Program-made: the position numbers and the translations under genes
DNA from: a virus
Length of the DNA: 42,584 bases
Reading direction: 5' to 3' (one strand)
IMG/VR virus record: IMGVR_UViG_3300029787_000007
Span: 1-42,584 of that record
In this document: in pieces, positions 1 through 42,584 of the stretch
How positions within the stretch are numbered: position 1 is the stretch's first letter
How the letters are laid out: the number at the start of each line of letters is the position of its first letter
Notes under the pieces: generated by a model
Told to the model about the DNA's origin: nothing
Databases searched by the model: none
Seen by the model: only the letters and a program-made list of their open reading frames with translations

Positions 1-2
1 AG

Positions 3-479
3 GTTTACCCGTCCCGTCGTAGCTGGAAGCGATTCAATGATACCGTGGATGCCGTTGGCGTGTTCGGTGAGGATGGCGATCGTGATCTCCTCTTCAACCT
101 CGCGACTGCCTTCGTCGGCTTTGAGGCCGCCGTCGCTCTCCGTGACTTCGTTGAGAAGTACGAGTGGCAGGTGACCGTTGAGGACATCCTTGACGCTGGC
201 GATCTCTCCAAGACCGTCCAGTGGGGCATCAATGACCACTCGGCTATGATCGAGAAGTTTGAGGCTGCGGAGGTCTTCAAGGCCACGCTGACCGAGGAGC
301 AGATCGCTAACCTCGCCGCCTACTTCGTGAGCCTGCCTTCTGAGGTCGCCATGAAGCTCTGGACCGTCCTGGGCGACACCGATAACATTGATAATGTTGT
401 CGCGCTTCACAAGGCTGAGACTGCCGATGGCAAGCGTGTGAGTGACCACCTTGTGGAGATCCTTGGCGGCGCACAGTAA
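3..479 (+). CDS. MoxR-like AAA+ ATPase, C-terminal part (5' end outside window)
   Basis: The frame is open from the first bases, so only the last ~158 residues are seen. An early arginine-rich stretch (PSRRSWKRFND) resembles the sensor-2 'PRxW' region of MoxR/CbbQ-type AAA+ ATPases. It is followed by a helical FVGFEAAVALRDFVEKY segment that matches the C-terminal lid of that family. The Walker motifs must lie upstream of the window. MoxR ATPases usually work with a VWA partner, and a VWA-like protein is encoded three genes downstream, which supports the call. A GTG at 45 could be mistaken for the start but lies inside the sensor-2 region. The family call is an inference from a partial sequence. 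Confidence 0.55.
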   Translation, partial: VYPSRRSWKRFNDTVDAVGVFGEDGDRDLLFNLATAFVGFEAAVALRDFVEKYEWQVTVEDILDAGDLSKTVQWGINDHSAMIEKFEAAEVFKATLTEEQIANLAAYFVSLPSEVAMKLWTVLGDTDNIDNVVALHKAETADGKRVSDHLVEILGGAQ

Positions 480-688
480 TGTGCTCGCTTAGGGTCGGTG
501 ATCTCGTGTGTCTGCACGAGCCTCGCCCCGAGAAGTGGCGCGACAAGCACCACGGGGCGGGCATCGTCACACAGGTGGAGCTATTCGCTGAAGGCGACAA
601 GTACCCGCATGTGACGGTAAAGTGGCTCAAGTCTGACGAGTCCTATCGTTTCCTGCCCCACGACCTCAAGGTGCTCCATGAGGCCTGA
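479..688 (+). CDS. Small SH3-like barrel protein
   Basis: This 69-residue protein has the pattern VGDLVCL...GIVTQV...VTVKWL...LKVL: five short beta strands with a Gly-Asp turn, as in KOW/SH3-like barrels. Its ATG overlaps the stop of the upstream AAA+ gene by one base (TAATG), which indicates translational coupling. No catalytic residues are apparent. Similar small barrels recur at 678, 6136, 6724, 7172, 7455, 8169, 18203, 25330 and 31762, so this belongs to a genome-wide family. Function is unknown; RNA or protein binding is a guess from the fold. Confidence 0.7.
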   Translation: MCSLRVGDLVCLHEPRPEKWRDKHHGAGIVTQVELFAEGDKYPHVTVKWLKSDESYRFLPHDLKVLHEA

Positions 689-881
689 GTTAAAGATAGG
701 CGATCTGATCGTCTCTCGCGACACCGGCAAGCCTGGGTTAATCATGGGGATGCGCGAGGGCAGAAAGAACGAATACGGCAGCACCAGCCGAAAGCGTAAG
801 GTATACCGCGTCTTTGACAGTGGGCGCGAATACTGGCTCCACGACATCGAGGTCCGAGCCAAGTTTATCATCAACCCGTGA
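678..881 (+). CDS. Small SH3-like barrel protein
   Basis: The 67-residue protein begins MRPELKIGDLIVSRDTGKPG and continues with alternating hydrophobic strands (VYRVFDSGREYWL, IEVRAKF). This is the same layout as the preceding gene. Its ATG lies inside the last codons of that gene, so the two are probably co-translated. It is basic in the middle (RKNEY...SRKRK). Function is unknown. The stop codon overlaps the first GTGACA repeat of the downstream promoter. Confidence 0.65.
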   Translation: MRPELKIGDLIVSRDTGKPGLIMGMREGRKNEYGSTSRKRKVYRVFDSGREYWLHDIEVRAKFIINP

Positions 882-931
882 CATTTGATTACATCATTTC
901 TATTGACCTTTGCCCTCGCAGGGTGTATATT
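878..931 (+). promoter_or_regulatory. Sigma70-type promoter with upstream GTGACA element
   Basis: A -35 box TTGACC (903-908) and a -10 box TATATT (926-931) are separated by exactly 17 bases. A GTGACA lies at 878-883, with a degenerate second copy (ATTACA, 888-893) ten bases later. The -35 to -10 region is nearly the same as the promoter at 2543-2571. It should drive the VWA/metallopeptidase gene starting at 955. Confidence 0.75.
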
Positions 932-954
932 TACAGGGTAGCCAGGAGTTTACT

Positions 955-2229
955 ATGTCCGATCAGCCTTTCAACTTGAACTTGCACGCCGCTCGCCTTC
1001 TTATGCGCGAGCCCTTCTTCGCTGCGCTCTCGCGCCGCATTGACAAGACCCCGACAACTGCGGTTCCGACTGCGGGTGTCCGTGTCAATCCTGACCGCGC
1101 CCAGTTTGAGCTTCTTTATAATCCCGAGTTCATGGGCCAGTTGAGCGATGAGCACAAACTTGGCGTACTCATGCACGAGTTCTACCATATTATTTTTGAG
1201 CACGTGACCGGTCGCAAGCCTTCCGATGGCCTCAAGCGCATCGATAATATCGCGATGGACCTCGCTATCAACGGTCTGCCCGAAATGAAGGGCAAGCTGC
1301 CCTGCGAGTCCAATCCTGGCCCGATGATGCCGAATGGTGAGCCTATGCAGGGCTGTCTGCCCGGTGAGGGTCCGTTCGTTGATCTTCCCGCTGGCAAGAC
1401 CTACGAGTGGTATCTTCAGGCTCTCAAGGATATGCAAGATGAGCAGGGTGAAGGCGACGAAGGCGAGGGCGAAGGTCAAGGCAACGGTCAAGGCGATGGC
1501 TCTGGTCAGCAAGGTCAAGGTTCTGGCGACCCGTTCGGTGGCGCGGATAGCTTCGACTCACACGAAGAGTTCGGTGAGGGCGAGAGCACCACCACCGAGA
1601 TCGCGAAGGAGCGACTCAAGGACTCGATCAAGAAGGCAGCGGAGGAGGCCGAGAAGTCCCGCAACTGGGGCTCTGTGTCCTCTCAGATGCGTCAGGACAT
1701 CCTTGAGCGCATCCAGACTAAGATCGACTGGCGCAAGGTGCTCCGCTACTTCGTGAAGACCTCACAGCGCAGCGACAAGCGTTCGACGCCTCGACGCCTT
1801 AACAAGCGTTTCCCCAAGGTCCACCCTGGCAAGCGTGTGCGCCGTCACGCCAAGATCGCTATCAGCATCGACCAGAGCGGATCGGTCGATGACCGTATGC
1901 TCTCGATGTTCTTCTCCGAGCTTAACAAGCTGGCAGAGATCGCAGAGTTCACGGTGATCCCGTTCGACTCCGAGGTTGGAGAGGATAAGATTTATGTATG
2001 GAAGAAAGGCCAGTCTCGGAAGACCGAGCGTGTGATGTGCGGAGGTACGTGCTTCAACGCACCGACCAAGTATGTCAACGCTCACGGGTTCGATGGCCAC
2101 ATCATCCTGACAGACCTGATGGCTCCCAAGCCGATCGCGTCCAAGTGCCAACGCATGTGGATGACGACGAAGGCATACGCAGCCCGCCCCTACTTTCAAA
2201 CCAACGAGCGCGTTATCGCGGTAGACTGA
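955..2229 (+). CDS. DUF2201-like putative metallopeptidase with VWA-like domain
   Basis: This 424-residue protein has an N-terminal zinc-peptidase-like domain with HEFYHIIFEH (an HExxH motif, about residues 79-83). A low-complexity Gly/Glu/Gln linker follows (about 160-205), and then a C-terminal VWA-like domain. That domain has a MIDAS-type DQSGS after ISI, a GGT, and a final LTDLMA aspartate. This order matches DUF2201/VWA-like proteins, usually partners of MoxR AAA+ ATPases. The ATG at 955 follows AGGAG at 943-947, so the upstream TTG at 910, inside the promoter, is rejected. It may act as a metal-dependent chaperone or adaptor with the ATPase whose end lies at 3-479. Confidence 0.8.
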   Translation: MSDQPFNLNLHAARLLMREPFFAALSRRIDKTPTTAVPTAGVRVNPDRAQFELLYNPEFMGQLSDEHKLGVLMHEFYHIIFEHVTGRKPSDGLKRIDNIAMDLAINGLPEMKGKLPCESNPGPMMPNGEPMQGCLPGEGPFVDLPAGKTYEWYLQALKDMQDEQGEGDEGEGEGQGNGQGDGSGQQGQGSGDPFGGADSFDSHEEFGEGESTTTEIAKERLKDSIKKAAEEAEKSRNWGSVSSQMRQDILERIQTKIDWRKVLRYFVKTSQRSDKRSTPRRLNKRFPKVHPGKRVRRHAKIAISIDQSGSVDDRMLSMFFSELNKLAEIAEFTVIPFDSEVGEDKIYVWKKGQSRKTERVMCGGTCFNAPTKYVNAHGFDGHIILTDLMAPKPIASKCQRMWMTTKAYAARPYFQTNERVIAVD

Positions 2230-2237
2230 GGATAGAC

Positions 2238-2531
2238 ATGAAGTATTATATCAGCAAAACACACATCGACGTAGACGCCTCTGGGCGGCTCTCAGGCTAC
2301 GAGACGGTGCTCACCCGTCCCGACACGCTCAAAGCCGCTACAGAGGCTCTCAGGCGCTATAAAGCCATAGGAATCACGTCCATCCACCTGTGCGAGCATC
2401 CCAAGAACTCGCGGAGGTACGGTAAACTTGATCGAGAGGCAGGCAGGCGCCGAGGTAAGGCGCGAAAGCTGACCCTTGCCGATGTCGCTGCGGATCTCGC
2501 AGAGCTTGAGAAAGAGAGTGACAAATCGTGA
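2238..2531 (+). CDS. Hypothetical protein, 97 aa
   Basis: The protein starts MKYYISKTHIDVDASGRLSGYE. It has a beta-rich first half and a basic second half (KNSRRYGKL...RRRGKARKL) that ends in an acidic helix. The ATG lies nine bases after the stop of the VWA gene, so the two are likely one transcript. No family is recognised. Its TGA stop lies inside a GTGACA repeat. Confidence 0.65.
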   Translation: MKYYISKTHIDVDASGRLSGYETVLTRPDTLKAATEALRRYKAIGITSIHLCEHPKNSRRYGKLDREAGRRRGKARKLTLADVAADLAELEKESDKS

Positions 2532-2571
2532 CATCTTTTCTATTGATCTTTGCTCTCGCATCGTGTATACT
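2518..2571 (+). promoter_or_regulatory. Sigma70-type promoter with tandem GTGACA repeats
   Basis: The repeat GTGACAAATCGTGACA (2518-2533) has two GTGACA copies ten bases apart. A -35 TTGATC (2543-2548), a 17-base spacer and a -10 TATACT (2566-2571) follow. The repeat, the 9-base gap and the promoter are arranged exactly as at 3909-3962. It should drive the gene at 2596. Confidence 0.8.
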
Positions 2572-2595
2572 TCTCAAGTAACTCGGAGGTTATCT

Positions 2596-3426
2596 ATGGC
2601 TCGCTCTACTTATGGAACCCGTCTTGAGGCGCTGATCGCGAACCCCGCGATCTCACAGCGCGACAAGGCATTCGCTGAATCCTTGCACAGCTTCTACACG
2701 TCCAAGCGTCGGTTGACCGCTGGGCGTGCTCGCTGCGTTAAGCAGCTTGAGGACCGCTACAGCCCCGAGAAGCTCGCCGCAGCTATGGAGAAGGGTGCGG
2801 CTATGCTGGAGCGGCTCAATGCCGTCTGCGAGCGTACAGAGCCCAAGTCTTGGGGTCGCGGGTTCATCAACTCCCTCCAGGGTCAGATCATGGCTGGACG
2901 CGAGTTGTCCGAGAAGCAGATCAAGACCCTGGAGAAGATCGAGGCTGAGAACAGCGACGAGGCGATCAAGGCTCGCGACACGTGGAAGCTCGACTATCGC
3001 TATGGCACTGCTGCCGCTTGGGGCACCACACCCGCTAAAGTTGCCGAGATCGCCGCTCGCTACTACAAGGCTGCGGGCTACTTCCAGCGTCTTGTTAACT
3101 CCATCCTGAACGATGACGGTTTTGTGCCGACCATCGAGCAGTATAATAAGATCACAAAGAACAAGTTTGCGGTCAAGGTCTTGACGGCGCACTTCGCTGA
3201 TCCCAAGTTCGCCCCTGGCTCGCTTGTCCAGTTCGGTGCGACTGCTCCGAGCGCCCTGCGCCGGATCAAGGTGCCCTGCGTTGTGATCACGTCCAACGGT
3301 GGGCCGATCGTCAGCGCAGCGAAGGGCGCGAAAGTTTACAGCGTGCTGCCGATGGGTAGCGCGAAAACCCTGCTCTGCGAGGAGCGACATCTCAAGAAGG
3401 CCCGAAAGGTCGGAGGTAAGAAATGA
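2596..3426 (+). CDS. Helical-repeat protein with C-terminal barrel-like domain
   Basis: This 276-residue protein has two related helical hairpins near its N-terminus. The first runs from FAESLHSFY to KQLEDRY, the second from FINSLQGQ to LEKIEAE. Each has an aromatic-SL helix, an LT/LS turn and a Q/K-LE helix. A basic, aromatic middle follows, and then a C-terminal beta-rich segment (APGSLVQFG...PCVVITSNGGPIV...VYSVLPMG...KTLLCEERHL) that resembles an SH3-like barrel. The start at 2596 follows GGAGGT at 2585-2590; an extension upstream would run through the promoter. Function is not recognised, and nucleic-acid binding is only a guess. Confidence 0.75.
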   Translation: MARSTYGTRLEALIANPAISQRDKAFAESLHSFYTSKRRLTAGRARCVKQLEDRYSPEKLAAAMEKGAAMLERLNAVCERTEPKSWGRGFINSLQGQIMAGRELSEKQIKTLEKIEAENSDEAIKARDTWKLDYRYGTAAAWGTTPAKVAEIAARYYKAAGYFQRLVNSILNDDGFVPTIEQYNKITKNKFAVKVLTAHFADPKFAPGSLVQFGATAPSALRRIKVPCVVITSNGGPIVSAAKGAKVYSVLPMGSAKTLLCEERHLKKARKVGGKK

Positions 3427-3605
3427 TGACCCAGCAACCCGAAACACGCCCAGACACCGCTATGGAGGTCGCACAGGCCAATGCGGAGGTTATGATCGCA
3501 CAACTGGCTACGTGGGCACAGATCAAGAGCGGAACCACCGAGCAGGCGACTGAGGATCTTATGCTCGTCGTCCTGGCTGGCATGAACATTCCAGCGGAGG
3601 CATAG
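3423..3605 (+). CDS. Hypothetical helical protein, 60 aa
   Basis: The ATG overlaps the upstream stop (ATGA), which indicates coupling. The protein is mostly one or two amphipathic helices (AMEVAQANAEVMIAQLATW, then EQATEDLMLVVLAGMNI) with an acidic bias. No motif was recognised. It is one base away from the SWIM protein gene and so is likely part of the same operon. Confidence 0.6.
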   Translation: MMTQQPETRPDTAMEVAQANAEVMIAQLATWAQIKSGTTEQATEDLMLVVLAGMNIPAEA

Positions 3606-3606
3606 A

Positions 3607-3912
3607 ATGGTCGTAATGGTCCCGCCTGCACTTGCTAACTTGCCCAGTGGTCGCTATGCGGTTTCTGGGTCTACTTGGATCCGTGTGCCCGATGATACGA
3701 AGTTTGAGGATCTGGACAAGTATATGACCTATGAGCGTAAACGTCCTGAGAGCCCGTCTGCTGGCTCTGAGCGCGTCTGGGCTGTCGTGGGTAGTAAAGG
3801 CGCACACTACACGGTGAGAGCCAACCAGGGGCGTTATACTTGCACGTGTCCCGGTTTCGGCTGGCGTCACAAGTGTAAGCACATCGAGCAGGTTAAGAAA
3901 GAAAACCCGTGA
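3607..3912 (+). CDS. SWIM zinc-finger protein
   Basis: The 101-residue protein ends with CTCPGFGWRHKCKHI, the CxC...CxH pattern of SWIM zinc fingers. The preceding YTVRANQGRYT strand pair is typical of the domain. SWIM domains bind DNA or proteins and are often found near Swi2/Snf2 helicases or MULE transposases, but neither is seen here. The N-terminal ~50 residues have no recognised domain. Its TGA stop falls within the GTGACA repeat of the next promoter. Confidence 0.8.
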   Translation: MVVMVPPALANLPSGRYAVSGSTWIRVPDDTKFEDLDKYMTYERKRPESPSAGSERVWAVVGSKGAHYTVRANQGRYTCTCPGFGWRHKCKHIEQVKKENP

Positions 3913-3962
3913 CAAATCGTGACAAGATTTCGCTTGCGTTAAACTTGCGCCTGTTGTATAAT
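3909..3962 (+). promoter_or_regulatory. Sigma70-type promoter with tandem GTGACA repeats
   Basis: GTGACAAATCGTGACA (3909-3924) is identical to 2518-2533. It is followed nine bases later by -35 TTGCGT (3934-3939), 17 bases of spacer and a consensus -10 TATAAT (3957-3962). It lies upstream of the gene at 3988. Confidence 0.8.
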
Positions 3963-3987
3963 GGGTGAGTATCAAGGAGGTACATCT

Positions 3988-4173
3988 ATGCTCGATCTGA
4001 ATCCATCCACCGACTCCTCCGCGCTTATCGCGCAGGGGCTCCGCGCTTCCGAGCGTGATCTTCTCAGCGCCGACCGCACCGATGCGGTTAGCGCATCCTT
4101 GCGCGATCTTCGCGCTGTCGCTGCCGTGCTCGCCACGGCACATCTTCGTTCCCTTATCGCCCAGGAGGGCTAA
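3988..4173 (+). CDS. Hypothetical helical protein, 61 aa
   Basis: A strong AAGGAGG ribosome site (3975-3981) precedes the ATG at 3988; an earlier ATG at 3961 overlaps the -10 box and is rejected. The protein is Ala/Leu/Ser/Arg-rich and helical (LIAQGLRASERDLLS, VSASLRDLRAVAAVLA). No family is recognised. It is the first gene after a strong promoter, so it may be well expressed. Confidence 0.65.
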   Translation: MLDLNPSTDSSALIAQGLRASERDLLSADRTDAVSASLRDLRAVAAVLATAHLRSLIAQEG

Positions 4174-4176
4174 ACC

Positions 4177-4395
4177 ATGAGAGACATTTCTACCCCCATC
4201 CTTCACGCCGACGCCTGTAACATGTTTGAGTTTGAGATCCTGCCTGGGATCAAGGAAGTCTATGAGCAGGACGGAGAACCCGATTGGCCTGCGCGTTCCG
4301 AGGCTTGGAACAACTGGACCGATTCACTTTGTAAGGACGGTCAGATTTCTGACTGGCAATATGACAACTGGAGTCAGCCGCGTTGTTGCGGTTGA
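4177..4395 (+). CDS. Hypothetical acidic protein, 72 aa
   Basis: The protein is rich in Trp, Asp and Glu (PDWPARSEAWNNWTDSL, ISDWQYDNWSQP) and ends with a Cys-Cys-Gly tail. It begins three bases after the preceding stop. No domain was recognised. The aromatic and acidic composition suggests a small protein-binding or inhibitor-like protein, but nothing in the sequence shows a partner. Confidence 0.6.
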   Translation: MRDISTPILHADACNMFEFEILPGIKEVYEQDGEPDWPARSEAWNNWTDSLCKDGQISDWQYDNWSQPRCCG

Positions 4396-4426
4396 TCCGA
4401 GATTACATCTACAGGAGATATATATT

Positions 4427-4963
4427 ATGAATGTTGAAACTTTGAAAGACTTCCGCTTGACAGAACAAGAGTGGCACACCCTTATGCACTGTGGCGAGTT
4501 CCACGGCGATCCTGCCGTCGTGGATGTCCTTGTGCTCGCTGGGCTTGCCTTCTGGGAGGATGAAGGATCCCGTAGTGAGGGAGACTGGGATCTGACCGAT
4601 GAAGGCCGCGCTGCGTGTGATGCGATTGACCTGATCTTTGATTGGGATGAGTTCGTTTTCGCAGAAAGCTCTGAGAGCCCTTCTGACGGCGATGAGACTG
4701 TCTTCCTTAACGGTGAGCCTATCAAGCGCAGCGAAGCCCTCAAGATGGAGTCTGAGCGCCCTAAGCCGCTCTCTGTCGGCTCTCTCGTGCGTCACATCCC
4801 AACCGGTGGCGTCGGGCTCATCACGAAGCATACGATGTATGATGCGAACTGGGGCGGGTTCTATGTGGACTTCGTTAAGCCTGTTGATAACATTATCAAT
4901 GGGCGCGCCGTCAACAAGTTAAGCCACATGTTCGACCGTGGCGATAAGTTTGAGAGGGTATAA
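4427..4963 (+). CDS. Hypothetical protein with C-terminal SH3-like domain
   Basis: The ATG follows AGGAG at 4413-4417. The N-terminal ~75 residues look like a small winged-helix-type fold (LTEQEWHTLMHCG, VVDVLVLAGLAFWEDE, WDLTDEGRAACDAI), where 'LTDEGRAA' is a common C-terminal element of phage winged-helix proteins. An acidic Ser-rich linker follows. The last ~60 residues repeat the SH3-like pattern of the small barrel family (VGSLVRHIPTGGVGLITKH, GFYVDFVKPV). It may be a DNA-binding adaptor. The domain assignment is from pattern only. Confidence 0.65.
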   Translation: MNVETLKDFRLTEQEWHTLMHCGEFHGDPAVVDVLVLAGLAFWEDEGSRSEGDWDLTDEGRAACDAIDLIFDWDEFVFAESSESPSDGDETVFLNGEPIKRSEALKMESERPKPLSVGSLVRHIPTGGVGLITKHTMYDANWGGFYVDFVKPVDNIINGRAVNKLSHMFDRGDKFERV

Positions 4964-4967
4964 AGAA

Positions 4968-5072
4968 ATGGATAAGAGAGTTAAGTATATCGTTATCGCG
5001 ATGGATGTACTATGTTGGACTACGCTGGGTTTGCTGGCTGTCCATCATTTCAACTGTCCATTGACGTTTTGA
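4968..5072 (+). CDS. Tiny membrane peptide, 34 aa
   Basis: The ATG lies five bases after the preceding stop. The peptide MDKRVKYIVIAMDVLCWTTL... has a basic N-terminus and one hydrophobic segment (IVIAMDVLCWTTLGLLAV), as expected for a single membrane helix. The stop overlaps the ATG of the next tiny gene (TGATG). No family is recognised; it could belong to a lysis or membrane-modifying set. Confidence 0.45.
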   Translation: MDKRVKYIVIAMDVLCWTTLGLLAVHHFNCPLTF

Positions 5073-5194
5073 TGACGAAGTTTATACAACGGTTGTTCAT
5101 CGCCTTTTGCTTTGTAATGGCTTTAGACTGGTGCCTTGATGGGTTCCGGTCTTCTGTCGTTAATGAAGTTGTAACGTCAAGTACCCCGCGCTAA
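5072..5194 (+). CDS. Tiny membrane peptide, 40 aa
   Basis: The ATG overlaps the previous stop by one base. The peptide has a basic N-terminus (MTKFIQR) and one hydrophobic helix (LFIAFCFVMALDWCL), then a polar tail ending STPR. The coupling with 4968-5072 argues that both are translated. Function is unknown. Confidence 0.45.
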   Translation: MTKFIQRLFIAFCFVMALDWCLDGFRSSVVNEVVTSSTPR

Positions 5195-5206
5195 AGGAGT
5201 CCGAGA

Positions 5207-5338
5207 GTGATAAAAAAGATTATGATAGTATTAGGTATCATTATAGTATGGGAACAAAGAGATAGTATAGTTCCAGGTATAGAATCAGTTGTATCATACG
5301 TTATAACTACTGGATCCAGTTTTATGCAATCAGTTTAG
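5207..5338 (+). CDS. Tiny membrane peptide, 43 aa (GTG start)
   Basis: AAGGAG (5194-5199) lies seven bases before GTG at 5207. The peptide begins with Lys residues and a hydrophobic stretch (KKIMIVLGIIIVW), then a polar part and a second mildly hydrophobic segment (SVVSYVITTGSSF). Base use is already AT-rich here, unlike the genes before 5070. Function is unknown. Confidence 0.45.
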   Translation: MIKKIMIVLGIIIVWEQRDSIVPGIESVVSYVITTGSSFMQSV

Positions 5339-5393
5339 TTTATAGTGTTTATATTGGTATTATTTATTAAAAGTGTTAGGAAGTGGTAATAAA

Positions 5394-5492
5394 GTGTTAA
5401 ATAGTGTTATTTTGTGTGCGGTAGTTGTGTATTGTTTTGTGTTTTCATGCGCTTGCAGTGATAGTCTTAGTATGTATACAGACGAGATGTAA
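5394..5492 (+). CDS. Possible tiny lipoprotein, 32 aa (GTG start)
   Basis: GTG at 5394 opens a peptide with a hydrophobic N-terminus (LNSVILCAVVVYCFVF) followed by SCACSDS, which resembles a lipobox with a mature chain of about ten residues. A weak AGGAAG lies about nine bases upstream. Very short lipoproteins occur as outer-membrane spanins, but no matching inner-membrane partner was identified next to it. This is a tentative call. Confidence 0.3.
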   Translation: MLNSVILCAVVVYCFVFSCACSDSLSMYTDEM

Positions 5493-5736
5493 ACGACATG
5501 TAAATAACATGTGTGTTACTGCGATGTTACGTGCTTGTGTAACATGTGCAATATCAACCACTTAGTTAGCCCTCGCCTTATAGCGAATGGATTTGTACGT
5601 GACACCTGCGTTCTGCGCGGCTGTCGCGTGCTGTCGCATATGTCAACAGCATTTGTATACACATGCGTTAAACTTGTTCGAGGGTTCAACCGCTGCACCG
5701 CAATAGGATCGCGAGAGTAATGTAACAATAAAATGT

Positions 5737-5765
5737 TTGCAATCTGTTGTGCATTATGTTATACT
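5737..5765 (+). promoter_or_regulatory. Sigma70-type promoter
   Basis: TTGCAA (5737-5742) and TATACT (5760-5765) are separated by 17 bases. An AAGGAG follows at 5772-5777, close to very short reading frames. It may drive the small ORF at 5821 or an untranslated RNA. Confidence 0.5.
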
Positions 5766-5820
5766 ATATGTAAGGAGATATGCCAGTGCGTGATAGTGCA
5801 GGTGTAAACTGTGTTACAGA

Positions 5821-5937
5821 ATGTGTACGAGACTAAACAAAAAGAATATTATAACTTGGTTAGGTTGGATGACATTTAATGCTACATTGTATGTATACGT
5901 ATTAAACAACCTTAGACATGACAGAAAGAACCAATAG
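5821..5937 (+). CDS. Possible tiny membrane peptide, 38 aa
   Basis: The ATG-started frame encodes a Lys/Asn-rich N-terminus and a moderately hydrophobic segment (IITWLGWMTFNATLYVYVL), followed by a charged tail (RHDRKNQ). There is no clear ribosome site. It lies downstream of the promoter at 5737, and half of the inverted repeat lies inside it. It could equally be a chance frame. Confidence 0.25.
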   Translation: MCTRLNKKNIITWLGWMTFNATLYVYVLNNLRHDRKNQ

Positions 5938-5953
5938 TGTCATTAAATGTCAT
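5869..5953 (+). repeat. 13-base inverted repeat
   Basis: ATGACATTTAATG at 5869-5881 is exactly complementary to CATTAAATGTCAT at 5941-5953. The 59 bases between the arms make a simple terminator unlikely. Paired protein-binding sites or a cruciform are more plausible. Confidence 0.7.
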
Positions 5954-5993
5954 GTAACATGTGTTGTCTACAATCTGTTTACAAACATTTACA

Positions 5994-6014
5994 CCCCCTA
6001 CCCCCCTCCCTCCC
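5994..6014 (-). other. G-quadruplex-capable tract (minus strand)
   Basis: The + strand has C-runs of 5, 6, 3 and 3 separated by single T or TA. The minus strand therefore has four G-runs with 1-2 base loops, which meets the usual G4 rule. It stands out in an AT-rich, gene-poor setting. Confidence 0.6.
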
Positions 6015-6135
6015 GGAATGTGGATCTCCGCGTGTAACGCCCACTCTCAGCGGCGCGCTAAGGCTGTTTTCGATACCGCCAATAATTTTGAGAAATTCAA
6101 AAAATGCGCCTAAAAATTTTCAGGATAATTATAGT

Positions 6136-6426
6136 GTGACTACCAACGAAAAACCACTTGACTTTGCAGTAGGAGATTTGGTATACTTTGTAGGGTATGA
6201 AGGACCAAGCGATAGAAATCGTATAGGTGTAGTTGTTGATATAAAAACAGGCGAGTCACATTTTCCGTTGTACGTTGTGCACTGGATTAAGGACAAATTA
6301 CAGTCTACACATACTGCAGCGCATATTGATTTGTTATACACAACAGACATAATTGATAACGAGGTAAGCCCAAAATCATTACTACATTTAAAAGATAGAG
6401 TAAATGATCGTGGCGAAGGCGATTAA
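6136..6426 (+). CDS. Small SH3-like barrel protein (GTG start)
   Basis: GTG at 6136 follows AGGATA at 6122-6127; frames open further upstream would run through the C-rich tract. The 96-residue protein has FAVGDLVYFVGYEG, RIGVVVDIKTGE and LYVVHWIKD, then a polar acidic tail. The GDLV...GVVxDI...VxW pattern is shared with the barrel at 479 and others in this window. Function is unknown. Confidence 0.65.
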   Translation: MTTNEKPLDFAVGDLVYFVGYEGPSDRNRIGVVVDIKTGESHFPLYVVHWIKDKLQSTHTAAHIDLLYTTDIIDNEVSPKSLLHLKDRVNDRGEGD

Positions 6427-6452
6427 TCAAAAAATTAACTAATTAATAAACG

Positions 6453-6713
6453 ATGAAGATAACAAAACAATATGTAAAAGAGCTTATCCTTGAAGAGCTA
6501 ACCAAGTCCGATATTAAGGATATTGTCGATGCGGCCATTGAAAAGCAACTCAAGAAAGAACTTCCAGGCGTCCTTAAGAAAGAGTTAGAAAAGGCTTTAA
6601 AGTCAAAAGAGATTAAATCAGACGTTGGGGAAGTCGCCAAAAGCGTTATTAAAAAGTTGTATAAAGATTTATCATTTCACCACCCATATATCATCGACAG
6701 AATCAAGGTGTAA
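6453..6713 (+). CDS. Coiled-coil protein with capsid-targeting-like N-terminus
   Basis: The 86-residue protein begins MKITKQYVKELILEE. An I-x-E at residues 12-14 lies in the same register as the MKLL...FLxE tags further on. The rest is a charged amphipathic helix (IEKQLKKELPGVLKKELEKALKS). N-termini like MKITK...IxEEL are familiar from marine phage proteins. It may be a short internal-head or scaffold-like protein; that role is inferred. Confidence 0.6.
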   Translation: MKITKQYVKELILEELTKSDIKDIVDAAIEKQLKKELPGVLKKELEKALKSKEIKSDVGEVAKSVIKKLYKDLSFHHPYIIDRIKV

Positions 6714-6723
6714 ATTGTTCAGC

Positions 6724-6900
6724 ATGTTTCGTAAAGCGGAAGAAGGCGATTTTATAAAAGACCTAGGTGAGCAGAAGCGATCATTAGGACTAGTTATGAA
6801 CATTGATAAAAGGACCGGCATGATGCATGTCAAGTTTCCAAAAGTTAAAAAAGTATGTTGGGTCATGTGGAAAAATTATGGACATTATAAGGTAGTATAA
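6724..6900 (+). CDS. Small SH3-like barrel protein, 58 aa
   Basis: The sequence EEGDFIKDLGEQ, SLGLVMNIDKRTGMMHVKFP and VCWVMW follows the GDxI...GLVxxIDxxTG...VxF pattern of the family. The ATG at 6724 lies 11 bases after the previous stop. An in-frame TTG at 6715 is possible but less likely. Function is unknown. Confidence 0.6.
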   Translation: MFRKAEEGDFIKDLGEQKRSLGLVMNIDKRTGMMHVKFPKVKKVCWVMWKNYGHYKVV

Positions 6901-6901
6901 G

Positions 6902-7168
6902 ATGAAGTATATTGTAGGAGCTAGCATTGGCGGGTTATTTGGAATTGGTGCCCCGTTTATGATGAACGTAAAAGATATAAATGAAAACAACGAATTTCCG
7001 AGACAAGAAGAATTCCAGCTCATGGAAGAAGGGCTATCAGCTCCTATCGAGGGAGCGCTTATCCTTCCCGATAATATGTGCGGATATATAAATTATGATT
7101 CGAAAGATCTTAAAGAGCAAGCTAAAGAGTGCTTAAGTTACTCTATCCCCGCCATTCCGGCTATTTAA
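6902..7168 (+). CDS. Hypothetical protein with hydrophobic N-terminus, 88 aa
   Basis: The ATG begins two bases after the preceding stop. Residues 3-21 (YIVGASIGGLFGIGAPFMM) are hydrophobic and Gly-rich, so it may be membrane-anchored or a signal-like segment. The remainder is acidic and ends SYSIPAIPAI. No family is recognised. Confidence 0.55.
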   Translation: MKYIVGASIGGLFGIGAPFMMNVKDINENNEFPRQEEFQLMEEGLSAPIEGALILPDNMCGYINYDSKDLKEQAKECLSYSIPAIPAI

Positions 7169-7171
7169 TAT

Positions 7172-7447
7172 GTGGACGTCATATATTTAGAGCCCGGCGG
7201 GGTTATCATTGATCACAAAACTGGCGAGGTCGGACTGCTCTTGCGTCGATACGATATTATAGAACATATACCATTTACTCTTGACATGTCGTATGATGTT
7301 GATGGAGAAGGCCTTTGGGCCTGGGAGATCCTTTGGTCCGGAAAACAAGCCGACAAAAACAATCGTTATTTTCCCTATACCGAAACAGGGCTTCTAAATA
7401 TGATTCGGGCCGGAACTTTTGAGTATATTGCATGCATAAAAAAGTAA
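7172..7447 (+). CDS. SH3-like barrel protein, tandem paralogue A (GTG start)
   Basis: The only sensible start is GTG at 7172, since the ATG at 7170 runs into a stop after six codons. The sequence has GGVIIDHKTGEVGLLLRRYDI, then LWAWEILWSG and a C-terminal TGLLNMIRAGTFEYI. The next gene has the same order (GDIIIDTFSGYTGMLVKR, YFWEIKW, LSDMLEEE), so the two are tandem paralogues. Function is unknown. Confidence 0.65.
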   Translation: MDVIYLEPGGVIIDHKTGEVGLLLRRYDIIEHIPFTLDMSYDVDGEGLWAWEILWSGKQADKNNRYFPYTETGLLNMIRAGTFEYIACIKK

Positions 7448-7454
7448 TTATAGC

Positions 7455-7757
7455 ATGCATTATGACTTGCAAGAAAGATTAGAAAGTGTTACACTTAATG
7501 TTGGCGATATAATTATTGACACGTTTAGTGGTTATACCGGCATGCTTGTGAAACGTGAACGCCGCATTGATATGATAAATGACGATATGTATTTTTGGGA
7601 GATTAAGTGGATGACTAATGTTGAACGTGATGATTTAAAACCTAATCATGCACGAATTCGTCTAAGTGATATGCTTGAAGAAGAAGGTATAAAGCTTTCA
7701 ATTGTGGTGGGAGCGATGGAATGGCACTCAATTAATGGAGGAACTTTTGAGTTATAA
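7455..7757 (+). CDS. SH3-like barrel protein, tandem paralogue B
   Basis: The ATG at 7455 starts a 100-residue protein matching its upstream neighbour in strand order and key residues (VGDIIID, TGMLVKR, FWEIKW). It ends with a longer C-terminal tail (IKLSIVVGAMEWHSINGGTFEL). The tail region contains the ribosome site for the next gene. Function is unknown. Confidence 0.65.
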   Translation: MHYDLQERLESVTLNVGDIIIDTFSGYTGMLVKRERRIDMINDDMYFWEIKWMTNVERDDLKPNHARIRLSDMLEEEGIKLSIVVGAMEWHSINGGTFEL

Positions 7758-8205
7758 TTGGAATGTGTATAAGTTGTTTAGTAACGGTAATCGTGCGAAA
7801 GCACCGTTTGCTGTGGTGGAAGGAGAAGATTGTGAGAGTGATGGATTTATGTTAAAAGTGAGAAAAAATTTAGAAGAAAAATTTGGCGCTAAAGCTGCGC
7901 TTACAAAATATAAAATTATGCGTGCCGACCTGCCCCAAGAGGAGCGCGCGGATGTTGAAAAGGAAAAAAATTTGGTTTTGAGAAATCGCGTGCTTTCAAC
8001 AAAAATCAATGCGCTAGGGCTCGACCTTCAAAATAAAAGGACTGCCGGTGCACTAGTTATGTCTGGAGACACAAACTGGAAATGGCAATGGTGCGTGCTG
8101 CGAATGTCTTCAAATCAATTTATTGCTGCGCTGTCGCCTGAATTTGATACTGCTGAAGGCGCACAAGAGTGGATGAAAAACGAGACCGACAAATTGATAA
8201 AGTAA
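7747..8205 (+). CDS. Hypothetical protein, about 152 aa (TTG start likely)
   Basis: GGAGG at 7737-7741 sits five bases before TTG 7747; an ATG at 7735 in the same frame is the alternative. The protein reads as a small alpha/beta domain with a charged helical middle (KVRKNLEEKFGAKAALTKYK, DVEKEKNLVLRNRVLSTKINAL). A beta segment follows (WKWQWCVLRMSSNQFIAAL), and it ends in EWMKNETDKLIK. No family is recognised. It overlaps both neighbours. Confidence 0.55.
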   Translation: MSYNWNVYKLFSNGNRAKAPFAVVEGEDCESDGFMLKVRKNLEEKFGAKAALTKYKIMRADLPQEERADVEKEKNLVLRNRVLSTKINALGLDLQNKRTAGALVMSGDTNWKWQWCVLRMSSNQFIAALSPEFDTAEGAQEWMKNETDKLIK

Positions 8206-8423
8206 TATGGGATATTTTTGAAGGCGATTTAGTTCAGGTCAAACGATATACTACTGACGGTAATGAGTATTATGAGAAAGGAATAGTGGTAGCTGAAAAG
8301 GGTTTTGATCAAATACTTTTATTTCCCTATGTTAATGTTTATGTTTTTAAAACAAGCACAATAGAGAAACATTTGCCCAACACTATTGAAATAATTTCTT
8401 CGAAAACTCGGGCGCCCACATAG
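8169..8423 (+). CDS. Small SH3-like barrel protein (start uncertain)
   Basis: The core IFEGDLVQVKRY, YEKGIVVAEKG, QILLFPYVNVYVF matches the barrel family. The frame has no ATG. GTG at 8169 lies inside the upstream gene, and non-standard ATT (8193) or ATA (8205) codons are nearer to the core. The real start may therefore be unusual. The protein is about 72-84 residues long. Confidence 0.5.
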   Translation: MDEKRDRQIDKVIWDIFEGDLVQVKRYTTDGNEYYEKGIVVAEKGFDQILLFPYVNVYVFKTSTIEKHLPNTIEIISSKTRAPT

Positions 8424-8443
8424 TTAAAAATGAGGGCGACATT

Positions 8444-8605
8444 TTGTTACATAAGTTTTTGGAATGGTCTGCGATCATAGGAATCCCAGTAAACATTGGT
8501 TTGCTGGGATTTGGTGTATGGCACGATAGCACATACTTTCAAGTTCTTGCTTTAATAAATATTATGCTCCTTGGGGTGATTTTAATACAGAAGCAAGATA
8601 ATTAA
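8444..8605 (+). CDS. Small two-helix membrane protein (TTG start)
   Basis: GAGGG (8432-8436) precedes TTG at 8444. The 53-residue product has two hydrophobic segments (WSAIIGIPVNIGLLGFGVW and FQVLALINIMLLGVILI) with a short polar turn and a QKQDN tail. This layout fits a small holin or holin-like protein, but so do many other small phage membrane proteins. It lies directly before a secreted protease gene. Confidence 0.45.
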   Translation: MLHKFLEWSAIIGIPVNIGLLGFGVWHDSTYFQVLALINIMLLGVILIQKQDN

Positions 8606-8619
8606 AAAGGAGCACAATT

Positions 8620-9345
8620 ATGAAAAAATTATTAGCGTTATTATTAAGTCTTTCCGTGTCAACTACAGCAATTGCTGATACGGGTAGTGATTTTCAAACA
8701 ATTTCGATTGAGAACGGCTTAGATCGAAACGAAAGACGAGTTAGAGACTCGGCTGTTAAAATTGCAGATGGATATGGTCACGGTTCGGGAGGAATAGTAC
8801 AGTACTATGACATGCAACTTGTTATAACAGCACAGCATGTTGCAGACGGAAGAATTGGAAGCAATTATTACGTTATTAATGGTGCCACTATGGAACAAGC
8901 TATTTTAGTTTATGCTGACCCCGTGCATGATATTGCTGTGTTATATCTTAGAGAAGGAAATCAACTTGAAGGAAGAGGTCTACGCTACTCTCCAACATCT
9001 AACATGTCTGCAATTGGCACTGGAATAACTTATTCTGGACACCCTTCATGGCACAGTTTGATGACATATAGAGGTCATATTGCCGGAATGGAACATATTG
9101 ATGGTCGAGGTCCACAGCTTATGTTAAACACGTATGGTTGGTTTGGGTGTAGTGGGTCTGTTATTTACGACACAAGTGGCGACATTATTGGTATACTATG
9201 GGGAGTTGATGTTGAACAACGTCCAGATCTTCAAGTTCAAGAAAATATGATTTGGGTATCTCCTATTCAAAATTTAGATATGTCTCTTGCTATTAGCGAA
9301 TTATGTATTGCTCTTGAACAAGAACCTCGCGCATGTAGAAAATGA
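8620..9345 (+). CDS. Secreted trypsin-like serine protease
   Basis: AAGGAG at 8607-8612 precedes the ATG. The protein has a clear signal peptide (MKKLLALLLSLSVSTTAIA) with a likely cut after AIA or nearby. The S1 triad is visible: His in TAQHVADG, Asp in DPVHDIAVL and Ser in GCSGSVIYD. At 241 residues it is a minimal chymotrypsin-fold domain without PDZ. It should act in the host periplasm or outside the cell. A phage-encoded secreted protease is uncommon; roles could include degrading host surface proteins or helping lysis. Its stop overlaps the ATG of the Nudix gene (ATGA). Confidence 0.85.
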   Translation: MKKLLALLLSLSVSTTAIADTGSDFQTISIENGLDRNERRVRDSAVKIADGYGHGSGGIVQYYDMQLVITAQHVADGRIGSNYYVINGATMEQAILVYADPVHDIAVLYLREGNQLEGRGLRYSPTSNMSAIGTGITYSGHPSWHSLMTYRGHIAGMEHIDGRGPQLMLNTYGWFGCSGSVIYDTSGDIIGILWGVDVEQRPDLQVQENMIWVSPIQNLDMSLAISELCIALEQEPRACRK

Positions 9346-9806
9346 ATAAATGGAAGCAGTTTCTCACCGAAGGTGAGTTGAAAACAGTTGGAATTGTTGC
9401 CTGTCTTAATGATAAGCAACAATTTCTTGTTATTAAGCGCTCTGATGTTGATGATCGTGCTGGCCAATGGACAATGCCGGGGGGTCATATAGACGATGAG
9501 GACTTATCAATAGAAGCCGGCGCAGCTAGGGAACTTAAAGAAGAAGCCGGCTTAATTTGTAAAATTTCTGATTTGATGTATCTTGGGGTTCCCAAACCAG
9601 ATAAATACATGTTTATGACCCAAAAATGGACTGGTGACGTAAATGTAAATAAACCAAATCCAAAAACAGGCGAGGTAGAGCATGATGCCTATAAATGGCT
9701 TACAATCGAAGAGGTAAAAGACCTAGACAATAGCAAAATTCCGATCTATTTATTGGAGAAAGCTTTAAAATTAGCAGGATTTGATAAAAATGGAAGATCT
9801 TTATGA
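9342..9806 (+). CDS. Nudix hydrolase with capsid-targeting-like N-terminus
   Basis: The Nudix box is clear around residues 47-71 (GGHIDDED...REL KEEAGL), with the catalytic REUxEExGU at 63-71. The domain is complete for the family (154 aa). Before it lies MNKWKQFLTE: an aromatic at 4, Phe7 and L-T-E at 8-10. This has the same spacing as the T4 internal-protein leader MKTYQEFIAE, where gp21 cuts after Glu10. The enzyme may therefore be packaged in the head and delivered to the host. The substrate (NUDP, NAD, dinucleotide or RNA cap) cannot be told. Confidence 0.85.
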   Translation: MNKWKQFLTEGELKTVGIVACLNDKQQFLVIKRSDVDDRAGQWTMPGGHIDDEDLSIEAGAARELKEEAGLICKISDLMYLGVPKPDKYMFMTQKWTGDVNVNKPNPKTGEVEHDAYKWLTIEEVKDLDNSKIPIYLLEKALKLAGFDKNGRSL

Positions 9807-11043
9807 AGAAATATCTGAAAGCTTAAGAGACTGGTTTAAAAAATCTAAGTCAAAAGGTGGAAAACCGGGCTGGGTTCAAGTAGTTTCTGGAAAACCATGC
9901 GCGAGACAGCCAGGACAGAAGACTACACCTAAGTGTGTATCGTCCGCAAAACGGGCTAGCATGTCTAAAAAAGAACGCGAATCAGCACAACGAAGAAAAA
10001 GAGCGGCAGACCCTGGTCAGCCAAAAAAATCAGGTGCCGCAAAACCAACATATGTCTCAACTGACAAGAAAAAAAAGAAAAAATCAAAGAAAAATGAGGA
10101 TTTGTATATGAGTTTAGATAAAATTATTGCTGAAGAGCTTGAAGCAGTGCTTGATGAGAAGAAAAAACGCAAGAAAAAGAAGAAAAAGAAGTCCGGTAAA
10201 AAGGACGCGTGCTATCACAAGGTAAAATCTCGCTATAAAGTGTGGCCGAGCGCGTATGCTTCTGGTGCTTTAGTTAAATGCCGCAAAGTTGGCGCTAAAA
10301 ATTGGGGCAATTCTAAAAAAGAACATATTCAAATTATGATTGAAGATGAATTAATACAAGTTTTAGCAGAAAGAAAACAAAAGCGCGGAGGAAAAAAATG
10401 TTGGGACGGATATGTGAGAAACTATGATGTTCCAAAAGGCGCTCCAGGTTCTTGCAAGAAAAAAGGCAAAAAAAGAATTAAAGAAGAAGAAGAAAAATCT
10501 GATTTAAAATCCAAAGTAATCAAAGCTTTGCGTGATGAAGGCGGCGCAGCTGGTATGGACGCTTTGAAAAAGCACACAGAAGCTTCAAAAGAAGAAATTG
10601 ATAAGGTTGTTGCTTCAGCTGATAACATAAAAGTGCACGAAGACGGCGATATTATTTTAATGGATAGCCTCGAAGAGCAGTTAATACTTAAGAAACTTGA
10701 AAATTTTTTAGAAGAAGCATTATATTACGGATTAATTGATGAAGAAGAGGAACAAGAACTTTATGAAGGCAAAAAGAAAAAAGCGTGCAAACCCTCTAAG
10801 GGTAAAAAATTCGCCAGAAGAGTAAAAGGGAGATGTGTTTCTTATGGTCAAGCGGGTAAAGCTAAAGGCGGTGGGCCAAGAATAAAACCAGGAACGGGAA
10901 AAGGCAATGCATATTGTGCTAGATCTTACGGAGACATGAAATCTCATGGAAAAGATTGTTCTGGAAAGGACAGAGGAACCCCTTTGTGTCTTTCTCGTCA
11001 AAAATGGAAGTGTTCTGGTAAGTATAGTCGCAAAGGAAAATAA
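9790..11043 (+). CDS. Basic, Cys-containing polyprotein-like protein with repeated L/I-x-E sites
   Basis: The 417-residue protein begins MEDLYEEISE, with I-S-E at 8-10 in the T4 capsid-targeting register. Very basic modules alternate with short acidic helices. The modules include a Gly/Cys segment at 20-55, a KKDACYHK...KNWG segment at 135-172 and KKCWDGYVRNYD...CKKK at 200-227. A winged-helix-like segment is at 238-290, and a Cys-rich tail at 327-417 ends KWKCSGKYSRKGK. L/I-x-E sites sit at the helix ends (IAE 113-115, LDE 121-123, LAE 192-194, LEE 307-309, LYE 324-326). I infer that the prohead protease cuts it into DNA-binding internal peptides. The ATG at 9790 was preferred over TTG 9781; it overlaps the Nudix gene. 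Confidence 0.75.
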   Translation: MEDLYEEISESLRDWFKKSKSKGGKPGWVQVVSGKPCARQPGQKTTPKCVSSAKRASMSKKERESAQRRKRAADPGQPKKSGAAKPTYVSTDKKKKKKSKKNEDLYMSLDKIIAEELEAVLDEKKKRKKKKKKKSGKKDACYHKVKSRYKVWPSAYASGALVKCRKVGAKNWGNSKKEHIQIMIEDELIQVLAERKQKRGGKKCWDGYVRNYDVPKGAPGSCKKKGKKRIKEEEEKSDLKSKVIKALRDEGGAAGMDALKKHTEASKEEIDKVVASADNIKVHEDGDIILMDSLEEQLILKKLENFLEEALYYGLIDEEEEQELYEGKKKKACKPSKGKKFARRVKGRCVSYGQAGKAKGGGPRIKPGTGKGNAYCARSYGDMKSHGKDCSGKDRGTPLCLSRQKWKCSGKYSRKGK

Positions 11044-11046
11044 ATT

Positions 11047-11511
11047 ATGAAGCTGTTAATTGAGAGTTGGCGCAAGTTTTTATCCGAAGACATTAAAATT
11101 GTTGCAAAAAAAGTAAAAAATTTAGTTTGCCCGCCTGCAACACAAGATTTAAAACTTAATACTAAAAATCGAGATTCTGCAATTCAAGCAGAGCATATTC
11201 AATACGGACCCATGAATCTTGAAGATGAGGAATATTGGGTTCGTGCCGCTAAACATTGGAAAACTGAACCTGAAGTTGCTAAAAAATCTCGTTGTGGCAA
11301 CTGTGCGGCGTTTGATATTTCTCCAAGAATGAAAGAATGCATGCCTGGAGAAACTTCTGACGATGATGGCGAGCTTGGATACTGTTGGATGCATCATTTT
11401 AAGTGTCATTCCGCAAGAGCATGTTATACTTGGGCCGCTGGTGGCCCTATTTCTGATGATTCAGTGTCTGCTGATTGGCAAGAGCGTTCAAATATCGACA
11501 AGGAAGAGTAA
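11047..11511 (+). CDS. Cys-rich protein with capsid-targeting-like N-terminus
   Basis: The protein begins MKLLIESWRKFLSE, with L-S-E at 12-14, followed by a basic stretch. The second half has RCGNCAAFD, MKEC, YCWMHHFKC and SARACYTWAAGG: six or more Cys in a metal- or Fe-S-type pattern. The spacing recalls HiPIP-like folds (CxxC...C...C with aromatics), but this is weak. It starts three bases after the polyprotein stop. If the leader is cut by a prohead protease, the mature protein would start near Asp15. Confidence 0.7.
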   Translation: MKLLIESWRKFLSEDIKIVAKKVKNLVCPPATQDLKLNTKNRDSAIQAEHIQYGPMNLEDEEYWVRAAKHWKTEPEVAKKSRCGNCAAFDISPRMKECMPGETSDDDGELGYCWMHHFKCHSARACYTWAAGGPISDDSVSADWQERSNIDKEE

Positions 11512-11514
11512 TTT

Positions 11515-14106
11515 ATGCTGACTGACGAGCAAATTTTATTAAAAGCGACACTTTTGCTTGAAAAAATCTCAGAAAATTCTGATTTAACGACTGAAGTGTT
11601 GCTTCGAGAAATTTCTGACTCCGAAATGAAGGGTGTTGAAGCAATTTTACAAAAACTTGCGGATAATCCAAGAGGATCTTTAGCTTTTGACAACCTTTTT
11701 GGCGACAAAACACGTCTTGTAATACCATTTCCAGTAAAAGATAGAAATTCTGAGCTTGGACAGTGGGTTTATATGCTTGAGCAAGTGCTAAAAGTCGACG
11801 TTGATTGGGAAAGAGGCATGGTTTCCGTTGAAAGAGAGTGGGAAGACCACGACAAAACTGTTGATGATACAGTAAATCAAATATTTGGAGATGGGCCCCC
11901 GTCCAAAAAGCTAAAAAAGAAGCTCCAAATGAAAATTGGCAAGTATTTTGTTAAATTAGACAGTCTTATGAAGGAATATTTGCAAATAAGAAAGAAAATT
12001 GGCGATCATAAGTATAAAGATAGACCTGATGAAGGTCCAGGCGCTATTGGAGGCAAACATTTGCTTAAATATACCATTGGAGATACTGAAGATGCACTAA
12101 ATGACGAAGAACTTAAAAGATATAACCAAGTTCTAAACCAATTAGAGCTATATGCTGGCAATACCTCTCACGGGCACTTACAATCGTTTGCTATGGATTA
12201 TTCTGATCAAGATCAATGGAAGCAAAAAGAACAACACCGTAGAGATCAGCAAGATGCAGGTGACAGGCGCTACGGAAAACCAGTACGCACAAGAAAACCG
12301 ATAGTGGTGCCTGACACAAAGTTTATTGACATGGGCACTTACTGGTTAAATAACTCAAAAACAATTAGAGAAGACGTTCCGGGTCTTGAAAATGATACAT
12401 ATTCTATTATTTTGACTCGACACCCTGTTGATGTTATGCGTATGTCTGATTTTGAAATGATTACGTCATGTCATACACCTCCAAGCCGCGATGGCTCAAA
12501 ACAAGAGTACTATAAATGTGCTGTTGCCGAAGCACAAGGGCACGGAGCAATTGCTTATGTGGTAGAAACTGAGGATTTGCTCTCGGAAACAAACACAGGC
12601 AACATAGAAAGCGCCGAACAAGAACTTGAAGAGTATGATGAAATTTTCACTGAGCAAAACCGCTGGATGAGCGGCACTAATCTTAATTTAGATCCAGTTT
12701 CCCGAACAAGATTAAGACAGTTTAAGTTTTTTGATTGGGAAAAGTATGACGCTGGAGAAGATCAAGGCACAGAAGTAGCAGTTCCTGAAAAATATGTATA
12801 TGGAATCAAAATTCCTGGACTTGTCGGTACTGTAACAAAATGGGCAAGACAAAAACAAGAAGAGGTTATTACTAATTTACCTAAATCTGATGGCAAAGTT
12901 GATTTAGATGATTTTAGAATTTATGGAGGCTCTTACGAAGACACAGCGCATTATGGAGGTCGTAAAGAATTATTAGCAAACCTTACAAATATCTCAATGA
13001 GCGATTTTACTGGACAAGTTGAACAAGATAAAGAAACAGAAGAAGAAATGCCGCCTGAGTGGGTTGGCGATGTTGAAGAAATGCTTAAGCGTGATTGCGC
13101 CAAAGTTAGAGAAAAATGGAATTCTGGAAAGTACGCTAATTGCGAGGTAGACTTTCACGTTAGAGATGATTCAGGCGAAGGCGATTATGTTATTTACCCA
13201 GAAGGCAAAATAATGCTTACTTGGGAGCTTGATGAATGGAAACAGCTTCCAAACGTGTCCGAAGGTAGGCTTATTGCAGATTATTTAAACGAACAATATT
13301 ACAACCAAGACATGGGCGCTATTGTTCCGCTATTTGAAGAAGATAAAGGAGCAATCTATAGAGGCGGCCCAGAAGATAATGAAGTTATTATTTGGCGTTG
13401 TGAGTTTAACACCAGATTTGTTCCTGGACTGGAAAACCAACCTGTAGTCTATGACGCTGACGGCTATGAGAATTATTGTAAAGGCGTTGATGCGCTGGAT
13501 GATGACCGAGATAAATTTCAAGCGCTTGTAGAACAATACGCCAAAGAAAATGGTTATTTTGAAGGGCACGCTTATATGAGCTTGGTTCAAAAACTTGAGA
13601 ATGGTTTAAACGATGATACTTATGAGTGGGATGTTGAATGGGACGGAGAACACTATACTGACTCTTACGAAGCGTGGGCTTCTATTTCTTATGATTTTGA
13701 TCCAGAACAATTAGGTATTGAAACAAGAATTTTGTTTGATCTCGTTGATCGACGAGAGTTTGCGCTTCGTCTTAGGGGATACTTAACTGCGCAGGCTAGA
13801 GAAGAAACAGGCGGCGAATATTGGCTCTCTATTCGCAATAGAAGCGCGGTAGATTCCGGGGGTGACGTTCGCTATAGTATAACTTTTAAAGTAGACGCAG
13901 ACACCCCTGACAAGCTTGTAGAGCAATTTTATGAATTAGTCACTGGCGACATGGATGACGAGGACGAAATTGCTGCAGCATTTATGGGTGCTTTACGAGA
14001 AGAAGCAGCAAAAAATAACATTAATGTTGGGCAACCTCCTGCTGAAAAACAACGCAACTTTGATGATCTTAAAGATCTCGGAGAAGTATGGAAAAGATTT
14101 ATATGA
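11515..14106 (+). CDS. Large acidic phage protein of unknown function, 863 aa
   Basis: This is the longest protein in the window and belongs to the coupled tag-bearing operon. A helical N-terminus (ILLKATLLLEKISEN) has L-L-E and I-S-E sites but lacks the MKLL leader. Residues about 60-190 are mixed and about 210-260 are highly charged (DQWKQKEQHRRDQQ). A conserved-looking core reads ILTRHPVDVMRMSDFEM, SCHTPPSRDG and AVAEAQGHGAIAYVVE. The C-terminal half is acidic and Trp/Tyr-rich (YEWDVEWDGEHYTDSYEAW). I do not recognise a known enzyme; the HP...SCH...GHG residues could form an active site. Its stop overlaps the next ATG (ATGA). Confidence 0.7.
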   Translation: MLTDEQILLKATLLLEKISENSDLTTEVLLREISDSEMKGVEAILQKLADNPRGSLAFDNLFGDKTRLVIPFPVKDRNSELGQWVYMLEQVLKVDVDWERGMVSVEREWEDHDKTVDDTVNQIFGDGPPSKKLKKKLQMKIGKYFVKLDSLMKEYLQIRKKIGDHKYKDRPDEGPGAIGGKHLLKYTIGDTEDALNDEELKRYNQVLNQLELYAGNTSHGHLQSFAMDYSDQDQWKQKEQHRRDQQDAGDRRYGKPVRTRKPIVVPDTKFIDMGTYWLNNSKTIREDVPGLENDTYSIILTRHPVDVMRMSDFEMITSCHTPPSRDGSKQEYYKCAVAEAQGHGAIAYVVETEDLLSETNTGNIESAEQELEEYDEIFTEQNRWMSGTNLNLDPVSRTRLRQFKFFDWEKYDAGEDQGTEVAVPEKYVYGIKIPGLVGTVTKWARQKQEEVITNLPKSDGKVDLDDFRIYGGSYEDTAHYGGRKELLANLTNISMSDFTGQVEQDKETEEEMPPEWVGDVEEMLKRDCAKVREKWNSGKYANCEVDFHVRDDSGEGDYVIYPEGKIMLTWELDEWKQLPNVSEGRLIADYLNEQYYNQDMGAIVPLFEEDKGAIYRGGPEDNEVIIWRCEFNTRFVPGLENQPVVYDADGYENYCKGVDALDDDRDKFQALVEQYAKENGYFEGHAYMSLVQKLENGLNDDTYEWDVEWDGEHYTDSYEAWASISYDFDPEQLGIETRILFDLVDRREFALRLRGYLTAQAREETGGEYWLSIRNRSAVDSGGDVRYSITFKVDADTPDKLVEQFYELVTGDMDDEDEIAAAFMGALREEAAKNNINVGQPPAEKQRNFDDLKDLGEVWKRFI

Positions 14107-14795
14107 AACTCTTAATGGAAAATTGGCGGAAGTATTTGAATGAAGAAGAAGTCGCGGATGTTGATCAAGAAGACAGATATCTTTTTTATGAATGGCTTAC
14201 TAATGAAATAAAAAATGAGCCTTTTAAAAATTGGATAAAAATTCATCAAGAAAGAGCAAAATATGTAGCCCCAAGATTTGGAATTTACGATAGTAGCGGC
14301 CGGGCTACATATCTTTATCCTAAAAAAATAGAAAAACCTAGTGATGCTTGTTCTTTTAGTTTGTATAATATAGACGGCGCAGAACTATATGCAATGAGAC
14401 AATACATCGAAACAGGATCGGACGTCTGGGATAGAGATAAAGCAAATAAAGCATATCATGAAGCAAACGAATTATTAGAAAAATTTAAAAATTCCTACAA
14501 AAAAATTAAAATGCATCTTAATGAAATAAAACTTAAATTTCCATATGACTTATTTTGGGAATTTGATTGTCAAGAAAAAATGAAACGTTTAGACTTTCTT
14601 GTAAACAAAACAATTGAATGTCCTTATCCTCCAGACTACTCGATGACTGTTTCTGAAGTATTGTCAACAAAAAATTTAAAAGGTGCACCAACACCTTATG
14701 AAAAATGTGTTATAGAGTTTAAAATGCGGGACGATGCTGAGGCAGAAGTAGAGACGGTCGGTGGAGAATTTGATTTACAAGAGTACAAAACATGA
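14103..14795 (+). CDS. Protein with capsid-targeting-like N-terminus, 230 aa
   Basis: MKLLMENWRKYLNE gives L-N-E at 12-14. At DNA level this start is also close to that of the gene at 14792, so the leader seems to have been copied. The rest is alpha-helical and charged (KANKAYHEANELLEKFKNSYKKIK) with no recognised domain. Two FDCQEK/IECPYPP cysteines are present but no metal pattern. It overlaps both neighbours by ATGA. Confidence 0.7.
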   Translation: MKLLMENWRKYLNEEEVADVDQEDRYLFYEWLTNEIKNEPFKNWIKIHQERAKYVAPRFGIYDSSGRATYLYPKKIEKPSDACSFSLYNIDGAELYAMRQYIETGSDVWDRDKANKAYHEANELLEKFKNSYKKIKMHLNEIKLKFPYDLFWEFDCQEKMKRLDFLVNKTIECPYPPDYSMTVSEVLSTKNLKGAPTPYEKCVIEFKMRDDAEAEVETVGGEFDLQEYKT

Positions 14796-16576
14796 AACTT
14801 TTATTAGAGAATTGGCGGAAGTTTTTAGCTGAAATTGAAGAACCTGAAAAGTTTTGGGGCTCCATAGCGGCTGGCATCTTACCAATTGCCCAATCAACAG
14901 GCAGAGTTTTAATTAATTTACGAAGTCCATGGGTTATGCAACCCTTGACCTGGGGTGTGATTGGCGGCAAACTTGATGACAACGAAGGAGCAAATATAGA
15001 AAATGCAGCAAAAAGAGAATTTGAAGAGGAAACTGGTATAAAATTTACGGGCTCTCTTATACCAATATATAAGTTTCAATCTGCCGAGGGTAATTTTACA
15101 TATCAAAATTATATTGGGCTTGTAAAGAAGGAATTTACGCCAAAAAAAAATTGGGAATCAGCGGATTTCAAATGGATTTCGTTTGATCAGATAGAGGAGT
15201 TAGCGCCAAAGCATTTTGGTTTAGAAGCTTTATTGGCTGATTCTGCAAGTGTAGAAAAAATTGGAGAAGAAATAAAAAAAATTGAAGAAACAATAAAGCT
15301 TAAAACTAAGGCTGCGCCCGATCCGCAATTAAAACTTCCTCTTGGGCAGGCAGATTATCCCAAACAAGCAATGGCCACCGCATTGCAGCAAGATCCAGAA
15401 TATCAAAAGCGTCAAAAGGCTTATTCTGATAGAACAAAAAAGGAAGCTGAAGGAGATCCAATAATCAATAAGTGTGATAATTTTACCAAATTCAAATGTA
15501 TGGATTTGGACGATTTTGTATATCATGAACAAGCTTGTAAAGGTTCGGATTTTAAGGGCTTTAGAAGCGAACAACAGCGCGCGCAAGAGATACAAGATGA
15601 ATTATCAGATATACAAATTAAAGAAGCGTGCGAGGCTTATAAATTTTGCTTTAGCGAATTTAAGAGGCTAATGAATGCCGAAGACATAAATGTACAAGAT
15701 ATAGAAAGTGCGCATGATCTATATAATGACATACCTCTTGGAGATGATTGGGAAATAATTGCAGAGCGCCATGAACAAGATTGCTTGGAGTATCGGAATC
15801 AACAGTACGATCTTCAACGAAACCCCGACTACCTAGAAATGAAAGAGAAAGAAGAATATTTGCGCATACATAAACAAGGAAAAATTTTAAAAAATCAATT
15901 TACTAAATATGCCGATCGTCAGTTTTTAGATTCCTTAGTAACAACTCATACAGCTAACCGCGAACAAGTTATAAAATTATTATCTGTGGCAGCAAAACAA
16001 AATAATTTAATACGTGATGAAATCAATGCTACGGCAACATTGCCAGGAAATTGGTCTGAAACAGCTTGGTTCCAAGGTTCGCCTGATAAATGGGGGGTAA
16101 TTCTTAAAGGAGATATAAATTTATTAGTAAAAGATATGGATGAAATTAGAACAGGATATTATGAAAAATACAAAAAACATCTTCCTAAAGATGCGTTTGA
16201 AGGAGGCTTTAGAAAAGGTTTAATTAATTTACCAAAACCAGGATCTGTTATGTATGATGATGTTTTCATTCTTGATGCAGGAGATTGGTCCAAAGTGAGT
16301 TCAAAAGAATATGCTCCTACTTCTAAATTTTATGATGACCCATTACGACAAAATGAAGCTTTAGTATCAAACTTTAAAATACTGGCGATTATTGATTTGA
16401 TGCCCATCAGAAGCCGGGAGTCTTGGTACCAGTCTGAGAAAGGGCGAGAAGCAGAAAGACAACGTATGGCTAATAAACAAAAGGATTTAAAAACATTAGA
16501 AAGCTTGTCAGCAAAATTAAATATTCCAATTTTATCTAAAGATCAAGCTGTAAAATTATTGAGAGATAAAAAGTGA
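14792..16576 (+). CDS. Nudix-domain fusion protein with capsid-targeting-like N-terminus
   Basis: The leader MKLLLENWRKFLAE has L-A-E at 12-14. A Nudix domain follows (about residues 22-150) with GGKLDDNEG...REFEEETGI as the catalytic box at 58-83. A helical, charged linker spans about 160-400. The C-terminal ~180 residues form a separate alpha/beta domain (TAWFQGSPDKWGVILKGD, RTGYYEKY, DDVFILDAGDW, DPLRQNEALVSNFKILAIIDL). I do not recognise this domain. The 'RQNEALV' strand recalls the glutamate region of ADP-ribosyltransferase-like folds, but this is weak. At 594 aa it is far longer than a normal Nudix enzyme. T4 packages the ADP-ribosyltransferase Alt in the same way. Confidence 0.75.
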   Translation: MKLLLENWRKFLAEIEEPEKFWGSIAAGILPIAQSTGRVLINLRSPWVMQPLTWGVIGGKLDDNEGANIENAAKREFEEETGIKFTGSLIPIYKFQSAEGNFTYQNYIGLVKKEFTPKKNWESADFKWISFDQIEELAPKHFGLEALLADSASVEKIGEEIKKIEETIKLKTKAAPDPQLKLPLGQADYPKQAMATALQQDPEYQKRQKAYSDRTKKEAEGDPIINKCDNFTKFKCMDLDDFVYHEQACKGSDFKGFRSEQQRAQEIQDELSDIQIKEACEAYKFCFSEFKRLMNAEDINVQDIESAHDLYNDIPLGDDWEIIAERHEQDCLEYRNQQYDLQRNPDYLEMKEKEEYLRIHKQGKILKNQFTKYADRQFLDSLVTTHTANREQVIKLLSVAAKQNNLIRDEINATATLPGNWSETAWFQGSPDKWGVILKGDINLLVKDMDEIRTGYYEKYKKHLPKDAFEGGFRKGLINLPKPGSVMYDDVFILDAGDWSKVSSKEYAPTSKFYDDPLRQNEALVSNFKILAIIDLMPIRSRESWYQSEKGREAERQRMANKQKDLKTLESLSAKLNIPILSKDQAVKLLRDKK

Positions 16577-17166
16577 AGCTCTTAATGAAAAATTGGCATA
16601 ATTTTTTATTACTAGAAAATTTAAATAATTTTACTAAGCTGTCTATTTTTGATTTTGATGAAACAATTGCATTTTCAGATACAATTACAAATGTAATAGA
16701 TAAAAATACTGGTGAAAGCTTTCAGGCTACTACCCAAGAAGAATTAGATAAATTAGGCCTAGAACCTGATAAGTATGAGTTTGATTTTTCTCCTTTAGAT
16801 GTTGTTACTAACGCTGTTGAAAATATATCTGTAACAAAAATATTAAGAAAAAGAATAGCCAATCCAAATACAAGCACATTAGTTTTAACTGCAAGAAAAA
16901 AGATTGCGGAAGATGATATACACCGTGTTTTGAATTCTTTTAACATCACCACAGACGATCTTTATATTGTTGGATTAGATGGTCAGAATAAAGGCGAATA
17001 TGTTTTAAAACAAATAATACAAAAATACCCAAATATTAAAGAAATTGAATTTTATGATGATTCTTTAAACAATATTATTGCTATGCAAATGACAAAAGAA
17101 ATTGCAGAGCTAGAAAAATTTCACATTTATCATGTTGAACATGGAAAACCAAAACTAATTAAGTAA
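16573..17166 (+). CDS. HAD-family phosphatase with tag-like N-terminus (GTG start)
   Basis: GTG at 16573 overlaps the previous stop (GTGA) and yields MKLLMKNWHNFLLLE, a variant of the operon's leader with L-L-E shifted by one residue (13-15). The HAD motifs are clear: DFDET at 27-31 (catalytic DxD), LTARK (motif II) and FYDDS (late acidic motif). At 197 aa with a small cap it resembles phage or bacterial HAD acid-phosphatase or polynucleotide-phosphatase-like proteins. The substrate is unknown. It ends the tightest run of tag-bearing genes. Confidence 0.8.
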   Translation: MKLLMKNWHNFLLLENLNNFTKLSIFDFDETIAFSDTITNVIDKNTGESFQATTQEELDKLGLEPDKYEFDFSPLDVVTNAVENISVTKILRKRIANPNTSTLVLTARKKIAEDDIHRVLNSFNITTDDLYIVGLDGQNKGEYVLKQIIQKYPNIKEIEFYDDSLNNIIAMQMTKEIAELEKFHIYHVEHGKPKLIK

Positions 17167-17179
17167 CGGAGACTTTATC

Positions 17180-17500
17180 ATGTCAAACGGTCAAGGTTGG
17201 GAAACATATTCCAAATTAGTAATACAACAACTAGAAACTCTCAATACTGGCATCGAGAGCATGCGTAAAGAATTACAAGACGTTAAAGAACAAATTACAA
17301 AAATTAAAGCAAAAGAAGATCGTTTAGAAGAATTAAAAGCTTGGAAAGATAAAATAGACGATGTAGCCTCTCCAACTCAAATGAAATATGCGTTTAGAGA
17401 ATTAGAAGATTTAAGAACATTTAAAACAAAAGCTGTTACAATTTTTATGGTTGTACAATTTGCCATGGCAGTTGCAGTTGTAGTTTCACGATTTATTTAA
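17180..17500 (+). CDS. Coiled-coil protein with C-terminal membrane anchor
   Basis: The 106-residue protein has a helical heptad region (LETLNTGIESMRKELQDVKEQ...LEELKAWKDKIDD) and one C-terminal membrane segment (VTIFMVVQFAMAVAVVV) ending SRFI. This tail-anchored layout is common in phage membrane proteins. An accessory holin or spanin-like role is possible but not shown. A GGAGA precedes the ATG. Confidence 0.65.
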   Translation: MSNGQGWETYSKLVIQQLETLNTGIESMRKELQDVKEQITKIKAKEDRLEELKAWKDKIDDVASPTQMKYAFRELEDLRTFKTKAVTIFMVVQFAMAVAVVVSRFI

Positions 17501-17565
17501 CAGCCTAATATTACTTATATAACAAAGAGTATTCGTTTTGGGATTATTGAAATCTAATTAATTTA

Positions 17566-17862
17566 ATGACTAAAAAAAAATTAGACACTTCAAAAACTTC
17601 ATTAATTAAGCAATTGCTTAAACAAATCTCTGGAGAACTCACCGAAGAAGATGAATTAATACCAGAAGTGGCAATTTATGGGTCAGGCGATTTATGGTGT
17701 TATGATCCTGTTGCAAAAATACACAAAAAAATCTACAAAGGTGTAAAAGCTTTTATTTTATATGAAAATTATGATAATCTTGGCAGAACTTTAATTTACA
17801 CTCTTGGAGGAGATATGGTTTGTATAGAGCCAGAAATGTTATTACACACAGGATATGATTGA
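17566..17862 (+). CDS. Hypothetical beta-rich protein, 98 aa
   Basis: After a basic helical N-terminus (TSLIKQLLKQISGEL) the protein is mostly beta (VAIYGSGDLWCYDP, AFILYENYD, RTLIYTLGGDMVCIEPEML). The last strands loosely resemble the SH3-like family. Its stop overlaps the next ATG (TGATG). Function is unknown. Confidence 0.55.
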   Translation: MTKKKLDTSKTSLIKQLLKQISGELTEEDELIPEVAIYGSGDLWCYDPVAKIHKKIYKGVKAFILYENYDNLGRTLIYTLGGDMVCIEPEMLLHTGYD

Positions 17863-18014
17863 TGTTATTTAAATTTGGAAAATTTTGGAAAACTTTAACT
17901 TTAATGATTGGTTCTTGGATATTTTTTGGAATTTGGGGTTTTGAATTTACAACAATTACACTTTTAGCTTTAATTCTTGCATGTAATACTACAAATACAA
18001 CAAAATTTTTATAA
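17862..18014 (+). CDS. Small two-helix membrane protein, 50 aa
   Basis: The ATG overlaps the preceding stop. Two hydrophobic segments (LTLMIGSWIFFGIWGF and ITLLALILACNT) flank a short turn, with Lys residues at the N-terminus. Cys41 follows LILA, which could be a lipobox-like site but is more likely within the membrane helix. Function is unknown. Confidence 0.5.
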   Translation: MLFKFGKFWKTLTLMIGSWIFFGIWGFEFTTITLLALILACNTTNTTKFL

Positions 18015-18015
18015 A

Positions 18016-18210
18016 ATGGCAAGAAAAAAGAAAAAAATTATTCAACCGATCAATGAAGTTGAAATTATCAACCGAAGAACTAAAAAATATAGAAAAATTA
18101 ACTTTACTGAAAGAGAAATAGTTGTATACAACGAACAGTTAAATGAATTTCAGTTATTATCGGATGTAAGCGCTAGTTATGACAAGAATTGCGAACCACA
18201 AGATGAATGA
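18016..18210 (+). CDS. Hypothetical basic protein, 64 aa
   Basis: The ATG at 18016 starts MARKKKKIIQP, a very basic N-terminus, followed by beta-like segments (EVEIINRRTKKYRKINF, REIVVYNEQLNEFQLL) and an acidic tail. It may bind nucleic acid. It overlaps the next gene by eight bases. Confidence 0.5.
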   Translation: MARKKKKIIQPINEVEIINRRTKKYRKINFTEREIVVYNEQLNEFQLLSDVSASYDKNCEPQDE

Positions 18211-18469
18211 AAAAGACACATTTGGTGAATTAACGGCAAAAACTTTTGATATTGGTGATATCGTAGAGTGGTCAACATGGAATCGAGAAATTGATGATTG
18301 GAATTCTCATTATGGAATAGTTATTGAGATAAAAAATGAAATTAGATCCGGTAGATTGGTTTCTATATCTACTGTAAAGCCTATTGAAAACAACTTGTCG
18401 CAGATAGATTTTTTTACAGCAAGTTTAAGACTAGTTTCTAGATCAAATTCTCAGGAAAGCATTCAATGA
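18203..18469 (+). CDS. Small SH3-like barrel protein
   Basis: The core FDIGDIVEWSTW, HYGIVIEIKNE, LVSISTVKPIE matches the GDIV...GIVxxI pattern of the family. ATG 18203 gives 88 residues and an ATGA-type overlap; ATG 18179 in the same frame is an alternative. Function is unknown. Confidence 0.6.
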   Translation: MNEKDTFGELTAKTFDIGDIVEWSTWNREIDDWNSHYGIVIEIKNEIRSGRLVSISTVKPIENNLSQIDFFTASLRLVSRSNSQESIQ

Positions 18470-18807
18470 TGTCATTTATAGACCATATTGCCATACTTGT
18501 GGATGATCTAGAGGTTGCGGAGGACTGGTATACTGAAAAATTAGATGGAAAGGTAACTTTTCGTGACTCAAAATATATTAGAATGAGTGTTTCTAACACA
18601 AATATTGCTTTAATTGATAAAAAACACTATCCGTATGCGCATTTTGGTATTTTAGTTAAAAAAATCGAAGATTTACCGTTAGAATTAGGAGAAGTTGTTT
18701 ATCATCGCGATGGAACAACTGGAGTTTATGTAAAAGACCCATTTGGTAACTATTTAGAGTATATTTGGTATTCGGATGATCAAAAAAAGGTATTTTTAGA
18801 TGATTGA
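18466..18807 (+). CDS. VOC (glyoxalase/bleomycin-resistance) family protein
   Basis: This 113-residue protein has both halves of a VOC domain. The first is FIDHIAILVDDLEVAEDWYTEKL and the second is HFGILVKKIEDL ... GVYVKDPFGNYLEYIW. The metal-ligand positions (His in DHIAIL, His in AHFGILV, Glu in YLEYIW) are kept. Substrates in this family vary widely, and the phage role is unknown. It lies in the cargo-type operon and overlaps both neighbours. Confidence 0.8.
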   Translation: MMSFIDHIAILVDDLEVAEDWYTEKLDGKVTFRDSKYIRMSVSNTNIALIDKKHYPYAHFGILVKKIEDLPLELGEVVYHRDGTTGVYVKDPFGNYLEYIWYSDDQKKVFLDD

Positions 18808-20026
18808 CGTTTTAAAGTCTTTAATTAAGCAATTTATGCCGTTTGCGCAGCAACAAATGGGGTTCGAACGCCCTCCAAAGCTGTTTTTACGTCAAGATGA
18901 ACAAAATGCAGCAAATCCTATGGGAAAAACAGGCTTTTATGACCCTGAAAATGAGTCTGTTACTCTATATATAACTGGCCGACACCCAAAAGATATTATG
19001 CGCTCTTTGGCTCATGAGCTTATGCATCACACTCAAAAATGCAACGGAGAGTTTGAAAATACCAAAAATATGGGCGAAGAAGGCTATGCGCAAGCGGATC
19101 CACACATGCGAACAATGGAAATTCAAGCATATCAAGCATCTATTGTGTTTAGAGATTGGGAAGACAGTACAAAAGGTACTATTTACTACGAACATTTACA
19201 AAAAGGAGATAAAAGTTCAATGTCTACAAAAGATTGGAAAAATGGGGAATTAAAAAGTCTCCTTTCAGAAGCATGGGGTTTCAAAATGGATCTCAGCAAA
19301 TTAAATAATGAAAAAACACATAAAAAAGTTTTAAACGAAAATAAAGATGAGATTTTTGCACCTAACCATTATTGTGTTCATCATGGTGGGGTTCATTATA
19401 ATGGTTCTATTCATATGGCCGAGGCTGTAAAACATAATTATAATGAAGAGCTTGGGCGCGTAACACACTATGATATGAAGTTGTCTGACGGAACTATTCT
19501 CGAAAACGTTGCTGCTGAAAATATTCAAGTTACAAATGCTAGTTTAGCTGAAAGTCATGGCGGGGATATGCCTGGAAAACGCGATGATAAAAAGAAAAAG
19601 AAGAAAGTGAAAGGCAAATATGATGATGGAGATGGAAAAGACGAGAAATGTGATCATGTTCCTTGTAAAGGTCAAGAAGATACAAAAGGTCAAGGAGAAA
19701 CATTAGAAGAAATGGGTTGCCCATCAGACGATCACGGTGGCGAAGATTCTACAGTTATGACGGTTGTTGATGGCGATAAAGTTGGAGTAACAGATGCTGA
19801 AGACGCGGGTGGTATGGCAAATGAGCTTTTAGCTTTAGCTCAAAAAATTGCTGATATGCTTGGTCAAGGATCTTCTGACGAAGAGGGGCCTGATCTTGAA
19901 GAACGTAGAGCAAGAGGCAGAGATCGTGAGGGTATGGAGCCTGATTCTCGTAGGCGACCTATGAAAGAGGCCGAGCTTCGCGAAATGGTCAAGAAAATGA
20001 TTAAAGAAAAAATTAAAAGGAACTAA
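18800..20026 (+). CDS. Zinc metallopeptidase-domain protein with internal L-S-E site
   Basis: HELMHH at residues 72-77 is an HExxH zinc motif, and a downstream Glu (MEIQAYQAS) could be the third ligand. This domain covers about residues 20-125. After it, LKSLLSE at 151-157 resembles the tags at the starts of neighbouring genes. A prohead protease could therefore release the N-terminal peptidase from a C-terminal part. That part contains a basic segment (DDKKKKKKVKGK), several His/Cys (KCDHVPCKGQ) and a helical MIKEKIKRN end. At 408 aa it is much larger than a minimal peptidase. Confidence 0.75.
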   Translation: MIDVLKSLIKQFMPFAQQQMGFERPPKLFLRQDEQNAANPMGKTGFYDPENESVTLYITGRHPKDIMRSLAHELMHHTQKCNGEFENTKNMGEEGYAQADPHMRTMEIQAYQASIVFRDWEDSTKGTIYYEHLQKGDKSSMSTKDWKNGELKSLLSEAWGFKMDLSKLNNEKTHKKVLNENKDEIFAPNHYCVHHGGVHYNGSIHMAEAVKHNYNEELGRVTHYDMKLSDGTILENVAAENIQVTNASLAESHGGDMPGKRDDKKKKKKVKGKYDDGDGKDEKCDHVPCKGQEDTKGQGETLEEMGCPSDDHGGEDSTVMTVVDGDKVGVTDAEDAGGMANELLALAQKIADMLGQGSSDEEGPDLEERRARGRDREGMEPDSRRRPMKEAELREMVKKMIKEKIKRN

Positions 20027-20029
20027 ATC

Positions 20030-22414
20030 ATGGGCGGATCCGGCGGACACATGCGCCATCCACATGATTTGGATGAAGTACAGACCGGCAAAGATATAAT
20101 AGCCCTTTTTAGGGCTATTCCTGCGTATCTACGCTCAGAAGAATTTAAAAGCGGTCAAACTACTAGTTTAAAATTAGACGGCAGTAATAACGCCATTAAA
20201 GTCGTTGAAGACGAAGACGGCGGTTTTCAATTTGCTATTGATCGAGGTGGTAAAGGAACATCTCCCGAAACACAACTTGATGTTATGGGTGTTACCATTG
20301 ATAGGCTGAAAGATCGTTTTACAAAAGTTAATAAACGAACTGGAGAAACAAAATATAATGAGGGCTTGGCAAACTCTTCTGCTGGATTGATTAATATGAT
20401 GACTAACGCATATGATCAAAATGAAGAGATCATGTTTGGCCTTCTACAACAACTTGGTTTAATTGATGAAAATGGAGTCCCAGATCCTACAAAATTTATA
20501 AATATTGAATATATTGATCGTCTACCAAAAGATATAGATCCTGAAACTGGAATGGGAAGAGCAAACGCAATTTATTATGCTTTTGACTCTATAACTTTTT
20601 TAAATATTAGTCAATATTATGAAGTTACTGCTATGGTTTCTAGAAAAGATCCGGTAACTGGAAAAAGTTTAAAGGCGCCCAACGGAAAAGTTTTGAGAGA
20701 TTTAAAACAAACCAGACCAGGAATAGAAAGACCAAGGATTAAAACACTGAATGATGCCGGCGAAGAAATTGAAAAAATTTCAGGAGACGTAAGCACATCA
20801 ATTAATTTTGATAAAACCGCTTTAGATGAACTGGCCCAATTGGTTGAACCTTACGCTCCTAAAAGCAAATCTGGTCAACAATTTAAAATTTTAGGTCCAG
20901 GAGACTTGGGTTTAAGCGTGGATCACGATGCCGCAGAAGGTGAAGATTTAGATGTAGCTATCGAAAGAGCTGTTAATCAATTACAGCAAAATATCGACAA
21001 TACCTTAAATAGTGATCTTACATTTGTAATTAGCGATCAGTTAACCGTTACAAAAAAACTTGAAGAGTGGTTATCTATGGCTATTAATTTTCCATATAAG
21101 CCTGACATTACCTTAGTTGATGGCAGTAAAAAAGGACCGTTTACAAAAGAACTTCATAATCAATTAGTGGATTTACAAACTCCATTGGCCGAACTAGTTC
21201 CGCTTGGTGAAGATTTACAGTGTGAATTTGATGGTACCTTAACAGACTGTGAGAAAGCAATTTATGGAGCAGTTTTTTATGAAGCAGCTAGAAGATTAGG
21301 CAATGTTGTTAAACAGTCTTTACAATCAAAAGTAGAAAAATTTGGAAGCGCTGTTGATCATGAGGGAGTTGTTATAAATGCAGGAATGCCGTTTGGAGAT
21401 AAGGTAACTGGCAATACATTTAAATTAACAGGCGAATTTATTGTTGATGGAAATCAAGGTGTTTATGCTATACGAGAACAAGTTGAAGATGAAAACGAAG
21501 ATCCAGTAATTGATATAGAATTTGAAGATGAGCCTGTGCGTGAACCTGAATTACCAGAAGAAGAGCCTGTAGAAATTTCTCCTCAAACAATTGCTATTGT
21601 ACCGGGTGCTTATAAGCCTCCTCACAAAGGACATTTAGATATGGTTATTAAATATCTTACTGGCGAAGGTCTTAATGTTCCAAAGGCTGACGAAGTTTAT
21701 GTTATAATCTCAAAACCAACTAAAAAAGGACGGTATTTGCCTGATGGAACTGAAGTTGGAGTTGCCGAATCTAAACAATTATGGTATCAACTTATTGGTG
21801 GAATGCCGCGGGTTAAAATTATTTCTTCTGAAGAGCATGCATCTCCTATAAATGCTGGCTATGAAATGGTTGGGGAAAATACGCAAATTCCTGCAGGTAC
21901 AAATATTATATTAGGCGCCAGCAAAAAGGGAGGTGACTGGCGAAGATGGTCAGGAGCAAACAAGTATGTTTCTGATACTTTAAATTTAATCGATCCTGAA
22001 TTGTCTGCTGTTGAACCAAAAGAACATGATGATGGTTATATTGAAGCTCTTTTAAGAGATGAAAATCAAGATTTATACAAAGGGCTACCCAGCGTTCAAA
22101 AAAACAAAAATCCAAATGAATATCATGCATCTGATTTTCGATATATGATCGGCGAAGCGGCTAATAACCCTGTTGCTATGCAATTGCTTGAATCTTTTAT
22201 AGGTGAAGGCAATGTAAAAACTTTACTTTCAACTTTTAATATACCTACTAGTATTGAAGAAGTGTCGGCTATGGCTGCGGGCGCTGTTGCAATAGGCTCT
22301 AATCGCCTACCTAATAAAAAACGTAAAAAGAAAAGAAAACAAAAAGAAAATATTGATATTAGTTTGGTTGATGATGTTATGAGACTAATTATGGAAAGAG
22401 GCATCTTACAATGA
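20030..22414 (+). CDS. Ligase-like and HxGH nucleotidyltransferase fusion, 794 aa
   Basis: The N-terminal domain has SLKLDGSNNAIK, a K-x-D-G motif at 48-51 as in motif I of ATP/NAD-dependent ligases and capping enzymes, followed by FAIDRGGKGT. The C-terminal domain (from about 520) has VPGAYKPPHKGH, with HKGH at 532-535. It continues with VIISKP and a late GASKKGGDWRRW segment, fitting the cytidylyl/adenylyltransferase (HxGH) superfamily, such as NMN adenylyltransferases. The middle and the extreme C-terminus (KKRKKKRKQKENI, MRLIMERGILQ) are unassigned. Which nucleotide or end it acts on is unknown. The KxDG assignment needs structure support. Confidence 0.7.
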   Translation: MGGSGGHMRHPHDLDEVQTGKDIIALFRAIPAYLRSEEFKSGQTTSLKLDGSNNAIKVVEDEDGGFQFAIDRGGKGTSPETQLDVMGVTIDRLKDRFTKVNKRTGETKYNEGLANSSAGLINMMTNAYDQNEEIMFGLLQQLGLIDENGVPDPTKFINIEYIDRLPKDIDPETGMGRANAIYYAFDSITFLNISQYYEVTAMVSRKDPVTGKSLKAPNGKVLRDLKQTRPGIERPRIKTLNDAGEEIEKISGDVSTSINFDKTALDELAQLVEPYAPKSKSGQQFKILGPGDLGLSVDHDAAEGEDLDVAIERAVNQLQQNIDNTLNSDLTFVISDQLTVTKKLEEWLSMAINFPYKPDITLVDGSKKGPFTKELHNQLVDLQTPLAELVPLGEDLQCEFDGTLTDCEKAIYGAVFYEAARRLGNVVKQSLQSKVEKFGSAVDHEGVVINAGMPFGDKVTGNTFKLTGEFIVDGNQGVYAIREQVEDENEDPVIDIEFEDEPVREPELPEEEPVEISPQTIAIVPGAYKPPHKGHLDMVIKYLTGEGLNVPKADEVYVIISKPTKKGRYLPDGTEVGVAESKQLWYQLIGGMPRVKIISSEEHASPINAGYEMVGENTQIPAGTNIILGASKKGGDWRRWSGANKYVSDTLNLIDPELSAVEPKEHDDGYIEALLRDENQDLYKGLPSVQKNKNPNEYHASDFRYMIGEAANNPVAMQLLESFIGEGNVKTLLSTFNIPTSIEEVSAMAAGAVAIGSNRLPNKKRKKKRKQKENIDISLVDDVMRLIMERGILQ

Positions 22415-23256
22415 ATCAAGAAGAACAAATCTTAAGAGAAAATATACGGCAATTAATTAAACATGTCAAACAAAAAAAACAAAATGAAGAAAACGAAGTT
22501 CGTAACTCACTAAAAACACTATTAAGATTGGAACTTAAACAGCTTTTATCAGAAGCTGAAACACCAGATCAAGATCCGGCGCCAAACAAATCAACGGGTA
22601 TTAATGTTTTAGAGGATCTTTTAAAGAAAATTATTCCAGTGTTTAAAGATGATTTTAGGCTATTAACAACAAAATCAGAACAAAGAAAATCATTTAGAGC
22701 ACACATTGTAAAAGCAATAGTTGATACCTTAACACCTGTTGATATTAACAACGAGGCTGAAAGACAAAGGGGTGATGATGAACCTGAAGAATTTGAAGAG
22801 GAAGAAATTGAAGTTCTTGGTCTAGACGAAGCAATTGATATTCAAATAATTTCAGATGAACCTAATGATGATAAATTTATTGATATTCGTACTGATAAAG
22901 AAAAAGCCGATGAGGAAGGTGAGGAGGAGCCCGAAGATCCTCGTGATGAGTTTGGTAAAGGTCTTGAAGATCTTGATACAACTGGTAGAAATATGGCGTA
23001 TAATACATTTAAGAAAGTGCAAACAAATATTATAGATGCATATGAGCTGTTAGATGATCCGGATGATCAAGAATTATTTTATGATTATTTAATTGCAAAT
23101 ATTAAATTGTATTTTGATAAATTTGAAGATGAACTAAGTGGCGATGTTGAAGAGCCAACTAATCAGGCTTATGAAGATGCAAAAGCTGAAAAAGAAAATC
23201 CAGAAACCGTCGATGCCGGCGAAACAGAAGATTTGTTAGAAATTCAACTAGATTAA
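22411..23256 (+). CDS. Acidic helical protein with L-S-E site, 281 aa
   Basis: The ATG overlaps the previous stop. The N-terminal ~48 residues are a basic helix ending LELKQLLSE (L-S-E at 46-48), like an extended capsid-targeting leader. The rest is very acidic (EEFEEEEIEVLG, ADEEGEEEPEDPRDE), with helical parts near 185-240. This could be a scaffold- or core-like head protein. No family is certain. It is the last gene before a break with a promoter. Confidence 0.65.
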   Translation: MNQEEQILRENIRQLIKHVKQKKQNEENEVRNSLKTLLRLELKQLLSEAETPDQDPAPNKSTGINVLEDLLKKIIPVFKDDFRLLTTKSEQRKSFRAHIVKAIVDTLTPVDINNEAERQRGDDEPEEFEEEEIEVLGLDEAIDIQIISDEPNDDKFIDIRTDKEKADEEGEEEPEDPRDEFGKGLEDLDTTGRNMAYNTFKKVQTNIIDAYELLDDPDDQELFYDYLIANIKLYFDKFEDELSGDVEEPTNQAYEDAKAEKENPETVDAGETEDLLEIQLD

Positions 23257-23292
23257 ATTATGAAAACACTTGTGAAAACATTTTTTTTATAA

Positions 23293-23328
23293 TTGTCACT
23301 TGACAAGCTTTCTAAAATCAGTTACCTT
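23293..23328 (+). promoter_or_regulatory. Promoter with overlapping inverted repeat
   Basis: A consensus -35 TTGACA (23300-23305) lies 17 bases before a weak -10 TACCTT (23323-23328). The -35 sits in the inverted repeat TTGTCACTTGACAA (23293-23306), which is a possible operator. The predicted start is almost at the GTG/ATG of the next gene, so its mRNA would be nearly leaderless. Confidence 0.55.
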
Positions 23329-23338
23329 TATATATGTG

Positions 23339-23686
23339 ATGGCAAACAAACAAAAGCTTTCAACAACAATCAATAAAAGCATTATAACTAAATTAAAAGA
23401 TCAAAGCAAGTTAAATGATAGTTTATTAGTGTTGATATCTAATTTAACCTTAGAAGACCTTATAGCTATTAAATTAGAACTTTCTTGTAATCTTATTAAT
23501 AATAGGTTATATGGTTTTGATATTTGGAGAAATTCTAATAAGATTGTTCAGGAGGCAATTTTGAAATTTGCAATCTCAACAACTAAATCTAAAAAAGATG
23601 CAGCAAGATTCTTAGATCTTACCTATGTAGAATTTAAGAAATTGCTCAGAAGATATGATATAGAATCATACTTCAACGATGTTTGA
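23339..23686 (+). CDS. Fis-like helix-turn-helix DNA-binding protein
   Basis: The C-terminal ~40 residues (VQEAILKFAIS ... KKDAARFLDLTYVEFKKLLRRYDI) match the Fis/NtrC-type HTH pattern: a first helix, then DAARFL, then a recognition helix with KLLRRY. The N-terminal ~70 residues are helical and may dimerise. The ATG at 23339 is chosen; GTG 23336 is adjacent. It lies just before the tmRNA unit and could control it or its own promoter, whose -35 lies in an inverted repeat. Confidence 0.7.
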   Translation: MANKQKLSTTINKSIITKLKDQSKLNDSLLVLISNLTLEDLIAIKLELSCNLINNRLYGFDIWRNSNKIVQEAILKFAISTTKSKKDAARFLDLTYVEFKKLLRRYDIESYFNDV

Positions 23687-23711
23687 AAAATTTAAACCAA
23701 CCGTTTAATAT
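23683..23711 (+). promoter_or_regulatory. Promoter for the small gene-tmRNA transcript
   Basis: TTGAAA (23683-23688) and TAATAT (23706-23711) are separated by 17 bases and overlap the stop of the Fis-like gene. Transcription would begin near 23718 and run through the structured leader, the small gene at 23819 and the tmRNA. Confidence 0.55.
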
Positions 23712-23717
23712 GTTATA

Positions 23718-23818
23718 AGTTAATATCCAGATGCCTCAATAAGGATATAAAATAATTGGGAGGCTAGCGAGTGGGGAGCAAGAGAACCACAGCCGGTTGG
23801 CTTTTAACAGGAGACAAA
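23718..23818 (+). promoter_or_regulatory. Structured 5' leader
   Basis: About 100 bases between the predicted start site and the ATG at 23819 contain three successive complementary pairs. These are GCCTC (23733-23737) with GAGGC (23760-23764), GTGG (23771-23774) with CCAC (23787-23790), and AGCC (23791-23794) with GGCT (23799-23802). The last is followed by TTT and then the AGGAG site. The final hairpin is terminator-like. No known riboswitch consensus was recognised. Confidence 0.45.
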
Positions 23819-24052
23819 ATGTGGAAAGTGTACAAATATAACGGGCGCCTTATTCAAGGTGATTTAATTAGTAAACATTCTTCAGAGTCAGCTGCTATCA
23901 AAGCAGCAAAAAAGAAAATTGATTTTAAAAAACAAGTTAAAGAAAAATCAAAAGAAGAAATTGTCATTTGGCTTGACGATGATGATGGAACACCTATGGG
24001 AATTATAGTCAAGAAAGTAAGAAAAGGGAGCGAAATGGTTTCGACAGGGTAA
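23819..24052 (+). CDS. Small basic protein whose end overlaps the tmRNA
   Basis: AGGAG at 23810-23814 precedes the ATG. The 77-residue protein is basic (MWKVYKYNGRLIQ, AAIKAAKKKIDFKKQVKEK) with an acidic DDDDG turn and beta segments. Its last eight codons and stop lie inside the tmRNA, and the tmRNA's first base falls exactly at the boundary of codons 69 and 70. The sequence up to codon 69 looks like a complete domain. The GTG at 23771 is in frame but lies within the structured leader. Confidence 0.6.
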   Translation: MWKVYKYNGRLIQGDLISKHSSESAAIKAAKKKIDFKKQVKEKSKEEIVIWLDDDDGTPMGIIVKKVRKGSEMVSTG

Positions 24053-24362
24053 GGAAAAAGCTAAGTGCAAGCAGGTAAGATACAGCCTTAATAGTTCAAA
24101 ATAATAGTTGCAAATAACAACACACATTTCGAAGCAGCACGCTTAGCGGCTTAATCGAGGAGGTTAATTAGAACCTTCTATCCAATCTAATTAAAATAAC
24201 AGATAAGTTATAAAAATCAAACTATTTATCGCAACAGGGTGGTAAGCGATATCTTATAACCATCTATCTTTGTCAATAGGTGATAGTAAATTGACTAAGC
24301 TTGTGAATGACTTGCCTTTTGAGATATCGTGGACGCGGGTTCGACTCCCGCCGCTTCCACCA
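24026..24362 (+). ncRNA. ssrA: Transfer-messenger RNA (tmRNA)
   Basis: GGGAGCG (24026-24032) pairs with CGCTTCC (24352-24358), with one G-U pair, as the acceptor stem. An encoded CCA is at 24360-24362. The 5' part has the typical GGTTTCGACAGG signature, and the 3' part has a T-arm with GGTTCGACTCCC. The tag reading frame runs 24110-24154 and encodes ANNNTHFEAARLAA followed by TAA, ending in the protease-targeting LAA. Complementary segments after the tag fit the usual pseudoknots. It should rescue stalled ribosomes and tag products for degradation. tmRNAs are known in a few large phages but are rare. Confidence 0.95.
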
Positions 24363-24388
24363 TTTAAATTTAATTAAGGAGAAATAAA

Positions 24389-24544
24389 ATGAGAGAATTT
24401 TTAAGCTCACGTAATGTAAGTTTAGGCTGCGCAGCAATTAATGCAGTTTTTGCCGTTAGTGCAGTGATTAACGGAAGTTGGATTTGGTTTGGAGTATCCA
24501 CAGGTCTTGCTGCATTGTGTTATCACAATTATTTGAAAGGTTAA
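24389..24544 (+). CDS. Small membrane protein, 51 aa
   Basis: AAGGAG (24376-24381) precedes the ATG. The product has two hydrophobic segments (VSLGCAAINAVFAVSAVI and WIWFGVSTGLAALCY) and a short LKG tail. It lies 26 bases after the tmRNA and is probably transcribed with it. No family is recognised. Confidence 0.55.
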   Translation: MREFLSSRNVSLGCAAINAVFAVSAVINGSWIWFGVSTGLAALCYHNYLKG

Positions 24545-24545
24545 C

Positions 24546-24755
24546 ATGAATAAATTTATACAAAATATACGAAATAAGATACAATATAAACGAGTAGAAA
24601 AAACTCACTTCATAGATGACGACTTAGACGGTGAGGTGACAGATGAAATTGAAAAAGCTCTTTGGGAGCTAAAGGAAGGCATGGATCTTCCAACAGAAGA
24701 AGTAGAAAAAGCAGTCAAAAGTCGTAAATTAATAAAGGATGAAAATAAAAAATGA
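24546..24755 (+). CDS. Hypothetical charged helical protein, 69 aa
   Basis: The protein has a basic N-terminal helix (FIQNIRNKIQYKRVEK) and an acidic centre (DDDLDGEVTDEIEKALWELKEG). It ends with a Lys-rich tail overlapping the FKBP gene (ATGA). Function is unknown. Confidence 0.55.
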   Translation: MNKFIQNIRNKIQYKRVEKTHFIDDDLDGEVTDEIEKALWELKEGMDLPTEEVEKAVKSRKLIKDENKK

Positions 24756-25318
24756 AGACAGTAGAAGCCGGCAACAATGTTGTGTTGCACTATATAGTGA
24801 CTATTGATGATGGTATTGAATACGAAAATACACATCATGCTAGTCCTTTAAATATTTCAATTGGAAAAGGACAAATATTAAAGAATGTTGAGGAAGCCCT
24901 TCTTGGAATGACTGTGGGCGAAACTAAAAAAGTTGAGCTAACGCCAGAGCAGGCTTTTGGAGAAAGAAGAGATAACTCTCTTTCAAAGTTTCCAAGAAAT
25001 ATATTTCCAAATAATGGAAACAGCCTTAAATTAAATGAAACAATTGTTGGGCGTAGAAGTCCTGAAGGACCTCCGATTCTAGCGACGGTAAATTCTTTCA
25101 CTGACGAAGAGATAATTTTAGATATGAATCACCCCTTGGCAGGAAAAAATGTTAGTTATGAACTTGAAATTATTCAAATTGCAGAAGACACGACAACCTT
25201 TCAACGTTCTCTTGATGAGTATACAGTTAAGGAGCTTCGCGGATTTGCTAAGGAAAAAGGTATTAAAGGATTTTCTACCATGAAAAAGGCCGAACTTGTT
25301 GAATCTCTCAGTAGCTGA
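24752..25318 (+). CDS. SlyD-like FKBP peptidyl-prolyl isomerase with C-terminal SAP-like domain
   Basis: The first ~145 residues follow SlyD-type FKBPs: VVLHYIVTIDDGIEYENT, SPLNISIGKGQIL, VEEALLGMTVGET, LTPEQAFGERRD, and the C-terminal half LDMNHPLAGKNVSYELEI. Between them is the insert-in-flap region. The last ~35 residues (YTVKELRGFAKEKGIKGFSTMKKAELVESLS) form a helix-extended-helix SAP/Rho-N-like motif that binds nucleic acid. This fusion would couple a foldase or chaperone to nucleic acid and differs from the His-rich tail of bacterial SlyD. It is 188 aa long and complete. Confidence 0.85.
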   Translation: MKTVEAGNNVVLHYIVTIDDGIEYENTHHASPLNISIGKGQILKNVEEALLGMTVGETKKVELTPEQAFGERRDNSLSKFPRNIFPNNGNSLKLNETIVGRRSPEGPPILATVNSFTDEEIILDMNHPLAGKNVSYELEIIQIAEDTTTFQRSLDEYTVKELRGFAKEKGIKGFSTMKKAELVESLSS

Positions 25319-25329
25319 ATAATTAATAT

Positions 25330-25572
25330 GTGAAAGATGACGAATACCAGTTTCGTATTGGCGATATTGTAAGAGAAAAAGAATTTATTACAATAGGTTG
25401 CGATGCTCAAATGACTGGTTTAGTTGTTTCTGTTAACTCTACGTTTCACATGAACGAAAGAGTAGTTCACGATAGATTAGTGATTATGTGGTTTGAAACC
25501 GGTGCTCAAGAAGAAATGCCAGATGTTCTTGTGGAGCTGGTTTCTTCCGTAATCAGTACAAAAAAACGTTGA
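25330..25572 (+). CDS. Small SH3-like barrel protein (GTG start)
   Basis: GTG at 25330 starts an 80-residue protein with FRIGDIVREKEF, MTGLVVSVNSTF, DRLVIMWFETG and VELVSSV, the recurring barrel pattern. It is the last gene before a strong terminator, and its stop lies seven bases before the hairpin. Function is unknown. Confidence 0.65.
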   Translation: MKDDEYQFRIGDIVREKEFITIGCDAQMTGLVVSVNSTFHMNERVVHDRLVIMWFETGAQEEMPDVLVELVSSVISTKKR

Positions 25573-25578
25573 CTATTT

Positions 25579-25607
25579 GAAGGGCTTTTTGCCCTTCATT
25601 TTTTTTT
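25579..25607 (+). terminator. Intrinsic terminator
   Basis: GAAGGGC (25579-25585) and GCCCTTC (25591-25597) form a perfect 7-bp stem with a five-T loop, followed by A and nine T. It ends the tmRNA-FKBP unit. Confidence 0.9.
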
Positions 25608-25651
25608 ATAAAAAACTTAAAATTTTTGGTATGATTAAAAGACGATCTCAA

Positions 25652-25690
25652 TACGTATTAATGGAGGCGTTTATTACGAATCAAAATTAA
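25652..25690 (+). promoter_or_regulatory. Conserved 11-base box with nine-codon leader ORF
   Basis: TACGTATTAAT (25652-25662) is nearly identical to TACGTACTAAT (26192-26202), and each precedes a gene start. An ATG at 25661 opens a nine-codon ORF (MEAFITNQN) whose TAA overlaps the ATG of the next gene (TAATG). A GGAGG at 25663-25667 lies inside this mini-ORF. The role is unknown. Confidence 0.3.
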
Positions 25691-26151
25691 TGGAAATAAA
25701 AGTAGCATTTTATAAAGGTAGGGGCGATTTATTTAACAAAATCGTTAGATGGTGGACAAAAAGTCCATATTCTCATACGGAATTAATACTGCCTGACGGG
25801 GTTACTTGGATTCGTATTGGTCCTTTTTCTTCATCAAAGTTAAGTGCTATAACTCGCGAAAAGTGGGATGTTGAACAATGGGATTTTGTAACACTTAAAG
25901 TTACAGAAGAACAGGTAGCAATAATAAAAGAATTTTTTGAACGCACAAAAGGTTGTCGATATGATTGGTGGGGTATGATACTTTCACATATCGTGCCTTT
26001 TAAAATTAAACAAAAAGGTAAATGGTATTGTAGTGAATGGATTGCGCATGCTTTAAGAGTAAGCAGAGTTATCGATTGGAGAAAAGCAAGAATTTTTGAA
26101 AGAGCAAAAGTTTCTCCTGCAATTTTATATGATATTATCTCTTTAAATTAA
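25690..26151 (+). CDS. Permuted papain-fold (YiiX/NlpC-P60-like) enzyme
   Basis: The 153-residue protein starts MEIKVAFYKGRGDLFNKIVRWW. It has the catalytic His in SPYSHTELIL and the Cys in KWYCSEWIAHAL, in the His-before-Cys order of the permuted NlpC/P60 (YaeF/YiiX) group. Members hydrolyse peptide, ester or amide bonds, sometimes in cell wall or lipids. There is no signal peptide, so it would act in the cytoplasm, in the virion or after release. It follows a terminator and starts a new unit. Confidence 0.75.
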   Translation: MEIKVAFYKGRGDLFNKIVRWWTKSPYSHTELILPDGVTWIRIGPFSSSKLSAITREKWDVEQWDFVTLKVTEEQVAIIKEFFERTKGCRYDWWGMILSHIVPFKIKQKGKWYCSEWIAHALRVSRVIDWRKARIFERAKVSPAILYDIISLN

Positions 26152-26191
26152 TAAAATTTAGTAAAGAAGACGTTTTTAATAAGTCGTCCCC

Positions 26192-26202
26192 TACGTACTA
26201 AT
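26192..26202 (+). promoter_or_regulatory. Second copy of the conserved box, before the VWA lipoprotein gene
   Basis: TACGTACTAAT differs from the 25652 copy by one base. CCCT and AGGG flank it (26189-26192, 26203-26206 region), so the short AGGG just before the ATG could be paired. GACG and CGTC further upstream could also pair. No good ribosome site is otherwise visible. Confidence 0.3.
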
Positions 26203-26206
26203 AGGG

Positions 26207-27220
26207 ATGGCAAAAAATTATTTAAAACAACTGCTAGTATTTGTAGCAGCCGTTTTATCAGGCTGCACAACTAATATGGATTATCACCTTGTTGGTGAGG
26301 GTTCTGGAATACACGTTGTTTATGAAGAAGTTGAAGTTCCTATTTATATTTATGAAGAGGTGCCAACAGACCCAGGACTTATATGGGTAGACTCTTTTAT
26401 ACAGCCTCAATCAGTTGATGGAGTTGATATTATTTGGGTTATAGATACGTCAGGCTCTATGAATTTATATGATGAAGAGTTATTATCTGGTATAGAAGCA
26501 ATGTTATTGGCATTGCCAGAAAGCGGATGGCGGCTAGCCATGATGTCGAATGATCCAGGTGAGGCTTCAATTGAAGCGCAGTTTCCATTAGTTCCAGGCG
26601 ATGATATTGTAGACGCTGAAAACATGTATAATAATATGGGCCGCGGCCATCGAGAAGAAGGATTCGACGCAGCGTATGAATATTTAGTTAACAATTCTTA
26701 TGCTCAGACTTGGCTTCGTTATGATGCTGCTTTGCTAGTTGTGTTTGTTTCAGATGAAGAAGAGCAAAGTGACGATCATTTTCCTACGGTCGATGGATTT
26801 ATATCATGGTATCAAACTGAAAGAAACGGATCGGCTTACATATCAAGTATTGTAAATGTAGATCAAGAAGATTCAGTATGTGAAAGAACACCAAGCCCTA
26901 TTAATATAGGTGACAGATATATGGAGGCTACCAATCATTTTATGGGCCAAATTGTGGACATTTGTTCTGAGGATTGGAGTGCGGGAGTTGTAGATGCAGC
27001 TACACGTTTAGAGCCTTATGAATATATTCAGCTAACTTACGAGCCAGTTGAAGAATCAATTAGAGTGTTTATAAATGGAGGTTTAAATTATGATTGGTAT
27101 TATTCTGCCACTGATAATACTATTTACTTTACAGTTATTCCGGGTGGGAATAATTTAGTGGAAGTGGGGTATCGTTATTTTCCAGATGAAGGGGGTGACA
27201 CCGGAGATACTGCTGCGTAA
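26207..27220 (+). CDS. VWA-domain lipoprotein
   Basis: The N-terminus (MAKNYLKQLLVFVAAVLSGC) is a lipoprotein signal with lipidation expected at Cys20. A VWA domain follows (about residues 70-260) with the MIDAS motif DTSGSMN after DIIWVI. FVSDEEE lies at the later metal site and two further Cys (VCERTPS, DICSEDW) could form a disulfide. A beta-rich C-terminal domain ends with DEGGDTGDTAA, a tail style common in deltaproteobacteria-like surface proteins. It should sit on the host membrane or in the periplasm. This is unusual for a phage and may be host-derived. Confidence 0.8.
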   Translation: MAKNYLKQLLVFVAAVLSGCTTNMDYHLVGEGSGIHVVYEEVEVPIYIYEEVPTDPGLIWVDSFIQPQSVDGVDIIWVIDTSGSMNLYDEELLSGIEAMLLALPESGWRLAMMSNDPGEASIEAQFPLVPGDDIVDAENMYNNMGRGHREEGFDAAYEYLVNNSYAQTWLRYDAALLVVFVSDEEEQSDDHFPTVDGFISWYQTERNGSAYISSIVNVDQEDSVCERTPSPINIGDRYMEATNHFMGQIVDICSEDWSAGVVDAATRLEPYEYIQLTYEPVEESIRVFINGGLNYDWYYSATDNTIYFTVIPGGNNLVEVGYRYFPDEGGDTGDTAA

Positions 27221-27229
27221 GGGGGACAC

Positions 27230-27526
27230 ATGTTAGAATTTTTATTATTAATATTAGGTATTAACTGCTTTACTTTTGCATATTTTGGATATAAATTTAT
27301 GCAATTTAGAAAAAACGAAAAATATAGAACACAAGAACTAAATCATAGGGTACAATGTTTATTGGATCAGATGAAACAAGAGTATCAATCTGAAAGAGAG
27401 GCGGAATTAAATGAAAAGCCTCCGGTTAATATTTTTAGAGAGCACGTAATTGACGAGATATCCAAACAACGACTCATCTACGACGAGGAATCAGGACGGT
27501 ACATCAGACTACGACAGATCAAGTAG
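27230..27526 (+). CDS. Single-pass membrane protein with coiled-coil (possible i-spanin)
   Basis: The N-terminal segment (LEFLLLILGINCFTFAYFGY) is a membrane helix. It is followed by Lys/Arg and a long charged helix (RVQCLLDQMKQEYQSEREAEL). An N-terminal anchor plus a periplasmic coiled coil is the i-spanin layout. The next gene starts inside it in another frame, as in Rz/Rz1 pairs. Base spacing and the AAGGGGG before the ATG support it as a real gene. The spanin role is an inference. Confidence 0.5.
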   Translation: MLEFLLLILGINCFTFAYFGYKFMQFRKNEKYRTQELNHRVQCLLDQMKQEYQSEREAELNEKPPVNIFREHVIDEISKQRLIYDEESGRYIRLRQIK

Positions 27527-27791
27527 AAGACCTATAGAACCACCAGATCCTTTAGCGTCTCTAGACTTATCATTTATAGGTAAAGGTATATTTTATATTT
27601 GTTTAACAATTGTTATGATTGTATTTATAAATTCTTGTCAAGTAGACGAAGAAGTTATTAAGCAATGTGAGACCTCTTGTAGTTCTAACGGCAACCGTAT
27701 GGATTCAGTATCCGTATTTGGATGTGATTGCGAACAAAAACAAGATTCCTTTTCATCACCATGGGTAATACCCAGCCCCACAGGAGATTAA
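27450..27791 (+). CDS. Membrane protein with Cys-rich outer domain (TTG start)
   Basis: TTG at 27450 lies 77 bases inside the previous gene. The 113-residue protein has a polar N-terminus, one membrane segment (GIFYICLTIVMIVFIN) and then SCQVDEE...CETSC...CDCEQK. The six Cys suggest disulfides outside the cytoplasm. INSC could be a poor lipobox. The pairing with 27230 resembles overlapping spanin genes, but a real o-spanin would have a clean lipobox at its start. Confidence 0.5.
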   Translation: MTRYPNNDSSTTRNQDGTSDYDRSSRRPIEPPDPLASLDLSFIGKGIFYICLTIVMIVFINSCQVDEEVIKQCETSCSSNGNRMDSVSVFGCDCEQKQDSFSSPWVIPSPTGD

Positions 27792-28598
27792 ATGCTACAA
27801 GCACAACACCTTATATTATTTGATGTGGATGGTACTTTAACAGAAGCGCGCCGTCCAATTGAAAAAACAATGCTCAAGGCTTTGCGTGAATTATCACGAT
27901 ATGCAGAAATTGGTTTTCTTACCGGCTCTGGCTTAGAATATATTAAAGAACAGCTTTGGCCAGCCTTAGCAGATCCAATTATACGACAAAATTGTCATTT
28001 ATTACCTTGTAATGGCACAGAGTATGTGATACCATATGGAGATCAAGAAATAATTTTTAACCCCATGTCAAAAGAATATATGATCGATTCAATTGGAAAA
28101 GAAGATTTTCAAAAACTAATGAGTATACTTTGTAAATTTCAAGCTGAAGTAGTAGAAAAAAACAACGATTTACCGTTAACTGGAAATTTTGTTCAAAACC
28201 GAGGCTCTATGATTAATTGGTGTCCAATTGGTAGAAACGCACAACAAGAAGAACGAGATATTTTTAAAGCACTCGATAATCTGTATGGTATTCGAAAAGA
28301 TTATCTTAATAAACTTGAAAATTATACCACTGCCGCTAAAATTAATGTAACAGCTAAGTTAGGGGGAAACACATCATTTGATATTTTTCCAGTTGGTTGG
28401 GATAAAACATTTGCGTTAAATCATTTTGATGGCTCTAATTGGGTATTTTGGTTTGTAGGTGATCGCTGCAGCCCTACAGGAAATGATTATGAGATTTTTT
28501 CCGCGTTAAAAGATTCCGGTCGAGCTTTTGAGGTAGGTTCACCAGAAGAAACTGTAGAAATTATAGATTTTCATATTTTACGAGAATTAGGAGCATAA
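27792..28598 (+). CDS. pmm: Eukaryotic-type phosphomannomutase (HAD)
   Basis: FDVDGTLTEAR is the HAD catalytic motif. LPCNGTEYV, FVQNRGSMINWCPIGRNA and GGNTSFDIFPVGWDKTFAL are the substrate-binding and cap signatures of alpha-phosphomannomutases of the PMM2 type. The length of 268 aa is close to normal (about 245-260). It converts mannose-6-phosphate and mannose-1-phosphate, feeding GDP-mannose and GDP-fucose. A fucosyltransferase gene begins at 42505, so the pathway fits the glycan cluster. Bacteria usually use the unrelated ManB type. Confidence 0.85.
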   Translation: MLQAQHLILFDVDGTLTEARRPIEKTMLKALRELSRYAEIGFLTGSGLEYIKEQLWPALADPIIRQNCHLLPCNGTEYVIPYGDQEIIFNPMSKEYMIDSIGKEDFQKLMSILCKFQAEVVEKNNDLPLTGNFVQNRGSMINWCPIGRNAQQEERDIFKALDNLYGIRKDYLNKLENYTTAAKINVTAKLGGNTSFDIFPVGWDKTFALNHFDGSNWVFWFVGDRCSPTGNDYEIFSALKDSGRAFEVGSPEETVEIIDFHILRELGA

Positions 28599-28601
28599 AA
28601 A

Positions 28602-28793
28602 ATGGAAAAAACACCAAAAAAGTGGCAAAAAGTTAGAATTTTTAATAATTATAATGATGCAAATGAGCTAAGAGGCTTACTATTAGACAACGATGATACA
28701 GGCCTTTTAGAAATCAAAGTCCGTCGCTGTGGCCCAGGTGGTTCACAATTTAAAGTAAAGAAATACTTCCCGGAACAAAAGAAAGGAAAATAA
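28602..28793 (+). CDS. Hypothetical basic protein, 63 aa
   Basis: The protein is Lys/Arg-rich (KKWQKVRIFNNY, KVRRCGPGGSQFKVKK), with an ELRGLLLDNDD helix between. It begins three bases after the PMM stop and ends one codon before the next gene. Function is unknown. Confidence 0.55.
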   Translation: MEKTPKKWQKVRIFNNYNDANELRGLLLDNDDTGLLEIKVRRCGPGGSQFKVKKYFPEQKKGK

Positions 28794-29318
28794 ATGACCG
28801 TTCACGAAAATATGTTTGACGAAAAAAATAAAAGACCTAACGATGAAAAACCACAAACACCAACAGTGATGGTGTCGGGGGGATTTGATCCTGTTCATGC
28901 AGGCCACATTAGAATGATTAGAGACGCAGCTAATTTTGGCGATGTTATTGTTATAGCAAATTCTGATGATTGGCTTTATCGTAAAAAAGGATTTGTTTTT
29001 ATGACATTTGAACAAAGAGCAGAAATACTTAATGCGATTAAGGGTGTAATTTTAGTAGATTCTGTAGATGATACTGATGGAACTGTATGTGAGGCAATTC
29101 GTCGTCTTAAGCCTGATTTTTTTGCAAATGGCGGCGATCGAGGAAAAGCAAATACTCCGGAACAAGCTGTTTGTGAAAAACTAAATGTTAAATTGTTATG
29201 GGGAGTTGGTGGTAATAAAAAATTAGCCAGCTCGTCAGATTTGGTTGAAAATGTTCGTCATCTTGAACAATCTTTGGTACCTCCAATTAGAACAAAAAGT
29301 AAACATTCAGAAAGATAA
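28794..29318 (+). CDS. HxGH nucleotidyltransferase (cytidylyl/ADP-heptose synthase-like)
   Basis: After a ~22-residue polar N-terminus, VSGGFDPVHAGHIRMI carries the HxGH motif. MTFEQRAEILNAIKGV, RRLKPDFFANGGDR and a late SSSDLV segment then fit the glycerol-3-phosphate cytidylyltransferase / heptose-1-phosphate adenylyltransferase group. It would make an activated sugar or alcohol nucleotide. With PMM upstream and the glycosyltransferases downstream it supports a sugar pathway. Specificity is not clear. Confidence 0.8.
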   Translation: MTVHENMFDEKNKRPNDEKPQTPTVMVSGGFDPVHAGHIRMIRDAANFGDVIVIANSDDWLYRKKGFVFMTFEQRAEILNAIKGVILVDSVDDTDGTVCEAIRRLKPDFFANGGDRGKANTPEQAVCEKLNVKLLWGVGGNKKLASSSDLVENVRHLEQSLVPPIRTKSKHSER

Positions 29319-29321
29319 TAC

Positions 29322-29350
29322 TTGACAACTACTTTTAAAGTAGTTATAGT
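29322..29350 (+). promoter_or_regulatory. Consensus promoter with palindromic spacer
   Basis: TTGACA (29322-29327), a 17-base spacer and TATAGT (29345-29350) form a near-consensus promoter. The spacer is almost wholly the palindrome AACTACTTTTAAAGTAGTT (29327-29345; nine-base arms, one central base), an apparent operator. Transcription should start near 29357, only a few bases before ATG 29363. Confidence 0.8.
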
Positions 29351-29362
29351 ATGGACGTACCA

Positions 29363-29860
29363 ATGAAAGCGTTGAAACTTGATGCCACTTATCGCCCTGT
29401 TGAAGTAATTGATGCATTAGATGCTTTAGTGCTTTGTTTAGTTGGAAAAGCAAAAGCTGTGGAAAACTATACAAAAGAAATTTATTCTCCATCAAGATCG
29501 TTTAAAATACCTGCAGTTATTGTATTAAAGAATATTGTTAAATATCACTTTCGAGGCATTGTTTGTAATAGGCAAAATGTTATTTGGAGAGACAATAATA
29601 AATGTCAATACTGTTCTAATATTTTTCCAACTGAAAAATTAACAGTTGATCACGTTATACCAAAAAGCAGAGGGGGAGAAAAAAGCTGGACTAATTTAGT
29701 TGCAGCTTGTAAAAAATGTAATCAAAAAAAAGGTTGCAGAACTTCTCGCGAATGTGGTATGATACCTATACGTCATCCAACAAAACCAAAAACAAGTATT
29801 TTAAAAACTACCAATACAATAAGTGAATTGTGGAAAAATTATTTATGGGAACAAAAATGA
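29363..29860 (+). CDS. HNH endonuclease
   Basis: The 165-residue protein has CQYC...LTVDHVIPKSRGGEKSWTNLVAACKKCNQKKG. These are the two zinc CxxC pairs and the DH...N core of the common free-standing HNH family. The N-terminal ~70 residues (LDATYRPVEVIDALDALVL) match the usual extra domain of these genes. ATG 29363 is chosen because ATG 29351 directly abuts the -10 box. The mRNA would be nearly leaderless. It could be a homing endonuclease or a host- or phage-DNA nuclease. Confidence 0.85.
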   Translation: MKALKLDATYRPVEVIDALDALVLCLVGKAKAVENYTKEIYSPSRSFKIPAVIVLKNIVKYHFRGIVCNRQNVIWRDNNKCQYCSNIFPTEKLTVDHVIPKSRGGEKSWTNLVAACKKCNQKKGCRTSRECGMIPIRHPTKPKTSILKTTNTISELWKNYLWEQK

Positions 29861-30123
29861 AAATTAATAAAAACACTATTTGTTATACATCTGAGATTGG
29901 ACATAACAATTTTTGGTACCCTTCAGAAAATAAAGTTTTAGTAAAAGAAAATTGTGATGTCGAACAAGTATCATGGATAAGCGGCGGTACCAAATTTGCA
30001 ATTAAAATTCTAAAATCTTTTTTAATTCCTATCGACATTACTGAAAATACCACCGCTAATTTATCACCCCCTAGTAAAAATAATTATACAATTGTTTGGG
30101 TTGATAAATGTTCACAAAAATAA
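29857..30123 (+). CDS. Hypothetical beta-rich protein, 88 aa
   Basis: The ATG overlaps the HNH stop (ATGA). The sequence is mostly beta (KVLVKENCDVEQVSWIS, TKFAIKILKSFLIPIDI, YTIVWVDKCS) and could be a small jelly-roll or barrel fold. No motif is recognised. Confidence 0.55.
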   Translation: MKINKNTICYTSEIGHNNFWYPSENKVLVKENCDVEQVSWISGGTKFAIKILKSFLIPIDITENTTANLSPPSKNNYTIVWVDKCSQK

Positions 30124-30158
30124 AAAAAATTTGTAATTTTAATAAAAAGGAGAAACAA

Positions 30159-30359
30159 GTGAGTACAACAAGCACAGAGAGCAGAACAGTAAAAAGCCTT
30201 AGAAACGAGGTTAAACAACAAAAAGAGTTATTAGCAAGTGTATTGGATAGAGTTAGTGGGCTATCTGATGACATTAGCATGCTAAAGTCAGAGTTAGATA
30301 AGTTCAAAATGGACGTTGCTAGCGATGTAAAATATCTCACTAATAGAGTTGACAGATAA
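30159..30359 (+). CDS. Coiled-coil protein, 66 aa (GTG start)
   Basis: AAGGAG (30147-30152) precedes GTG 30159. The product is almost wholly heptad helix (VKSLRNEVKQQKELLASVLDRVSGL, ISMLKSELDKFKMDVASDV). The upstream in-frame ATG 30108 would add a basic segment without a ribosome site. A structural or chaperone-like role is possible. Confidence 0.6.
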   Translation: MSTTSTESRTVKSLRNEVKQQKELLASVLDRVSGLSDDISMLKSELDKFKMDVASDVKYLTNRVDR

Positions 30360-30368
30360 GGAGGATTA

Positions 30369-30842
30369 ATGTCGTTTACTCAAAAGCTGAAGAGCTTGCG
30401 CATGGTACCTAATGCCATGGCAACACTTACATATAGTGAAGGAACAGATGTGTTTCTTATGAACGAAGACGAAGTAGATACAGCTTTGTCAAATACAAAT
30501 GTAGTAGAACAGTTTGCAGAACTTATTACTACACCGGGCCTTACGGTGACAACTCCGTTTGGTACTAATATTATTCAAGAGCTTCGCAACGGTGGGTTTC
30601 TTGATGAATATGAGCGCGGAAGTTTTAGTTTTTCTGAGTTTATTGGAGAAACAATTCGTGAAAACTTTTATGATTTCGATTTTATCGATTCATCAATTGA
30701 AAAGTATGATTACAAGCGCGGATTTTGCACTCTTACTGCAGAAGTAAAAATTCCAGTGGAAGATCTTATTATGGAGTCGCCATTTGTTGGCTCCTGGACG
30801 GTATCTGTTCCTACCGAAAATGGAACAATTACGCTTAATTAA
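30369..30842 (+). CDS. Conserved-looking phage protein of unknown function, 157 aa
   Basis: AAGGAGG at 30359-30365 precedes the ATG. The protein has MNEDEVDTAL, an acidic middle (YDFDFIDSSIEKYDYKRGFCTLTAEVKIP) and a beta end (SWTVSVPTENGTITL). It is alpha plus beta and has no signal or membrane segment. I do not recognise a function. Confidence 0.65.
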   Translation: MSFTQKLKSLRMVPNAMATLTYSEGTDVFLMNEDEVDTALSNTNVVEQFAELITTPGLTVTTPFGTNIIQELRNGGFLDEYERGSFSFSEFIGETIRENFYDFDFIDSSIEKYDYKRGFCTLTAEVKIPVEDLIMESPFVGSWTVSVPTENGTITLN

Positions 30843-30856
30843 GTATAGGAGAAATT

Positions 30857-31054
30857 ATGAGAGCGATTATTGCGTTGGCTGTATTGGTTGGTTGTGCCGA
30901 AACAGAAACTACAGAAGAAGCAGAAGTTGAAACAACCGAGACCGAGACAACTGACATTACCGAGTCTGAGACAACTGCGGCAGAGACTACAATCCCTGCT
31001 GCTCCCGCCAAGACCACTACTGCTAGTGGCGAATCCGCTGTATCGTCGGACTAA
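30857..31054 (+). CDS. Small Thr/Glu-rich lipoprotein
   Basis: AGGAG precedes the ATG. MRAIIALAVLVGC is a lipoprotein signal with a lipobox at Cys13. The mature part is a low-complexity chain of Glu, Thr, Ala and Ser (ETTEEAEVETTETETTD) with a Pro/Ala hinge. Such chains are extended and highly soluble. An outer-membrane-anchored spacer, superinfection-exclusion protein or spanin-like lipoprotein are all possible. It ends shortly before a terminator. Confidence 0.6.
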   Translation: MRAIIALAVLVGCAETETTEEAEVETTETETTDITESETTAAETTIPAAPAKTTTASGESAVSSD

Positions 31055-31096
31055 TAACGATAGGTGGCTGCCGATCCTCACGTAGGCAGGGGTTTT

Positions 31097-31131
31097 CCGG
31101 TTTTCCATGGACGCTAAAAAACCGGTTTTTT
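31097..31131 (+). terminator. Intrinsic terminator before tRNA
   Basis: CCGGTTTT (31097-31104) pairs with AAAACCGG (31118-31125) across a 13-base loop, followed by six T. A second hairpin (CTGCC/GGCAG) lies just upstream. It ends the lipoprotein transcript two bases before the tRNA. Confidence 0.8.
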
Positions 31132-31132
31132 C

Positions 31133-31208
31133 GCCACTTTAGCTCAGTTGGTAGAGCAGCTGATTTGTAATCAGCAGGTCGTAGGTTCGACTCCTATAAG
31201 TGGCTCCA
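31133..31208 (+). tRNA. trnT: tRNA-Thr (anticodon UGU)
   Basis: The acceptor stem GCCACTT/AAGTGGC, a D-arm AGCTCAGTTGGTAGAGC, the anticodon arm CTGATTTGTAATCAG (anticodon TGT) and a T-arm with GGTTCGACTCC give a full cloverleaf. CCA is encoded at 31206-31208. It reads ACA/ACG-type Thr codons, of which ACA is frequent in the AT-rich genes. Confidence 0.95.
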
Positions 31209-31220
31209 TATGAGGGCATT

Positions 31221-31772
31221 ATGAATCCAAAGTTTGTTATTTTTACTGGACCGATGTTTGGATCGAAAACAACACGCTTATTTGCAGTGTTAGATCGATA
31301 TAAATATCAAAAGCGCAAAATTATTGCTTTTAAACCCAGTATCGATGCTCGCTATTCTAAAACAAAAATATCTACTCATTCGGGAGCATCAATGCCCGCA
31401 ATGACTGTTACAAATGGTCAAGAAATATTAGATTTTGTTAACGAATTTAATGAATATGATGTAGTTGCAGTAGATGAAGCTTTTATGATTCCAGGAATAG
31501 CCGCAGCGCTAATTCACTTGTTTAAAAAAGGTAAAACGATTATAGTATCGTCTTTAGATTTATCTGCAACTGGAAAGCCATTTGAGGAGATGCAGAGCAT
31601 GTTTCCGTGGGCTACATGTATTGAAAAATGTCCTGCTGTATGTACAGTGTGTGGGCAAAACGCATATTATACACATAAAAAAATAAAAGATATTGCCGAA
31701 ATTACGGTTGGAGGCTCTGAACTTTATGAGCCTCGCTGTTGGCAACACCATAATTATTTTAATGAAATATAA
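31221..31772 (+). CDS. tdk: Thymidine kinase, type II
   Basis: Starting at ATG 31221 the protein is 183 aa, close to the family norm. It has the P-loop GPMFGSKT (10-17), VAVDEAFMIPG (Walker B/DEA), a zinc CxxC (CTVCGQNA) and the C-terminal YEPRC. It phosphorylates thymidine or deoxyuridine for phage DNA synthesis. A typical type II enzyme has GPMFSGKT; here Ser and Gly are swapped (GPMFGSKT), as in some phage enzymes. It starts just after the tRNA. Confidence 0.9.
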   Translation: MNPKFVIFTGPMFGSKTTRLFAVLDRYKYQKRKIIAFKPSIDARYSKTKISTHSGASMPAMTVTNGQEILDFVNEFNEYDVVAVDEAFMIPGIAAALIHLFKKGKTIIVSSLDLSATGKPFEEMQSMFPWATCIEKCPAVCTVCGQNAYYTHKKIKDIAEITVGGSELYEPRCWQHHNYFNEI

Positions 31773-32025
31773 AGTGGGCGATATTGTATTGGTAAAATCA
31801 AGTGCTGGTCCAGCAATACCACATTTTAAAGTTCAACTTCTTAAATACATAAAACGTCAAACTTCTTTTGATCCGCCCTATATAATATGGAAAGCGCGCT
31901 TGACAAAACGTAAAGAAGTAGATATGCTTAGAAAACAATGGCAAATACCATTTAAGTTTCCCGATGAGGTGGAAACATTTGTATATGAAACAAATGTAAT
32001 CAAACTAATTAAATCAAATGGCTAA
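31762..32025 (+). CDS. Small SH3-like barrel protein
   Basis: MKYKVGDIVLVKSSAGPA, then FKVQLLKYIKR, PPYIIWKARLTKR and FVYETNVIKL, follow the GDIV...IxW pattern of the barrel family. ATG 31762 overlaps the thymidine kinase end by eleven bases. The 87-residue product is basic. Function is unknown. Confidence 0.65.
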   Translation: MKYKVGDIVLVKSSAGPAIPHFKVQLLKYIKRQTSFDPPYIIWKARLTKRKEVDMLRKQWQIPFKFPDEVETFVYETNVIKLIKSNG

Positions 32026-33346
32026 AAAAAATTATGTACTGGATACCAGTGTTTATTTAACAGATGCTAATTCAATATTTGAGTTTGGTAACAATGATAT
32101 TTTTATTCCTCTTAAAGTACTTGAAGAGATTGATAAACATAAAAAACGACAAGATTCTGCTGGTGCGAATGCAAGAAGAATAATTAGAACTCTTGATGAA
32201 TTAAGAACCGCCGGAAATTTAGAAAAAGGCGTTCGTCTTGGAAAGGGCAAGGGTCTTGTTAAAGTAATGTCATATTCTTGCTTAAAAAATTCTGTGTTTC
32301 CGCCTGATTTAGATATTCGCATTCCAGATCACGCAATTCTTGCAACAGCAAAAGCTGTGCAGCAAAAACAAGAAAATAGAAAAATGATTGTTGTTTCGCG
32401 CGACATTAATATGAGAGTTATATGTGACTCTATTGGAATGATAGCGGAAGACTATATTACTGAAAAAGCAGCTGAATCTTCAGATCAACTTTATAATGGG
32501 TTTGTTGAGCATCTTGTTGATGATCAAGTTATTGATAGATTTTATGACGGAGAAGAAATTCTTATTGAACAGGACGAAGTAGAGGCTTTATGGCACCCAA
32601 ATCAATTTGTTATGATGGTTTCTAACGCTAATGAGAAAAAAACAGCCTTAGCTCGGTTTCAAAGCCACCATATGCCATTAAAAAATATTATTCATGATAA
32701 ACTACCAGATTGGAATATTTCTGCCAGAAACAAAGAGCAAGCGTTTGCAATGGATCTCTTAATGAATCCAGATATTAAAATTGTATCTTTAATCGGACGT
32801 GCTGGTTCAGGAAAAACTTTGTGTGCTATAGCTTCAGGTCTCCAACAGACTCTTGGGCATGCTGATAATCATTATGATAGATTAATAGTTTCAAGACCAG
32901 TTCAACCGTTAGGAAAAGACATTGGGTTTCTTCCAGGAACAATGCACGAAAAAATGTTACCTTGGTTGATGCCCATACAAGATAATTTGCAATATCTTAT
33001 TGGGGATAAAAACGCTTTACAAATGTATGTTGAAAAAGGCAAAATAGAAATTGAAGCATTAACATATATTCGAGGCCGTTCTATTGCTAATGCATACGTT
33101 ATTATTGACGAGGCTCAAAATTTAACAAAGCATGAAATTAAAACTATTATTACTCGTATTGGTGACGGCACCAAGATTATCTTAACAGGCGATATAGAAC
33201 AGATTGACAATATTTATGTTAACGAAACATCTAATGGTTTAGCACATGCAATTGAAAATTTTAAACAGTACCCAATTGCTGGTCATGTAACATTTAAAAA
33301 AGGCGAGAGAAGTGAACTTGCTACTCTCGCTTCAAAAGTATTATAA
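32018..33346 (+). CDS. phoH: PhoH-family ATPase with N-terminal PIN domain
   Basis: The N-terminal ~150 residues form a PIN ribonuclease domain (YVLDTSVYL, VLEEID, DHAILATA, VSRDINMR with conserved acidic residues). The C-terminal ATPase has Walker A GRAGSGKT near residue 262, VSRPVQPLGKDIGFLPG and Walker B VIIDEAQN. ILTGDIEQID and a GERSELA end complete it. This is the PhoH2-like architecture, probably an RNA helicase/RNase. It is widespread in marine phages, often linked to phosphate stress or RNA turnover. It overlaps the preceding gene. Confidence 0.92.
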   Translation: MAKKNYVLDTSVYLTDANSIFEFGNNDIFIPLKVLEEIDKHKKRQDSAGANARRIIRTLDELRTAGNLEKGVRLGKGKGLVKVMSYSCLKNSVFPPDLDIRIPDHAILATAKAVQQKQENRKMIVVSRDINMRVICDSIGMIAEDYITEKAAESSDQLYNGFVEHLVDDQVIDRFYDGEEILIEQDEVEALWHPNQFVMMVSNANEKKTALARFQSHHMPLKNIIHDKLPDWNISARNKEQAFAMDLLMNPDIKIVSLIGRAGSGKTLCAIASGLQQTLGHADNHYDRLIVSRPVQPLGKDIGFLPGTMHEKMLPWLMPIQDNLQYLIGDKNALQMYVEKGKIEIEALTYIRGRSIANAYVIIDEAQNLTKHEIKTIITRIGDGTKIILTGDIEQIDNIYVNETSNGLAHAIENFKQYPIAGHVTFKKGERSELATLASKVL

Positions 33347-33347
33347 T
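33318..33347 (+). promoter_or_regulatory. Possible promoter before 33375
   Basis: TTGCTA (33318-33323) and TATAAT (33342-33347) are 18 bases apart at the 3' end of phoH. AAGGAG and ATG 33375 follow. The -35 match is partial. Confidence 0.4.
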
Positions 33348-33374
33348 TATGATATACTAATTAAGGAGTTTATT

Positions 33375-33668
33375 ATGTCAGAAGAAAAAATTATTACTGA
33401 AAGGGAGCTGCATACAAATCCAATGTTGGCGATGCCTATACATCCGGATTCGGAATTGAAAGAGTACCTTATAGAGTATGTGGGAACCAGACTAGAAAAT
33501 GAAGAAGTTACTGTAAACATGATTGCGGAAATATTAGCCACAGATTTTCCCGAATTTACATTTGCATTTGCAGAGGAAAACTTTCTTCGTGGATACAAAA
33601 TGGGATTAGAGGATGCTAAGGGATTACTTACACCAGAAACAGAAACAGATTCTAGAACAACAGACTGA
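33375..33668 (+). CDS. Hypothetical acidic protein, 97 aa
   Basis: AAGGAG (33363-33368) precedes the ATG. The protein is acidic and helical (SELKEYLIEYVGTRLENEEVTVNMIAEIL, FAEENFLRGYKMGLEDAKGLL). The last helix, which includes Tyr and Gly-Leu, is a common small phage domain. The end overlaps the next gene by 56 bases. No function is recognised. Confidence 0.6.
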   Translation: MSEEKIITERELHTNPMLAMPIHPDSELKEYLIEYVGTRLENEEVTVNMIAEILATDFPEFTFAFAEENFLRGYKMGLEDAKGLLTPETETDSRTTD

Positions 33669-34305
33669 TTTTTATACATCTACTGGGCTACATGTATTTT
33701 TTAAAGATCCAATTAAGAATGTAGATGTTGAAAAAGTCATAAATAAAGTAGAGTCTATAGTTCCAATACACCTACTATCGGAAGTAGAGATGGTAATTGT
33801 TGGTTGGTTCGATGAGTTTGAAGAACGTTCACTAAATGCATTTTATGATAGTGGCACGCTATATATTTCTAATATTCAAGATGATTTTGAAGATATGTAT
33901 GACGACCTAATACATGAAATATCACACTCGTTAGAAGAACCACACGGTTATTTTTTATATGGTGATAAAAAAATAGAAAAAGAATTTTTAAGAAAGAGAA
34001 AATACCTCCATGATATTTTATGGAAAATGGGCTATAAAATTCCAGCCTCTATGTTTATGGATCCGGAATATAACAAAGAATTTGATATGTTCTTGTATGA
34101 AAAAGTAGGATATGACAAGCTATCCACCGCGTTAGCTGGAATTTTTATTACACCCTACGCTGCTACATCATTAAGAGAATATTTTGCAACAGGCTTTACT
34201 GAGTTTTATACTCATATAGACGATCATGCATTTTTCAAAAAAGTAAGTCCAGAGTTATATAAAAAATTAATTTTACTACAAAATCCAGAAGAACTTGACA
34301 ACTGA
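33613..34305 (+). CDS. Putative zinc metallopeptidase (HEISH)
   Basis: The 230-residue protein has LIHEISHSLE, an HExxH motif near residue 98, and a later REYFATGFTEFYTH region. There, downstream Glu/His residues could complete the zinc site, as in minimal gluzincins. There is no signal peptide. The ATG at 33613 lies inside the upstream gene, and no better start is seen. It differs in sequence from the HELMHH protein at 18800. The target is unknown. Confidence 0.65.
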   Translation: MLRDYLHQKQKQILEQQTDFYTSTGLHVFFKDPIKNVDVEKVINKVESIVPIHLLSEVEMVIVGWFDEFEERSLNAFYDSGTLYISNIQDDFEDMYDDLIHEISHSLEEPHGYFLYGDKKIEKEFLRKRKYLHDILWKMGYKIPASMFMDPEYNKEFDMFLYEKVGYDKLSTALAGIFITPYAATSLREYFATGFTEFYTHIDDHAFFKKVSPELYKKLILLQNPEELDN

Positions 34306-34323
34306 TAAAAAAGTGGTTATAAT
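34295..34323 (+). promoter_or_regulatory. Consensus sigma70-type promoter
   Basis: TTGACA (34295-34300), 17 bases and TATAAT (34318-34323) form a perfect consensus promoter at the end of the metallopeptidase gene. CTGGAGG (34334-34340) and a TTG start at 34346 follow. Confidence 0.85.
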
Positions 34324-34345
34324 ATAATATAAATCTGGAGGGATT

Positions 34346-35110
34346 TTGCCACATATATCATATTCGGAACTTAAAGATTGGGTAACTTGTGCGTTTTATC
34401 ATAAGCTTACACGCATCGATAAGCTCAAAGGATTTAAAGGAAATGAGTTCACCGCATTTGGAACAGCTATTCATGCTGTGTGCGAAAAAAAGCTATTAAA
34501 GGAAGAAATTGACGATGAAAGATTTTTTGTTCGTAGCTTTAATGATTGTATTTCTGACCTGGGAGATGACGTGCCTGTGGATAGCGGATTGGTTGATCAA
34601 ATGGTGGGACAAGGGAAAGCTTTACTTCCAGAAATCGAAGAAGCAGTCTCGGACTACTTTGGAGAATACAACGTCGAAGCAGTAGAGCTTCCGCTTTATG
34701 AACCTATTAATGGAGAGGGTGACTATAAGTTCAAGGGTTTTATAGACGCAATCGTGTCAACACCAGATGGAAAGGTCCATATTTTTGACTGGAAAACTTG
34801 CTCTTGGGGCTGGGATTCTAGACGCCGTAGTGAGAAGATGACAACTTATCAGCTTACGCTTTATAAACACTTCTTTGCACAAAAGATGGAGATTGATCCT
34901 AAAAATGTAGAAACCCATTTTGCACTTCTTAAGAGAACAGCAAAGAAAAACAGAGTAGAACTATTTAGGGTTACGAGCGGCGAAAGAAAAACTGAAAACG
35001 CCCTTAAATTATTGCACAAAGCATTATACAATATTAAAAATAAACGATACATTAAAAATAGGCTCTCATGTGGGCGATGTACGTTTAGACACACAAAAGA
35101 ATGTCCATGA
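34346..35110 (+). CDS. PD-(D/E)XK nuclease, Cas4/RecB-like with probable Fe-S cluster (TTG start)
   Basis: SYSELKDWVTCAFYHKLTRID, FGTAIHAVCEKKL, GFIDAIVSTPDGKVHIFDWKT and MTTYQLTLYKHFF are the RecB/Cas4 nuclease motifs; FID...FDWKT contains the catalytic D-x(n)-DxK. One Cys at about 16 plus three at the C-terminus (CGRCTFRHTKEC) match the 4Fe-4S pattern of Cas4/AddB. TTG at 34346, six bases after GGAGG, is the start. It probably processes DNA ends in recombination or degrades host DNA. No CRISPR array is seen. Confidence 0.85.
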   Translation: MPHISYSELKDWVTCAFYHKLTRIDKLKGFKGNEFTAFGTAIHAVCEKKLLKEEIDDERFFVRSFNDCISDLGDDVPVDSGLVDQMVGQGKALLPEIEEAVSDYFGEYNVEAVELPLYEPINGEGDYKFKGFIDAIVSTPDGKVHIFDWKTCSWGWDSRRRSEKMTTYQLTLYKHFFAQKMEIDPKNVETHFALLKRTAKKNRVELFRVTSGERKTENALKLLHKALYNIKNKRYIKNRLSCGRCTFRHTKECP

Positions 35111-35117
35111 GGAATAA

Positions 35118-36404
35118 ATGACAAAAAAGAAAATTTTGGTCTTATCTGACCATCCACTATCACCTTCGGGTGTTGGCACTCAAACAAAATATTTTATTGA
35201 GGCACTACTAGATACCGGCCGGTATTCATTTTTATGTTTAGGTGGTGCTATGAAACACCATGATTATACACCGCAAAAAGTTGATCCATATGGTGATGAT
35301 TGGAGAATTTTTCCAGTTGATGGGTATGGTAGTGATGAGATTATTAGATCTGTATTACAAAAAGAAAAGCCTGATGCCCTTTGGTATATGACAGATCCCC
35401 GTTTTTACGGTTGGCTTTGGGAAATTGAAAATGAAATTAGATCTAATATTCCTATGATTTATTATCACGTTTGGGATAATAACCCTGTACCGTATTTTAA
35501 TTCTATGTTTTATAACTCTACAGATAAAGTTGTAAGTATTTCTAAAGTAACTCAAGAAATTTTAGAACGAGCAGCTCCCGATGTTGAGTCTGAATATTTA
35601 CCACACGCGGTGGAGCCAAAAATATTTAAAAAGTTTAAAAATAAGGAAGATCTTGAAAAAGTAGATATGGTTAAGCAAAGATTATTAAATGGGGCAACTG
35701 TAGAAACTTATAATAAAGATAAGAAAATATTTTTTTGGAACAATAGAAATGCACGGCGAAAGCAAAGCGGAACTTTAATTTGGTGGTTTAAGGAGTTTTT
35801 AGATAAAGTTGGTCATGATAAAGCTTGCTTATTAATGCACACAGACGCTAGAGATCCACACGGGCAAGATTTGCCACATTTAATTGAACATCTTGGAGCC
35901 GACAAAGGTCAAGTATTTTTGTCAACTACAAAAATTCCACCAGAAGAGTTAGCTGTATTATACAACGCTGCTGATTTTACAATTAATATTTCTGATGCAG
36001 AGGGTTTTGGATTAGCTACTCTTGAATCACTGTCTTGCGGCACTCCAATTATTGTTAACATGACTGGCGGTTTACAAGAGCAAGTTACAGATGGCGAAAA
36101 TTGGTTTGGCTGGGGAATCGAGCCTTGTTCGAAGACAGTTATTGGCTCCCTACAAGTTCCATATATTTATGAGGACAGGATTAGCCAAGATGATTTTAAT
36201 AATGTTCTTGAAAAAGCTTTAAATATTTCTGATAAAGCTTATAAAAAAATGTCTATCCAAGGGCGCGCCCATGTCAATAATAATTATAATTTTGAAACTT
36301 ACAAAAATAAGTGGATTGAAATTATGGATGACCTACTTGATAGGCACGGTTCTTGGGAAAATAGAAAACTTTACAATAGATGGCACTTTATGGAGGTAGC
36401 GTGA
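35118..36404 (+). CDS. GT4-type glycosyltransferase
   Basis: This 428-residue protein has a Rossmann N-terminus (ILVLSDHPLSPSGVGTQTKYF) and a GT-B C-domain with DAEGFGLATLESLSCGTPIIV, the EX7E sugar-nucleotide site. It should transfer a sugar from a nucleotide donor. It begins seven bases after the nuclease gene and starts the glycan cluster. The acceptor is unknown. Confidence 0.85.
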   Translation: MTKKKILVLSDHPLSPSGVGTQTKYFIEALLDTGRYSFLCLGGAMKHHDYTPQKVDPYGDDWRIFPVDGYGSDEIIRSVLQKEKPDALWYMTDPRFYGWLWEIENEIRSNIPMIYYHVWDNNPVPYFNSMFYNSTDKVVSISKVTQEILERAAPDVESEYLPHAVEPKIFKKFKNKEDLEKVDMVKQRLLNGATVETYNKDKKIFFWNNRNARRKQSGTLIWWFKEFLDKVGHDKACLLMHTDARDPHGQDLPHLIEHLGADKGQVFLSTTKIPPEELAVLYNAADFTINISDAEGFGLATLESLSCGTPIIVNMTGGLQEQVTDGENWFGWGIEPCSKTVIGSLQVPYIYEDRISQDDFNNVLEKALNISDKAYKKMSIQGRAHVNNNYNFETYKNKWIEIMDDLLDRHGSWENRKLYNRWHFMEVA

Positions 36405-38461
36405 AAAAGAAAATTTTATTAAAAGGACCCCTTCTAACAAGATCCGGGTATGGAGAGCAGACAAGATTTGCATTAAGATCTCTTCGCTCTCGTGAAGATA
36501 TTTTTGATATTTACATCCAACCTTTACGATGGGGAACGACTTCATGGGTTGTTGAAAATAGCCAAGAAAGAGAATGGATTGATCAAGCGATCGAAAGAAC
36601 GATTGGATACATTAAGCAAGGTGGCAGATTTGATGTCTCCTTACAGGTTACTATTCCATCTGAATGGGAAAAACTAGCTCCAATAAATATTGGGTACACA
36701 GCCGGCATTGAAACTACAAGAGTTGCGCACAAGTGGATTGAAAAGGGTAATATGATGGATAAAATTATTACAATTTCAAATCACTCTAAGCAATCTTTTC
36801 AAAATAGTGTATACGAAGCAGTTAATCAACAAACAAACGAAAGGCATGAGCTAAGACTTAATACTGACATTGATATTGTTGGGTACCCGGTAAAGACATT
36901 TGAAAAATTACCCCACTTAGATATCGATTTAGAATACGATTATAACTTCTTAACTGTGGCTCAGTTTGGTCTTCGCAAAAATTTACCTAACACTATTAGA
37001 TGGTTTGTTGAAGAATTTCGCAATGAAGAAGTTGGTCTTTTAATTAAAACAAATATGTCTAAAAATTGCTTGATGGATAGAAAGCAAGTTGAGACAAATT
37101 TAAAAGGCTTGCTAAGTCAATTTAAAGATAGAAAATGTAAAGTATATTTTATACACGGTGACATGACTGATGAAGAAATACACTCTTTATATGTTCATCC
37201 AAAGGTGAAAAGTTTTCTTGCTTTGCCACATGGTGAAGGATTTGGTTTGCCGATTTTCGAAGCAGCGTATAGTGGGCTTCCTGTAGTTGCCACAGGATGG
37301 TCGGGTCAGTTGGATTACTTGGTAGATGAATCTGGACAAGATCAGTTTTATAATGTAGCTTTTGATGTACAACACGTTCAAGAAGAGGCTGTTTGGGAAG
37401 ATGTAGTAACTAAAGAATCAATGTGGGCGTTTGCTCGCGAACAGTCGGCAAAACTACAAATGAGACTATGTTATGAACAAAATGAAAGTGATAGTTTTTG
37501 TAAATATGCAGAAAAGCTAAAAGATAAATTTAAAAAAGAAAATCTTTATGAACAGTTTGTTGCGGCCATGGGATTTAAAAGCACTAAACTAGATGCTGAT
37601 CTTATTTTTGTAAGTGATTTATTTTCAAATCAACATCTTGGCGGTGCAGAATTAAGTTTGCAAACGCTGCTGGATTGCTGCCCTGATAATAAGTCGTTTG
37701 AAAGAATTAATAGCTCTAATATAACAAAAGAGCTTGTAGACAATAATAAGTCTTCTACGTGGGTTTTTGGAAATATTGCTCAGCTAAGTGATGAATTAAT
37801 TCAATACATTGTTAGCAGTGGTATAAAATATTATTTTATTGAGTACGATTATAAATATTGTGAATATAGAAATCCTGTATTATATCAGTTTTTAGAAGAA
37901 GAAACTTGCGATTATAATAATACAGAAAAAGGTAAGCTTATTGAATCTTTTGTAAACAATTCAACAAAGACATTTTTTATGTCTGAAAATCAAATGAAAA
38001 CTTATTTAAAAGATTTGAATAATGTTGATTCTGATAAGGTTTGTGTCTTGTCTTCTACATTTGAAGATGATTTTTTCAATAAAATTGAAAAGTTAAATAA
38101 AATTAATGAAAACACAGAAAGAACCAAATGGATTGTATTGGGGTCTAGATCGTGGGTTAAAGGAGCCAAAGAGTCAGAAAAATGGTGTGAAGATAATAAT
38201 TTAGATTACGAGGTTGTTAATAATATTTCTCACGAGGAAATGTTAAATAAACTCTCTACAGCAAAAGGAATTTGCTTTAAGCCAACCGGATTGGATACAT
38301 GTCCTAGGTTTGTAATAGAAGCAAAATTGTTAGGTTGTGAATTAGAATTAAACGAAAATGTGCAACATTTAAATGAGTCATGGTTTAGCACGGATAATAT
38401 TGAGGAAACTATTTCTTACCTTAAAGAGCGTAAGCAGTTTTTCTGGAATCATGTTGAATGA
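36401..38461 (+). CDS. Two-domain GT4-type glycosyltransferase (GTG start)
   Basis: GTG 36401 overlaps the previous stop and follows GGAGG. Residues 1-390 form a GT-B enzyme (ILLKGPLLTRSGYGEQTRFAL, LPHGEGFGLPIFEAAYSGLPVV). Residues about 400-686 form a second GT-B-like half with SDLFSNQHLGGAELSLQTLL and KPTGLDTCPRFVIEAKLLGCEL. Its EX7E region is changed (Asp in place of the first Glu), so it may be weak or non-catalytic. Double glycosyltransferases often build repeating chains. It is 686 aa long. Confidence 0.8.
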   Translation: MKKKILLKGPLLTRSGYGEQTRFALRSLRSREDIFDIYIQPLRWGTTSWVVENSQEREWIDQAIERTIGYIKQGGRFDVSLQVTIPSEWEKLAPINIGYTAGIETTRVAHKWIEKGNMMDKIITISNHSKQSFQNSVYEAVNQQTNERHELRLNTDIDIVGYPVKTFEKLPHLDIDLEYDYNFLTVAQFGLRKNLPNTIRWFVEEFRNEEVGLLIKTNMSKNCLMDRKQVETNLKGLLSQFKDRKCKVYFIHGDMTDEEIHSLYVHPKVKSFLALPHGEGFGLPIFEAAYSGLPVVATGWSGQLDYLVDESGQDQFYNVAFDVQHVQEEAVWEDVVTKESMWAFAREQSAKLQMRLCYEQNESDSFCKYAEKLKDKFKKENLYEQFVAAMGFKSTKLDADLIFVSDLFSNQHLGGAELSLQTLLDCCPDNKSFERINSSNITKELVDNNKSSTWVFGNIAQLSDELIQYIVSSGIKYYFIEYDYKYCEYRNPVLYQFLEEETCDYNNTEKGKLIESFVNNSTKTFFMSENQMKTYLKDLNNVDSDKVCVLSSTFEDDFFNKIEKLNKINENTERTKWIVLGSRSWVKGAKESEKWCEDNNLDYEVVNNISHEEMLNKLSTAKGICFKPTGLDTCPRFVIEAKLLGCELELNENVQHLNESWFSTDNIEETISYLKERKQFFWNHVE

Positions 38462-39203
38462 TAATCATTTTACTGTTTTAGTTCCTGCTTATAATGTAGA
38501 AAAATGGGCGGAAAGAAATATTTCTAGCGTTATTGAGCAAGATTATACAAACTATGATATCGCCTTTATTGATGACTGTTCTACAGATAAAACATTTGAA
38601 ATTGTTGAAAATAAATTAACAAATTTACCAAGTAAACATTTCAATCTTTGTCTTGAAAAAAATTCTTTCAACAAAGGAAAGATGCAGAATGCTTATGACA
38701 GCATTCATAAAGCAAAAGACAATACTATTATTGTTATTTTGGACGGCGATGATTGGTTTCCTAATAAAAATGTTTTAAAATACCTTAATGAAGTTTATAA
38801 TTCAAGTGATGTGTGGATGACTAATGGTTCGTATATTATTGAGCCCACAAAACAAGTTATAAGTCCTAAAATAAATGAAACTTATTGGAACGGAATTATA
38901 AGACATAAATCATGGGAATTTTCTCATTTAGGTACTTTTAAAAAAGAATTGTTTTGTAAAGTTAAAAGAAAAGATTTTATGAACAAAAGAGGCGAATACT
39001 GGGCAACAACTAGCGATCAGGCTATAATGTGGCCCATGGCTGAAATGGCCGGCCCAGAGCATTTTAAAGCAATTGATGAGGTTCTATATGTGTATAACAG
39101 ATTAAATCCTCTATCAGACGACAGGGCACACAGGCAAGACCAGCTACTAACTGAGCAAATAATACGCAATAAAAAACCATATTTAAGATTGGAAACTTTA
39201 TGA
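38451..39203 (+). CDS. GT2-family glycosyltransferase
   Basis: FTVLVPAYNVEKWAERNISSVI, YDIAFIDDCSTDKTFE and ILDGDDWF (the DxD metal site) are the GT-A family 2 motifs. A late TSDQAIMWPMAEMAG holds the likely ED catalytic acid region. The ATG at 38451 overlaps the preceding gene by eleven bases. The product is 250 aa, complete and without membrane segments. Confidence 0.85.
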   Translation: MLNDNHFTVLVPAYNVEKWAERNISSVIEQDYTNYDIAFIDDCSTDKTFEIVENKLTNLPSKHFNLCLEKNSFNKGKMQNAYDSIHKAKDNTIIVILDGDDWFPNKNVLKYLNEVYNSSDVWMTNGSYIIEPTKQVISPKINETYWNGIIRHKSWEFSHLGTFKKELFCKVKRKDFMNKRGEYWATTSDQAIMWPMAEMAGPEHFKAIDEVLYVYNRLNPLSDDRAHRQDQLLTEQIIRNKKPYLRLETL

Positions 39204-40108
39204 ATATTTTTTTAGAAAATGTAAATTTAAACTCTAATTCTGGACCAAACTATTTTGCTCAAAAGTTAGTTAAATATTTAAATTTCAGAAATATCACTTT
39301 TGATGCAAATCAAAATCATCAATTAAAATTAACATTTATTGAATCATATAATCAAAAACCATGGCTACCAATGATACAAAGATTAGACGGAATTTATTTT
39401 AATGCTAATTTTGATTGCAATAGAATGAACGCTAATATTAAAAAAACTTACGAACAAGCAACTGGTGTAATATTTCAAACAAATTTTAATAAGGAATTAA
39501 TATTTAATTGGTTTGGAGCCCATGACAACTATAGAATTATCAATAATGGATCAGATTTATTATTTATCAATGATTTAAACATCTCTCAGCAAATTAAACA
39601 TAGGTTTGAAACTTACGATAACATATGGAGTTGCGCTGCACACTGGCATATTTTTAAAAGACTTGAAGATAATATAAAATATTTCTTAAACTTTGCTGGA
39701 GAAAATGATTGCTTAATAGTGGCCGGAAAATCTGCAGACTATCGTATTGAACATCCACGTATTTTTTACGTTGGAGATTTAACAACAAATGAGTTACTAT
39801 CATTATTTAAAATATCTAAGTATTTTATACATTTAGCATATTTAGATCATTGCCCAAATGTTGTAATTGATGCAAGAGCCTGCGGGTGTAAAATAATCTG
39901 CTCGTCTTCCGGGGGAACAAAGGAAATCGCCGGTGAAGATGCTATTGTTATAGAAGAGCCACAATGGGATTATAGTTTTTTAAATATTAAAAAACCCCCA
40001 CAATTAGATTATAATAATAAATGTAACATTGCATTAAATTCAGATTTATCGATGGTAAAAGCAGCAAAAAAATATTATAATTTTTTCAAGGATGTGGCAA
40101 TTGGATAA
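39200..40108 (+). CDS. GT4-type glycosyltransferase
   Basis: MNIFLENVNLNSNSGPNYFAQKL is the acceptor-domain start. A GT-B donor domain shows HLAYLDHCPNVVIDARACGCKII and GGTKEIAG. The usual Glu positions are partly replaced (DHC...D), so activity may differ. At 302 aa it is a short member. It overlaps both neighbours. Confidence 0.7.
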   Translation: MNIFLENVNLNSNSGPNYFAQKLVKYLNFRNITFDANQNHQLKLTFIESYNQKPWLPMIQRLDGIYFNANFDCNRMNANIKKTYEQATGVIFQTNFNKELIFNWFGAHDNYRIINNGSDLLFINDLNISQQIKHRFETYDNIWSCAAHWHIFKRLEDNIKYFLNFAGENDCLIVAGKSADYRIEHPRIFYVGDLTTNELLSLFKISKYFIHLAYLDHCPNVVIDARACGCKIICSSSGGTKEIAGEDAIVIEEPQWDYSFLNIKKPPQLDYNNKCNIALNSDLSMVKAAKKYYNFFKDVAIG

Positions 40109-40775
40109 GATAAATTCTTCTTTTTTAGCAGATCCGGAACGATATGGTCGTTTAGGTCAAGATGCGTTTGCTTTTTTTGTTAATGATAAAAAAACTAATG
40201 GAACTTTTATAGATATTGGCTGTCGAGAACCTGCAAGAGGAAACAATACCTGGATTTTAGAAGAAAGATATGGCTGGATTGGCGTATCAATTGACATTGA
40301 AAATTATGCAGATATCTGGAAACAGATTAGAAAAAATCCGTTTGTTCAAATGGATGCGATTGAGGGTGACTTAGAAGAATTGTTCTCAACCCTTAATGTT
40401 CCAGATGTAGTAGATTACTTGACACACGATGTTGATGGCGCCGAGCCAGATCGTTTTGATAATATTCCATTTGACAAATATATTTTTAAATGCATTACAG
40501 TTGAGCATGATGGCGATTCTGTAACGCGCGCGTTTCAAAGAAATACTCTTTTATCTTATGGTTATGAGCTTGCATGTAGTAATGTAAAAAATGGTCCTGG
40601 CCGAAATCACTATCGTGGCGGTAAAGTAATGGAAGACTGGTGGATTCATCCTGAATATATAGAAGAGTCTACACGACTTAAATTTGCGTCAAACGAACTA
40701 ATGTTTCTTGATATATTTGATCAAGCTGGTTATAATTTACATGAATTTTATAATTTAGAGGAGGAAGAAAAATGA
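40092..40775 (+). CDS. FkbM-like SAM-dependent methyltransferase
   Basis: GTFIDIGCREPARGNNTWILEE is the SAM motif I region, and the following GVSIDIE aspartate should bind the cofactor. LTHDVDGAEPDRF resembles the FkbM 'DVEG' motif. It likely methylates a sugar of the glycan. It is 227 aa, overlaps the glycosyltransferase gene by 17 bases and the next gene by ATGA. Confidence 0.7.
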   Translation: MWQLDKINSSFLADPERYGRLGQDAFAFFVNDKKTNGTFIDIGCREPARGNNTWILEERYGWIGVSIDIENYADIWKQIRKNPFVQMDAIEGDLEELFSTLNVPDVVDYLTHDVDGAEPDRFDNIPFDKYIFKCITVEHDGDSVTRAFQRNTLLSYGYELACSNVKNGPGRNHYRGGKVMEDWWIHPEYIEESTRLKFASNELMFLDIFDQAGYNLHEFYNLEEEEK

Positions 40776-41386
40776 AAGTTTACTATTATGATTTTGGATT
40801 GTGGAAAGGAACAGAGATTCATTGGATGGTAAATCACGTGTTTCCGGCACTAAACATAACTGACTATAAAATTTATGGATTTGATGCCTGCAAGCAATAT
40901 GCAGATCGCTTATCTAATGTTTATAGTGATAACGATAGGGTAACCATTATTAATAAAGCAGTTGTTGATGAACCAAGAATGGTCAAGCTTTATCACGCCG
41001 CTAACCATGTTGGACACTCTGTATTTTCAACAAAAAGAAACGTATCAGAAAATTATGAAGAAGTCGAAGGAATAGTTTTTTCCGATTGGTTAAAAAAGAA
41101 TGTCAAGGGGTATCAAATGGCTTTTAATATATTAAAGGTTAATATTGAAGGCGCTGAGTGGTATCTATTTAATGATCTTGTAAAATCTGGCGTTCACGAA
41201 AATATTGACGTTTATTGTGGCCAAGGCCATGACGTAGAAAAAGTTGGAGAATTAGAAGATAAAGTCGAAGCATATTATCAACTTTTAAAAGACAATGATA
41301 TAAGCTTACACAGATTTACTGAGTATCTGCCACATAAAAATGACGATATTGTATCTGTAATAAAAGAAAAAATGAAACTGTATTAA
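40772..41386 (+). CDS. FkbM-like SAM-dependent methyltransferase
   Basis: The 204-residue protein has YKIYGFDACKQYADRL, VTIINKAVVDEPRMVKLYHA and NILKVNIEGAEWYLFNDL, where the last is the FkbM 'K-x-D/N-I/V-E-G' motif. AGGAGG precedes the ATG. It is the second methyltransferase in tandem, so the glycan may carry two O-methyl groups. Confidence 0.75.
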   Translation: MKVYYYDFGLWKGTEIHWMVNHVFPALNITDYKIYGFDACKQYADRLSNVYSDNDRVTIINKAVVDEPRMVKLYHAANHVGHSVFSTKRNVSENYEEVEGIVFSDWLKKNVKGYQMAFNILKVNIEGAEWYLFNDLVKSGVHENIDVYCGQGHDVEKVGELEDKVEAYYQLLKDNDISLHRFTEYLPHKNDDIVSVIKEKMKLY

Positions 41387-41396
41387 GGAGTTATAA

Positions 41397-42500
41397 GTGA
41401 AAAATTTATCTGTAATTGGAATTGGTCGCTTAGGATTATGTTTTAGTCTTACACTTGAAAAGGCAGGCTATAATGTTGTTGGGTGTGATATTAACAGCGA
41501 TTACGTTAATAATATAAATGATAAATCGTTTTTTTCACATGAGCCCGGCGTAAACAAAAGACTATCTGAATCAAAAAATTTTAATGCAACAACATCTATT
41601 AAAGACGCTGTTAAGCATTCAAATTTGCTTTTTGTTACTGTAGCATCTTATTCTGAACCAAATGGCAGTTATGATGTATCTCAAGTAGATTCCGTTGTAG
41701 ATAATTTAAAAAGCCTAGGCGTACAGGATACTAAAAAACACTTAGTAATCTGCACAAATGTAAATCCGGGGTATTCTGATACTGTTTATGAGCGTTTAAA
41801 AGATTATAACTGGGAAGTGTCTTTTAACCCAGAGACAATAGCTCAAGGTACTATATTAAAAAATCAACAAGAGCCAGATTGTGTGTATGTTGGTAGCGAT
41901 AGTAAAGAATTAGCGGAAGAAATTGTTGAGACTTATAACAACATGTGCTTGAATGAGCCTTCAATTCATATTATGGACAGACTGAGCGCAGAGTTAACAA
42001 AAGTATCATTAAATTGTTATTTAACTTGTAAGATTTCTTTCGCCAATATGGTTGGAGATTTAGCAATTAAAATGGGCGCCGAGCCAGAAAAGATATTAAA
42101 AGCAGTTGGCTCTGATAGTAGAATTAATAATAAATTTTTTAGATATGGTTTTGGCTGGGGTGGCCCATGTTTTCCAAGAGATACAAGAGCTTTTATACGT
42201 TTAGCTAAAGATAATAACATGCCGGCAGATATGTGCGAAGCTTCAAATGCTATTAATGAGAAACATTTAGAATTTCAAGTAGATCAGTATACTGCTGATA
42301 ATTCTCATGAAAATTCTAAAATAATTTTAGATCACGTAACATATAAAAAAGGAACAGTCATTCTTGAAGAATCTCAACAATTAAAATATGCAGTTCACTT
42401 AGCTGAAAAAGGTTACGATGTCATCATTCAAGAATCATTTGAAGTAGTAAGAGTTTTACAGCATAAATACGGAAGCTTGTTTACGTATGTTGTTAGGTAA
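41397..42500 (+). CDS. UDP-glucose/GDP-mannose dehydrogenase-family protein (GTG start)
   Basis: AAGGAG precedes GTG 41397. VIGIGRLGLCFSLTLEKAGY is the NAD-binding site. FNPETIAQGT and a helical SAELTKVSLNCYLTCKISFAN centre follow, then the catalytic Cys in GGPCFPRDTRAF. It is shorter than most family members (367 against about 390-440 aa), mainly in the C-terminal sugar-nucleotide domain. It oxidises a nucleotide sugar to a uronic acid. The substrate cannot be told. Confidence 0.85.
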   Translation: MKNLSVIGIGRLGLCFSLTLEKAGYNVVGCDINSDYVNNINDKSFFSHEPGVNKRLSESKNFNATTSIKDAVKHSNLLFVTVASYSEPNGSYDVSQVDSVVDNLKSLGVQDTKKHLVICTNVNPGYSDTVYERLKDYNWEVSFNPETIAQGTILKNQQEPDCVYVGSDSKELAEEIVETYNNMCLNEPSIHIMDRLSAELTKVSLNCYLTCKISFANMVGDLAIKMGAEPEKILKAVGSDSRINNKFFRYGFGWGGPCFPRDTRAFIRLAKDNNMPADMCEASNAINEKHLEFQVDQYTADNSHENSKIILDHVTYKKGTVILEESQQLKYAVHLAEKGYDVIIQESFEVVRVLQHKYGSLFTYVVR

Positions 42501-42504
42501 TACG

Positions 42505-42584
42505 ATGAAAAAAGGTACCGTAAAAATAAACTTTACAATTGGGTTTGGCAATAATCTGTTTCAATATTGCACAGGCAAATTAAT
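42505..42584 (+). CDS. Alpha-1,2-fucosyltransferase (GT11), 5' part only
   Basis: The first ~26 residues include IGFGNNLFQYCTGKL, which matches the GGLGNQLFQYA start signature of GT11 fucosyltransferases. The gene runs off the window. ATG 42487 in the same frame is an alternative start overlapping the dehydrogenase. It would use GDP-fucose, which fits the phosphomannomutase at 27792. Confidence 0.7.
   Translation, partial: MKKGTVKINFTIGFGNNLFQYCTGKL

Follow-up and report, generated by a model that had tools for sequence, protein, structure and literature searches.

The block between 9.3 and 17.2 kb of the viral DNA analyzed here (IMG/VR record IMGVR_UViG_3300029787_000007, positions 1 to 42,584; hereafter, this whole 42,584-nucleotide stretch is the window) is very probably a T4-type capsid-cargo cassette of a T4-related virus, a large and uncultured tailed phage. 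We observe short leaders on otherwise different proteins, a sharp boundary where the leader ends, a prohead protease on the same contig, an association between leaders and head genes, and a wide diversity of the bodies that carry them. Packaging, cleavage, delivery, and the role as cargo are inferred; virion proteomics is lacking for all leader-bearing viruses, and there is no direct evidence of injection.

T4 injects a handful of proteins by means of a 10-residue tag, and most of their roles are still open. With a recognizable 14-residue tag shared by at least 82 clusters of proteins, capsid cargo would become predictable from sequence alone. Attention would be drawn to immediate-early enzymes (Nudix, HAD, kinases, zeta-toxin-like, acetyltransferase, 2H-like) working ahead of phage gene expression, a class that annotation otherwise misses. 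New here are a widespread leader variant of the T4-type cargo tag, a C-terminal version of it, and a second leader class, the last two of which would extend the known targeting rules.

Leader-bearing genes of the cassette

Five ORFs of the window start with an amphipathic leader whose ending is W-x-x-[FY]-[LI]-x-E or differs from this by one residue, and a sixth, at 9790, has a related leader of 10 residues. A sequence-only reading of this DNA had reported these six leaders, all of which are present at their positions. Three places in the window (11047, 14103, and 14792) match the long leader pattern, versus no match in 100 dinucleotide shuffles. All genes described below lie on the plus strand.

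The first gene (9342..9806) encodes a Nudix hydrolase (Pfam NUDIX, E 4e-20) whose short leader, MNKWKQFLTE, is followed by G (9342-9371). As a DNA motif this leader is not significant alone (0.39 chance matches expected). Most orthologues, though, retain the W-x-x-[FY]-[LI]-x-E core, and those in L033, L079, and L126 carry a long-type leader instead.

The basic Cys-rich protein at 9790..11043 (PHROG_727, E 3e-61) starts with MEDLYEEISE followed by S (9790-9819). In most orthologues its leader reads M-x-D-L-Y-G-x-[LI]-x-E, with [LI]-x-E at residues 8-10; the L018 orthologue has the N-terminus MKHLLESWQEYINE. Internal acidic helical linkers ending in LDE, LAE, and LYE precede K/R-rich stretches, and the protein is possibly a polyprotein of basic peptides, judging from this arrangement. 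Its first domain is T4-GC119, which is present in 358 T4-like cyanophage records and annotated “structural protein” in only three of them. The main text of PMC3037559, the part of that source considered here, does not place T4-GC119 in the S-SM1 virion.

A Cys-rich protein follows (11047..11511), with the leader MKLLIESWRKFLSE and then D (11047-11088). It has 11 homologues from viral contigs, most of which carry a leader; among the orthologues it has diverged (MKVIFENFRRFVNEA) or been lost (L106). Homologues in phage records are annotated “high potential iron-sulfur protein”, and in OQ999401 the homologue lies immediately upstream of genes annotated capsid maturation protease. An AlphaFold2 model of the protein (pLDDT 45) was too poor for use.

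Downstream of an 863-aa protein that is described below, a 230-aa protein (14103..14795) was recognized by its match to the long leader pattern (MKLLMENWRKYLNE, then E; 14103-14144) and had no confident match in Pfam or PHROG. The next gene (14792..16576) joins the leader MKLLLENWRKFLAE, followed by I (14792-14833), to a Nudix domain (E 1.6e-12) and about 450 aa of unknown body; its homologue in L074 is 89% identical and keeps the leader. The last (16573..17166, GTG start) encodes a HAD-fold phosphatase (HAD_SAK_1, E 5.8e-5, just under Pfam's cut-off). Its leader, MKLLMKNWHNFLLLE followed by N (16573-16617), has one extra residue before Glu, a type also found in HAD orthologues (NWRNYVLLE, NWRNFVIFE). 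Two Nudix domains and a HAD phosphatase had been proposed among the tagged bodies, and both assignments stand: the RExxEExG motifs are intact, as is the DFDET motif (residues 27-31) of the HAD protein.

Two HAD orthologues (L054, L123) have a basic segment inserted between leader and HAD domain, and an [LI]-x-E-type site still immediately precedes the domain (NALLE then N; ENVLSE then N). Together with the linkers of the 9790 protein, such conserved sites at domain junctions suggest polyproteins that may be cut by the same protease, which is an inference.

Frequency and diversity of the leader

A degenerate scan of IMG/VR returned at least 162 leader ORFs, at least 152 of them distinct; these figures are lower bounds, from matches in 120 stretches. 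All 162 leaders are true N-termini: the in-frame stop upstream lies a median of 5 codons away and never more than 60. Scan and window (five proteins) together give at least 157 leader proteins in at least 82 body clusters, defined at E < 1e-3. Beyond the window's own proteins, dozens of families from uncultured viruses bear this tag. Recognizable domains include AAA, protein kinase, zeta-toxin-like, GNAT, M23, EF-hand, Nudix, HAD (a cluster of 14 members), nucleotidase, nucleotidyltransferase, and 2H-like; many tagged bodies have no known domain.

The leader was not found in the control loci or control genomes. Isolate phages gave no match to the window sequence by megablast, nothing by tblastn with the HAD protein (16573), and no homology to the C-terminal part of the protein at 20030. 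A tblastn search with concatenated leaders likewise found no isolate phage, and such short queries have little power. No T4 late-promoter motif (TATAAATA) was found upstream of leader genes, and no published mention of the leader strings was found under partial coverage of the literature.

Correspondence with the T4 capsid-targeting sequence

Conservation of the leader falls from 3.48 bits at E14 to 0.47 at residue 15. As this information profile is partly imposed by the search pattern, the informative facts are the residue choices that the pattern left open. Residue 14 is E in 150 of 152 proteins and D in the other 2, both of which the pattern permitted; residue 6 is E in all 152, where D, K, and N were also permitted; Leu is preferred over Phe at positions 3 and 12, and Arg over Ser at position 9. 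The leader is predicted, with low confidence, to form an amphipathic helix.

The T4 capsid-targeting sequence (CTS) was defined by Mullaney and Black in 1996, according to the reviews PMC9026906 and PMC5694885. In T4 IPIII, residues 4 and 7 serve targeting and residues 8 and 10 serve processing, and Asp10 allows entry and blocks cutting (PMC9026906). Both IPII and IPIII begin with MKTYQEFIAE, and across the 152 distinct proteins the leader residues W8, F/Y11, L12, and E14 align with their Y4, F7, I8, and E10. Comparison with T4, which the sequence-only reading had proposed as a check, thus shows that the leader matches the genetically mapped capsid-targeting residues. That reading had also claimed exact T4 spacing for two leaders: this holds for 9342, whose leader has the same length as T4's, and in part for 9790, where Glu10 and Ile8 are kept and Tyr4 and Phe7 are not. 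Beyond the spaced core, we found no sequence-level homology between the leader and the T4 CTS.

Shared with the CTS of IPI, IPII, IPIII, and Alt are a short N-terminal peptide on otherwise different proteins, the equally spaced aromatic-x-x-aromatic-[LI]-x-E, and a gp21-family protease encoded by the same virus. The leader differs in being usually 14 residues long (MKLLxENWRKYLxE) rather than 10, without any BLAST-level relation, and in occurring on at least 82 body clusters that include many enzyme folds; its viruses further have a C-terminal copy without Glu and a second leader class. In the giant phages SPN3US and phiKZ, a gp21-family protease similarly removes N-propeptides of internal head and ejection proteins after Glu, but these propeptides are mostly longer than 100 residues and share no short tag (PMC5694885). 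The internal Dar proteins of phage P1 are likewise reported to travel inside the head and to be ejected to counter host defence (PMC9024508, PMC12810830); we cite them as an analogy only.

Association with the prohead protease and head genes

A genome without any prohead protease would have refuted the sequence-only reading. The contig from which the window comes (G000) does encode one: an S77 (gp21-family) protease lies at G000:106449-106910 (E 4.9e-30), 90 kb downstream of the cassette. PHROG likewise identifies it as a head maturation protease (E 2e-53), and genes for terminase and portal lie upstream. Its GELDHP and GISSRGMGS align with T4 gp21, matching the conserved His and Ser motifs (GELxHP, SSRG), and its N-terminus (KKLLREYYELC...DLLTE) contains LxE sites, like that of T4 gp21 (LIE-9). 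Of the homologues that mark a T4-like (Straboviridae-type) head, G000 has those of terminase (gp17), portal (gp20), and protease (gp21); Gp23 was not found on this incomplete contig of 112.7 kb.

Among leader contigs of at least 139 kb, S77 and Gp23 are both present in 11 of 11, whereas S77 occurs in only 15 of 39 at the threshold of at least 60 kb; fragmentation is the likely, unproven, cause of its absence from smaller contigs. Control contigs (neutral pattern) carry S77 in 1 of 3 cases at 139 kb or more and in 2 of 49 overall. The comparison rests on a small control, with a Fisher p of 0.033 for contigs of ≥ 139 kb and of 0.30 for those of ≥ 100 kb. In the major capsid proteins (MCPs) of leader viruses, the propeptide before the shell domain ends in LLRE or LLKE.

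The leader also occurs beside gp21 itself. T4 has the gene order 20-67-68-21-22-23. The gene after gp21 has a W-leader in five contigs, namely L006 (from G000 itself), L025, L031, L130, and L132; the leaders are MDAWRQFLSE, MKLIMENWRKFLSE, MDAWRSYLKE, DAWKGFLAE, and DSWKNYLVE. This downstream gene is absent from four other contigs. A gene preceding gp21 bears the leader too in L031 and L130, and in G000 the slot before gp21 is taken by a protein with a second-class leader (MKITKQLLQEMVEEELKILVE).

These flanking genes occupy the slots of the T4 core proteins (gp67/68, gp22), and some tagged bodies match “minor head protein”. Both facts would be expected if the tagged proteins were components of the prohead core or scaffold that function in assembly or remain within the head, undelivered. 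We regard this as improbable, given that many of the bodies are enzymes whose motifs are intact and for which no structural role is obvious, and that cassette content differs between related viruses, unlike that of core assembly genes. The capsid-cargo interpretation, in turn, is supported by the S77 protease, the T4 residue match, and the leaders flanking gp21, with packaging, cleavage, and delivery still inferred.

C-terminal motif and second leader class

Two features had escaped the sequence-only reading: a C-terminal motif in the 863-aa protein and a second, head-linked leader class. The 863-aa protein (11515..14106) has no recognized domain and no N-terminal W-leader; it ends in a copy of the leader core, DLGEVWKRFI-stop (14074-14103), from which the terminal Glu is missing. 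The motif recurs as C-terminal W-[RKH]-x-[FY]-[LIVM] in its cluster of about 29 sequences (e.g., NENLVKTWKGFLNS), versus one match in the control loci, and Trp859 is invariant in 21 aligned sequences. In L102, one homologue combines an N-terminal leader (MQNFNNIWKNFLTE) with the C-terminal motif. On these sequence grounds, the 863-aa protein is a member of the leader set through its C-terminus. A C-terminal address is plausible because both termini of T4 Alt undergo processing (PMC9026906). The model of this protein was of moderate quality (pLDDT 76), with no PDB match at E ≤ 0.001 and strong matches in BFVD, all unnamed.

The second leader, MKITKxQLKQIIKEE, is found on at least 154 distinct ORFs. 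In the window it appears as MKITKQYVKELILEELTK on a small protein at 6453..6713 (plus strand), and at least 9 more G000 proteins carry it, mostly near head genes. In a looser set (n = 292), I12 and E14 are still conserved, giving [I]-x-E at 12-14, and E14 was not forced by the search. This class tracks S77 too, which is present in 11 of 16 large contigs.

Spread of the leader

The leaders had been described as alike even at the DNA level, and the three long window leaders are indeed identical at 31-34 of 42 nucleotides. At identical residues, codon identity reaches 0.72 within contigs versus 0.49 expected from codon usage, and 0.57 versus 0.42 between contigs. Several synonymous codons are in use at most positions of the leader, with all six occurring at L12 and at R9, and 16 of the 27 differences among the three window leaders fall at third codon positions. 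With excess codon identity and mostly third-position differences, DNA-level spread and protein-level constraint are both visible, which would fit the spread of a module under selection on the peptide. The further claim that the tag spread by duplication is thus only partly supported, by a DNA likeness above the codon-usage expectation. Orphan leaders (four short ORFs, two cut by locus ends) were dropped as proof of tandem duplication; apparent upstream remnants in L029 and L030 are more readily explained as C-terminal motifs belonging to the gene before.

The same excess could arise if the leader were a conserved DNA or RNA element, serving translation initiation or regulation or acting as a recombination hot spot, with no role for the peptide itself. 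We consider this very unlikely in view of the synonymous codons and third-position differences, and of a peptide core that recurs at C-termini and at another length in 9342. That the helix, whose amphipathic character is itself a low-confidence prediction, targets proteins elsewhere in infection (membrane, replication site) with a coincidental LxE ending is hardly tenable against the near-invariant Glu14 and abrupt loss of conservation after it, the co-occurrence with S77 and Gp23, the leaders adjoining gp21, and the match to T4 CTS genetics.

Proposed mechanism

Under the capsid-cargo interpretation, each tagged protein would be made with an N-terminal amphipathic helix of 10-15 residues containing the W-x-x-[FY]-[LI]-x-E core. 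The aromatic/hydrophobic face of the helix would dock on the prohead core during assembly, as inferred from T4 and from the motif flanking gp21; the 863-aa protein would carry its docking motif at the C-terminus, without Glu. The virus's own gp21-type S77 protease is inferred to cut after Glu. The mature enzyme would then remain inside the head until it enters the host with the DNA, by inference from the T4 internal proteins and Alt. More speculatively, the cargo (Nudix, HAD, Fe-S-like Cys protein, basic polyprotein) may act immediately on nucleotides, nucleic acid, or first-line defences of the host. The tag itself would move between bodies as a small DNA module.

A bolder extension, which we offer only tentatively, is a prohead “address code” in uncultured T4-related viruses. 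The W-class, MKITKxQLKQIIKEE, and C-terminal W-[RK]-x-F-L tags might be interchangeable, bind the same scaffold-core site as the MCP propeptide, and load dozens of unrelated enzymes for injection as a modular arsenal. The MCP propeptide motif is LLxKW in both T4 gp23 and the leader-virus MCPs, and LQEKW in S-SM1.

A second leader class

A second leader, MKITKxQLKQIIKEE, is common to about 10 proteins of G000, the incomplete 112.7-kb contig that holds the window; they lie at 90409-106300 and at window position 6453, and most sit close to head genes. Across viral contigs, we found the leader on at least 154 distinct open reading frames (ORFs), and 11 of the 16 large contigs that carry it also have an S77 (gp21-family) protease. 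No gene for the major capsid protein Gp23 is visible on G000, because the contig ends inside a repetitive ORF of at least 1041 aa (109575-112697; 13576-16698 of locus L005, a part of G000), which continues past the contig end.

Genes in and around the cassette

In OQ999401, the homologue of the Cys-rich cassette protein at 11047 (3656-4390, annotated as a high potential iron-sulfur protein) is directly followed downstream by two genes called capsid maturation protease. A 794-aa protein (window 20030-22414) is conserved next to the cassette in relatives; it has a KxDG ligase-like motif close to its N-terminus and a nucleotidyltransferase-like segment, PGAYKPPHKGH, toward its C-terminus. The putative metalloprotease of 408 aa at 18800-20026 (HELMHH) has a C-terminus similar to the second leader (MKEAELREMVKKMIKEKIKRN).

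Other features of the window

From window position 35118 to about 50400 of G000, an extended series of ORFs resembles glycosyltransferases, methyltransferases and nucleotide-sugar epimerases/dehydrogenases; this reading, made from the sequence without a scan, suggests a putative surface-glycan cluster. GC content falls near 5 kb, from about 0.55 over 1-5000 to about 0.38 from 5000 onwards, and the stretch at about 5.0-6.0 kb codes poorly, possibly reflecting a chimeric join or recent acquisition. ARAGORN calls a phage-borne tmRNA at 24026-24362, with the tag ANNNTHFEAARLAA.
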